From: an uncultured Bacteroidales bacterium
GTDB lineage: Bacteria; Bacteroidota; Bacteroidia; Bacteroidales; Paludibacteraceae
Direction of reading: 5' to 3'
Assembly: GCA_900319645.1 (NCBI GenBank)
Contig: ONPG01000018.1
Coordinates: 1 to 43,528 of the forward strand
DNA: 43,528 bases
Each line of letters opens with the position of its first letter. The stretch's first letter is position 1. Of the stretch, positions 1 to 43,528 are shown one piece after another. The notes under the pieces were generated by a model that ran no database searches, was not told where the DNA came from, and worked only from the letters and a program-made list of their open reading frames with translations. The position numbers and the translations under genes are program-made.

Positions 1-663
1 AATCAGTTGATTAATCGTTGCGTAGTCGCGGATATTGCCTTTGTCCTCAGGATGAGCATCGCGCCATTCTTTCGCAGTCATTCCGAACAACGCCACATTA
101 AGCACATCAGCCTCATTGGCATAGATAAGCGAACGATGGTATGCATCAATCTCCTGCGGGATAAGGTGTTCCTTAATCGCGTCCGTATGTATATGGTAGT
201 TGATCTTTGCTAACTCACGTTTCGCTGACCATCCGAGTGCCTCTTGTTTTTCTTGTTGTAATTGCTGATACTCCTTGACCAATAAAAGTTGGAAACGCGG
301 GCTAATCCACATTCCAAAATGATACGCAATATCTTTGTGGGCATATGTTCCTCCGTATCGTCCGGCTTTAGCCACAATACCTATAGCATGCGTGCGCTCA
401 ATCCATGTTTTCGTAGACAATACAAAATTATTGCTGCCTGCCATATTTCTAATTGTACCGAATTCGGTATAATTAAAATTAGGATTATATAACGCTTCCC
501 ATTCTCCCAAATACTCTATCGTATTCTTTAGACTCATCCATTTGAAGATGATATGCTCTTGTAATTGGCTATGCGCCATATCCGTCAAAGAGATGTAATC
601 CTCCTTGTTGACTGTTAGAATGGTAATAGGGTTGTCCTGTATGTATATCTTAGTTGCTGACAT
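1..663 (-). CDS. KilA-N domain protein, partial (C-terminus beyond left edge)
   Basis: The reverse strand is open from an ATG at 663 through base 1, giving 221 residues with no stop, so the C-terminus lies outside the window. The translation starts MSATKIYIQDNPITILTV. Around residues 85-140 it has the pattern of KilA-N domains (TWIERTHAIGIVAKAGRYGG, then THAHK-like YAHKDIAYHFGMWISP and LLLVKEYQQL). KilA-N is a DNA-binding fold common in phage and mobile-element proteins and in RhuM/DinD-like bacterial proteins; its role here is unknown. It lies 111 bp downstream of the small gene at 775-945 on the same strand, probably under the same promoter. A toxin/antitoxin-like pairing is inference only. 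Confidence 0.8.
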   Translation of the reverse strand, partial: MSATKIYIQDNPITILTVNKEDYISLTDMAHSQLQEHIIFKWMSLKNTIEYLGEWEALYNPNFNYTEFGTIRNMAGSNNFVLSTKTWIERTHAIGIVAKAGRYGGTYAHKDIAYHFGMWISPRFQLLLVKEYQQLQQEKQEALGWSAKRELAKINYHIHTDAIKEHLIPQEIDAYHRSLIYANEADVLNVALFGMTAKEWRDAHPEDKGNIRDYATINQLI

Positions 664-774
664 GTTTTTGAGTTCTCTTGTTTAATGTCCGAGAGAGGAC
701 GATGGGGATTAACCCGACAATAGAGGCTTATTCTATTTCCATCATATCGAAATACATCAACGTGTATTCATAAT

Positions 775-945
775 CTACCAGCAGACTTCTATATGATTTC
801 TCGCATTAGCGACACGAGTCTCTAATAATCTGCGGTTAGCTGCGCGCTCCTCACGGCTAAGATTTTCCATCTTTTGCGCTCTATCCATGAAGATCAAGGC
901 GTCTTCACCAAACAGGATAGGTGTTTCTTTAATTGGTCGTGCCAT
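775..945 (-). CDS. small charged protein (56 aa) upstream of the KilA-N gene
   Basis: An ATG at 945 is preceded by a perfect AAGGAGG ribosome-binding site (about 954-960), unusual in this order, where most genes here have none. The 56-residue product starts MARPIKETPILFGEDALIF and continues with a charged helix rich in Arg and Glu. Small proteins with this MARPIKETP-type start are, from memory, frequent in Bacteroidales beside accessory genes, often as the first gene of a toxin/antitoxin-like pair. The stop at 775-777 truncates the helix. A neighbouring frame continues about 17 plausible codons (LVDYEYTLMYFDMMEIE) to a TAA, so a C-terminal frameshift relative to relatives is possible. Function unknown. 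Confidence 0.65.
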   Translation of the reverse strand: MARPIKETPILFGEDALIFMDRAQKMENLSREERAANRRLLETRVANARNHIEVCW

Positions 946-968
946 AGTTTTGTCCTCCTTTTAGTGAT

Positions 969-1018
969 CTTTGCAACTTTCGGCTGCAAAGTTACACAAA
1001 AAAAATGACACTTGCAAA
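969..1018 (-). promoter_or_regulatory. promoter with overlapping inverted repeat for the 945/663 operon
   Basis: On the reverse strand TAACTTTG (987-994) matches the Bacteroidota -7 box and TTTG (1015-1018) the -33 box, with a 20-bp spacer. An inverted repeat CTTTGCA (969-975) / TGCAAAG (985-991) overlaps the -7 box and the start region, as expected for an autoregulatory operator. The operator role is inference. Confidence 0.6.
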
Positions 1019-1074
1019 TAAAAGAGCCATTTTTATGCATTTTTGTGTAATTAAAAGGAAAGCTGACAAAAAAC

Positions 1075-1105
1075 TTGCGTATATCGAAAAAAAGCAGTAC
1101 CTTTG
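1075..1105 (+). promoter_or_regulatory. promoter of murF
   Basis: TTG (1075-1077) and TACCTTTG (1098-1105) are spaced 20 bp, the Bacteroidota housekeeping arrangement. A small CGCAAAGG.. / ..CCTTT hairpin-like segment follows before the ATG at 1151. Confidence 0.75.
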
Positions 1106-1150
1106 CACTCGCAAAGGTTCTTCTGAAATCGAACCTTTATATACAAAAAG

Positions 1151-2449
1151 ATGGATTGGAGTTTTTTGATCAATGGAAAAGATTCACTGAATGTGACTAC
1201 TGACAGCCGGAAGATAACACGGGCACGTCCGGCAATCTTTGTTGCGCTCAAAGGTGAACATTTCGATGGTAACGACTATGTCACACAGGCTTTGGAGCAA
1301 GGAGCCGCGTGGGTCTTGATGGATAATAAGAGTGTGTATGACCGGTTGCCCGCAGACTACCGGGCACGGGTTATCTTTTCTCCCTCCCCGGGAGACGAGG
1401 GTAGGGGAGAGCGCAGCGGAAGCCTTGCCTTGCTGCAGTCTCTTGCGCGTGCGTGGCGCGAGTCCTTGGATATACCGGTGATCGGAATCACCGGCACTAA
1501 CGGCAAGACCACTACCAAGGAACTCTGTGCTGCGGTCCTTTCGACCAAGTACAACCTCCTCTACACGCAGGGCAACTACAACAACTCCCTCGGCGTGCCC
1601 CTTACCTTATTAAGTATCACGCGCGCGCACGAGTTAGCAATCATCGAGATGGGAGCCAGCCACCCCGGCGATATCAAGGAGCTGGTCGAGATAGCCGAAC
1701 CTACGCACGGACTGATCACCAACGTGGGCAGGGCGCACCTGCAGGGCTTTGGCTCTTTCGAGGGCGTGATGCGTACCAAACGCGAACTCTACGACTGGCT
1801 CGTCGCCCATAATGGTACCGTTTTCCGCAATGAAGACAACCCGTATCTGAAGAAGATGCTGGAGGAAGCCCAATCATCCGCTGCCAATTGCCAATTGTCG
1901 ATTGTCAATTACCACACAGGCACTATGCCTGAGGGAACGCACCTTGTGGGCGGCTACAATGCGGAGAACATCTCGGCAGCCATTCGCGTAGGAATGGAAT
2001 TCGGCATCAGTCAAGAGAAAGCCTTGGCGGCTATCCGTGCCTATATCCCCTCCAACAACCGCTCGCAACTCCTCCAGACGGAGCACAACATCGTTGTGGT
2101 TGATGCTTACAATGCCAATCCGACCTCAATGCAGGCGGCCATCAACGCCTTCTCCAATCCCCAATCACCAGCCACCTATCCCCAATGCTACATCTTAGGA
2201 GCGATGCGCGAACTCGGCGAGTATAGCCGTCTCGAGCACCAGAATATCGTGAATATGCTTCTCGAGCGCAAGGCGGATAACGTCCTCCTTGTCGGCGAAG
2301 AGTACCGCGATACGACGGCGCCTTACACCATTTTTGATAACGTGGAGCAGCTCTGCGACTACCTGCAGAACCACCCTCTCCGCCATCAACGCGTGCTGCT
2401 CAAAGGCAGCCGGTCCAACCAATTAGAAAAAGTAATACCTTATTTGTAA
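1151..2449 (+). CDS. murF: UDP-N-acetylmuramoyl-tripeptide--D-alanyl-D-alanine ligase
   Basis: MurF adds D-Ala-D-Ala to the UDP-MurNAc-tripeptide, the last cytoplasmic step of the peptidoglycan precursor. The 432-residue protein has the Mur ligase order: N-terminal substrate domain (1-105), central ATPase with P-loop GITGTNGKTTT (112-122) and the IIEMGASHPGDI segment, then a C-terminal domain with VVDAYNANPTSM and LLKGSRS. The gene has its own promoter and ends 1 base before the next ATG. Three low-complexity stretches look like in-frame inserts: residues 74-92 (a palindromic GGGGAG/CTCCCC-type element), 241-254 (repeats of the CAATTGTC type) and 334-346 (CCCCAATC type). Similar words occur in intergenic repeats elsewhere in this window. 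Confidence 0.95.
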   Translation: MDWSFLINGKDSLNVTTDSRKITRARPAIFVALKGEHFDGNDYVTQALEQGAAWVLMDNKSVYDRLPADYRARVIFSPSPGDEGRGERSGSLALLQSLARAWRESLDIPVIGITGTNGKTTTKELCAAVLSTKYNLLYTQGNYNNSLGVPLTLLSITRAHELAIIEMGASHPGDIKELVEIAEPTHGLITNVGRAHLQGFGSFEGVMRTKRELYDWLVAHNGTVFRNEDNPYLKKMLEEAQSSAANCQLSIVNYHTGTMPEGTHLVGGYNAENISAAIRVGMEFGISQEKALAAIRAYIPSNNRSQLLQTEHNIVVVDAYNANPTSMQAAINAFSNPQSPATYPQCYILGAMRELGEYSRLEHQNIVNMLLERKADNVLLVGEEYRDTTAPYTIFDNVEQLCDYLQNHPLRHQRVLLKGSRSNQLEKVIPYL

Positions 2450-2450
2450 A

Positions 2451-3350
2451 ATGAAAAAGAAAACCTTTATTGTTATACTGATTCTCTGCCTCATCGCTAT
2501 TGCGGCGCTGGCATATTTGTTCCTCCGTCAGAACCGCGAAATGACCGAACTGGTCGAGCAAATGCAAATCGAGAAAGAAGAGTTGCAGGAGGAATACGAA
2601 GACCTCGCCATCCAGTTTGACGGCTATCAGAACCTCGACATCAAGAACGACAGTCTTCAGGATCTGCTCAGCCGCGAGCAACAGCGTGTGCAGGACCTGC
2701 TCGAGGAACTGCGTCAGACCAAAGCCTCCAACGCACGCCGTATAGCTGAACTCAAGAAAGAACTGGCTACCGTGCGTAGCGTAATGAAGGACTATGTCCG
2801 TCAGATTGACTCGCTCAATGCTACCAACGCGCGACTCACGCGCGAGAATATACGCGTCACCCAGGAGAACCGCCAGATGAAGGAGCAGAACACGCAACTC
2901 GCCCAAGCGAACACCGCCCTTACCGAGACGGTCACACGCGCGGCAATGCTCAAAGTGACGGATTTTAACTTGGTGATGCTCAACAAGCGCGATCACAAAA
3001 CCAAACTGACCAGCCAGGCGCACAAACTCCAGCTCGATTTCACAATAGGAGAGAATATCACCTGCACGCCGGGACTCAAAGATTTGTATGTCCAGGTCCG
3101 CGACCCGCAGGGTGCATTGCTCAATTATACCGAACCCGCCGAAGGCACCGATAGCGATCCGCAGACCTTTGAATTTGAGAACGAACGTATCCCGTACTCC
3201 GTGACGCAGCAGATCGAATATACCGGCGAAGCCTACCGGGGAACGTGCTATTGTCCGCTTACGGCCGATATCATCAAAGGATTCTACACCATTGAGTTCT
3301 TCTGCGATGGAAATCTGATCGGTTCCTACCCGATTCAGATAAAAAAATAA
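2451..3350 (+). CDS. single-pass membrane coiled-coil protein, function unknown
   Basis: The start at 2451 follows the murF stop directly, so the two are probably co-translated. The 299-residue protein has a Lys-rich N-terminus, one membrane segment (about 5-25), a long Glu/Gln/Arg coiled coil (about 30-165) and a C-terminal beta-rich domain (about 165-299) with aromatic residues and two Cys (TCYC). This looks like an inner-membrane-anchored periplasmic protein with a coiled-coil stalk. Similar proteins are widespread and unnamed in Bacteroidales. I do not recognise a catalytic motif; a role in envelope organisation is a guess from the murF neighbour. Confidence 0.8.
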   Translation: MKKKTFIVILILCLIAIAALAYLFLRQNREMTELVEQMQIEKEELQEEYEDLAIQFDGYQNLDIKNDSLQDLLSREQQRVQDLLEELRQTKASNARRIAELKKELATVRSVMKDYVRQIDSLNATNARLTRENIRVTQENRQMKEQNTQLAQANTALTETVTRAAMLKVTDFNLVMLNKRDHKTKLTSQAHKLQLDFTIGENITCTPGLKDLYVQVRDPQGALLNYTEPAEGTDSDPQTFEFENERIPYSVTQQIEYTGEAYRGTCYCPLTADIIKGFYTIEFFCDGNLIGSYPIQIKK

Positions 3351-3366
3351 AAAAAATGCACTTTTA

Positions 3367-3398
3367 TTTGCGTATGTCGCAAAAAAGCAGTACCTTTG
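3367..3398 (+). promoter_or_regulatory. promoter of rpsO
   Basis: TTTG (3367-3370) and TACCTTTG (3391-3398) with a 20-bp spacer. The transcript would begin with a CACGC/GCGTG hairpin (3399-3403 with 3410-3414) and have a leader of about 140 nt. Confidence 0.75.
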
Positions 3399-3542
3399 CA
3401 CGCTTTTTCGCGTGAAAAGGCAAAATGTGACGAAGTTCGGATACAGGTATCGTGCTTTAGTCACCATTGTTTAACCCGACGATAAACGATAATCCTACGG
3501 TGTCAATCGTCAATCGTAAATCGTCCAATCGTAAATCAAATT
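3399..3542 (+). promoter_or_regulatory. long 5' leader of rpsO, containing a CAATCGTxAATCGT repeat block
   Basis: The 140-nt leader opens with a short 5' hairpin and ends in a degenerate tandem repeat (3501-3537, units like TCAATCG and GTAAATC) immediately before the ATG. S15 autoregulates through leader structure in several bacteria, but no conserved S15-binding fold is evident here. The repeat is of the same kind as that at 16100-16260. Confidence 0.45.
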
Positions 3543-3812
3543 ATGTATTTAACTTCTGAGAAAAAAGCTGAGCTCTTCGCTCAGTACGGCAAAGACGCCA
3601 AGAACACCGGTAGCGCAGAGAGCCAGATTGCGCTCTTCACCTTCCGTATCAACCACCTCACCGAGCACCTCAAGGACAATCGCAAGGACTTCGGTACCGA
3701 GCGCGCCCTGACCGCACTCGTTGGTAAGCGTCGTAGTATGCTCGACTACCTCAAACGTAAAGACATCGAGCGTTACCGTGCTATCATCAAAGAACTCGGT
3801 ATTCGTAAGTAA
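3543..3812 (+). CDS. rpsO: 30S ribosomal protein S15
   Basis: The 89-residue product is full length for S15, which binds the central domain of 16S rRNA early in 30S assembly. Hallmarks include the helical start MYLTSEKKAELFAQYG, the GSAESQIALFTFRINHLTEHL segment and the basic LVGKRRSMLDYLKRKDIERY helix. The gene stands alone between its own promoter and a terminator at 3860-3889. Confidence 0.97.
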   Translation: MYLTSEKKAELFAQYGKDAKNTGSAESQIALFTFRINHLTEHLKDNRKDFGTERALTALVGKRRSMLDYLKRKDIERYRAIIKELGIRK

Positions 3813-3859
3813 TCCCTTATTACGTCTCTTACGTAATCCGCGAAAACTACGAAAACAAC

Positions 3860-3889
3860 AAAAATCGTCCAAAAGGGCGATTTTTTTTT
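3860..3889 (+). terminator. intrinsic terminator of rpsO
   Basis: AAAAATCGTCC and GGGCGATTTTT form a stem with an AAAA loop followed by nine T. Its T-run runs into the -33 box of the next promoter. Confidence 0.85.
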
Positions 3890-3918
3890 GCGTATGCCAT
3901 TTTTTTTTTGTATCTTTG
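3887..3918 (+). promoter_or_regulatory. promoter of the TPM-domain gene, giving a nearly leaderless transcript
   Basis: TTTG (3887-3890), 20-bp spacer, TATCTTTG (3911-3918). The ATG at 3927 lies only 8 bp after the -7 box, so the predicted mRNA has almost no 5' leader. Confidence 0.7.
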
Positions 3919-3926
3919 CAGCGAAA

Positions 3927-4727
3927 ATGAAAAAGTATCTAAAAATAGCGCTTTTCTTGCTGTTTTTGCCGATAAGTCTGGCTGCGGCGGTCTATACACC
4001 AGCTTCGGTGCCGAACCCCAAAGCCCAAGGTCAGAACAGCTACGTAGCGAACCCTGATGCACTCATCGCGGACTCGGATGTTGTCTTCCTCAACCGATGT
4101 GCTGTTTCGCTCTATCGGCAGACACAAGTCGAGATGGCTGTTGTGGCGCTCCAAAGTATCGGCGACGCAGATGCCTTCGATTTTGCTTACGAGCTTTTCC
4201 AGCGCTGGGGGATAGGAGGCGAAGGCAAGAACACAGGAGTGTTGGTCCTTTTTGCCGAAGAGAGCCGTGACGTCCGTATAATGACGGGCGTGGGGATTGA
4301 GGGTGTGCTGCCCGACGCCAAGTGCTCGCGCATTATTCAGGAAGCGATGATTCCTGCTTTCCGCAAGGGCGATTATGGCGGAGGATTGTGCCTCGGTGCC
4401 TTGCAGATCTACGAGACCTGCACCGACGGCGAAGCACCCGAAGAACTGCGCAACGCCAAATCCGTCACCAATCGGGGACAATACGCTGATAGCGACGACC
4501 AAGAGGACTCGGAGTTCTGGGTCAGTCTGGTAGTGCTCATCGTCTTTATTGCGTTTATCATCTGGGTGAGCAGCCGTACGCCCGGCGGACGGTCCGGCGG
4601 ACGTAGTTCGGGAGGCGGACCTGTGATCTTTACTTCCGGCGGCTTCGGAGGCGGAGGAGGTTTCTCTTCCGGAGGTTCCTGGGGAGGCGGCTCTACGATG
4701 GGAGGCGGCGCAGGAGGGAAATGGTAA
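3927..4727 (+). CDS. exported TPM-domain membrane protein (YgcG type)
   Basis: The ATG at 3927 is chosen because it starts a clear signal peptide (MKKYLKIALFLLFLPISL); a longer frame from 3888 would begin inside the promoter. The 266-residue protein has a TPM domain (about 40-185, with NTGVLVLFAEESRDVRIMTG and GVEG-like GVGIEGVLPD), one membrane helix (about 192-215) and a Gly/Ser-rich tail ending GGGAGGKW. TPM proteins sit in or on membranes with the domain outside the cytoplasm; proposed phosphatase or photosystem-repair roles do not transfer safely to bacteria. TPM and LemA genes are commonly adjacent, as here. Confidence 0.88.
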   Translation: MKKYLKIALFLLFLPISLAAAVYTPASVPNPKAQGQNSYVANPDALIADSDVVFLNRCAVSLYRQTQVEMAVVALQSIGDADAFDFAYELFQRWGIGGEGKNTGVLVLFAEESRDVRIMTGVGIEGVLPDAKCSRIIQEAMIPAFRKGDYGGGLCLGALQIYETCTDGEAPEELRNAKSVTNRGQYADSDDQEDSEFWVSLVVLIVFIAFIIWVSSRTPGGRSGGRSSGGGPVIFTSGGFGGGGGFSSGGSWGGGSTMGGGAGGKW

Positions 4728-4731
4728 ATTA

Positions 4732-4850
4732 AACTGAAAGCTGAAAATTGAAAACTGAAAGGGCTGCGAAGGGGGGCCTATCCCGATATTGGCTCGATAT
4801 TGGCTCGATAATGGAACGATAAAGCCCCTACCTAACCTCCCCCCGTAGGG
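4732..4850 (+). repeat. composite intergenic repeat (CTGAAAA units, CGATATTGG units, GGGGAG palindrome)
   Basis: The 172-bp gap before lemA is built from three repeat types: AACTGAAAGCTGAAAATTG-like units (4736-4759), GCGAAGGG then CCTATCCCGATATTGG with further CGATATTGG/CGATAATGG units (4764-4822), and a CCTCCCC/GGGGAGG palindrome (about 4836-4857). A second copy of the middle part lies inverted at about 36366-36428. Confidence 0.7.
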
Positions 4851-4899
4851 GAGGGACAGCAGAACACCATCAACTGTCAACTAACAATTCTTTTTATAT

Positions 4900-5490
4900 A
4901 TGAAAAAATCAGTAGCTATTCTTCTTGCAGTACTCTGTGTACTGGCAGTAGTGGTTCTTTGGGGCGTGGGGGTATATAACGACCTCGTGGCTTCGCAGGA
5001 GAATGTAGAGTCCGCCTGGGCACAAGTGGAAAACCAATATCAGCGTCGGGCCGATCTCGTGCCAAACCTGGTAGCTACGGTCAAGGGCTACGCCAAACAC
5101 GAGCAGGAGACGCTTGATCAGGTAGTGGAGGCACGTGCCAAAGCGACTCAGATAACCATCGATCCGTCCAACGCAACACCTCAGCAACTCGCTGCCTATC
5201 AGTCGGCGCAGGGCGAACTGACCCAGGCTCTCGGACGACTGCTGGCTGTCGCAGAGAACTATCCGGACCTCAAGGCCAATAAGAATTTCCTTGACCTTCA
5301 GCAGCAACTGGAGGGAACGGAAAACAGGATTGCTGTTGCACGCCAACTCTTCAACGACTCTGCCCGGGCATACAACACCTCGCTCCGTAAGTTCCCGAAC
5401 AACATCATCGCTTCGATGGGTGGATTCGAGAAAAAACCGTATTTCGAGGCGGAACAGGCAGCCAAACAAGCTCCGAAAGTAGAGTTTTGA
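4900..5490 (+). CDS. lemA: LemA family protein
   Basis: The 196-residue protein has the usual LemA length: an N-terminal membrane helix (about 4-25), then YNDLVASQENVESAWAQVEN and QRRADLVPNLVATVKGYAKHE, the family signature, followed by a helical bundle ending YFEAEQAAKQAPKVEF. LemA proteins are membrane-anchored with a four-helix extracytoplasmic domain of unknown biochemical role. The upstream TPM gene is the classic partner; they are separated by a repeat-filled gap, so cotranscription is uncertain. Confidence 0.93.
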   Translation: MKKSVAILLAVLCVLAVVVLWGVGVYNDLVASQENVESAWAQVENQYQRRADLVPNLVATVKGYAKHEQETLDQVVEARAKATQITIDPSNATPQQLAAYQSAQGELTQALGRLLAVAENYPDLKANKNFLDLQQQLEGTENRIAVARQLFNDSARAYNTSLRKFPNNIIASMGGFEKKPYFEAEQAAKQAPKVEF

Positions 5491-5540
5491 AAACAGAAAG
5501 GTGAAAACTGAAAAGTGAGAACTGAAAGCTAAAAGCAGAG
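5491..5540 (+). repeat. tandem CTGAAAA-type repeat before hflX
   Basis: Units such as GTGAAAACTGAAAAGTGAG and AACTGAAAGCT fill the whole lemA-hflX gap and resemble those at 4736-4759. Confidence 0.65.
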
Positions 5541-5547
5541 GTTAGAA

Positions 5548-6837
5548 GTGATAGAAATTAAGCCATATATTGAGCACGCGGTGTTGGTTGGTTTGATTAC
5601 ACCCGACCAGCCCGAGGAGCGTACGCGGGAGTACCTGGACGAGTTGGCGTTCCTGGCGGATACGCACGGCATAGTGCCCGTCAAGCGTTTTACCCAGCGC
5701 CTGGACCAACCCAACACGGCTACCTACGTAGGCGAAGGCAAACTTGAGGAGATCCGCCAATACATCATTGGCAGGGAGAATCCCCCATCGCCCAACCCCG
5801 ACGAGCTATCCCCAATAGATGTCGTCATCTTCGACGACGAACTCTCGCCGCGTCAGATTCGCAACCTCGAGAAAGCAATCAACCATCGCGAGAAGCATCC
5901 GGCGAATGTCCGAGTTATCGACCGAACCATCCTGATCCTCGAGATCTTCCTCCAGCGAGCACAGACCTCCTACGCCAAGACGCAAGTCGAGATGGCGCAC
6001 TTACAATATATGCTCCCGCGGTTGACACGTATGTGGAGCCACTTGGACCGCCAGCGAGGCGGAGGTGGTACTAACCGCGGAATGGGTGAGACGCAGATAG
6101 AGGCAGATAAGCGTGTGATAGGTCAGCGTATAGCTCTTCTGCGTGAGGAACTGAAGAAAATCGACCGCCAGATGGCTACCCAGCGACAGCATCGCGGCAA
6201 GATGGTGCGCGTGGCACTCGTCGGTTATACCAACGTCGGCAAATCGACTCTGATGAACCTCCTCAGCAAATCGGATGTCTTTGCCGAGAACAAACTCTTT
6301 GCCACCCTCGACACCACTGTCCGCAAGGTGACGATCGACAACCTGCCTTTCCTCCTCAGCGACACGGTGGGCTTTATCCGCAAACTGCCGCACCATCTGG
6401 TTGAGTCGTTCAAATCCACGCTTGACGAGGTGCGGGAAGCCGATTTGCTCATCCACGTAGTGGATATCTCTCACCCCAATTTTGAGGAGCAGTACGAGGT
6501 GGTTGAACAGACGATAAATGACGTGGTAAATGGAGAAAAGAAAATAGGAGAAAATGTGAAAAATATTCCGCGTATAGTGGTCTTCAACAAGATCGATGCT
6601 TTCACCTATACGCCCAAGGAAGAAGACGACCTCACGCCTATGCAGCGGGAGAACTATTCCCTTGCGGACCTGCAAAAAACATGGATGGCGCGGCTCGGAG
6701 AGGATTGTATCTTTATCTCCGCGCGCAACAAGGAGAACATCGAAGCCCTGCGCAAACTGATGTACGAGCGTATCAAGGCGATCCACATCCAGCGCTATCC
6801 CTACAACGATTTCCTATTCCAGAACTACGAAGAATAA
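5548..6837 (+). CDS. hflX: ribosome-associated GTPase HflX
   Basis: HflX is a GTPase that binds the 50S subunit and splits stalled or heat-damaged 70S ribosomes. The start is GTG at 5548; an in-frame stop at 5530-5532 leaves no ATG upstream. The protein (429 aa) shows the HflX N-domain (VGLITPDQPEE, TATYVGEGKLEEI, FDDELSPRQIRNLE), the glycine-rich linker RGGGGTNRGMGETQIE (about 170-185) and the G domain: GYTNVGKST (226-234), DTVGF (272-276) and NKID (347-350). Residues 78-90 (Pro-rich) and 327-339 (GEKKIGENVKN) look like inserted low-complexity stretches related to window repeats. Confidence 0.95.
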   Translation: MIEIKPYIEHAVLVGLITPDQPEERTREYLDELAFLADTHGIVPVKRFTQRLDQPNTATYVGEGKLEEIRQYIIGRENPPSPNPDELSPIDVVIFDDELSPRQIRNLEKAINHREKHPANVRVIDRTILILEIFLQRAQTSYAKTQVEMAHLQYMLPRLTRMWSHLDRQRGGGGTNRGMGETQIEADKRVIGQRIALLREELKKIDRQMATQRQHRGKMVRVALVGYTNVGKSTLMNLLSKSDVFAENKLFATLDTTVRKVTIDNLPFLLSDTVGFIRKLPHHLVESFKSTLDEVREADLLIHVVDISHPNFEEQYEVVEQTINDVVNGEKKIGENVKNIPRIVVFNKIDAFTYTPKEEDDLTPMQRENYSLADLQKTWMARLGEDCIFISARNKENIEALRKLMYERIKAIHIQRYPYNDFLFQNYEE

Positions 6838-6875
6838 TGTATCATTTTTAATTTGAATTTTAAATTCCCAAAGAT

Positions 6876-7421
6876 ATGCGTACTATAGTTGAACAAGGAC
6901 ACACGTTTGAAGAATGGCTCACTCCGGAGATGATCTACCGTGACGTGAAACAAGTAGCCGAGTGTATCAACCGTGACTATAAGGACAAAGAACCCCTGTT
7001 TCTTGTGGTCCTCAACGGCGCCTTTGTCTTCGCCGCAGACCTAATGCGTGCGTTGGACAACGACATCCATTGCGAGGTCACCTTCATCCGCGTCAGTTCC
7101 TATTGGGGGATGGCCACCACCGGCAAACTGGAGTTTATCGTACCGCTCCAGCAGACCGTACAGGACCGCGATGTGATCATCGTCGAGGATATCGTGGATA
7201 CCGTTCTCACCATCCATCAACTCAAAGCGCACCTGCGTGCGCAGGGTGCTTCCTCGGTGACGGTGGCTACGATGCTCTTCAAACCCGACAAACTCGAGTA
7301 TGACGATGCCAAACCCGACTATATAGGTCACGAGATCACCAACGAGTTCGTCGTTGGCTACGGTTTGGATTTCGACGGCTTCGTTCGCAATCTCGATGCT
7401 GTTTACAAAGTCAAAGAATAA
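6876..7421 (+). CDS. hpt: hypoxanthine phosphoribosyltransferase
   Basis: Purine salvage enzyme converting hypoxanthine or guanine plus PRPP to IMP or GMP. The 181-residue length and the segments LFLVVLNGAFVFAADLMRAL, the flexible loop near SYWGMATTGK, the PRPP motif VIIVEDIVDTVLT (about 100-112) and the C-terminal FVVGYGLDFDGFVRNL are typical. The PRPP loop normally reads EDIVDTG; here codon 110 is GTT, giving DTV. The glycine is strongly conserved in type I phosphoribosyltransferases, so this is either a lineage variant or an activity-altering change; the rest of the gene appears intact. Confidence 0.92.
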   Translation: MRTIVEQGHTFEEWLTPEMIYRDVKQVAECINRDYKDKEPLFLVVLNGAFVFAADLMRALDNDIHCEVTFIRVSSYWGMATTGKLEFIVPLQQTVQDRDVIIVEDIVDTVLTIHQLKAHLRAQGASSVTVATMLFKPDKLEYDDAKPDYIGHEITNEFVVGYGLDFDGFVRNLDAVYKVKE

Positions 7422-7463
7422 TTTTTAATTTATAAAGTATAATTTTTTTAATTTCTTTCTACC

Positions 7464-9251
7464 ATGAACGATGAATTGAAACAAGTAATGGCTATCGCCG
7501 AGCAATGGACTCGCGAGCCGTTTGATGAAGAAACACGTGCCCAAGTCAAAGCCATGATTGAGGCGGAAGACAAGACAGAACTTATTGATGCGTTCTACCG
7601 CACCCTCGAGTTTGGTACCGGCGGTCTGCGCGGAATAATGGGTCCGGGCACCAACCGAATGAACAAGTATATCGTGGCGATGGCTACCCAGGGCTACGCC
7701 AACTACATGCTCAAAGTACAGCGTGAGAACGGATTCCAGAACGTGCAGGACGGACGTGTAGCTGTAGTGGTCGGTCACGACTGCCGCAACAACGGACGTC
7801 TCTTTGCCGAGACAGTGGCAAACATCTTCTCCGCCAACGGCATCAAGGTGTATCTCTTTGAGAGCCTGCGTCCGACTCCCGAGGTGTCCTTCGCTATCCG
7901 TCACCTCAAATGCCAGGGTGGTGTGAACGTAACCGCTTCCCACAATCCGAAAGAGTACAACGGCTACAAAGCTTACTGGGAGGACGGTTCGCAGGTGCTC
8001 CAGCCGCACGACCAGGGTATTATCGACGAGGTCAACAAAGTGACACTCGCTGACGTCAAATGGGAGGCAAACAAAGACCTCATCGAGATCATCGGCGGCG
8101 AAATGGACTACGATTATATGATGGCTGTTCACGACGTACTGATCGACCAGGAGTCGATCAACCGTCAGAAAGACCTCAATATCGTCTATACTCCGATGCA
8201 CGGCGCCGGACGTCAGATCGTGCCGATGTGCCTCCGCTCCTGGGGATTCCAGAATATCCACGTAGTGCCCGAGCAGATGGTTATCGACGGCAATTTCCCG
8301 ACAGTCGTTTCCCCGAACCCGGAGAACGCCGAGGCGATGACCCTTGGTATGAAACTCGGTACCAAACTTGGTGCCGACCTGGTTATCGCAAGCGATCCGG
8401 ACGCTGACCGTATAGCTATCGTTTGCCGCAACGACAAGGGTGAGTGGGTTATCATTAATGGTAACCAGACCAATATCATGTATCACTACTACATCATCAA
8501 CAACATGAAGCGTCTGGGCAAACTCCGCGACGATATGTTCATCGTGAAGACCATCGTGACCTCCGAACTCATCCGTAAGATTGCGGATGCACAGGGTGTT
8601 ACCCTTACCGACGAATATACGGGCTTCAAGTGGATTGCCAACCGTATCCGTATGTGGGAAGGCAAACGCAAATATATCGGTGGAGGTGAAGAGTCCTTCG
8701 GCTTCCTGCCGTACGACGCTGTGCGCGATAAATGTTCGCCTTCGGCTATCTGCCTTATCTGCGAGATCGCAGCCTACGCCAAGGACAACGGTATGACGCT
8801 CTACGACTACCTCCTCAAGATCTACGCCGACTACGGCTTCCAGCGTGAGACTACCATCAACGTCGTTCGTCCGGGCAAGTCGGGCGCAGAGGAGATCCAG
8901 CAGATGATGAAGGATTACCGCGCAAACGCTCCCAAGGAGATTGCCGGAGAGAAAGTGTGCCTCATCAAGGACTACAAGACCCTTGAGCAGAAGAAATGGG
9001 AAAACGGCCAATGGGTAACTGAAAAAATTGAGATGCCGCTCAATGCTACCTCTAACGTTCTCCAGTACTTCACAGAGGGTGGTCTCAAAGTGTCCGTTCG
9101 TCCTTCCGGAACCGAGCCGAAGATCAAGTTCTATTTCGAGATCCCGGTTAAGACCGAACTCGGCAAACCCTTCACCGGTGCCGACTACGAGCGTTGCACG
9201 GCTGAGGCGGAGGCACGCGTGCCGGCTATCAAGGCAAGCCTCGGAATCTAA
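7464..9251 (+). CDS. phosphoglucomutase/phosphomannomutase (alpha-D-phosphohexomutase)
   Basis: Interconverts hexose 1- and 6-phosphates, linking glycolysis to sugar-nucleotide synthesis. The 595-residue protein has all four domain signatures: the phosphoserine loop TASHNPKEYNGYKAYWEDG with Ser159, the metal loop DPDADR (about 311-316), the sugar loop GGGEESFGF (about 405-413) and the phosphate loop RPSGTEPKIKFY near 546. Length and features match the larger PgcA-like bacterial enzymes. A terminator at 9273-9300 ends the unit. Confidence 0.94.
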   Translation: MNDELKQVMAIAEQWTREPFDEETRAQVKAMIEAEDKTELIDAFYRTLEFGTGGLRGIMGPGTNRMNKYIVAMATQGYANYMLKVQRENGFQNVQDGRVAVVVGHDCRNNGRLFAETVANIFSANGIKVYLFESLRPTPEVSFAIRHLKCQGGVNVTASHNPKEYNGYKAYWEDGSQVLQPHDQGIIDEVNKVTLADVKWEANKDLIEIIGGEMDYDYMMAVHDVLIDQESINRQKDLNIVYTPMHGAGRQIVPMCLRSWGFQNIHVVPEQMVIDGNFPTVVSPNPENAEAMTLGMKLGTKLGADLVIASDPDADRIAIVCRNDKGEWVIINGNQTNIMYHYYIINNMKRLGKLRDDMFIVKTIVTSELIRKIADAQGVTLTDEYTGFKWIANRIRMWEGKRKYIGGGEESFGFLPYDAVRDKCSPSAICLICEIAAYAKDNGMTLYDYLLKIYADYGFQRETTINVVRPGKSGAEEIQQMMKDYRANAPKEIAGEKVCLIKDYKTLEQKKWENGQWVTEKIEMPLNATSNVLQYFTEGGLKVSVRPSGTEPKIKFYFEIPVKTELGKPFTGADYERCTAEAEARVPAIKASLGI

Positions 9252-9272
9252 TGTTTCCAACGTATAGAAAGC

Positions 9273-9300
9273 AAAAATCGCTCCCTCGGGGGCGATTTTT
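9273..9300 (+). terminator. intrinsic terminator after the phosphohexomutase gene
   Basis: AAAAATCGCTCCC and GGGGGCGATTTTT form a stem with a small loop; the right arm is T-rich. Confidence 0.8.
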
Positions 9301-9329
9301 GTGTCTTATGGCTGCAAAAATGAAAATTA

Positions 9330-9361
9330 TTTGCACATGTCAAAAAAAAATAGTACCTTTG
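9330..9361 (+). promoter_or_regulatory. promoter of pnp
   Basis: TTTG (9330-9333), 20-bp spacer, TACCTTTG (9354-9361), with a leader of about 60 nt before the ATG at 9427. Confidence 0.75.
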
Positions 9362-9426
9362 CACGACTTTTTATGGGTCTTAATAATTAACAGGTCGCAA
9401 ACGGCGGCCATAAATAGAAATTTTTG

Positions 9427-11697
9427 ATGAATATTGTTACCAAAGAGATTGCTCTCCCCGATGGACGAGTGATCAAATTGGAGACAGGCAAGTTGGCTAA
9501 ACAGGCTGATGGCGCAGTAATGGCGACCCTCGGCAACACAATGATCTTAGCTACTGTCTGCTCCGCAAAAGATGCGGTACCGGGCACCGATTTTATGCCC
9601 TTGACCGTAGAGTACAAAGAGAAATTTGCTTCTGCGGGACGTTTCCCCGGAGGCTTCACACGCCGCGAAGGCAAGGCATCGGATTATGAGATCCTGATTG
9701 CCCGTCTGATAGACCGCGCCCTTCGTCCCCTCTTCCCCTCCAACTACCACGCTGAGACTTTTGTCAACGTAACCATGTATTCGGCTGACGGTATTGATAT
9801 GCCGGAGTCGATCGCAGGTCTGGCTGCCGGCGCAGCGCTGGCTTGCTCGGATATTCCTTTCGAGGGTCCTGTCAGCGAGGTGCGCGTAGCACGTGTGGAT
9901 GGCAAGATGGTCATCAACCCGACTTTCGAGCAATGCGAGCACGCTGACCTCGAGTTGATGGTAGCTGCTACGTACGACAACATCATGATGGTCGAGGGCG
10001 AGATGAAAGAGGTGCCGGAGTCGGTGATGTTAGAGGCTATCAAAGCCGCACACGAGGCTATCAAACCCCAGTGCCTGGCTATCAACGAGATGATGAAAGC
10101 TTACGGCAAGGAGGTAAAACGCGAGTACTGCCACGAGGTGAATGATGAAGAGTTGAAGCAGGCGGTACACGACTACAGCTACGCTCGCGCCTACGCGCAG
10201 GCTACTGCTGCTGATACCGACAAACACCATCGTGAGGAGATGTTCAGCCAGATCCGCGAGGATTTCAAGGAAGAGAAAGCAGAGTATATGGCTCAACGTG
10301 CTGAGGCGCTTGGGGTAGATATCGACGAGGTGGCTGCGTTGGTAGATCGCTACTATCACGATGTGGAGAAAGAGGCTATGCGTCGTGCTGTGCTCGACGA
10401 GGGCAAACGTCTGGATGGCCGTAAGACGACCGAAATCCGTCCTATCTGGTGCGAGGTAAGCCCGCTGCCCGGACCTCACGGATCGTCTATCTTCACCCGC
10501 GGCGAGACCCAGTCGCTCTCGACCGTTACGCTCGGTACTGCACGCGATGAGAAGATCGTGGACGAGGCTCTGATCCAAGGCACCGATAAGTTCCTCCTGC
10601 ACTATAACTTCCCGCCGTTCTCTACGGGCGAGGCAAAAGCACAACGTGGCGTAGGCCGTCGCGAGATTGGTCACGGTAACCTCGCTTGCCGTGCGCTCAA
10701 GAACATGATCCCGGAGGATTTCCCCTATACCGTACGTGTCGTTTCTGACATCCTCGAGTCCAACGGTTCCAGCTCTATGGCTACCGTTTGCGCTGGTACG
10801 CTCGCGCTCATGGATGCCGGCGTGCCGATGAAAAAACCGGTGTCCGGTATCGCTATGGGTCTGATCTCGGAGAACAAAGGTACCAAATACGCTATCCTCT
10901 CGGATATCCTCGGCGACGAAGATCACCTGGGCGACATGGATTTCAAGACCACCGGTACGGTGGACGGTCTGACCGCCTGCCAGATGGATATCAAGGTCGA
11001 TGGTCTGAGCTACGAGATCCTGGAGAACGCACTTGCACAGGCTCACGAGGCACGTATGTATATCCTCGGTAAGATCCTGGAGTGTATGCCGGCTCCGCGT
11101 GCCGACCTCAAACCGCACGCTCCGCGTATTGTGTCCTTCTATATCCCGAAAGATATGATCGGCGCAGTAATCGGTCCTGGTGGTAAGATCATCCAGGGTA
11201 TCCAGGCTGAGACCGGAGCTGTCGTTTCGATCGACGAAGACGAGAAGGGCGGCAAGGTTGAGGTTGCTTCCAACAACGGCGAAGCTATGGAGGCCGCAGT
11301 GGCTAAGATCAAGGCTATCGTGGCGTTGCCCGAGGTAGGCGAAGTCTATGACTCGGTTGTTAAATCGCTGATGCCTTACGGCTGCTTTGTGGAGTTCATG
11401 CCGGGCAAGGAAGGTCTGCTGCACATCTCCGAGATCGACTGGAAACGCTACGAGACCATCGAAGAGACCGGAATCCACGAGGGCGATCACATCCGCATCA
11501 AGCTGCTGGAGATCGATCCCAAGACCGGTAAGTTCCGTCTCTCTGCCAAAGCGCTGAAGGAGAAACCCGAAGGCTACGTAGAGCCTGAGCGTCCGGCTCG
11601 CCCGCCGCGTGGCGACCGCAACAGTAATCCCGATGGTGCCCGTCTCGATCGCGGTCCCCGTCCTGAGCGCCGCGGACCACGTCCTGAGCGTCACTAA
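9427..11697 (+). CDS. pnp: polyribonucleotide nucleotidyltransferase (PNPase)
   Basis: PNPase degrades RNA 3' to 5' phosphorolytically as a homotrimer. The ATG at 9427 is preferred over the adjacent TTG at 9424. The 756-residue protein shows the first RNase PH domain (about 10-145, [18 protein letters not shown]), the helical linker, the second RNase PH domain (about 310-545, with [20 protein letters not shown] and [16 protein letters not shown]), a KH domain with the GPGGK loop ([12 protein letters not shown]) and an S1 domain ([20 protein letters not shown]). It ends in a basic Arg/Pro/Gly tail (about 725-756) of the kind seen on RNA-binding proteins in this phylum. Confidence 0.97.
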
Positions 11698-11710
11698 TCA
11701 GAGGCTAACA

Positions 11711-11750
11711 TAAAAAGAGAGTGTGTCATTCGTTTGGCACACTCTTTTTA
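11711..11750 (+). terminator. intrinsic terminator of pnp
   Basis: AAAAAGAGAGTGTG pairs with CACACTCTTTTT around an 11-15 nt loop with a small bulge. Confidence 0.8.
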
Positions 11751-11885
11751 CGTTCAGAAGCCTAACGCTTCCTTCGCCGGCAAACGGCCTTTCGCCCGAG
11801 TTTTCCACACCTCTATACCAAAATCGGGATTTTCTTGCCAAAGATGTGGAAAAATTGATAAATTATCGTTCGTGCACGCGCAGAA

Positions 11886-11917
11886 TTTGCGTATGTGTAT
11901 TTTTTTTTGTACCTTTG
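11886..11917 (+). promoter_or_regulatory. promoter of the GH43-GH105 pair
   Basis: TTTG (11886-11889), 20-bp spacer containing a T-run, TACCTTTG (11910-11917), 29 bp before the ATG at 11947. Confidence 0.75.
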
Positions 11918-11946
11918 CACATCATTTGAATTCAAACAAACAGACC

Positions 11947-13473
11947 ATGAAACGATTGTATCTATTTTTGCTGGCAAGCCTTGCCTTCGGTTGGGAGGTC
12001 TTCGCTTCCGTTCCGGCTTACACCAACCCTATTCTGCCGTACGACTACTCCGATCCGGATGTGTGCCGCGTCGGGGACACCTATCTGATGACCTCGTCAT
12101 CGTTCAACAACGTGCCGGGTTTGCAGATCCTCGCCTCCAAGGACCTGGTGCATTGGCAGATTGTCGATGCGGCTATCCGCTATCGCCTGCCGGGCTATGA
12201 GGAGGGTGACCCGGTAGCCGGTAATTTCGTCTGGGCACCTGCCATCCGCGAGCACGAGGGACGTATCTGGATCTACTACGGCGATCCCGACCGCGGCATC
12301 TATTGCATCCGCAGCAAACCTTTCAATTCTCAACTTTCAGATTTCAAGTTCCCCCTGGAGTGGGAAGAGCCGGTGTTAGTGATCGCAGCGAAAGGCTATA
12401 TCGATCCGTGTCCGCTCTGGGACGAAGACGGCCGCGTATGGCTCAGCCACGGCGTGGCTGGCAGCCGTTTCGGTCTGAAATCCGTGCTGATGATGACGGA
12501 ACTGACGGCGGACGGTTTGGCTCTCAAAACCCCCAGCCGCATCATCTTCGACGGGCACGAAGAGCATCCTACCAGCGAGGGCACCAAACTCTACAAACGC
12601 AACGGCTATTACTATATCATGCACCCCGCCGGCGGAGTGGCTACCGGCTGGCAGGTCGTTCAGCGAAGCAAGAATATCTACGGTCCGTACGAACTGAAAG
12701 TGACGCTCGCACAAGGCTCCACTGCCATCAATGCCCCTCACCAGGGAGGCTGGGTAGAGACGCCGGAAGGCGAGGGCTTCTTCATCCATTTCCAGGACGT
12801 AGGCGTTGCCGGACGTATCGTGCACATGCAGCCGCTCCAATGGGTGAACGACTGGCCTGTGATGGGCAATAACGGAGAACCCATTGTAAAGTACAAAGGG
12901 GCAAAGGACAAAGGACAAAGGGAACCGAGTTGGGCGAATTTCGTCCGTAGAGATGAGTTTGACAGTACCGAACTGGCGCTCGATTGGCAATGGGCGGGCG
13001 GACGAGTGCTGCCCCAATGGTACTTCTGCGACGCAGCCAACAGCCGCCTCCGGCTCTATAGTGCGCCTCGCGATGCGGATGAGTGGATGCCGAATCTGCT
13101 GCTGCAAAAGATCCCGGCGGTCGCGTTTACCGCTACCACGCGCGTGCGATTCACGCCTAATCCTCATAAGAAAATGCAAGGTGCCGAGCAAGCCGGTATG
13201 ATCGTCACAGGGCGTAAAGCGTCGTTCAAACAGGAAGTGCCGGTAACGAGCGAATGGTGTTATCTGCGCATGAAGATGACAGACAGCCAGCGCGGGCAGT
13301 TCTACACGAGTACCGACGGCAGGCACTGGACCAAAGCCGGCGAGGAGTTTCAGGCCGTTGAGGGGCATTGGATTGGCGCACAGGTAGGACTGTTCTGTAC
13401 GCGCGACAGCCGCAAGCACAACGACGCCGGATGGCTCGACGTGGATTGGTTTGAGATCACGTTGGATAAATAA
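11947..13473 (+). CDS. secreted glycoside hydrolase family 43 enzyme (beta-xylosidase-like)
   Basis: The start at 11947 gives a signal peptide (residues 1-20, MKRLYLFLLASLAFG). An upstream frame extension to 11734 crosses the promoter and terminator and is rejected. The 508-residue enzyme begins with the GH43 five-blade propeller: catalytic base Asp36 in YSDPDV, pKa modulator Asp153 in YIDPCPLWDEDG and acid Glu211 in SEGTKLYKRNGYYY. A C-terminal beta-sandwich (about 325-505) ends the protein, as in GH43 subfamily 12-like enzymes. It probably removes xylose or arabinose from xylan-type chains in the periplasm. Residues 124-139 and 314-328 (KYKGAKDKGQREPSW) resemble repeat-derived inserts. Exact substrate is not deducible. 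Confidence 0.9.
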   Translation: MKRLYLFLLASLAFGWEVFASVPAYTNPILPYDYSDPDVCRVGDTYLMTSSSFNNVPGLQILASKDLVHWQIVDAAIRYRLPGYEEGDPVAGNFVWAPAIREHEGRIWIYYGDPDRGIYCIRSKPFNSQLSDFKFPLEWEEPVLVIAAKGYIDPCPLWDEDGRVWLSHGVAGSRFGLKSVLMMTELTADGLALKTPSRIIFDGHEEHPTSEGTKLYKRNGYYYIMHPAGGVATGWQVVQRSKNIYGPYELKVTLAQGSTAINAPHQGGWVETPEGEGFFIHFQDVGVAGRIVHMQPLQWVNDWPVMGNNGEPIVKYKGAKDKGQREPSWANFVRRDEFDSTELALDWQWAGGRVLPQWYFCDAANSRLRLYSAPRDADEWMPNLLLQKIPAVAFTATTRVRFTPNPHKKMQGAEQAGMIVTGRKASFKQEVPVTSEWCYLRMKMTDSQRGQFYTSTDGRHWTKAGEEFQAVEGHWIGAQVGLFCTRDSRKHNDAGWLDVDWFEITLDK

Positions 13474-13499
13474 TCAGTCGTATTATCGGAGTCGGTTTT

Positions 13500-14663
13500 A
13501 TGAAAAAACTGTTAGTTTTATTTCTATTGACCTTTTTGCTCGCTTCCTGCACGCAGAACGAGTATCTGCAGCTGGCCAAAGAGTTGGCGGAGAGCGAGAT
13601 GAAGCATCATCCGGAGCTATGGCAATGTGACGGCGCGCAGAAGCCCAAATGGGAATACACCCCGACATTGATGGCGCGTACGTTTGTGGAGTTATATACC
13701 GCCACAGGCGACACCGCCTATCTGGCGCACGCACAGCGCTTTGCCGACCTCTTCATCGCCAAGGACGGTACAATCCTTTCCTACAAAAAGAGCCTCTATA
13801 ACATGGATCGGGTGCAGGGCGGCAATTTCCTGATTCTGCTGAACGCGATCAACCCGCAGCCGCAATACCTCGCAGCCATCGAGACCCTGCGTGATCAGCT
13901 GCGCGAGCAGCCGCGGACTGCCGAAGACGGATTCTGGCATAAGCAGGTGTACGAACACCAGATGTGGCTGGATGGACTCTTCACCGGCACCACTTTCTAT
14001 GCCCGCTATGCGGCGTGGAAACCCGAAAAAGAAGCCTGGAGTGATATCGCCAACCAGTTCATCGTGGCGGATCGTCATACCCGCAAGGCGAACGGACTGA
14101 ACCATCACGGCTGGGATGAGAGCAAGCAGATGGGATGGAGTAATCCCGAAACGGGTTGCAGCCCGGAGACCTGGGGAAGAGCCGAAGGTTGGTTTGTGAT
14201 GGCGCTATGCGATGTGCTGGAGCAGATGCCCCAAGAGCGCCCCGAACGCGCCGCACTGGCGGCTATCCTCCGCCGCGTAATAGATGCGCTGATGAAGGTG
14301 CAGGACAAAGAGACACACCTCTGGTACCAAGTGCCGGACAAAGGTGACGAGGAAGGCAATTATCTGGAAAGCACCTGCTCCGCGATGTATGCCTATGCCA
14401 TGGCGAAAGGTGCGCGGATAGGTGTGCTCGATGCCGATTACCGCGATGAGGCGAAAAAGGTGATCGAAGGATTGAAAGCCCATAAACTCCGCACGAACGA
14501 CGACGGCACGCTCTCGCTCAAAGACTGCTGTGCCGTAGCGGGTTTGGGCGGCAATCCATACCGTGACGGTACGTACTCCTATTATATCCACGAGCGTATC
14601 CGCGAGGATGATCCTAAAGGCGTAGCCCCGCTCATCCTCGCGTGTATCGAAATGGCAAAATAA
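13500..14663 (+). CDS. GH105 family unsaturated uronyl hydrolase, lipoprotein
   Basis: The 387-residue product has a lipoprotein signal with lipobox LASC and Cys17, so it is probably membrane-anchored. The catalytic domain is an (alpha/alpha)6 barrel of the GH88/GH105 type: EHQMWLDGLFTGTTFYARYA with likely catalytic Asp158, HHGWDESKQMGWSNP and TWGRAEGWFVMALCDVL. These enzymes cleave the unsaturated uronate that pectate or rhamnogalacturonan lyases leave on oligosaccharides. It follows the GH43 gene by 26 bp and is probably cotranscribed, suggesting attack on pectin side chains or glucuronoxylan. It converges with xylE, with 20 bp between the two stops. Confidence 0.88.
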   Translation: MKKLLVLFLLTFLLASCTQNEYLQLAKELAESEMKHHPELWQCDGAQKPKWEYTPTLMARTFVELYTATGDTAYLAHAQRFADLFIAKDGTILSYKKSLYNMDRVQGGNFLILLNAINPQPQYLAAIETLRDQLREQPRTAEDGFWHKQVYEHQMWLDGLFTGTTFYARYAAWKPEKEAWSDIANQFIVADRHTRKANGLNHHGWDESKQMGWSNPETGCSPETWGRAEGWFVMALCDVLEQMPQERPERAALAAILRRVIDALMKVQDKETHLWYQVPDKGDEEGNYLESTCSAMYAYAMAKGARIGVLDADYRDEAKKVIEGLKAHKLRTNDDGTLSLKDCCAVAGLGGNPYRDGTYSYYIHERIREDDPKGVAPLILACIEMAK

Positions 14664-14683
14664 CTTCCTGAAACGCGGAGGAT

Positions 14684-16093
14684 TCACCGTTTGCGTTTGC
14701 TTCTCTCGCGCCACATGGTGGTGATCTCTTCCAGCGTCTGACCTTTGGTCTCCGGCACGAGCCGCCAAACGAACCAAGCCGCAATGACGCAAACCACGCC
14801 GTAGAGGATATAGACCATCGAGTGGCTGTAGTTATAGAGCGGCACAAACGAGGAGGAAACCACGAAATTGCTGATCCACTGGAACGCCACGGCGATTGCT
14901 GTTGCCTGCGAGCGGATGGTGTTCGGGAAGAGTTCCGCCATATAGACCCAACAGATTGGTCCCCAACTGAACATGAACGATGCGCTATAGAGCAGGATGC
15001 TCACTACGGAAACCCAAGGCGGCAAGGTCGTCATGTTGGTCAATGCCACGCCGAAAGCGCCTACCGCCATCAGCAGTGAGCCTACGATCAGCAGCGGTTT
15101 TCGGCCGTATTTCTCCACCGTGAAGATTGCCAGAAGCGTGAAGCCGATATTCACGATACCCATCACTACGGTGATGATCATCGGACTCCGTACGCCCATC
15201 GACTCGAAGATACGCGGCGCAAAATAGAGCACGGCGTTGATACCCACTATCTGCTGGAAGACAGAGAGCATGATTCCCACAAAAATAACCATCCATCCGA
15301 AGGCGAAGAGCGGTTCGCGTCTCTCGGTAGCCGTCTCGTGAATCTCGCGCACGATGTGTTCCGCCGTCTTGACCGGATGCAGCTTGGACAGTACCGCCAC
15401 GGCTTTCTCGTCTTTGCCTTTGAGTGCCAGGTAACGCGGCGATTCGGGAACAAAGAGAATGAGTATCGCGAACAGGGCTGCCGGCACACACTCGCTGCCG
15501 AACATCACACGCCAACCCACCTGCTGTGTCCACTCTACCACCGCAGGGTCGTTGATATGTGCACGCACGATGAGGTAATTGACAAAATAGACTACCAGCT
15601 GGCCGAAGATGATAGCAAACTGGTTCCAGGAAACCAGTGCGCCGCGTTTGTCTGCCGGCGCTATCTCAGCAATATACATCGGGCAGATTGCCGAAGCCAG
15701 TCCCACGCCTATGCCACCGAGGATACGGTAGCAGTTAAAGACTTTCAGCAAAGTCTTGGTAGGTACGCCGTAGGGCAGGATACCCGTTTCCGGTGCGTAG
15801 GATCCAAAGGCGGAGATGAAGAACAGCACACCGGCGATGAACAGCGTGCGCTTGCGTCCCAGACGCGAAGAGAGCACGCCGGAGAGAAACGCTCCGATGA
15901 TGCATCCGATGAGCGCACTACTGGAGGTAAAACCATGCCAGAAATGGGAGTAGGTAAAGTCTTTCGCGCCGCAAAAGAACTGCTCTAATCCTCTCTCTGC
16001 GCCGGAGATGACTGCTGTGTCGTAGCCGAACAGCAGACCTCCCAGCACAGCCACTAGCACAATCCCTAACAGGTTGAGTTGATAACGAGACAT
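14684..16093 (-). CDS. xylE: D-xylose:H+ symporter (MFS sugar porter)
   Basis: The 469-residue protein has 12 predicted membrane segments and sugar-porter signatures: GGLLFGYDTAVISG in TM1, SSRLGRKRT between TM2 and TM3, PESPRYL before the central loop, VEKYGRKPLL between TM8 and TM9, and PETKGQTLEE at the end. Family members import xylose, arabinose or galactose with protons across the inner membrane. The position after xylB and xylA in the same direction argues for xylose. The gap to xylA is 169 bp of repeats, so partial independent expression is possible. Confidence 0.9.
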   Translation of the reverse strand: MSRYQLNLLGIVLVAVLGGLLFGYDTAVISGAERGLEQFFCGAKDFTYSHFWHGFTSSSALIGCIIGAFLSGVLSSRLGRKRTLFIAGVLFFISAFGSYAPETGILPYGVPTKTLLKVFNCYRILGGIGVGLASAICPMYIAEIAPADKRGALVSWNQFAIIFGQLVVYFVNYLIVRAHINDPAVVEWTQQVGWRVMFGSECVPAALFAILILFVPESPRYLALKGKDEKAVAVLSKLHPVKTAEHIVREIHETATERREPLFAFGWMVIFVGIMLSVFQQIVGINAVLYFAPRIFESMGVRSPMIITVVMGIVNIGFTLLAIFTVEKYGRKPLLIVGSLLMAVGAFGVALTNMTTLPPWVSVVSILLYSASFMFSWGPICWVYMAELFPNTIRSQATAIAVAFQWISNFVVSSSFVPLYNYSHSMVYILYGVVCVIAAWFVWRLVPETKGQTLEEITTMWRERSKRKR

Positions 16094-16099
16094 TAAGAA

Positions 16100-16260
16100 A
16101 TAGATTAATTTACGATTTTACGATGAACACTTTTCCGATTTACGATTGATGTACGAGTTTCCGCTTCGCGGGTATTGACGATTGAACATACTGCGAACAA
16201 TCGGACAATTTATTCAATCGTCAATAACACGTACCTCGTCAATCGTTCATTCGTCAATAA
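16100..16260 (-). repeat. degenerate CAATCGT / ATTTACGATT repeat between xylA and xylE
   Basis: The gap holds units such as ATTTACGATTTTACGAT and CAATCGTCAATAACACG plus scattered AATCG and CGATTG words on both strands, like the block at 3501-3537. No gene or clear promoter is seen here. Confidence 0.6.
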
Positions 16261-16262
16261 AT

Positions 16263-17579
16263 TTACTTGGCATAGAGGGCGACGATGGCTTCGTAGAGCT
16301 CCTGTTTGCCGCTGGTCTGCTTGGGTTCGCCTACCTGCTTGCCGTACTCATAGACCTGCTCGAAAGTCAGTTTGCCGTCCTCAAAGTCTTTACCTATACC
16401 GTCATCAAAAGATGCATAGCGCTCTTTGATCATCGTCGGAATCGGGCTCTTCTCAAGGATCTCGATGGCGTTGAGCAATGCACGGGCGCAAGCATCCATG
16501 CCGCTGATATGGGCGATGAAGATATCCTCCAGGTCGGTGGAGTTACGACGGGTCTTGGCGTCGAAATTCGTGCCGCCGGTGCCGAAACCGCCGTTGCGGA
16601 CAATCTGCATGAATGCCTGGGTGAGCTCAAAGTTGTCAATAGGGAACTGGTCGGTATCCCAGCCGTTCTGGGCGTCACCACGGTTAGCGTCGATTGAGCC
16701 GAGCATGCCGGCATCTACGGCGCAAGCCAGTTCGTGCTCGAAGGTGTGGCCTGCCAGCGTAGCATGGTTGACCTCGATATTGACTTTGAAATCCTTATCC
16801 AATCCGTGGGCTTTGAGGAAACCGATCACGGTCTCGGTATCGACATCGTACTGATGTTTGGACGGTTCACACGGCTTCGGTTCTATGAGGAAGGTGCCTT
16901 TGAATCCTTTGGAACGCGCGTAGTCACGCGCCATACGCAGCATAGTGGCCATATGCTCTTTCTCGCGGCGCTGGTCGGTGTTCAGGAGCGACATATATCC
17001 CTCGCGACCGCCCCAGAAGACGTAGTTCTCTGCGCCCAGTTTGATGCCGGCATCGATGGCATTCTTGATCTGCACGATGGCACGCGCTACTACATCGAAA
17101 TCCGGGTTCGTGCTTGCGCCGTTCATATAACGGGGATGACTGAACACATTCGCCGTGGACCAGAGGAGCTTGATGCCCGTCTCGTTCATTTTCTCTTTCA
17201 GATAGTCGGTGATAGCGGTGAGATTAGCTTCGTATTCCTCTACCGATGCGCCCTCGGCAATCAGATCCACGTCATGAAAACAGAAATAGGGCACGCCGAG
17301 TTTCTGCATAATCTCGAAGCCGGCGTCGGCTTTGTGCTTGGCTATCTCCAACGCGTTGGCACCTTCGTTCCACGGGAACTTTTTAGTGCCACCGCCGAAT
17401 TGGTCTGCTCCTTCTGCGCAGAGGGTGTGCCACCATGCCATAGCGAAACGCATCCAGTCTTTCATTTTCTTACCTGCCACTACGCGCTCTGCGTCATAGT
17501 AGTGAAACGCCATCGGGTTCTTGGACTCCGGGCCTTCGAATGGGATCTTACCGATCTCAGGGAAATACTCTCTTGCCAT
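16263..17579 (-). CDS. xylA: xylose isomerase
   Basis: Converts D-xylose to D-xylulose. The 438-residue length is that of class II xylose isomerases. Visible catalytic residues are His102 and Asp105 in YFCFHDVDL, Glu233 and Lys235 in LIEPKPCEPSKHQYD, and the metal ligands Glu269, His272 and Asp297 in EVNHATLAGHTF and GSIDANRGD. The gene is second in the xylB-xylA-xylE order. The 52-bp gap to xylB contains a short tandem GTGATCTC repeat (17611-17630). Confidence 0.97.
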   Translation of the reverse strand: MAREYFPEIGKIPFEGPESKNPMAFHYYDAERVVAGKKMKDWMRFAMAWWHTLCAEGADQFGGGTKKFPWNEGANALEIAKHKADAGFEIMQKLGVPYFCFHDVDLIAEGASVEEYEANLTAITDYLKEKMNETGIKLLWSTANVFSHPRYMNGASTNPDFDVVARAIVQIKNAIDAGIKLGAENYVFWGGREGYMSLLNTDQRREKEHMATMLRMARDYARSKGFKGTFLIEPKPCEPSKHQYDVDTETVIGFLKAHGLDKDFKVNIEVNHATLAGHTFEHELACAVDAGMLGSIDANRGDAQNGWDTDQFPIDNFELTQAFMQIVRNGGFGTGGTNFDAKTRRNSTDLEDIFIAHISGMDACARALLNAIEILEKSPIPTMIKERYASFDDGIGKDFEDGKLTFEQVYEYGKQVGEPKQTSGKQELYEAIVALYAK

Positions 17580-17631
17580 AATAATTATAATTTAATATTT
17601 TCGATTTTTTCGTGATCTCGTGATCTCGTGA

Positions 17632-19113
17632 TTAGGATTGAAGAATCGCTTTCCATCGCTCGTACGCTTCGCGGTACTCATCCTGGTGGGCAGGACGGAT
17701 GGTAGCGAGGGTCTGGAGCGTTCGGAAAGCCTCTTCGGGTGTCTGGTAGATTCCGGCTCCTATACCTGCGCCTTTGGCGGCTCCGGCTGCTCCGTCTGTG
17801 TCGTGGAGCAGGATTGTCGCGCCGCTGACGCCGGCTAAGGTCTCGCGGAAAATAGGAGAAAGGAACATATTCGCGTTGCCGGCATGGATAGTGCGGATCT
17901 CGAGTCCCATCTGCTGCATAATCTCAATGCCGTACATAAAGGAGAATACGATACCTTCTTGTGCCGCCCGCAGCAGATGCGCACGGCTGTGCTGGGTGAA
18001 ACTGAGGCCGTGGATAGAGCATCCGCGTTCCTCGTTACAGAGCATTCGTTCCGCGCCGTTGCCAAAAGGCAGAATACTCAGTCCTGCGCAACCGATAGGT
18101 GCCCTTGCGGCCTCTTCGTTCATCTGCGGGTAACTGAGTTCAGGCGCTACCTGATGATGCATCCAGGAGTTGAGAATACCTGTGCCGTTGATACACAGCA
18201 GTACACCCAGACGAGGGGCGGACGGCGTATAATTGACGTGCGCAAAGGGGTTGACGCGTGAGAGCGGGTCGAAAGCCACTTGGTCGATGACGCCATACAC
18301 CACTCCCGAGGTGCCTGCCGTCGAAGCGATCTCTCCGGCGTGCAAGACGCCTAACGAGAGCGCGTTATTAGGCTGGTCACCGGCACGATAGGATACAGGA
18401 ATACCGGCAGGAATACCCAAGAGTTCCGCCGCTTCTTTCGATACGGTTCCTTGGATGCCGAAAGTCGGTTTGGTCTCGCACAGGATCGAGGGATCGATAC
18501 CATAGTGCTCCAACAGCGCGTACGCGGGCGTACCTTCTTTAAAATCCCAGAGGATGCCCTCGCTCAGTCCGCTCATGGTGGTTACCGCCTCGCCCGTAAG
18601 ACGCATGGCGATGTAATCGCCCGGGAGCATAATCTTGTCGATACGGGCATAGAGATCCGGCTCGTTCGCTTTGACCCAAGCCAGCTTGGCGACTGTGAAA
18701 TTACCCGGCGAATTGAGATAGTGCTCCTGGCAATATCCTGCTCCCAAAGCACGGTAAGCCTCTTCGCCATACGGCACGGCGCGGCTGTCGCACCAGATGA
18801 TAGCCGGACGTAGCACGTGCTGGTCCTTATCCACGCACACCAGACCGTGCATCTGATAGCTGATACCGATGGCCACTATGTCCTTTGTACTTGGTCCTTT
18901 GTCACTTGGTAACTTAGATACGGCTTCCCGGAGTGCTGCTTGCGCGTACTCCCACCATTGAGCGGGATCCTGCTCCGCCCATCCTGCCTGACGGGAGAGG
19001 ATAGGAGCCTCCTGTTTGGGGTAAAAAGCCGATGCGATACATTGCCCGCTCTCCGCCTCTACGAGCGAAGCTTTCACAGACGAACTGCCGATATCGAAAC
19101 CTAAAAGAATCAT
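17632..19113 (-). CDS. xylB: xylulokinase
   Basis: Phosphorylates D-xylulose to feed the pentose phosphate pathway. The 493-residue FGGY-family kinase starts with the phosphate loop LGFDIGSSSVKASL and contains GISYQMHGLV, IIWCDSRA and the likely catalytic Asp246 in YRAGDQPNNALSLG. The C-terminal ATPase half contains GVSGATILLHDTDGAAGAAKGAG. The gene is first in its operon with a promoter at 19170-19200. Residues 66-80 (SKLPSDKGPSTKDIV) are low complexity, coded by repeated GACAAAGGACC/GTACAAAGGAC words, and look like an in-frame repeat insert. Confidence 0.96.
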   Translation of the reverse strand: MILLGFDIGSSSVKASLVEAESGQCIASAFYPKQEAPILSRQAGWAEQDPAQWWEYAQAALREAVSKLPSDKGPSTKDIVAIGISYQMHGLVCVDKDQHVLRPAIIWCDSRAVPYGEEAYRALGAGYCQEHYLNSPGNFTVAKLAWVKANEPDLYARIDKIMLPGDYIAMRLTGEAVTTMSGLSEGILWDFKEGTPAYALLEHYGIDPSILCETKPTFGIQGTVSKEAAELLGIPAGIPVSYRAGDQPNNALSLGVLHAGEIASTAGTSGVVYGVIDQVAFDPLSRVNPFAHVNYTPSAPRLGVLLCINGTGILNSWMHHQVAPELSYPQMNEEAARAPIGCAGLSILPFGNGAERMLCNEERGCSIHGLSFTQHSRAHLLRAAQEGIVFSFMYGIEIMQQMGLEIRTIHAGNANMFLSPIFRETLAGVSGATILLHDTDGAAGAAKGAGIGAGIYQTPEEAFRTLQTLATIRPAHQDEYREAYERWKAILQS

Positions 19114-19169
19114 AGCGATTGGATATGGGGTATTGTTGAATGGTGATTGGTGTTTTTCTTTTTGTGGTG

Positions 19170-19200
19170 CAAAGGTACAAAAAAATTACAATATACGCAA
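19170..19200 (-). promoter_or_regulatory. promoter of the xylBAE operon
   Basis: On the reverse strand TACCTTTG (19170-19177) and TTG (19198-19200) are 20 bp apart, 57 bp upstream of the xylB ATG. No operator is obvious. Confidence 0.75.
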
Positions 19201-19260
19201 GTTTATTGCGCATAATTTATGATTCTTCCACCTTTTTGGTAAAAAATTGCCCCCATCTTC

Positions 19261-19894
19261 TTATCCGCCCCAGTTGCTTCTGTCGAGGGAACGGTAGGAG
19301 ATCGATTCCAGCAGATGTTTCTTCTGGATGTTCTCTGCGCCTTCCAAGTCGGCAATAGTGCGAGCTACTTTTAAGATGCGGTCGTAGGCGCGGGCGCTCA
19401 AGCCTAATTTGGTGATCGTGAACTCTAACAGTTTGTCGCTTTCCGGGTCCAAGGTGCAGTATTGCCGCACCATTTTCGCACTCATTTGGGCGTTGCAATG
19501 GATAAGGGGACTGCCGGCAAAGCGTTGTTGCTGAATAGCGCGTGCGCGCATCACCCTCTCGCGCATCACAGCCGACGACTCGCTCGGAGTCGTGTCGCGC
19601 AGCTGGTCGTAAGGAACCGCCTCGATCTCGCATTGGATATCTATTCGGTCCATCAGCGGTCCGCTGATACGGCTTAGATAGCGATGAATCTGCGCCGGCG
19701 TACAGGTGCAAGGGTGGGCGGGATTGTTCTCGCCGTAATGTCCGCACGGGCACGGGTTCATAGCCGCTACTAACATGAACGATGCCGGATAATCGACCGT
19801 CTGTTTGGTCCGGGCTACGGTTATTTTCCTGTCCTCTAAGGGTTGACGCATCACCTCCAATGCCGATCGTTTGTATTCGGGCAGTTCATCCAAG
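19261..19894 (-). pseudogene. comM: displaced 3' fragment of comM (Mg-chelatase-like ATPase)
   Basis: This 634-bp stretch matches 31577-32200, the 3' part of the intact comM, at roughly 95% identity by eye. It runs from the [19 protein letters not shown] codons to the stop. Nearly all differences are synonymous: the proteins differ by little more than NIQ/HIQ and the last residues WGG/WAG, which means both copies evolved under selection until recently. No start, Walker A or N-terminal domain is present, so it cannot make ComM. The open frame to 20049 only adds island-derived residues. I interpret it as the host's original comM 3' end, cut off by the island. Confidence 0.9.
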
Positions 19895-19960
19895 CCGCTT
19901 TCTGTGGCTATTATAAAGCGTTTGAATGCCGATCGTTTGTATTCGGGCAGTTCATCCAAG
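19859..19960. repeat. 36-bp direct repeat at the island's left junction (candidate attachment site)
   Basis: Two identical 36-bp copies (19859-19894 and 19925-19960) encode [11 protein letters not shown] on the reverse strand and are separated by a 30-bp unique spacer, giving a 66-bp (22-codon) period. The equivalent site inside the intact comM (about 32177-32212) differs at about four positions. The first copy ends the comM fragment and the second begins the island, so this is the recombination site or its scar. Confidence 0.75.
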
Positions 19961-20081
19961 AATACAGACTTGTGCCATTCATATAATCCGCTGTGTAGGA
20001 GAAGATTAAATATCAAAAAAGCCACTATTTTTGAACTAAAAAATATCATAATTTTAGGGTTGTCGGAGATTTAACTATCTA

Positions 20082-20204
20082 TTATAACTTCCTATACTCT
20101 GCAACTAATTTCTTCAATTCTGCCTTTTCGTTTAATACTACTGCTGCTCGGATTGCCAATAATAGATGCTGCTTCCGGGTGATATCATCTTCTGTCATTA
20201 CCAT
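20082..20204 (-). CDS. possible small protein (40 aa)
   Basis: An ATG at 20204 opens a 40-codon frame beginning MVMTEDDITRKQHLLLAI and ending KLVAEYRKL, a charged amphipathic helix. It has a well-placed promoter (TACCTTTG at 20264-20271, TTTG at 20292-20295). The ribosome-binding site is weak and upstream frame residues also look protein-like, so it may be the 3' remnant of a larger gene. The rest of 19961-20362 shows no other convincing gene. Confidence 0.4.
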   Translation of the reverse strand: MVMTEDDITRKQHLLLAIRAAVVLNEKAELKKLVAEYRKL

Positions 20205-20263
20205 ACAGTTAGAAAAGTCGACATACTCGTCTTTTTATTATTGCTAATTTTCAAAATCTAGTG

Positions 20264-20322
20264 CAAAGGTACAAAAAAAATCTGACATACACAAATTTAT
20301 TAATATATTGTATGTCAGATTT
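20264..20322 (-). promoter_or_regulatory. overlapping terminator hairpin and promoter
   Basis: A 13-bp perfect inverted repeat (AAATCTGACATAC 20278-20290, GTATGTCAGATTT 20310-20322) with a 19-nt loop is followed on the reverse strand by a T-run, a terminator for the AAA ATPase gene ending at 20363. The same stretch holds a promoter pointing the same way: TTTG (20292-20295) and TACCTTTG (20264-20271), so one hairpin arm lies within the promoter spacer. Confidence 0.6.
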
Positions 20323-20362
20323 TAATTTTTGAAACGCAAACTTGAATTTCTAATCAGATTCA

Positions 20363-22021
20363 CTAACAGAATCCAATTCGTCGTGAATTGCTACTACTGA
20401 AGAGTTCTGTCTTGCAAGCTTCGAGTATAGAATCCATTTTCACTTTGTCATCTCCCGATAGTACCGCATTAACGATCTGTTTCCGTGCAATATTCTCAAT
20501 CTGTCCTCCGCTAAATGAATATTGTTTGGCAAGTTCATAAGCTTCTTTTTCAGAAATCTCCGGCAACATACTATGCCATATATGCTGACTTTCATTTGGT
20601 GTTGGCTTCGGGAACTCAATCTTATAGAGGAAGCGGCGTTCAAATGCAGTATCCAAGTTGCCGGTGAGATTAGTAGTCGCAATCATTATACCATCCAACG
20701 TCTCCATTTCCTGTAAGATGATGTTCTGCATAGCGTTCTCCATCTTATCTACACTATCTTCTGCTCCTTCTTTGCGTTTACATAGGATAGCATCAGCCTC
20801 GTTGAATAGCAAGATCGGCGCTAGTTCTGCCTTTTTACAGCTGTTACGGTATCTCTCAAAAATAGCTTTGGTATTCTTCTCTGTATCTCCTACCCATTTG
20901 CTCCGTAAGTTAGGCACATCCACAATCATTATGCCTCTACCTGTCTTACGTGCCAGTTGCAGAACCGATTCTGTTTTTCCTGTTCCCGGAGCGCCGTAGA
21001 AGATACATGCAAAACCACGTCTCATCCCATGTTTCGTTAAGTTTTCTTGCACAACAGAAAAACGTTCTGCTTGCAATAACGTCTCCAACTGTTCTACTTG
21101 TTTAGTAACAGACGGATTGAAGAATAACTTCTTCGGTGTGATTGAATCTGGATTTTTAATATTTTTGTCTTCATTTACGGCTCCACTCGTATCAATATCT
21201 ACTAAAAAACGCTCCTTGGCTGCATTGGACAGTTTCCACGCATCTATCTCCGTTTGACCATTACTATCACTATAATCCACCAATCCCGCTTCTTGTAAAG
21301 GGTGCGTTCCGCTTTCCAATAAGCGTGCATGGGTACGCATCTGCCACCGCTGTTCAAACACATCCTCTATATCACTTTTGATAATATGCTCATCATGGTT
21401 TTGTATATATAAGTTCGTCATTGCAGCGAATACCAGCATATCCTCGAAGTCTGTAATCTTTGCCATTTCACGCGCGATAATAAGGTGTGGATTTTCATTT
21501 ATCAATTGCAATAGAGCCGTTCGGAAATTTTCATACGATATTCGATCCCGGTCTTTTTTCTCCATCAATACGCTTAAATCCCCTATCCATTGTTCAAGTG
21601 TTAGATTTTTATAATCCTTTGGCGTATATACCCTATTTTCACGAACAGCCTCAATCGCCTCATTTGGAATAGAATAAAATACATCGCCATCTGAATCCTT
21701 AAATTGAGACACATATTGAAACTTCATTAATTCTTCAACCGCTGACCAATACGTAAGAATCTTAATTTGATTGCAATCATAAAAATAAGCAAGATCTTTG
21801 ATGCGTATTCGAGAATCAGAGAGGTCATCGAAAAATGCTGAGAAGAGCATCGCAGCATCATCAGACACATTGATTCGTTTGGCAAAAGCCTGAATATACG
21901 GCAAGGCAGCAGTAATACTTGCTTCTGACAGCTTTTTCTTCTTCATAGCACTGATAATTCCATCTAGCAACTTCACCTGCGTGAATTTTTCTAAATCCTG
22001 GGGCATTGTTTTCGTTTTCAT
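20363..22021 (-). CDS. AAA-family ATPase with N-terminal helical region
   Basis: The start at 22021 (MKTKTMPQDLEKF) lies about 60 bp inside a promoter-proximal frame; the extension to 22123 would begin upstream of the -7 box and is rejected. The 552-residue protein has a helical N-terminal half with winged-helix-like segments (about 60-260), then an AAA module: Walker A GAPGTGKT (343-350), Walker B LLFNEAD (404-410), sensor 1 Asn451 in IATTNLTGNLD, arginine finger FERRF (460-464), and a C-terminal lid (GGQIENIARK). The Walker B aspartate is replaced by Asn407, while Glu408 is kept. It is divergent from the WYL operon and probably part of the same island system. Substrate unknown. Confidence 0.85.
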   Translation of the reverse strand: MKTKTMPQDLEKFTQVKLLDGIISAMKKKKLSEASITAALPYIQAFAKRINVSDDAAMLFSAFFDDLSDSRIRIKDLAYFYDCNQIKILTYWSAVEELMKFQYVSQFKDSDGDVFYSIPNEAIEAVRENRVYTPKDYKNLTLEQWIGDLSVLMEKKDRDRISYENFRTALLQLINENPHLIIAREMAKITDFEDMLVFAAMTNLYIQNHDEHIIKSDIEDVFEQRWQMRTHARLLESGTHPLQEAGLVDYSDSNGQTEIDAWKLSNAAKERFLVDIDTSGAVNEDKNIKNPDSITPKKLFFNPSVTKQVEQLETLLQAERFSVVQENLTKHGMRRGFACIFYGAPGTGKTESVLQLARKTGRGIMIVDVPNLRSKWVGDTEKNTKAIFERYRNSCKKAELAPILLFNEADAILCKRKEGAEDSVDKMENAMQNIILQEMETLDGIMIATTNLTGNLDTAFERRFLYKIEFPKPTPNESQHIWHSMLPEISEKEAYELAKQYSFSGGQIENIARKQIVNAVLSGDDKVKMDSILEACKTELFSSSNSRRIGFC

Positions 22022-22081
22022 AAGTCCATTTTTTTTGAAATTCTTATCCCATGCGGGAACGATTATTTTCAATTTTCGCTG

Positions 22082-22089
22082 CAAAGGTA
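22082..22089 (-). promoter_or_regulatory. -7 box of the AAA ATPase promoter
   Basis: Reverse-strand TACCTTTG at 22082-22089; no good TTTG at the expected -33 position, so this promoter may need an activator. It is divergent from the element at 22221-22253. Confidence 0.5.
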
Positions 22090-22220
22090 CAATATACGGC
22101 TCCCACGAAACGGGAGACATCATCTTTTTATTTATTTGTTACAATTTCCACATTTTAGAGTACATTTACCTCAAAAAATTTGTTCAAGTCATTTTTTTTT
22201 ACTAATTTTGCATGCGTATT

Positions 22221-22253
22221 CATTTTGTGGGAGTACAAAACAGTAATTTTGCA
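22221..22253 (+). promoter_or_regulatory. island promoter element P1 (upstream of the WYL operon)
   Basis: The 33 bp CATTTTGTGGGAG..CAGTAATTTTGCA contain a TAATTTTG -7 box (22244-22251). It matches the element at 28592-28624 at 30 of 33 positions. The TTTG (22224-22227) is only 16 bp upstream of the -7 box instead of 20, unlike housekeeping promoters here. Another TAATTTTG lies at 22203-22210. Confidence 0.7.
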
Positions 22254-22271
22254 ACCGAAAATTTAACACGC

Positions 22272-23186
22272 ATGAATAAAAAATCATCAACAGCTTATCT
22301 TTTTGAGTGCTATATCTGGTTGGTAAACACTATCGCACGTGGTCCTATATCTCGCGCGGATATAGATGACAAGTGGGCGCGATCTTCTGTGAATGACTAC
22401 AAAAAGGATTCTATTCCGGAAAGTACGTTTCATCGTTGGCGTGAAACAGTACAGTTACTTTTCGATATTACTATTAAGTGCAATACGCATGGCGAGTATT
22501 ACATTGAGGAGGCTGCGAGCTTACGCGACACAGACATGCGCACACGCTTGTTAAACCTTATGTCTGTTAATAGCCTTCTCAAAGACAGCAAAGGTTTACG
22601 CGACCAGATTCTATATGAACCTGTTCCTTCCGGGGATAAATTCCTATCACCTATCATTGAAGCATTACGAGATAGATGCGCTATTATGTTGACGTATCAA
22701 AGTTTCAGCAAGACGCAACCTACTACATTTGAGGTTGAACCATATTGCCTCAAAATGTTTAAACAGCGTTGGTATATGTTGGCTTTATCTACAGGGATAG
22801 ACGAAATACGCGTTTATTCTCTTGACCGTATCCATGCTATTGAACCGACTTCGCGCAAATATAAGTTACCGAAAGGTTTTGATGCCGAGTTATATTTCAG
22901 AAATACCTATGGCGTTAGCGGTATGGAAGACGATCCGCAAATAGTAGAAATACGCATTGAGGCATACCAGGCTAATTATCTACGCACCTTACCGATTCAT
23001 TCTTCCCAAGAAGAGATAGAGAGGAACGATGATTATTCTGTATTCCGATATAATATTGTTCCAACATTTGAGTTTATGCAGGAACTACGGAAACAAGGCT
23101 CTACGTTGGAAGTCCTCAGTCCCAAGTGGCTAAGAGACGAGTTTACTCAGGAAGCGGTTAACTTATATGGAATGTATAAAGGATAA
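22272..23186 (+). CDS. WYL-domain transcriptional regulator
   Basis: The ATG at 22272 (MNKKSSTAYLFECYIW) is preferred since the longer frame from 22212 would start inside the promoter. The 304-residue protein has an N-terminal helix-turn-helix-like region (about 1-80, with GPISRADIDDKW and IPESTFHRWRETV), a WYL domain (about 121-200, KQRWYMLAL with Trp167-Tyr168) and a C-terminal WCX-like extension (about 220-300). WYL regulators bind ligands, often nucleic acids or nucleotides, and commonly repress defence or DNA-repair loci. As first gene of a seven-gene operon it is the obvious candidate to control both P1 and P2; this control is inferred. Confidence 0.88.
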   Translation: MNKKSSTAYLFECYIWLVNTIARGPISRADIDDKWARSSVNDYKKDSIPESTFHRWRETVQLLFDITIKCNTHGEYYIEEAASLRDTDMRTRLLNLMSVNSLLKDSKGLRDQILYEPVPSGDKFLSPIIEALRDRCAIMLTYQSFSKTQPTTFEVEPYCLKMFKQRWYMLALSTGIDEIRVYSLDRIHAIEPTSRKYKLPKGFDAELYFRNTYGVSGMEDDPQIVEIRIEAYQANYLRTLPIHSSQEEIERNDDYSVFRYNIVPTFEFMQELRKQGSTLEVLSPKWLRDEFTQEAVNLYGMYKG

Positions 23187-23192
23187 GTATGA

Positions 23193-23747
23193 ATGAAAGA
23201 TTTTGTAGCAATAGATTTTGAAACAGCCAATGGCCAACATTCCAGTATTTGTTCTGTAGGTCTGGTTGTAGTTCGAAATGGTGAAATTGTGGATACCTAT
23301 TATTCACTTGTAAAGCCAATGCCGAACTACTATGCCTGGTTCTGTCAAGAAGTGCATGGACTTGACCATTGCGATACGGATAAAGCTCCTATCTTTTCAA
23401 AGGTTTGGGCTGAGATTGAGAATCTGCTTGCACGCGACTTCCAAGATCAATTCCCAAACTCAGATGAGCCATTATGCGACAAGTTATCCAACTCCGTTAT
23501 TCTTGTTGCACACAATGCCCGATTTGACCAATTGTGCTTGAATGCTGCATTTTCGACTTATGGTATCCACGATCGTTATTACACCTTCTTGGATACGCTG
23601 GCTCAATCGCGTCGTCATTTTGGGAATGCCCTCCCGAACCACCAACTACAAACTGTAGCAGCAGCTTGTGGTTATGACTTAAAGAATCACCACCATGCAC
23701 TTGCTGATGCAGAGGCGTGCGCATGGATAGCAAGAGAAATATTGTAA
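23193..23747 (+). CDS. DEDDh 3'-5' exonuclease (DnaQ/RNase T-like)
   Basis: The 184-residue single-domain protein carries all catalytic residues of the DEDDh family: Asp8 and Glu10 in VAIDFETAN (Exo I), Asp112 in AHNARFD (Exo II), and His167 with Asp172 in NHHHALADAEA (Exo III). Such enzymes degrade single-stranded DNA or RNA with two metal ions. It starts 6 bp after the WYL stop. Standalone DnaQ-like exonucleases occur in several defence loci and next to WYL genes. The substrate cannot be told from sequence. Confidence 0.9.
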   Translation: MKDFVAIDFETANGQHSSICSVGLVVVRNGEIVDTYYSLVKPMPNYYAWFCQEVHGLDHCDTDKAPIFSKVWAEIENLLARDFQDQFPNSDEPLCDKLSNSVILVAHNARFDQLCLNAAFSTYGIHDRYYTFLDTLAQSRRHFGNALPNHQLQTVAAACGYDLKNHHHALADAEACAWIAREIL

Positions 23748-23760
23748 AAATTTCACACAC

Positions 23761-25506
23761 ATGATAGATTTTAACTTTTATTGGATAGCGGATGCCATTA
23801 AAAAGATATATCCGAATAAAGAAATCAATGAACACATTTACTATATTCGTCAATATAATAGATGGATACACATTTCCACTCCTATTGATGATAATTGCAT
23901 TCATTATGAACTAAGTTCACAGCATCTTTCGTTACATTTTGAATATTCGTCATCAGTAGGAGGATATCAAGCATACGTTGCTTTGGTAGACCACTTAACC
24001 CATTTGACAGAAAAAGATGCTCGTTTTCATTGGAGAGAGTTATCTAATGGCTATGGTTGCGATAGCGTACAACCGATTAATAACCCAGATGAATTGATAA
24101 CTATTCTACAAGATTTCATCACTTTTTTTGATCATGCCATTGAGCAGTATTTTTTGCAGCAGACGCCTTCAATACAAAACATCGAAATTGAACAAGAACA
24201 ATGTATTGTCAAAGAAGATGTTTCTATTCAAACTCGAACTCTACTTGATATATACAAGATGAATTTACACATTCCTGTATATCAACGGATCTATTGCTGG
24301 ACAGAAGATAATGTAAGGTGTTTATTGGACGATCTGGAATTACATATAGAAACAAAATCAAGTAACGTTCCATACAGATTAGGTACTATTATCTTGCATT
24401 ATCATGATAATTGCTATGATATAATTGATGGTCAACAACGATTAGTGACGCTGGCATTATTACTTCAAAATATAGGAGTCGTTACAGGGCTTTTAAAAGA
24501 GCAGTTTACATCCAGTGAGGCAAAACAATATATTGCATATAATAAATCTTTAATCGCAAACTATGTGCAAAAATATATTGCGCACAAAGACAAGTTTATA
24601 CAATTTTTATTACATCGCGTAGAATTTGATGTACTAATGCTACATAATTCCTCTTTAGATTTGGCATATACATTTTTTTCTAACGAAAATTCACGAGGGG
24701 TTAGTTTGACTGATTATGATTTACTAAAAGCACATCACCTGCGCTTTATACCAGCAACGTATGAGCAACAATCGCAAAAAGCAGCCGAGAATTGGAATGC
24801 AATGATAGAGAGAGGAAGACGGCAAATTAATGACTATGATACATTACCAGATTATGCTCACACACTTGATACATTTATTTTTCAGTTGCGCCACTGGATG
24901 CGCAAACAAAATATTGAGATATATCCATCCGATCGACATATAAAGCGCGAGTATGAGGCGGCTCCTATTATGCCAGAACTTCCTCCATTTGGAGAGACTT
25001 TCTACTTTAACGAACCTATTCAAGGAGGAACACATTTCTTTACGTTTGTTGAGCATCATTTGTCCTTATATCGGCAATTTATCCAAACAAAAGAATATAA
25101 AGCTTTAAACAATGGGTTGAATGAGTGGGGCAGCTGCCGGTGGTATAAAGAAACGATTAGCGCGATTCTCTTTGCATATTATGAGAAATTTGGGCAATAC
25201 TGCCTTACTGATGCGATGGTTTTAATTATGCGAGTTATGTTAGAACACCGATACAGCATTTCTCGTGCGAATCGAAACGCAGTGGCTGAGTATGCTGCTG
25301 AAATGGGACTAGTACTTATGCTGGATCAAGCAACATCACCTACTTTCTTTATTGCAGAAGTATACAATTTATGTCGAGAGTTCCCACGGAGAATGTTGCA
25401 AGAATTAAGACCTGTTCAAATACGAATGAGGCAAAGTGTTAACTATATTAACGAGCAAATGGAACAATATATATACGTTAATTCTATAAAAAATATCTTA
25501 TCATGA
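23761..25506 (+). CDS. DUF262 (GmrS-like) protein with novel N-terminal domain, no HNH
   Basis: The 581-residue protein has an N-terminal region of about 150 residues that I do not recognise. A DUF262 domain follows: IPVYQRIYCWTEDNV (171-185), YRLGTIIL and the ParB-like signature DIIDGQQR (about 220-227). In GmrSD and BrxU this domain hydrolyses NTP to gate cleavage of modified DNA. Unlike its downstream partner it has no visible DUF1524 HNH-like end; the C-terminal 250 residues are helical. Its stop overlaps the next ATG by 4 bp, implying coupled translation and perhaps a complex. Confidence 0.8.
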   Translation: MIDFNFYWIADAIKKIYPNKEINEHIYYIRQYNRWIHISTPIDDNCIHYELSSQHLSLHFEYSSSVGGYQAYVALVDHLTHLTEKDARFHWRELSNGYGCDSVQPINNPDELITILQDFITFFDHAIEQYFLQQTPSIQNIEIEQEQCIVKEDVSIQTRTLLDIYKMNLHIPVYQRIYCWTEDNVRCLLDDLELHIETKSSNVPYRLGTIILHYHDNCYDIIDGQQRLVTLALLLQNIGVVTGLLKEQFTSSEAKQYIAYNKSLIANYVQKYIAHKDKFIQFLLHRVEFDVLMLHNSSLDLAYTFFSNENSRGVSLTDYDLLKAHHLRFIPATYEQQSQKAAENWNAMIERGRRQINDYDTLPDYAHTLDTFIFQLRHWMRKQNIEIYPSDRHIKREYEAAPIMPELPPFGETFYFNEPIQGGTHFFTFVEHHLSLYRQFIQTKEYKALNNGLNEWGSCRWYKETISAILFAYYEKFGQYCLTDAMVLIMRVMLEHRYSISRANRNAVAEYAAEMGLVLMLDQATSPTFFIAEVYNLCREFPRRMLQELRPVQIRMRQSVNYINEQMEQYIYVNSIKNILS

Positions 25507-27338
25507 CATATTTAAAATTTACTCCAAGCATTATCGTTGAAAATGATTTATATTTTTCGATTCCCATATATCAACGATTATTTGAATGGACTGACGAAAA
25601 TGTGAGTCAGTTATTAAATGATTTGTATAAAGCCCATAATACAAATAGCGACTATTACATTGGGATGCTGACTTCAAATACAGAAGACGGTGAAACCCAA
25701 CTTGTAGACGGACAACAAAGGTTTACCGTTATGATGTTAATGGGAAGTGTGATGCAAAAATATAGCCTTCAGTGGCACGATTTTCTTCTGCACAATAACC
25801 AACCACGATTACATTTGGCTTCGAGGAATGATGACGAACAGTATTTGCAATTGTTGATCGCTCAAAAGTTTGATAATACAGATTATGTGAACCTTAAAAT
25901 GCAAAAAGCTGCTCAAACGATAGCCGAGTTCATGGATAATCTCGAAGAGAATAGTCGTATAGATTTTGCTGATTATGTATTCAACCACCTTAGCTTCTTT
26001 ATTACTAAATTACCTAATGGCTATAACGCATACGATTTAAATAAACATTTTGAGCGAATGAACTGTAGTGGGAAAAACCTAGAACAACACGAAATTCTTA
26101 AGGTTAAGTTAATAAGCCAATTAGGAACTAATGTCCCATTATATATGCAACTTTGGAATAAATTGTCTGATGTGGATACGCCACTTATTCGAAAGCGTAC
26201 ATATTGGAACGAGAATGAAGCCAGTTTGGGTAATCGAAAGAATATGGCAATGAATCTTTCATTGGAAACGCTTCCTCAGCAATTAGACGTTCTAAATGGG
26301 TTGCGCGAAGAGTCATTAGAAGAAGCAGAGACAATTGAAAATATCAAACCTTCCCCAAATAAGCCAAGATCAGAAATGCATATTGGTAATAGTTCTAGAT
26401 GTGTCTTACGTTTTCCTTATTTGCTTTTACAAACACTATATTATTATTTAGGTCAACAACTCCAAGATGGAGACACTATTCAAGATTTCTTTAATCCTAA
26501 TAATTTACTGACAACATTCCAAAAGTATTTGCCATATGAAGGAAATGATGTAAGTGCTGAACATTTGCACGCCTTTTTAAATTTGTTACTCAAATGTCGT
26601 ATTAGACTTGATTTATCATTTATACGCACTCTTGAATATGGTTATTCTCTAGACATGAATGCAGAGGAAGGCGACGATAATTTAAGAGAATTACTTATGT
26701 ATGAGTCGTTCCTATACGTATCATCATCCAATTATACTAATTATAGATGGTTTGGGTGGTTAATGGAATATATGCTTCCTCTAACACAAATACCTGCGCC
26801 GCAAGATCTATTCCATTTCCTTATTGACAAATGTGATAAAGCAAATCCATTACCACCTATCGAGGATTTACATTTTGGAGAAGAAATTCGCTATTGGTTC
26901 TGGAGATTAGATTTTTGTTTATGGCAGAAACGAAATAAGCTATTTTGCAATCCTGAAGATGAAAAATATTTGCGTGTAATAAATAATTATGTTTTCACGC
27001 GTAGTAGAAGCATTGAACATATTGCTCCTCAACAACCGAAAACAGAATCCATATTAAAATGGGATGAAAATGACGATGAGGATATAAAATTACGTAATAG
27101 TTTCGGTAACTTGTGCATGATCTCGCAGAGTTTGAACTCCTCTTTAAGCAATTCATCTTACCAAGAAAAACGAGCTCATGTTGAATCATACTTTTCAAGC
27201 GTAACAGGAACCATAGAAAGTCTTAAATTGCTAATGGTGTACCGTGATTATAATGATTGGGACAAACTGTATATTTCAGACCACGGAGAAAAGATGTATG
27301 GATTATTAAAAGAAAATCTGTCTAAGGAATCCTGCTAA
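25503..27338 (+). CDS. DUF262-DUF1524 protein (GmrSD-type restriction nuclease)
   Basis: The 611-residue protein starts with a compact DUF262 domain: IPIYQRLFEWTDENVSQLL (20-38), the DGQQR signature (69-73) and the FERMNCSGKNLEQHEILK motif near 180-200. It ends in a DUF1524 HNH-like nuclease domain: SRSIEHIAPQQ with His506, then NSFGNLCMISQSLNSSLSN (about 532-550). Families of this architecture include GmrSD, a type IV enzyme cutting glucosylated hydroxymethylcytosine DNA, and related anti-phage nucleases. A pair of DUF262 proteins, only one with a nuclease end, is unusual and suggests a heteromer. Confidence 0.87.
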   Translation: MTYLKFTPSIIVENDLYFSIPIYQRLFEWTDENVSQLLNDLYKAHNTNSDYYIGMLTSNTEDGETQLVDGQQRFTVMMLMGSVMQKYSLQWHDFLLHNNQPRLHLASRNDDEQYLQLLIAQKFDNTDYVNLKMQKAAQTIAEFMDNLEENSRIDFADYVFNHLSFFITKLPNGYNAYDLNKHFERMNCSGKNLEQHEILKVKLISQLGTNVPLYMQLWNKLSDVDTPLIRKRTYWNENEASLGNRKNMAMNLSLETLPQQLDVLNGLREESLEEAETIENIKPSPNKPRSEMHIGNSSRCVLRFPYLLLQTLYYYLGQQLQDGDTIQDFFNPNNLLTTFQKYLPYEGNDVSAEHLHAFLNLLLKCRIRLDLSFIRTLEYGYSLDMNAEEGDDNLRELLMYESFLYVSSSNYTNYRWFGWLMEYMLPLTQIPAPQDLFHFLIDKCDKANPLPPIEDLHFGEEIRYWFWRLDFCLWQKRNKLFCNPEDEKYLRVINNYVFTRSRSIEHIAPQQPKTESILKWDENDDEDIKLRNSFGNLCMISQSLNSSLSNSSYQEKRAHVESYFSSVTGTIESLKLLMVYRDYNDWDKLYISDHGEKMYGLLKENLSKESC

Positions 27339-27347
27339 AAATTTAAA

Positions 27348-27857
27348 ATGACCACCTATATAGCAGACATAGACCACTATTCGCAAGTCATAGCACAAAT
27401 TCCCAAGGTTAAGCGCCTACTTTGGATTGCGACTGCGGATATGAAGGATTTGTATATTGAAAAGAAGGACAAATCTATTGTCCCACTTCTTCAAGTTCTT
27501 AATGACTTGGTGAAAAAAGGTGTTGAGGTGCGGCTCCTTCATGCCAAAGAGCCAGGACAACCATTCAGGGAAGACTTCGATAAATATCCAGCTTTATGGG
27601 GAGGCATGGAGCGTCACCTATGTCCGCGTGTACACATGAAGCTAATCGTAATGGATAGCGAATTGGTATATATCGGTTCCGCAAATCTGACTGGAGCCGG
27701 CATGGGCATGAAATCATCTGTCAATCGCAATTTTGAAGCCGGTATATTAACTGATGAGCCGGGATTCATTGATTCTGCCATGAGCCACTTCGATTCTGTA
27801 TGGGAAGGCACTCATTGCAAGAAGTGCGGACGCAAAGTGTTTTATAAAATAATCTAA
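27348..27857 (+). CDS. single-HKD phospholipase-D family nuclease
   Basis: The 169-residue protein has one PLD motif: HMKLIVMD with His96, Lys98 and Asp103, followed by YIGSANLTGAG with Ser111 and Asn113. Single-motif PLD proteins act as homodimers; relatives include Nuc and the BfiI nuclease domain. A C-terminal HCKKCGRK pair (Cys157, Cys160) could be half of a zinc site completed in a dimer. It sits 9 bp after the DUF1524 gene and is the third nuclease-like protein of the operon. Confidence 0.82.
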   Translation: MTTYIADIDHYSQVIAQIPKVKRLLWIATADMKDLYIEKKDKSIVPLLQVLNDLVKKGVEVRLLHAKEPGQPFREDFDKYPALWGGMERHLCPRVHMKLIVMDSELVYIGSANLTGAGMGMKSSVNRNFEAGILTDEPGFIDSAMSHFDSVWEGTHCKKCGRKVFYKII

Positions 27858-27860
27858 AAC

Positions 27861-28208
27861 ATGATAGATATGGAAGATGCATTTGATTACGTTGTAAACG
27901 AAGTGGCAAAAATCGCTTTAAGAAAGCTCAATATGGATGAAAACGACTCTGGTAACGTATTCCTTATGGGGCATATCCTGGTTGGGCTTTGTGGCTCAGA
28001 TAGTGATGAAATCATCGCAGCAAGATCTCTTGGCTATCTTATGATGTCCGGACGTTATCTACAGGAAGAAGAAGTCAAGAAGATGGTTGCCGAGACAAAA
28101 GAGAAATGCGGTATGCTGGTACTTGGTCTTCAGATTGCTTATGACACCATAGAAGAATATGGTTGTTCAGGAATTGAAGCATTAGCGCATATACATCAAT
28201 TTTTATAA
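27861..28208 (+). CDS. helical protein of unknown function (115 aa)
   Basis: The gene starts 3 bp after the PLD stop. The product begins MIDMEDAFDYVVNEVAKIAL and appears all-helical, with a hydrophobic core segment (VFLMGHILVGL) and another near the end (GMLVLGLQIAYDTI). I recognise no domain. Its tight spacing shows it belongs to the operon; a TerB-like or immunity-type helical bundle is a guess. Confidence 0.7.
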   Translation: MIDMEDAFDYVVNEVAKIALRKLNMDENDSGNVFLMGHILVGLCGSDSDEIIAARSLGYLMMSGRYLQEEEVKKMVAETKEKCGMLVLGLQIAYDTIEEYGCSGIEALAHIHQFL

Positions 28209-28219
28209 TAAGTTTTACT

Positions 28220-28567
28220 ATGCCAAAAATGATTACATTCGGCAGTGAGATGATAAGGATCAATCCTGCCAAGAATTGTATTGAGTATTCCACAAATGCA
28301 GGTAGATCTTGGATATCAAGATATACAAGCACGTCGTGTGGAACGTTCATTGATTTGCTACCGTTTGGTAGTGAGATATTAGCTATTACCAATAGAGGTA
28401 TTTACTATTCCTCTAATCAAGGGCGCAGCTGGATATCAAGATACACTAGTAGTTCATGTGGTGAGTTCAATACGCTCATGGACGGAGGTTCAGAAATTTT
28501 AGCAGAGACTTCTAGAGGACTTTATTATAGCACCAATGCCGGACGTTCGTGGATAAAACGTAGATAA
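28220..28567 (+). CDS. Asp-box (BNR-like) mini-protein with three repeats
   Basis: The 115-residue protein is made of three near-identical units of about 42 residues, each with a motif like YSTNAGRSWISR followed by a strand around GSEILA. The motif resembles the Asp-box SxDxGxxW of sialidase and BNR propellers, with Asn or Gln in place of the Asp. Three blades cannot close a propeller, so it probably oligomerises or is an add-on for another protein. It is last in the P1 operon. Function unknown; ligand recognition is a plausible guess. Confidence 0.75.
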   Translation: MPKMITFGSEMIRINPAKNCIEYSTNAGRSWISRYTSTSCGTFIDLLPFGSEILAITNRGIYYSSNQGRSWISRYTSSSCGEFNTLMDGGSEILAETSRGLYYSTNAGRSWIKRR

Positions 28568-28591
28568 AAATTCAAAATTATTGTCAACCTC

Positions 28592-28624
28592 CATTTTGTG
28601 AGAGTATAAAGCAGTAATTTTGCA
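28592..28624 (+). promoter_or_regulatory. island promoter element P2 (upstream of the FtsK-like operon)
   Basis: This 33-bp element matches P1 (22221-22253) at 30 positions, including TAATTTTG (28615-28622) and CATTTTGTG. The short gap after the BNR gene and the match mark a second, co-regulated transcription unit. Confidence 0.72.
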
Positions 28625-28662
28625 GCGTGATTCGAAGGAGTCGCGCTGTAATTTTATATGTT

Positions 28663-28974
28663 ATGTGCAAGAAAATTCGTATAGAACAAGAATACTGGAG
28701 TCACAGGCATGACTTCCCTATTGAGGAAATTTGGAATACAGAAAATGCTATTGCAGCTTTTATTGCACCTAGGCTAAAAGCGTTTAAGGATTTGAAGAAG
28801 CATGGATTCGCCCCGGAGATGAATAGTGAGCGACAATGGAATAGCTCTATTCAGAAAATGATAGATGCCTTCGAAATATTAAGTCGCCCGTATACTCCAA
28901 CTGACAACGAAGATCCAATTGTAGAGGAAGGTCTTGACTTGTTCCGCAAGTATTTCCGTAATCTTTGTGATTGA
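28663..28974 (+). CDS. small phage-like protein (103 aa)
   Basis: The ATG at 28663 (MCKKIRIEQEYWSHR) is chosen because the frame from 28627 (GTG) begins at the predicted transcript start. The protein reads PRLKAFKDLKKHGF in the middle and IVEEGLDLFRKYFRNLCD at the end. From memory this pattern (W..PRLK.FK, then KMI.AFE.L, then GL.LF.KYF..L) is that of small uncharacterised proteins common in phages and prophages. It is first in the P2 operon. Function unknown; phage origin suggests a structural mimic or sensor role, which is speculative. Confidence 0.65.
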   Translation: MCKKIRIEQEYWSHRHDFPIEEIWNTENAIAAFIAPRLKAFKDLKKHGFAPEMNSERQWNSSIQKMIDAFEILSRPYTPTDNEDPIVEEGLDLFRKYFRNLCD

Positions 28975-29001
28975 GAATACTAACTATATATTGCAATAAT
29001 C

Positions 29002-29955
29002 ATGGATAACTATCAATTACCTTCTGATTCTATGTTGAAGACATACCAACCAGAGTATGTGATTCAACGTTACGTCTCAATGCATTCAGTCATCGCGTCA
29101 GATAGATTTCTGTACTCTCAAACGATGTCCCTTCCTGTTGCGATAGGGAGAAGCATTCAAAATTCGCAGCTTGTATATGTTTTTGACTTAGCGAAGATGC
29201 CACACTTGCTGATAGCCGGAGCGTGTGGACAAGGTAAGACAAATGCAGTTAGAGCAATTATAACCTCTTTGCTTTTTAGAAAACGACCTTCAGAACTGAA
29301 GTTTGTGATTATGGATTCTTCCTGTATTGAATACAAATCAATGCGCTATATAAGCCAAAGATATATTGCTTCTACACCGAATAACAAAGAGCCTATTATA
29401 ACCAAATATAGTCAAGTAATTGATGTGCTCAACTCATTAACCATAGAAGTAGAGAAACGAAAAATGTTGATAGAAGGAACAAACTGCGCCAACATTGACG
29501 AATATAATAAGCTAATACGAGATAGCTCCAAAGCATTACCTCACCTCATTGTTATTATAGATGAATATGGTGATTTCGCAATACAAGGTGGAAAAGAGAC
29601 AGAACGTCTTATCGTTAATTTTGCTGGCAGGGCGCATGAAGTAGGAATTCATTTCATTCTTACAACTCAGCGCCCGGCAACAAAAGTCGTAACAAATGCA
29701 ATTAAAGAATGTTTTCGTGCAAAAATCGCATTCCGAGCAGAAACCTCATCTGACTCTGCCAACATAATTGATCTTGATGCAGCCACAAATCTTTCAAGAG
29801 GAGAAATGCTTATGGTTGGAAAAGGATTAGGTTGTATTGCTCAAGCCCAATGTGCCCTTATTGAAAGGCAGGAATTCGAGGAGTTTATTAAGTATATTGT
29901 TAATCAACCCTATACGGCATCTCAGTATATATTGCCAAATAGTGAAACAAACTAA
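29002..29955 (+). CDS. minimal FtsK/SpoIIIE-type DNA translocase motor
   Basis: The 317-residue protein starts with NYQLPSDSML, like the linker that opens the FtsK motor, and holds the RecA-like motor alone: HLLIAGACGQGKT with Walker A GACGQGKT (73-80), Walker B IVIIDEYGDF (183-192), and GRAHEVGIHFILTTQRP (209-225) followed by IKECFRAKIAFRAETSSDSANIID. There are no membrane segments and no gamma DNA-orienting domain. The normal DPK.VEL strand is changed to MDSSCIEYKSM. It looks like a derivative of chromosomal FtsK recruited to this island, probably pumping or remodelling DNA with the small downstream proteins. A conjugation coupling protein is the alternative, but no relaxase or pilus gene is present. 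Confidence 0.88.
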   Translation: MDNYQLPSDSMLKTYQPEYVIQRYVSMHSVIASDRFLYSQTMSLPVAIGRSIQNSQLVYVFDLAKMPHLLIAGACGQGKTNAVRAIITSLLFRKRPSELKFVIMDSSCIEYKSMRYISQRYIASTPNNKEPIITKYSQVIDVLNSLTIEVEKRKMLIEGTNCANIDEYNKLIRDSSKALPHLIVIIDEYGDFAIQGGKETERLIVNFAGRAHEVGIHFILTTQRPATKVVTNAIKECFRAKIAFRAETSSDSANIIDLDAATNLSRGEMLMVGKGLGCIAQAQCALIERQEFEEFIKYIVNQPYTASQYILPNSETN

Positions 29956-29968
29956 TGATTATTACTAT

Positions 29969-30226
29969 ATGGATTTACAATCAGTCAATGACCAGTTAGA
30001 ATTACTGCGTCTCAAAGAAATGTTCATGTCTAATATCGACATTCGCAGCAAAATGGCTACTTTAATTTGTAGAGAAAGTCCATTCCGGGATTTCTGTAAA
30101 CTAACTCATTGCGAGCCACGCCACGCAGAGATGTTCTCTCGGACGTTATTATTCGACATTATTCTCACTCCTGAAGAAATTTCCGCAGAACGTGAAAGAT
30201 TAGAAAGAATCAAGAAAAGTTTGTAA
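29969..30226 (+). CDS. helical protein of unknown function (85 aa)
   Basis: The ATG at 29969 (MDLQSVNDQLELLRLKEM) lies 13 bp after the FtsK-like stop; a longer frame from 29837 overlaps that gene and is rejected. The product is helical and charged, with two Cys (CRESPFRDFCKLTHC region) and a C-terminal Glu/Arg helix. It resembles no family I know. The position suggests an accessory subunit of the motor. Confidence 0.65.
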   Translation: MDLQSVNDQLELLRLKEMFMSNIDIRSKMATLICRESPFRDFCKLTHCEPRHAEMFSRTLLFDIILTPEEISAERERLERIKKSL

Positions 30227-30229
30227 GTT

Positions 30230-30496
30230 ATGGAAGACATTAAATCTTGCGCCGAAGGATTGCAGAACAAAGTAAAACTTTGGCAAACTGTAGAACCAAA
30301 CGAAAAGGAGTTGAGAGAGTTTAGCCGTGACTATCTGGCATTACGAAGAGACATTCGTAAACTTTCTTCAGATCTAGATAAAATGTATTATTCCTACCAA
30401 CAAATGTATGCACGGTGGAATAATAAACAAGATAGTGAACAGCAGTCCTCTTCCTTGGAATGGTTGAAGCAGCATCAATTAGAAATCAACTTTTAA
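30230..30496 (+). CDS. coiled-coil protein of unknown function (88 aa)
   Basis: It starts 3 bp after the previous stop. The sequence MEDIKSCAEGLQNKVKLW followed by heptad-like LREFSRDYLALRRDIRKLSSDLDKMYYSY suggests a single coiled-coil hairpin. A small bridging or regulatory subunit is likely, but function is unknown. Confidence 0.65.
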   Translation: MEDIKSCAEGLQNKVKLWQTVEPNEKELREFSRDYLALRRDIRKLSSDLDKMYYSYQQMYARWNNKQDSEQQSSSLEWLKQHQLEINF

Positions 30497-30501
30497 CAGA
30501 T

Positions 30502-31530
30502 ATGGAAAACAGTCGTACTATAGATGATGAGGTATTGAACCTATCATGGAAAGAGCAAGTATTGTATCTTGCTAAAAAAGGTGCAGAAGAACGCATGGTA
30601 AGAGCACTAATTCGCACTATGCCGGAATCCGAATGGCAACAATTAGAGGAAGAATGTACACCAAGTGTAGTCCGTATCGCATTACAAACCCTTTATTGGG
30701 AAAAGAGTAATGTGAACTATGAGTATGAAGTTCAAGAACAGCCCAAGTACAGACCCGTATCTGAGGTTCTTGAAGAGTTCTTAGGAACCGGCAAACGGCA
30801 AGTAGCTCGAAAGGAATTACAAATCCGGTTGCCCTATGTAACCGCGCTGGAGCAGAAACAAATAATATATGCTTTCTTGGACTCTGATGCAAAATTAGAC
30901 AGAGAATATGTCTGTAAATATCTTGACTCGCACTATGAGTTAATGTATGAAAAGGCTATCGAGACTATATGGGGATTACACCATGATGCTGAATCCGCAA
31001 AAGTGCTTATACACTATGCTTCCGATAAGTTTGTTGCTGAGAACTTTGATCAATTGGCATCGGACTATCGTTATCTGCCGGTTCGGTTAAGAATGCCTAA
31101 AGACTATCCGGTAGATCGTTCTCAATTGGAACAGCATGAGTTCCTTCATCTTTGTGCGCGGCAACAGTTACCCATTACAGAACATGAGGCATTTGCTGTA
31201 TTGTCCAATACCTTATTGCTACAGCTAATCCGACACCCACATTTTTCTTCATCGGAGTCGCTTTATAAACTACCTTACGTAAGTACGATTATAAACGATA
31301 TTGGTCGCCTCGGATTCCGTAATATCATCGTGCGTTTCTTTGTTGAAAACGAACGAACCAAGCCTTTGTTTACCGATGGCGATCCGTATCAGGTAAGTAT
31401 GACTATTAGAGATCAAATCTATCACGATGGTTTTTACTACTATCGCGATGTGCTGAATACAAAAGAAGATATCTCCAGAAGGGAATTAGCGAAACGATAT
31501 AAGGAACATCCGGAATATTTTGATGAATAG
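30502..31530 (+). CDS. large helical protein of unknown function (342 aa)
   Basis: The ATG at 30502 (MENSRTIDDEVLNLSW) is 5 bp after the previous stop; a longer frame from 30460 overlaps that gene. The product is predicted all-helical with repeated 30-40-residue helical pairs (about 50-230), resembling HEAT or TPR solenoids but without a firm match, then a distinct C-terminal part containing YKLPYVSTIINDIGRLGFRN. I see no catalytic motif. It is last in the P2 operon and could be the adaptor that links motor and target. Confidence 0.7.
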   Translation: MENSRTIDDEVLNLSWKEQVLYLAKKGAEERMVRALIRTMPESEWQQLEEECTPSVVRIALQTLYWEKSNVNYEYEVQEQPKYRPVSEVLEEFLGTGKRQVARKELQIRLPYVTALEQKQIIYAFLDSDAKLDREYVCKYLDSHYELMYEKAIETIWGLHHDAESAKVLIHYASDKFVAENFDQLASDYRYLPVRLRMPKDYPVDRSQLEQHEFLHLCARQQLPITEHEAFAVLSNTLLLQLIRHPHFSSSESLYKLPYVSTIINDIGRLGFRNIIVRFFVENERTKPLFTDGDPYQVSMTIRDQIYHDGFYYYRDVLNTKEDISRRELAKRYKEHPEYFDE

Positions 31531-31536
31531 AAAGAA

Positions 31537-31565
31537 GAAACGCGCACTTAGTACGCGTTTCTTTC
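31537..31565 (+). terminator. intrinsic terminator at the island's right end
   Basis: GAAACGCG (31537-31544) pairs with CGCGTTTC (31554-31561) around a 9-nt loop, followed by a T-rich tract. It separates the P2 operon from the convergent comM stop at 31577. Confidence 0.8.
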
Positions 31566-31576
31566 ATTTATAACTC

Positions 31577-33157
31577 TTACCCTGCCCAGTTGCTTCTGTC
31601 GAGGGAACGGTAGGAAATCGATTCCAGCAGATGTTTCTTCTGGATGTGCTCTGCGCCTTCCAAGTCGGCAATAGTGCGCGCTACTTTTAAGATGCGGTCA
31701 TAGGCGCGGGCGCTCAATCCTAATTTGGTGATCGTGAACTCTAACAGTTTGTCGCTTTCCGGATCCAGGGTGCAGTACTGTCGTACCATCTTCGCACTCA
31801 TCTGGGCGTTGCAATGGATAAGGGGACTGCCGGCAAAACGTTGTTGCTGAATAGCGCGTGCGCGCATCACCCTCTCGCGCATCACAGCCGACGACTCGCT
31901 CGGAGTCGTGTCACGCAGCTGGTCGTAAGGAACCGCTTCGATCTCGCATTGGATATCTATTCGGTCCATCAACGGTCCGCTGATACGGCTCAGATAGCGA
32001 TGAATCTGCGCCGGCGTACAGGTGCAAGGGTGGGCGGGATTGTTCTCGCCGTAATGTCCGCACGGGCAAGGGTTCATAGCCGCCACGAGCATGAACGATG
32101 CCGGATAATCGACCGTCTGTTTGGTCCGGGCTACGGTTATTTTCCTGTCCTCTAAGGGCTGTCGCATCACCTCCAATGCCGAGCGTTTGTATTCGGGCAG
32201 CTCGTCAAGGAAGAGCACGCCGTTGTGCGCCAGACTGATCTCGCCCGGATGCGGGTTCTGACCTCCGCCAACCAGCGCGACGTCGGTGATGGTGTGGTGA
32301 GGACTGCGGAAAGGACGTTGGACAATCAGCGAACCCCGTGAGGCGGTTTTCTTGTTCAGCAGTCCCGCTACCGAGTGGATCTTGGTGGTCTCTAAGGCTT
32401 CCTCCAACGACAAAGGAGGCAGGATTGACGGCAATCGTTTCGCTATCATCGACTTGCCGGCTCCCGGAGGACCGACCATCAACATATTGTGCCCGCCTGC
32501 GGCGGCTACCTCCATCGCGCGTTTCACTTTGTATTGCCCGCGTACGTCGGAGAAATCGATGTCGGAAGGATAGGCGGATTCTTTGAACATGGCTTGTATA
32601 TCGACTTGGGTCGGAGCGAAACGGTCTTCCGGATCTAACTCGTTTTTCATATCTCCGTTCAGGAAGTGCACCACCTCCAGCAAATCCGTCATTCCAAACA
32701 CATCCAATCCCTCGACTACCGCGGCTTCTTCTGCGTTGGAGGCAGGGAGGATAATCCCTTTGTAGCCTTCTTGTCGTGCGCAAAGGGCAATAGGCAGAGC
32801 ACCTTTGATAGGCTGCAAGGATCCGTCCAGCGAGAGTTCGCCGGCAATCAGATATTTCCCCAATTCCCTCATCTTGACTTTTTCGCAACCGGCAAGCATG
32901 CCGATGGCGATAGGCAGATCGAAAGCCGCTCCTTCCTTTTTGATGTCCGCCGGCGCCATGTTGATTGTAAAACTGCGGCGGAGCGTATCAAATCCGTTCA
33001 CGGTCAAGGCTGCAAGAATACGTTCGTGCGATTCCTTAACCGCGTTATCCGGCAGTCCGACCAAGGTAAAATCAAAACCCGGAACCGAATGAACCTCGAT
33101 GGTCACGGGAACCGCATCAATGCCGAGAGCCGTTGCGCTGAAAATTTTTATTAGCAT
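31577..33157 (-). CDS. comM: Mg-chelatase-like AAA+ ATPase ComM (YifB), intact, 3' end supplied by the island
   Basis: The ATG at 33157 ([18 protein letters not shown]) gives 526 residues, the normal length. ComM is a hexameric helicase that promotes branch migration of incoming DNA during natural transformation in Gram-negatives. The protein has the N-terminal ChlI/Lon-like domain (1-170), Walker [10 protein letters not shown], Walker B region [11 protein letters not shown], the zinc-like [17 protein letters not shown] segment and the C-terminal helical domain. The 5' two-thirds are the host's; from LDELPEYKR to the stop the DNA is the island's copy. It follows the small gene at 33173 by 15 bp. 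Confidence 0.94.
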
Positions 33158-33172
33158 AATTCTCAATGTCAA

Positions 33173-33298
33173 TTACCACGCCGTGGTTTGTTTGCCGCCT
33201 CCGACGATAGGTTTCTTGCCGCTGGCGGAAAGGAGCGGAGAGGTGGTCCGGGCGGAAAGAGTTTCCGTACGTGGCTGTGTGTATGGTCTTTTGCTCAT
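33173..33298 (-). CDS. small protein (41 aa) coupled to the BspA-like gene
   Basis: The ATG at 33298 overlaps the stop of the leucine-rich repeat gene by 4 bp, so translation is coupled. The product begins MSKRPYTQPRTETLSART, continues PLLSASGKKPIVGGG and ends in Trp. Short proteins with a Tyr-x-x-Pro start, a middle LL.ASG and a Gly-rich tail are frequent next to secreted-protein genes in Prevotella-like bacteria (from memory). No signal peptide is evident; function unknown. Confidence 0.6.
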   Translation of the reverse strand: MSKRPYTQPRTETLSARTTSPLLSASGKKPIVGGGKQTTAW

Positions 33299-34584
33299 AG
33301 TTTTTGTCCGTTGATAGAGAACGTTTCGCCGTTCCTGATGATTACTAATTGTCCGTTGCGAAGCACTTTTGCGGCAGGCAAAAGATCTTTCTGTATTTCG
33401 TCCAAGGCGGTTGGAGTGGCCATCCGATGCAGGTGTGCCGGCATTCCCCGTCTGATCATAGCTCCACCGACGGAAGTGCCTGTGATCCGGAACCACGCGC
33501 GGAAGCCCGGCATCTTCGCGTTCTCGTCATCGCCGTCTTCCGGCCAGTAGAGCAGGTCGTTGCCGCCGAGGAAGAGGTTGAGGTGTTGCTCTGCCCGGGT
33601 GTCATCGTTGATATGGGTCTTGCCGTAGAACCCGTGGAGGGTTACCTCGCCCGTTCCGGCGTCGTCCGCAGTAGCATCGTCGTCCCATGTGATGCCGGAG
33701 AAATGCAGGCGGTTCAGCACTTCGCCGTTGTCGGGCCACTGGATGAGGTAAGGCGTGCCGGCAACAAGTGTATTGCCCGTGAGAGGCGTGACATCGAGCT
33801 GGAGGGCGTCGTCCACCACGGATGCACCGGCGAACTCATAGACCTCGGCTCCCGCAAGCGGAGACAGACTGATATCCGGCACGCGGAAGGGCAGGGTGAG
33901 CGTGTTGAAACAGCCTGCCTTGCGGAGCGTGCGGAAGATATCGATTTCTGTTCGGGCGTAAGAGTCGCGGAACAAACTGATTTTGCTTTCCGTCACGGTC
34001 TGTTCGTCGTTCTCGTCGAGGAAGCATAAAGTCAATTGGCTGTCGTAGTAGGTGCTCCAGTTAGCCTCGTATCTGTACGCGCCGAGCGAAGGCACGCAGA
34101 TCTTCAAGCCCGGAGCGCAACCCGTAAAACCGTCTGTTCCCAAGGCGGGAGCTGTCTGCGGGCGGCAGAGCACATTGCTAAGCGCCGAGCAGTTATAGAA
34201 AGCGTAGCCGCCGATAGCGGTTACCGTAGGAGGAATAACGACATCCGTGAGAGAGGTGCAACCCTCAAAAGCAGAAGTGCTGATATCCTGCACGTTCCCT
34301 AATTCCACTTCGCTCAAAGCCGTGCAGCCCATAAAAGCCTGCGAGCCTATTTGCCCAACATTCTCCGGCAGCGAGACGGACGTGATGACCGTGTTGTTCT
34401 TGAACGCCTCTGCCTGAACGGTAGCGTCCTGACTCGGATCGGGCGAAGTGAGCCGCAGGATAGTTCCTGCTATCTCGTACTCGAGATTGGTGCCGCAGGG
34501 AGTCCCGGCAAAAGCTGTTCCTGCCCCTCCGATAAGAACTGCTGCAAGCAGCAGGAGATGTCCTTTTTTTTGCTCAAATGTCAT
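33295..34584 (-). CDS. BspA-like leucine-rich-repeat surface protein
   Basis: The start at 34584 gives a signal peptide (HLLLLAAVLIGGAGTAFA, ending near residue 26). The 429-residue protein has LRR_5/BspA repeats at about 65-165 (FKNNTVITSVSLPENVGQIG, FMGCTALSEVELGNVQDIST, FEGCTSLTDVVIPPTVTAIG, FYNCSALSNVLC). A second beta-rich domain (about 190-390) follows, then the end GQLVIIRNGETFSINGQKL, a C-terminal motif seen on exported Bacteroidales proteins. BspA-type proteins bind host matrix or other cells in some species; here adhesion is only a possibility. Confidence 0.83.
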   Translation of the reverse strand: MTFEQKKGHLLLLAAVLIGGAGTAFAGTPCGTNLEYEIAGTILRLTSPDPSQDATVQAEAFKNNTVITSVSLPENVGQIGSQAFMGCTALSEVELGNVQDISTSAFEGCTSLTDVVIPPTVTAIGGYAFYNCSALSNVLCRPQTAPALGTDGFTGCAPGLKICVPSLGAYRYEANWSTYYDSQLTLCFLDENDEQTVTESKISLFRDSYARTEIDIFRTLRKAGCFNTLTLPFRVPDISLSPLAGAEVYEFAGASVVDDALQLDVTPLTGNTLVAGTPYLIQWPDNGEVLNRLHFSGITWDDDATADDAGTGEVTLHGFYGKTHINDDTRAEQHLNLFLGGNDLLYWPEDGDDENAKMPGFRAWFRITGTSVGGAMIRRGMPAHLHRMATPTALDEIQKDLLPAAKVLRNGQLVIIRNGETFSINGQKL

Positions 34585-34642
34585 ATTTCTAATGATATTT
34601 TTTGTCCTAATCCTCACATTCGCTCGGAACGAACAGTACTTA

Positions 34643-35266
34643 TTATCGGATGAAATGCATGGGCTGCCAGGGTTCGCGGAGTGGCAGTGAGGGTGCGTTC
34701 TCTCCGCGGAGACCGCGGATCATCCAGGCGAGGTTGTGCGCCAGGGTGCGCATCGTTTGCAACCCTTCTGTGTCTTGTGCCACCTGACCTTCCTCGCGAC
34801 CGTAGGCGATGTTCCAGTACTGCGATGTGGCTAAAGGCATATTGAGCATCTGCATCGGCATCTGGAGTGCTTCAAAAGCCGCCGTAGCACCTCCGCGGCG
34901 GCAGATAGTGACCGCAGCGGCGGGTTTGTTCTGCATCTCGGCTCCGTTGGAGAAGCACAGCCGCTGCATGATTGCCAGCAGGGCTCCGTTCGGCTGGCCA
35001 TAATAAACCGGCGAACCAAACACGAAGCCATCCGCTTCGGCGAACTTGGCGGAGATGGCGTTGCACACGTCGTCGTCGAAGACACAACGACCGTTGCCTT
35101 TGGTCTTGCATGTGCCGCAGGCAATACACCCGCGAACGGGTTTGTTGCCGATCCAAACGATTTCGGAGTCAATACCTTCCGTTTGCAGGGTAGCGGCAAT
35201 CTCGCTGAGAGCCGTAAAGGTGTTGCCGTTCTTGCGCGGCGAACCATTGATAAGAATGACTTTCAT
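34643..35266 (-). CDS. flavodoxin-fold NAD(P)H-dependent FMN reductase or iron-sulfur flavoprotein
   Basis: The 207-residue protein has the FMN phosphate loop GSPRKNGNT (8-16), a Cys cluster (Cys47, Cys50, Cys53, Cys61 in GCIACGTCKTKGNGRC) and the FMN-contact segment FGSPVYYGQPNG. A compact CX2CX2CX7C cluster is typical of iron-sulfur flavoproteins (Isf) that bind a 4Fe-4S centre, so the protein may relay electrons rather than act as a simple quinone reductase. Single gene with its own promoter at 35304-35335. Physiological partner unknown. Confidence 0.85.
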   Translation of the reverse strand: MKVILINGSPRKNGNTFTALSEIAATLQTEGIDSEIVWIGNKPVRGCIACGTCKTKGNGRCVFDDDVCNAISAKFAEADGFVFGSPVYYGQPNGALLAIMQRLCFSNGAEMQNKPAAAVTICRRGGATAAFEALQMPMQMLNMPLATSQYWNIAYGREEGQVAQDTEGLQTMRTLAHNLAWMIRGLRGENAPSLPLREPWQPMHFIR

Positions 35267-35303
35267 AGGATAGTTTTTATGTATTCCTAATAAAATTAGG
35301 CTG

Positions 35304-35335
35304 CAAAATTACAACTTTTTTTTCATATACGCAAA
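35304..35335 (-). promoter_or_regulatory. promoter of the flavoprotein gene
   Basis: Reverse strand TAATTTTG (35304-35311) and TTTG (35332-35335) with a 20-bp spacer. The rest of the gap up to the tRNA promoter (about 35336-35500) shows no gene. Confidence 0.7.
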
Positions 35336-35501
35336 TTTTTCTTCTTATTTGCGCGCATTAGGCATATACCCGTTCTATAATTATCGTGCATGCGAGTGCC
35401 TGCCTATCGGCAAAAACGCCCCTCCAAGAGCCGCATTTAACCCACCTAACAACCCTAAAATCAAAAAAAAGACACAAAAAATGCATTTTTTTGCAAAAAT
35501 A

Positions 35502-35533
35502 TTTGGTCATATCAAAAAAAAGCAGTACCTTTG
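35502..35533 (+). promoter_or_regulatory. promoter of the tRNA-Arg gene
   Basis: TTTG (35502-35505), 20-bp spacer, TACCTTTG (35526-35533). It may also feed rplS by read-through of the tRNA terminator. Confidence 0.75.
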
Positions 35534-35578
35534 CACCCGCTTTTGAAAAAATGCTCATCGAGCACTCACGAAAGCGAC

Positions 35579-35652
35579 GGTCCATTAGCTCAACTGAATA
35601 GAGTACCACACTACGGATGTGGGGGTTGCAGGTTTGAATCCTGCATGGATCA
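35579..35652 (+). tRNA. tRNA-Arg (anticodon ACG)
   Basis: All arms fold by hand: acceptor GGTCCAT/ATGGATC, D stem GCTC/GAGT, anticodon stem CCACA/TGTGG with loop CTACGGA (anticodon 35613-35615), T stem GCAGG/CCTGC, discriminator A. CCA is not encoded. The ACG anticodon is edited to ICG in bacteria to read CGU, CGC and CGA. Confidence 0.93.
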
Positions 35653-35653
35653 C

Positions 35654-35678
35654 AAAGGGGTTGAAAGCCTCTTTTTTT
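35654..35678 (+). terminator. terminator after tRNA-Arg
   Basis: AAAGGGG (35654-35660) pairs with CCTCTTT (35668-35674, one G-U) around a 7-nt loop, and the T-run continues. Confidence 0.65.
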
Positions 35679-35779
35679 ATCGCGCAAAGCCTCTGGCGAT
35701 TGCATTAGGTGCGGTTCGCAACCGAATAGTAGTGTATGCTTTGTGAGAATGTACTAATCCATAAAACAAACAAACAGAA

Positions 35780-36133
35780 ATGGATTTGATGAAGATTGCC
35801 GAGCAAGCTTTTGCCGGCGAGAAAAAAGAGTTCCCGGCTTTCAAAGCGGGAGATCAGATTACGGTTGGATACCGTATCAAAGAGGGTAACAAAGAGCGTG
35901 TTCAGGAGTTCCGTGGCGATGTAATCGCTATTCACGGAGAGGGGGACAAAAAACGTTTCACCGTCCGCAAAATGAGCGGTAACGTAGGTGTTGAGCGTAT
36001 CTTCCCGATGGACAGCCCCTTCATTGAGAGCATCACCATCAACAAGTATGGTAAAGTACGTCGCTCCAAGATCTATTATCTGCGTGAGCGCACCGGTAAG
36101 AAAGCTCGTATCCAAGAGCGCCGTGCTAAATAA
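35780..36133 (+). CDS. rplS: 50S ribosomal protein L19
   Basis: The 117-residue protein is full length. L19 sits at the 30S-50S interface. Typical features are the start MDLMKIAEQAFAGEKKEF, the SH3-like core (FKAGDQITVGYRIKEGNKER, VQEFRGDVIAI) and the basic end KIYYLRERTGKKARIQERRAK. No strong promoter is seen in the 100 bp after the tRNA terminator, so expression probably depends partly on read-through. Confidence 0.97.
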   Translation: MDLMKIAEQAFAGEKKEFPAFKAGDQITVGYRIKEGNKERVQEFRGDVIAIHGEGDKKRFTVRKMSGNVGVERIFPMDSPFIESITINKYGKVRRSKIYYLRERTGKKARIQERRAK

Positions 36134-36160
36134 AAAGAGGCTTCGGCCTCTTTTTTTTTG
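36132..36160 (+). terminator. intrinsic terminator of rplS
   Basis: AAAAAGAGGC and GCCTCTTTTT enclose a TTCG tetraloop, followed by more T; the stem begins at the stop codon. Confidence 0.9.
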
Positions 36161-36600
36161 GCATTGGCGTTGGCTTTGGCTTTGGCTACAAAAAAAATCG
36201 TCCTTCGGGGCGATTTTTTTGTGTGGGCGTAATCTCGAAATCTCGAGATGTCGAGATATCGAAATATCGAAATATCGAAATATCAAGCCAACGCCAATGC
36301 CAAAGCCAATGCATATTTGTCCATTGTCCATTGTCCATTGTCCACTGTCCTTTCAGTTTTCAGTCGAATATCGTTCCAATATCGGTCCATTATCGAGTCA
36401 ATATCGGGATAGGGGTCCCTTCGCAGGTGTTTTCTTTTAGCCAAAAATTGGTATAAAAAAGTACATGACCATATTGACCGTTTTGACCGTTTAGGGGATG
36501 AAACGGTCAATATGGTCAAAACGGTCAATACAAAAAATGATGTGGGACTATGAGATTTTGGAACTTTAAAGTCTCTTAGTTTCAAAGTCTCATTGCAAAT
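36160..36600. repeat. gene-free repeat region between rplS and the accessory block
   Basis: No gene is seen in these 440 bp. They contain in order: GGC(A/T)TTGGC words; a CGAAATAT/CGAGATAT tandem tract (36232-36283); the reverse complement of the first words; TGTCCATTGTCCATTGTCC units (36318-36350); a TTTCAGTTTTCAG stretch; a CGATATTGG-type block ending CTTCGCAGG (36366-36428) that is an inverted relative of 4764-4822; an inverted array of TTGACCGT units (36466-36531); and AAAGTCTC repeats (36555-36592). Confidence 0.75.
36190..36221. terminator. second hairpin, possibly a bidirectional terminator
   Basis: AAAAAAATCGTCC and GGGGCGATTTTTTT form an A/T-flanked hairpin resembling the terminators at 3860 and 9273. 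With T-runs on both strands it could stop transcription from both sides. Confidence 0.7.
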
Positions 36601-36605
36601 TTTTA

Positions 36606-36831
36606 CTATTTATCAAACCAGCCGTCTTCCTTGTTACGGTCGCGATAGTATCTGTTGCGTTCTTCTTTGGACATATTGCGTGTGTCTTTGTTATATTGCG
36701 ACATACGACCATAGTAATCGGCGGAAGCTTTGATACCACTTTTCCATGCTTCTTTCATACGATTGATTTGAGCGCTTAGCGCAGCCTGCAAGGCACATAA
36801 TAGCCAGCAGGAAAAGAATGGATCTTTTCAT
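36606..36831 (-). pseudogene. frameshifted small lipoprotein gene
   Basis: An ATG at 36831 starts a lipoprotein signal (MKRSILFLLAIMCLAGC), but that frame soon turns into non-protein-like sequence and stops. From about 36785 the neighbouring frame continues as a hydrophilic helical protein (SAQINRMKEAWKSGIKASAD, ending NKEDGWFDK) to a stop at 36606. Joining the frames with one shift gives a coherent short lipoprotein. Either the gene is broken or the sequence has an indel error. Confidence 0.55.
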
Positions 36832-36852
36832 AGTTGTAAAAGTTTAAATTTG

Positions 36853-36927
36853 TTAATCTATATTCCAATAGACATTCGGTTCGCCATCAAAGATGGTGTC
36901 AATGGACTTATTTTGAGTATGAGAGTT
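36853..36927 (-). pseudogene. 3' remnant of a small acidic protein gene (YWNID end)
   Basis: The reverse strand reads TIFDGEPNVYWNID then TAA, matching the end of the intact 43-aa gene at 39352-39483 (IFDGEPDAYWNID) at protein level and at roughly 80% in DNA over about 45 bp. No start or N-terminal half is present. Together with the intact copy it brackets the PIF1-like helicase gene. Confidence 0.55.
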
Positions 36928-37194
36928 TCTCTAAAGTTAGAGGATCACGTTCGCCTTCATAAAAAGCATTTAGTACCTCTTCAAAAATACCATTTGGCTC
37001 AACAACATCAAAGAGTGTCATGCATGAACGCACTTTGATAGCATCGATTGTTCCAAGAATTTCAAAGGCTGTTTTGGGAGCATGAAACAACCTTTTTCTG
37101 CTGTGTTCCAGAAGGGCGCATCGGTATTTGCTTGTTTCGTGCAAGAGGAGGCAAGGAGGATGATTGACAATATTGGAAGTAATAGTTTTTTCAT
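36908..37194 (-). pseudogene. frameshifted lipoprotein gene
   Basis: An ATG at 37194 gives a lipoprotein signal (MKKLLLPILSIILLASSC), and that frame ends after 58 codons. Near a run of five A (about 37088-37092) the -1 frame takes over with a plausible continuation (HAPKTAFEILGTIDAIKV, DVVEPNGIFEEVLNAFYEGE) to a stop at 36908. One indel in the A-run would restore a protein of about 95 residues. It starts 7 bp downstream of the helicase gene's stop and is probably the last gene of that unit. Confidence 0.55.
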
Positions 37195-37201
37195 AGTTGT
37201 T

Positions 37202-39307
37202 TTAATTATCTTGGTTTTCAAAATGGCTAATGAGAATGTTAATGAATAGAGAATATTGTTTCTCATCCATCTCCGAAAGGATAGTGTCCAGATTTTCATT
37301 TTTATTGAATGCATTAACGGCAGCTTTTATTGATTCTTGATTGCATTTTAATATATCCGCACATGAATACATCATCTTTTGTAGAGATTGAATGAACGGA
37401 ATATATCTCGGTTCTGATTTTATTGCCTCTATCATAATATGCGCACTTGGTTTCTCTAATTTGTATTCCGTCATAGCTGTCTGATAATAGTAACGGGCAT
37501 CCCAAACATCTACATCGTTTTTCCAACTTTCGTTTACTATTGCTGCATCAGAATATTTTTCTTGTGCATATAATGCCAAACTTTTCAAATAATACCATCT
37601 TGCTGAATTGCCGAACAACAACAAAACTTGATCTATAAAATGAATGGATCTTGCATAGTCTCCGTTCTCAAAACAAATTATGGCATTCAAGAAATGATCT
37701 TCCTCACTATTTCCGACTATTGTGTTGACAGGTTCGGTACTTGCCATTACTTTTTCTGCATTGTATGTGACAGCTAGCATTCTATCCGCTGCGTAATACG
37801 CTTTTTCCTCTAACTTACTATTCGCGTGAGTTGCTTTTTTCCTTTCATCAATTGGCAATGTAGATATATCTTTCCTTAAAGCTAATGTATTCAGCATTAT
37901 ACGGTTACATTCTTGCGCCGCTTTATCATAGTCTTTGTCTTGTAATGCCTGATAATATTGGGCATATTCTTTTATGTCTTTGGATATAATTCCTATATCA
38001 TTATACTCACCGAGGAACTTGTCTATTTCCGGTTTGGACATAATATAATGCAGGCGAATCGGGCACGTCAAATATAATCCTTCCAACGAACAAACACGGC
38101 TTAGTGCAACATATAATTGTCCCGGAATAAATACACCCGTACTCAAATCAAGTTTCAATTTATCAAAAGTCATTCCCTGGCTTTTGTGGATTGTAATTGC
38201 CCATGCTAATTTGAGGGGATATTGTTTGAAAGTTCCAATAACCTCATGCTCCAACTTGCGAGTATTCCGATTATATTTGTATCTAATATTTTCCCATTCT
38301 ACACGATTAACCGAAACCTCTATGCCATTATCCAATATAACCGAAATAGAATGATCTGTCAGCTTGCTTATAGTGCCTACTGTGCCGTTCACCCACTTAT
38401 GTTCTGTATCATTATGGGTAAACATAACACGCGTACCTTCTTTGAGAATAAGTTCTTCCGGAGCGGGGAAACTATTTTTCAGGAAAACACCCTCGATGAT
38501 TCCCCTATATGTAAAAACAGGGGCTTGAATTGCCTCTAAATGAGACTGATTGATGTGTTCTGCGGTATCATTGCGTGATGTCAAAATGAGTTGCTCTTTA
38601 GTCTCACATTCATTATTCTTTAACCCTATTTCATTTATCTTCAAGATTTCTTCACTATAGATACGTCCATGTCTGATATTATTCAGCATGTTTTGAAATT
38701 CTATATCGTTTTGACGGTAAATCTTAGTAAATTCAATTTTGGGAAGTTTAATCCTCTGGAAAACATGCGCATGATAGAAGTATGGTGTGATTGTTCCGTA
38801 TTCAGATTGAAAGAAATCGATCAATTCTGTTTCATTTCGTTCAACGACAGGCTCTAATTGATATAGGTCGCCGGAAAAAATCATCTGTTTGCCGCCAAAA
38901 GGCTGATCATTCTTCATCGCCGTTCTCAACACAGTATCAATGCCGTCGATTATATCGCATCTTACCATAGAGATTTCATCTATGATAATTGTATCCACTC
39001 GTTTGAGAACCTGCCATTTCCCTTCGTTTATTTGAAATTGTGTATCCTTGGTAATCGGCGTCAAGGGCATTCCGAACATCGAATGAATGGTAACACCTCC
39101 AGCTACGATAGCAGCGATGCCTGTTGGCGCTACGACTATAAACTGTTTATCTACATTTTCTTTGATGTAGTGAAGAAACGTAGTTTTACCTGTACCGGCC
39201 CGTCCTGTCAAGAAAAAACTGGCATTAGTATCACGCACAATCTCCAACGCCTGCATCTGCACCGGATTCTGCTCGTCTATCAATATGTGATTATCAGCTT
39301 CTGCCAT
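37202..39307 (-). CDS. PIF1-like SF1B DNA helicase with C-terminal helical extension
   Basis: The 701-residue protein has the PIF1/RecD2 motif order: Walker A GRAGTGKTT (35-43), APTGIAA (motif Ia), Walker B IIIDEISMV (107-115), GDLYQLEPV (motif III), IYRQ (motif IV) and the C-terminal AITIHKSQGMTFDKL and GQLYVALSRV (motifs V/VI). PIF1 helicases unwind DNA 5' to 3' and resolve G-quadruplexes and R-loops. Residues after about 430 form a helical region with TPR-like pairs not found in minimal PIF1. It follows the 43-aa acidic gene by 44 bp and shares its promoter. Confidence 0.88.
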   Translation of the reverse strand: MAEADNHILIDEQNPVQMQALEIVRDTNASFFLTGRAGTGKTTFLHYIKENVDKQFIVVAPTGIAAIVAGGVTIHSMFGMPLTPITKDTQFQINEGKWQVLKRVDTIIIDEISMVRCDIIDGIDTVLRTAMKNDQPFGGKQMIFSGDLYQLEPVVERNETELIDFFQSEYGTITPYFYHAHVFQRIKLPKIEFTKIYRQNDIEFQNMLNNIRHGRIYSEEILKINEIGLKNNECETKEQLILTSRNDTAEHINQSHLEAIQAPVFTYRGIIEGVFLKNSFPAPEELILKEGTRVMFTHNDTEHKWVNGTVGTISKLTDHSISVILDNGIEVSVNRVEWENIRYKYNRNTRKLEHEVIGTFKQYPLKLAWAITIHKSQGMTFDKLKLDLSTGVFIPGQLYVALSRVCSLEGLYLTCPIRLHYIMSKPEIDKFLGEYNDIGIISKDIKEYAQYYQALQDKDYDKAAQECNRIMLNTLALRKDISTLPIDERKKATHANSKLEEKAYYAADRMLAVTYNAEKVMASTEPVNTIVGNSEEDHFLNAIICFENGDYARSIHFIDQVLLLFGNSARWYYLKSLALYAQEKYSDAAIVNESWKNDVDVWDARYYYQTAMTEYKLEKPSAHIMIEAIKSEPRYIPFIQSLQKMMYSCADILKCNQESIKAAVNAFNKNENLDTILSEMDEKQYSLFINILISHFENQDN

Positions 39308-39351
39308 GTTTAAAGCATAATACCAATTTCTATAGCACCCTATATTAGGTG

Positions 39352-39483
39352 TTAGTCAATATTCCAATAGGCATCAGGTTCTCCATCAAAGATATCCCAA
39401 ATTTCATCATCAGAATATCCAGCCTCATCATGGGCATAAGTACCAGCAAACTCATCATCGCACCAATCGTTGTAGTAACTCAT
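39352..39483 (-). CDS. small acidic protein (43 aa, YWNID family)
   Basis: An ATG at 39483 with a strong AAGGAGG site (39491-39497) opens a 43-codon frame: MSYYNDWCDDEFAGTYAHDE, then GYSDDEIWDIFDGEP and a YWNID end. It is very acidic, rich in Asp and aromatics. From memory such small proteins recur in accessory regions of Bacteroidales. A partial copy of its 3' end lies at 36853-36900. Possible roles include DNA mimicry or an antitoxin, unproven. Confidence 0.65.
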   Translation of the reverse strand: MSYYNDWCDDEFAGTYAHDEAGYSDDEIWDIFDGEPDAYWNID

Positions 39484-39511
39484 AATTTTGCCTCCTTTTT
39501 TGTTTGACGAT

Positions 39512-39546
39512 GCAAAATTACTGCGAAGTTGTGCAACCTATTTGCA
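39512..39546 (-). promoter_or_regulatory. promoter/operator P3 of the acidic protein-helicase unit
   Basis: This 35-bp element contains a reverse-strand TAATTTTG -7 box (39513-39520) and the inverted repeat TGCAA-CCTAT-TTGCA (39532-39546). It matches 42370-42404 at 32 of 35 positions, so both units probably share a regulator. Confidence 0.68.
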
Positions 39547-39559
39547 TAAGGAGAATGTC

Positions 39560-40609
39560 TTAACTAAATAGCACGTTAGAATACTCGGAAATAGGAATAT
39601 TCTGCCCATTCCGATAAATCATCATCGATGGTTTTACTGCTTTTGCTTCAGAAGTAATAATCTCCTTCAGAGCTTTAATTGTTTGGTCTTTCGACTTCTC
39701 CGGCACAGAAGACCGATCGTTTAGTCCATCAGAAAAAATATACGAAAAAGTTAACTCTTGGTCACATAAAGCTCTCTTTTTCTCATTGTAAGCTTTAAGT
39801 TTATGTTCCGCCCGAATGATGTAATAATTCGAGAATATCTTTCTATTATGCGTTTTATCATAATTCAAGCAGTTCGCATTAATAGAGAGCAAAGATATAT
39901 TATATGCATATGGACGATTGATTTCTTTTTTGAGTTTATTGATTCTCTTTGCCAAATATGGCATATCAATTTCCATTCCATCTGGCTTCTTATCTTTTTT
40001 GAAATTTATCGTATCAAAATCAAAAACGATAGATACATCCAATACTCCAGATGCCATTGATTGTGGTAACAGCCGATTGAGAATCTGTATGAGGTTTATA
40101 AAAGAATCTTCGATGGTTTCTCCAGGATTACTGCTAAACAAATAGCGATCCACTATTACTATCGAATTAGAAGGAACAGCAAGACCGCCTAATAGTGCTT
40201 CCCAACTCTTCTCCTTATCGCTATCGGCAGTATCTATATGCCATCCTCTATTTGCAAAAAATGGCATAACCGGAGTAGTGTCTGTGGTATAACAAGCAAT
40301 GCCGTAATTTCTTTGCAAATTTTGAGAAATATCGCTCGGTAAATCCAATAAGAATGACGCAGTTGGCTCATCAAGAACAAGTTGATTATTAGCAGAAAGC
40401 TGCTCAATCCATTCCTGCACTGCATATATTTTCACATCCATTCGATGCAATACTTGAATCCAAGGATTCGCTATATCTATTTGCTCCTTTTGGATAGCAA
40501 CTTGTTTAGTAGAGAGGATTATCTTATACCATAAATCTAAAACGTAATCAGAATTTGCGTTTTCGCAAATTCTATAAAGCATATCCTCGGTAGTGAAAAG
40601 AATAAACAT
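39560..40609 (-). CDS. putative effector paired with the ATPase (unknown family)
   Basis: The 349-residue protein starts 4 bp after the ATPase stop, with its GAGGAG site inside the ATPase gene, so the two form a tight two-gene unit. I do not recognise the whole family. Visible features are IVIVDRYLFSS (about 150-160), VSIVFDFDTINF (192-203) and KTHNRKIFSNYYIIRAEHKL (252-271). The last resembles the HxR..TNY stretch seen in some PLD-like or MIT_C effector domains. A nuclease or NTP-degrading role triggered by the ATPase would fit two-gene abortive-infection systems (Septu-, PARIS- or AbiL-like), but it is inference. Confidence 0.6.
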   Translation of the reverse strand: MFILFTTEDMLYRICENANSDYVLDLWYKIILSTKQVAIQKEQIDIANPWIQVLHRMDVKIYAVQEWIEQLSANNQLVLDEPTASFLLDLPSDISQNLQRNYGIACYTTDTTPVMPFFANRGWHIDTADSDKEKSWEALLGGLAVPSNSIVIVDRYLFSSNPGETIEDSFINLIQILNRLLPQSMASGVLDVSIVFDFDTINFKKDKKPDGMEIDMPYLAKRINKLKKEINRPYAYNISLLSINANCLNYDKTHNRKIFSNYYIIRAEHKLKAYNEKKRALCDQELTFSYIFSDGLNDRSSVPEKSKDQTIKALKEIITSEAKAVKPSMMIYRNGQNIPISEYSNVLFS

Positions 40610-40613
40610 AATT

Positions 40614-42344
40614 TTATCTCCTCTTTAGACTACTCTCATTTCTGAGGACTATCATATCGAGTTTTCCCGCTTCGTCAAAGAAACCTTCACCAAAAGAGTT
40701 CTTAAACCCACCCGTTGGCATAAACTCCATATCGTATGGCTTACCAGCTCCTGCTTCTGGCAAGTAATACACCTTGAATGGGCATTTCTGTGAGAGTTCC
40801 TGCTCGTCTTTGTATTTTGTTTCAGCGACAAGCACTTGGCTGCGGCGAATAAGGTATTCAGAGTGAGTTTCCACTAAGACATTTACCCCTAATTTACTTA
40901 CTTCCATGAATAAGTCTGCCAACTTACTTTGCAATGCAGGATGAAGATTTTCTTCAGGTTCCTCTATAACTACTACTTTTTTGAAAAGGTTTTCATCTAT
41001 CTTTTTATCAAGAATCATTTTATAACGATCTAGACCATGCATGAAATTTTTACTAAACGCATCGCGCTTTTCTGCGTTTTCATCCCATAAAATATTTTCA
41101 TTTTCATAATCACCCCCATTTATGCTTGTGCTGAGCTTAGGACGGAGAGTAGATAATTGCAATATTTTTAAGAACAATTGAATTGTACCTTTCCCCAAAT
41201 CTGCTAATGGGAATTCTTTTCCTCCTTCTTTGGTTATAGTAACGTATATAAAGTCAGAATTGACTTGCTTTATACTAAACGATTCTCCTATTCCTAATAT
41301 CCGCATCATACGTTCTACCCATTCTATACTATGCAAATAATGCTTATAAAAGTTATTGATAATTTTTGATGCATAATCCGTAGTATATGTTTCGTCGATT
41401 CTAAAGTATGAATCATTTGTTGCTACATTGGAAGGAATATACACCACCATATCGGACGCTAATGCCTTTTTCAAACAAATCTTGATATACTCTATATATT
41501 CGTTACAGATTTTAGTATCGTCATCATATGTAATGCTGCTATCTGTAAGATTTGGGAGTGCTCCAATTACAAAATCTGTGTGAACACCATCTAATACCAC
41601 CTTTTTGTTGGTCTCTATATCAAATGGTATTAGACTATCCATCATTTCTATTGAAAAAGAGTCAGTAATAGCTTCATATTTCTGCTCTATATCGTAATAT
41701 TTATTTAATTTCTCAGAAATGGAATTATGTTTAGTTTCACATAATTCCTCTACAGTCATATTTTTCTTTTGGGCATACATTTGCAAATCTTCCTTTTCTT
41801 CTGCTGTTGGAACCGTAAACATTTCCTCAAAAGGTAATATATCTGTTCTATATTTCAATTCTTTCAGGCGTGTAAGATTTGCTAAAAATTTGCCGGAGTA
41901 AGTAAATGTAGCAGTTGGTATGCATTGAGACAAGTCACATTCCCAAGTACACTCATCAATAATGTCAACGATTCTTACATTGCTAATGTGGGCAAAAGAA
42001 GAGTCAACATTGGAACTTGGGGTTACTTTAATAGTTATTGCGAACATCCCATTTTGAGTGGTGAATTCTATTATTTCTTCTTGTGCATCGGAGGACAAAG
42101 CTCTCTTAAAATTACCGCATATATCTGAAAAATCAAATGAAGGATATTGTTTCCATCCTTCCATTAACGAAATTATGTCTAAATCACCCATAATCTTATG
42201 CAGATTCTTTCCTAATAAACGACATGCTTTAGTAATAGTAGACTTACCTGCATTATTAGTACCGACCAACATCGTTACACCATTAAAGGGCATTTTATTA
42301 AGATGTTCAAAATTGCGGAAATTTCTAAATTCTATAGCATTCAT
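40614..42344 (-). CDS. OLD-like AAA ATPase with DUF3696-type C-terminus
   Basis: The 576-residue protein opens MNAIEFRNFRNFEHLNKMPF, then Walker A GTNNAGKST (28-36), a long insert (about 60-400) and, near 448-465, VVVIEEPEENLHPALQ (Walker B with signature-like context), LVETHSEYLIRR (switch His) and the end GGFKNSFGEGFFDEAGKLD, like DUF3696 ATPases (COG4938 type). These SMC-like ATPases act as sensors in defence systems with a downstream effector. No TOPRIM domain is evident, unlike classical OLD. Promoter P4 lies 26 bp upstream. Confidence 0.83.
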   Translation of the reverse strand: MNAIEFRNFRNFEHLNKMPFNGVTMLVGTNNAGKSTITKACRLLGKNLHKIMGDLDIISLMEGWKQYPSFDFSDICGNFKRALSSDAQEEIIEFTTQNGMFAITIKVTPSSNVDSSFAHISNVRIVDIIDECTWECDLSQCIPTATFTYSGKFLANLTRLKELKYRTDILPFEEMFTVPTAEEKEDLQMYAQKKNMTVEELCETKHNSISEKLNKYYDIEQKYEAITDSFSIEMMDSLIPFDIETNKKVVLDGVHTDFVIGALPNLTDSSITYDDDTKICNEYIEYIKICLKKALASDMVVYIPSNVATNDSYFRIDETYTTDYASKIINNFYKHYLHSIEWVERMMRILGIGESFSIKQVNSDFIYVTITKEGGKEFPLADLGKGTIQLFLKILQLSTLRPKLSTSINGGDYENENILWDENAEKRDAFSKNFMHGLDRYKMILDKKIDENLFKKVVVIEEPEENLHPALQSKLADLFMEVSKLGVNVLVETHSEYLIRRSQVLVAETKYKDEQELSQKCPFKVYYLPEAGAGKPYDMEFMPTGGFKNSFGEGFFDEAGKLDMIVLRNESSLKRR

Positions 42345-42369
42345 AATACTCTTGTTTTTGATTTTCGGT

Positions 42370-42404
42370 GCAAAAGTACTGCGTTGTTGTGCAACCTATT
42401 TGCA
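42370..42404 (-). promoter_or_regulatory. promoter/operator P4 of the ATPase-effector unit
   Basis: Reverse strand TACTTTTG (42371-42378) and the inverted repeat TGCAA-CCTAT-TTGCA (42390-42404). Near-identical to P3 at 39512-39546. Confidence 0.68.
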
Positions 42405-42427
42405 CTACGAATATAAATCGTGCATTT

Positions 42428-43528
42428 TTATGCTTTATCCTCTATTGAAGGAAGGGCGGATTGAACCTCTTCAATAAGTTGCTTAATCTCATATTCCGCG
42501 ACACCCATCGGTTGGCTAAAGCCACGTAGAGAGAACCGAACTTTCTCATTACTCTTGTTTGGGCAAAGCAGCAGACCAATAGTGGGATTGTCTTGTGGTG
42601 ATTTAAGGTATTCATCTACGGCAGAGATATAGAAATTCAGTTTACTAACGAACTCGGGAATAAACTCTACCGCCTTTAATTCAATGACTACATATCTATG
42701 CATTTTGAGATGATACATCAACAAATCCATCTTATATTCATCACCATCTACCATAATGCGATATTGCCTTCCTACAAAAGCAAAGCCACGTCCCATTTCC
42801 ATTAGGAATTCAACCACATGTTCTGTCAGTTTATCCTCGATAGCATGCTCGTTCTTTAACTCTTGTGTCCCCAAGAACCCAAATGTATATGGATCTTTGA
42901 ATGCGTATCGCGCAAAATCGGAATCTATTGGAGGCAGTGTGCCGCAGAAATTGGTTATCGCTTTGCCTTTAGCATTCTTGTAGCCGGCTGCCACATTAGC
43001 CAACATCACATCGCGACTCCATCCTTGTGCTGCTGTTTCCATAATATAAAACGCGCGTTCAGGGATAGATTTAACCTTAGGCAGTAACGATATATGATGA
43101 TACCATGTAATTTGTGCAAGCGGCACTTGCACAAATGTTTCACCATCTTTTTCTAATTTTGCAAGCGGCACTTGCCAAATTGGTGTTTGCGTATTTTCTG
43201 CAAGCGCCACTTGCCAAAATTCGTCCCCTTCTAATTGTGCAAGCGGGACTTGCACAAATGGGAAATCGGGATATTCTGCTGCAAATTGACGCATGTATTT
43301 CAGATTTCGCTCTGAGTATCCGTCATCATTTGGGAAACGATGGTGTAAGTCATTTGATAATTGCTTAATGACTTGTGCTCCCCATCCCAACTCTTTTTGC
43401 TTGAGCAGAATGTCACTTCCGATCTTCCAATAGAGCGCAAGCATCTCTTTATTGACATTAAGTACGGCTTGCAGTTTTGAACGCTCAATTAGCGAAATGA
43501 TTTCGTCACGCCAATGAGGATATTCCTG
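42428..43528 (-). CDS. DUF1016 (YhcG-type) PD-(D/E)XK nuclease, N-terminus beyond right edge
   Basis: The frame is open from the right edge (QEYPHWRDEIISLIERSKLQ, then VNKEMLALYWKIG) to the stop at 42428, so at least 366 residues are present and the true start lies outside. DUF1016 features: ALYWKIGSDIL, YSERNLKYMRQFAAEYP, WYHHISLLPKVKS, FLGTQELKNEHAIED, then the PD-(D/E)XK core MDLLMYHLKMHRYVVIELKA and the NPTIGLLLCPNKS segment. Relatives are often found with type I restriction or mobile loci. Just after the helical N-terminal part, residues matching (F/W)VQVPLAQL are tandemly repeated four times (DNA at 43111-43258). Role here unknown; DNA processing is likely. Confidence 0.85.
   Translation of the reverse strand, partial: QEYPHWRDEIISLIERSKLQAVLNVNKEMLALYWKIGSDILLKQKELGWGAQVIKQLSNDLHHRFPNDDGYSERNLKYMRQFAAEYPDFPFVQVPLAQLEGDEFWQVALAENTQTPIWQVPLAKLEKDGETFVQVPLAQITWYHHISLLPKVKSIPERAFYIMETAAQGWSRDVMLANVAAGYKNAKGKAITNFCGTLPPIDSDFARYAFKDPYTFGFLGTQELKNEHAIEDKLTEHVVEFLMEMGRGFAFVGRQYRIMVDGDEYKMDLLMYHLKMHRYVVIELKAVEFIPEFVSKLNFYISAVDEYLKSPQDNPTIGLLLCPNKSNEKVRFSLRGFSQPMGVAEYEIKQLIEEVQSALPSIEDKA
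43111..43258 (-). repeat. four in-frame palindromic repeats inside the DUF1016 gene
   Basis: Cores GCAAG-N5-CTTGC lie at 43116-43130, 43161-43175, 43200-43214 and 43239-43253, with spacings of 45, 39 and 39 bp (all multiples of three). The outer copies extend to perfect 10-bp arms (TTTGTGCAAG / CTTGCACAAA). They encode QVPLAQ-like peptides. Confidence 0.8.

Follow-up and report, generated by a model that had tools for sequence, protein, structure and literature searches.

A putative mosaic defence island at comM, under WYL control and with an exchangeable effector pair

Islands regulated by BrxR (BREX and BrxU, pEFER) have, in the part of the source available, a WYL regulator with two boxes, located at the regulator's promoter and at a different operon, together with a GmrSD-family enzyme and a mosaic make-up (PMC9122601). 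Tsy/Tn6022 (TnsF) transposons, by the excerpt at hand, target the conserved Walker-B region of comM (PMC10293859). The locus described here lies in a window of 43,528 nt, the whole stretch of DNA analysed (contig ONPG01000018.1, GCA_900319645.1), and all coordinates are window positions. With a fair degree of confidence, the locus can be regarded as a mosaic defence island that is mobile and controlled by WYL, carries an exchangeable slot for effectors, works in a BrxR-like manner and is placed at the TnsF/Tsy comM site. An anti-phage function is suggested by its domains and by the company they keep.

All 13 open reading frames given in the preliminary description are found between 20363 and 31530, and the tight spacing it noted is borne out, with intergenic gaps of 3–13 bp in the WYL operon and an overlap of 4 bp between g4 and g5 (25503/25506). 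The domains it named (AAA, WYL, DEDDh, two DUF262, DUF1524, PLD and FtsK) are recovered as HMM matches, the Asp-box being weak and just below the cut-off. Its statement that no named system has this gene set agrees with protein-level scans (PADLOC and NCBIfam) covering 10 of the 13 proteins, which returned pieces of many systems and no single named one. The low GC content and the comM 3′ end on both sides had been overlooked. GC amounts to 34–40% in 20–31 kb versus 50–58% in the neighbouring flanks (9–20 kb and 32–35 kb), and the unit shared with another species of the genus (G182) extends from 19934 to 31576 (no strand assigned), DNA identity falling at both borders. The island is described as a foreign, low-GC segment of about 11.6 kb that adjoins comM without destroying the gene. 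Pfam found no recombinase domain in any of the 13 proteins, and Phage_integrase had no match on contig C14. A phage or plasmid origin was rejected: megablast gave no match in phages, viral contigs yielded neither a confirmed relative of g13 nor a match to the g2 pattern, and the plasmid WYL matches were all below 60% identity.

The first gene, g1 (20363–22123, minus strand), encodes an AAA ATPase (E 6.6e-22) that is IetA-like in its ATPase domain only. The WYL operon lies on the plus strand, as do all genes that follow, and begins with g2 (22272–23186), a regulator with WYL and WCX domains (HMM E 4.3e-16 and 3.8e-9), whose relatives with solved structures are WYL proteins and CapW. Since the called start of g2 at 22212 would place the promoter inside the gene, a start at 22272 is likelier; judged by promoter position and G182 homologues, this start is likely, as are those of g1 at about 22021, g9 at 28663, g11 at 29969 and g13 at 30502. 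Next comes g3 (23193–23747), a DEDDh 3′–5′ exonuclease (RNase_T/DEDDh, E 4e-14), which was rejected as a marker of the set because a WYL gene lies at most 400 bp upstream in only 16 of the best 80 of 539 stretches. The exchangeable slot is formed by g4 (23761–25506; GmrSD_N, E 6.2e-27, and DUF7834) and g5 (25503–27338; GmrSD_N and GmrSD_C, E 7.5e-25 and 1.4e-16). Both carry DUF262 (GmrSD_N), of which DGQQR is a motif, with 95.5 bits for g4 and 88.7 for g5 against a cut-off of 33.2, and the translations of the pair contain IDGQQR and VDGQQR. DUF1524 (GmrSD_C) is found in g5 (61.1 bits, cut-off 23) and not in g4, and over this part g5 has matches to the solved structures of SspE and of a further DUF262 protein. 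The operon continues with g6 (27348–27857), a PLD nuclease with one HKD motif (PLDc_2, E 1.9e-14), g7 (27861–28208), a small, probably helical protein (low-confidence model, pLDDT 61) with family matches at noise level only, and g8 (28220–28567), a BNR/Asp-box mini-protein (E 4.2e-6; score 26.4 bits, cut-off 27).

The second forward operon starts with the small protein g9 (28663–28974; weak PHROG match to phrog_11543, E 2.6e-6), followed by g10 (29002–29955), a minimal FtsK/SpoIIIE motor domain (FtsK_SpoIIIE, E 1.8e-29). Among phages, 193 records contain FtsK matches, none of which reaches 60% identity (best 40%). As an island marker FtsK was discarded, since a threshold of 1e-20 gives matches in 135 of 150 genomes, mostly with open frames of about 800 aa that are taken for housekeeping FtsK. 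The small proteins g11 (29969–30226) and g12 (30230–30496) have only Pfam matches below the cut-off and no assigned family. An all-helical protein, g13 (30502–31530), closes the operon; it has a predicted model with pLDDT 84.8, no family match in any of four libraries and, in Foldseek, a best E of 0.21 with no match at E 0.001.

Full-length comM/yifB lies to the right of the island (31577–33172, minus strand), and its last 632 bp (31575–32206) recur on the left (19259–19890, minus strand) with 95.4% DNA and 99% protein identity, the two copies differing by 29 mismatches, 24 of them at third codon positions, and no gaps. Because the 3′ end is present twice, a full comM is retained after island entry. 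The left-hand copy is cut at the Walker-B codons (Walker B assigned by motif) and is joined in frame to an island-encoded leader in an open frame at 19261–20049. A 36-nt core marks the Walker-B codons (11 residues, letters not shown) as copy a (19859–19894, minus strand), returns 30 bp away as copy b (19925–19960, minus strand), and is found inside the full comM (32175–32210, minus strand) with 86% identity to both. Beyond copy b the island end begins, which is common to G182, G266 and G209. As to Xer/dif capture, the core seems unlike a dif site. More than one C-terminal comM match was present in 11 of 393 genomes of an order-wide survey.

By sequence comparison, the G182 island sits at the same comM site and the same codons. 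Its comM is chimeric, with a C part 80–81% identical to that of the window, G134, G126 and G266, an N part at 68–71% (six best matches) and a displaced fragment at 67–69% (eight best), and a sharp break is absent from 30-aa windows along comM. Identity between the two islands is 89–98% over the last 1.75 kb of cargo and then at most 73% in comM. This drop at the comM stop codon contradicts the notion that each transfer of the cargo brings a comM 3′ end along. Since the G182 comM end differs in identity from the adjacent cargo, the two did not arrive together, so that at least two events are needed.

In G182 the genes g1–g3, g6, g7 and g9–g13 are kept in the same order, and eight of the ten backbone proteins are 93–99% identical to those of the window (g9 86%, g10 79%). 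A different DUF262 pair replaces g4–g5 at gene-exact borders, DNA identity running to the DEDDh stop codon and resuming within the first PLD codons, and g8 is absent. In G197 the slot holds yet another pair, a PDC-S26-type nuclease and a 297-aa protein. At the sequence level, a shared backbone (AAA; WYL-DEDDh-slot-PLD-g7; g9-FtsK-g11-g12-g13) surrounds an exchangeable two-gene slot, and since the central pair is exchanged in relatives, the locus looks like a movable, mix-and-match island rather than one fixed machine. A single obligate defence system, with all three transcription units as parts of one machine, would fit the conserved backbone order in G182, the box common to both forward operons, and the box-like sites that precede a WYL-DEDDh operon and a short FtsK gene in another genus (G032) and differ from box 1 at 7 and 8 positions. 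However, it is unlikely in view of the swapped pair and the lost g8, and of WYL, DEDDh, DUF262-pair and PLD genes that stand together without a short FtsK gene in 20-kb stretches of G120, G048, L232 and L241; relatives of g11, g12 and g13 likewise occur without it. Relatives of g7, g8, g11, g12 and g13 are found in other WYL-headed combinations, and WYL-DEDDh heads further defence-type cargo, namely an SNF2 helicase with a type IIG enzyme (L230) and a DUF262 pair (L198). At least one WYL-DEDDh pair (L219) stands ahead of an ordinary TonB receptor. Of the single functional module proposed in the preliminary description, the defence-like content, the co-transferred set and the shared promoters stand (G182, box statistics), but the fixed 13-gene system does not. 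Judged by the refuting condition set in the preliminary description, the first operon occurs independently, and the second was seen as a full set only with the first (window and G182), its members being found apart as well.

The two matching promoters reported previously are indeed present as a 33-nt putative promoter/operator box, located 18 bp before the WYL start (box 1, 22221–22253, plus strand) and ahead of the g9-FtsK operon (box 2, 28592–28624, plus strand), with 30 of 33 positions identical. By eye, box 1 contains the perfect inverted repeat TTTTGT-N6-ACAAAA, which is imperfect in box 2. The strict site occurs exactly twice in the genome, before g2 and before g9, and 45 times in 28 of 151 genomes of the genus, with none for a reversed-pattern control. 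It is present in 24 of the 32 genomes that have a WYL protein at 55% or more, and in only 4 of the 119 others (Fisher p 3.6e-17). Furthermore, a weight-matrix site lies upstream of 25 of 29 close WYL genes and is missing before the other four; none of 1,450 shuffles scored, nor did any of 25 distant WYL genes. By these counts the box is statistically tied to this WYL subfamily. Four of the 28 box genomes have no scored close WYL gene, and in one of these (G225) the contig end cuts a WYL. For 19 of the 34 sites with context, none of the 13 families is directly downstream, a count in which the G239 site, with a DUF262 match starting about 0.3 kb downstream, was entered as "other". A passive island, in which unrelated defence genes accreted at a permissive site and the promoters are alike by common descent without interplay, would agree with the mosaic make-up and with comM as a repeated landing site, as in G095, which has serial comM 3′ fragments with unrelated cargo. 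Such an account is nevertheless doubtful, since the box is tied to the WYL subfamily and its distance to the WYL gene is similar in many genomes, even those with a different module around it. That the backbone (AAA, DEDDh, PLD, FtsK and small proteins) is there to transfer or maintain the element, with the slot pair as sole defence cargo, is unlikely: the backbone travels as a set while the slot varies, and some conjugative elements use FtsK-like motors for DNA transfer, but in Pfam none of the 13 proteins matches an integrase or relaxase family, and the element found at this comM site in G266, with a matching end and other cargo, has a WYL protein (49%) as its sole backbone family, so that the backbone is not needed there.

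Against the favoured reading, a WYL-controlled mosaic defence island, weigh the lack of a recombinase domain, the separate arrival of cargo and comM end in G182, the gradual course of identity along comM, the imperfect repeat in box 2, the exceptions to the link between box and WYL, the sites with none of the 13 families downstream, and the TonB receptor at L219. For this reading the following working is proposed. The island would have entered at the comM Walker-B codons, leaving a full comM. The WYL protein is predicted to bind at two promoters, its own and the FtsK operon's, and by analogy with BrxR-type regulators it may keep both operons low and release them on infection. The DUF262 pair would act as the main effector, an NTP-dependent type IV nuclease like GmrSD or BrxU that cuts incoming, probably modified, phage DNA, while the DEDDh and PLD nucleases may process DNA ends. 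An accessory arm, made up of the FtsK motor and its small partner proteins, may move or clear DNA. A change of the slot pair could then alter recognition while the regulator and nucleases stay. More tentatively, the WYL subfamily and its 33-nt box might constitute a portable immune operating system across the genus, in which any box-bearing module (slot effectors, g13, g11, the FtsK operon and others, on one island or several contigs) joins a common infection-triggered regulon, the comM islands keeping a fixed backbone and swapping the effector pair at gene-exact borders.

What appeared as an unknown 13-gene system is in this way divided into testable parts: a regulator with its box, an effector slot flanked on each side by a conserved nuclease gene, and a gene-sparing comM site. 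The box offers a cheap route to further enlisted genes in related genomes, and the slot pairs lend themselves to swap experiments by which type IV-like DUF262 nucleases could be studied. With the duplicated comM end comes the question what recombinase, or what process linked to transformation, produces insertions at the TnsF/Tsy site that leave the gene whole.

Single components resemble those of several named systems. The g1 ATPase domain resembles IetA, but membership in IetAS was rejected at 95.9 bits against the IetA cut-off of 510 and with no protease or peptidase family among the 13 proteins (Pfam). Similarly, the PLD protein g6 is DrmC-like, but it reaches 45.3 bits against 133 for DrmC, and the island has no DrmA/DrmB helicase or methylase family, so that DISARM was set aside. 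Ssp/Dnd membership was rejected because the modification-gene partners are missing: PADLOC (10 of 13 proteins) gave only partial SspE/SspH-like stretches, and neither it nor Pfam (all 13) found SspABCD/DndABCDE modification genes. With Tsy/Tn6022 the island shares the comM Walker-B target, as far as the portion of PMC10293859 covers it. By contrast, the full comM is kept here via the duplicated 3′ end instead of being interrupted, and no TnsF, tyrosine recombinase or Tni family is found among the 13 island proteins (Pfam). The type IV-like nucleases GmrSD, BrxU and SspE are similar in that DUF262 is present in both slot proteins and DUF1524 in g5, but here two separate DUF262 proteins occur, with DUF1524 in one only. 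The BrxR-regulated islands, as outlined in the accessible part of PMC9122601, are alike in having a WYL regulator with two boxes, a GmrSD-family enzyme and a mosaic make-up; the corresponding BrxR-type features of the window, read from sequence, are the WYL and WCX domains and the box at the regulator's own promoter and at a second operon. In contrast to those islands, no BREX genes were seen here, the box is a different, promoter-like 33-mer, and two DUF262 proteins, encoded in an exchangeable slot, would serve as the effector.

All 13 open reading frames of the preliminary description (g1-g13, 20363-31530) are found in the window, which is the entire contig C14 (43,528 bp) of a draft genome with 48 contigs and 84% completeness. 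All 13 proteins were scanned with Pfam, ten with PADLOC and NCBIfam (without g9, g11 and g12) and ten with PHROGs (without g1, g3 and g5). The most important start correction concerns the WYL gene g2, which, judging from the promoter position and the G182 homologues, probably starts at 22272, so that the promoter at 22221-22253 is left free outside the gene. The ATPase g1 (20363-22123) carries LLFNEADA at Walker B, where an acidic residue usually precedes the E, and the same motif is present in the homologues of G182, a congener with the same island, and G197. The protein g13 is predicted to be all-helical (pLDDT 84.8); a structure search with the predicted structure found no clear structural relative, and a scaffold role would suit it, though this is a guess. 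A close relative of the PLD nuclease g6 (74%) is encoded elsewhere in the same genome (L156 15179-15718, on contig C31), and the 18.6-kb stretch around this second gene contains no match to WYL or DEDDh.

The GC content is 34-40% across the gene set, compared with 50-58% in the neighbouring flanks. Full-length comM (31577-33172, minus strand) lies to the right of the island (19934-31576), which ends on that side at the comM stop codon, and the last 632 bp of comM recur to the left of the island (19259-19890; 95.4% identical, gap-free). Twenty-four of the 29 differences between these copies are at third codon positions, and the protein identity of the duplicated end is 99%. The left copy starts at the codons for 11 residues of the Walker-B region, and at this start a 36-nt core occurs twice, with 30 bp between the two. 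An island end encoding ...WHKS stands ahead of the comM codons at four junctions (window, G182, G266 and G209), in the window before the second core copy (b). At 4/4 junctions seen the leader is fused in frame to the comM end (..WHKS-..LDELPEYKR..): in the window the open frame 19261-20049 spans the island-encoded leader and the comM end, and the other fusions are at L250 4582-5307, L249 11828-12550 and L253 9942-10676 (fetched DNA stretches). A ComM shortened at its N-terminal side might be produced from such a fusion and could interfere with full ComM. Pfam detected no recombinase family among the 13 island proteins, and Phage_integrase matches in this genome are on C3, C30 and C32, with none on C14. 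A second low-GC stretch of the window (33-45%, 35358-43444) adjoins a tRNA-Arg (35579-35653), encodes a PIF1-like helicase, an AAA_15 ATPase and a YhcG/DUF1016 nuclease, and is perhaps another defence-type island.

In the set of 151 genus genomes, the window's own genome, G182 and G266 each have a full comM and, on the same contig, a second 3′ copy of it that begins at the same codons; G209 has a displaced comM fragment and the same kind of island end, with the contig ending within the AAA gene, and G197 has a shortened comM fragment next to the same gene set. The arrangement is thus present, whole or in part, in 5/151 genomes, a figure that is uncertain and probably low because the assemblies are drafts and 36/151 genomes have no comM match at all. 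A second full-length comM copy is present on another contig in G156, G174 and G179, two split or short matches in G257 and G273, and fragments at contig ends in G225, G252, G184 and G222. The cargo at comM in G266 is unrelated to the 13 genes except for one WYL gene (49%). At least two comM C-terminal matches occur in 11/393 genomes across the order. Three more 3′ fragments, of which one is partial, follow comM in G095, a genome of another genus; one and the same ~38-bp sequence stands ahead of each, and unrelated small cargo separates them. This cargo (L136, contig C55) includes Y1 transposase-like, Fic and AAA_14-DUF4143 genes and two small genes that, by eye, look like a RelBE pair. G093 (L137, contig C11) carries a TniA/TniB/TniQ-type transposon inside comM, which is interrupted between codons ~279 and 304.

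The island of G182 has the same order and site (g1 99%, g2 98%, g3 96%, g6 96%, g7 94%, g9 86%, g10 79%, g11 98%, g12 95% and g13 93%). DNA identity to the window, taken per 250 bp, stays at 90-100% between the island end and the stop codon of the DEDDh gene g3, breaks there and restarts inside the first codons of g6; it dips to 76-78% in the region of the FtsK gene (g10) and is 89-98% over the last 1.75 kb, before dropping to 73% or less in comM. In between, in place of the DUF262 pair g4-g5, the G182 slot holds two different DUF262 proteins of 631 and 816 aa, the first of which resembles g4 in the DUF262 region only (34%). Since this pair is exchanged and the BNR/Asp-box gene g8 is missing from the G182 island, the earlier proposal of one new 13-gene system is too strong. 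In G197 a g1 homologue split into two pieces (75%), g2 (82%) and g3 (57%) are followed by a slot with a PDC-S26-type nuclease and an uncharacterised 297-aa protein, beyond which g6 (82%), g7 (48%) and g8 (70%) precede the contig end. Full comM of G182 appears to be a chimera: for the C part, identity to the window, G134, G126 and G266 is 80-81%; the N part reaches 68-71% with its six best matches, and the displaced fragment 67-69% with its eight best. In windows over codons 331-510, the C part is 53-77% identical to G146 and 70-93% to the window's comM, with no sharp break point visible along the gene in this comparison. Foreign comM ends thus seem to replace that of the host, and the recent cargo transfer came without the window's own comM end, from which we conclude that there were at least two events.

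The 33-nt boxes before g2 and g9 are identical at 30/33 nucleotides. In its generalised form (CAYYTTRTRRRAGYN8GTAMYTTTGCA) the strict box occurs at 45 sites in 28/151 genus genomes, exactly two of them in the window's own genome, and the reversed control pattern at 0 sites in the same 151. A WYL protein at least 55% identical to g2 is encoded in 32/151 genomes, 24 of which hold the box, as do 4/119 of the remainder (G160, G195, G225 and G226); the Fisher p of 3.6e-17 is optimistic because the genomes share ancestry. A weight matrix, built from 16 sites to which several of the tested loci contributed, places a box 17-62 bp ahead of the start in 25 of 29 close WYL genes (30 loci, one too short). 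At the analyst-chosen threshold it finds none in 1,450 shuffled upstream regions, which preserve base composition only, or ahead of 25 WYL genes below 50% identity. At 34 of the 45 sites the context was read: the box directly precedes WYL at 11, a g13 relative at two, a g11 relative at one and g9-FtsK at one. None of the 13 families is directly downstream at the other 19, some of which have g11, g13, WYL, DEDDh or DUF262 matches within 1.5 kb. One of these 19, in G160, precedes an apparent housekeeping mreB-type frame (by eye), and in G032, of another genus, relaxed boxes with 7 and 8 mismatches precede a WYL-DEDDh operon and a short FtsK gene. The box contains the Bacteroidetes -7 promoter element, so that part of it is general and its specific part is the spacer. 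One 20-kb stretch (L274, G194:C5) combines three WYL genes, four boxes and g13, g11 and DEDDh relatives; in three genomes (L296, L297 and L299) the box precedes a secreted-looking protein of ~203 aa, and a g11-type match lies farther downstream.

The families also occur apart. Relatives of g13 are present in 16/151 genus genomes and in 9/150 of the family sample (own included), where 5/8 from other genomes are at most two genes away from a WYL gene. Of the 14 genus genomes besides the own and G182, 13 were covered by stretches of 7.5-20 kb, and a short FtsK relative was detected in none of these stretches. Around 30 close WYL loci (~1.5 kb each side, own included), DEDDh is found at nine, g12 relatives at six, g8 at four, g7 at three, and PLD and g13 at one each. 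Among the best 80 DEDDh relatives, 16 have a WYL gene upstream in the same orientation, at most 400 bp away. At a few of these WYL-DEDDh loci the cargo was scanned: L198 carries a DUF262 pair, L230 an SNF2 helicase and a type IIG enzyme, L214 a protein of 2101 aa containing a CoiA-like nuclease domain, and L219 an ordinary TonB receptor. Relatives of g4 occur in 13/150 family genomes (own included), at 48% in G014 and 26-39% over parts in the rest; g1-type ATPases are common (46/150 at 1e-25, counting shorter and more distant matches).

As judged from the sequences, a shared box, a shared backbone, an exchangeable pair and a gene-sparing comM site are established. On balance we favour reading the set as a mobile, mosaic defence island in which one regulator is shared and the effector slot can be exchanged. 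WYL would repress and be released upon infection, the DUF262 pair would cleave DNA, DEDDh and PLD may process DNA ends, and FtsK and its partners may have an accessory, DNA-moving role. Among mainly open-access papers, no title or abstract describes the gene set, the WYL link or a comM insertion in Bacteroidales. The Walker-B target in comM is already known from TnsF/Tsy (PMC10293859). The nearest regulatory precedent for the WYL protein and two boxes of the window is BrxR, which is described with one box at its own promoter, another at a second operon and a GmrSD-family enzyme in its island, such islands being mosaic in general (PMC9122601).
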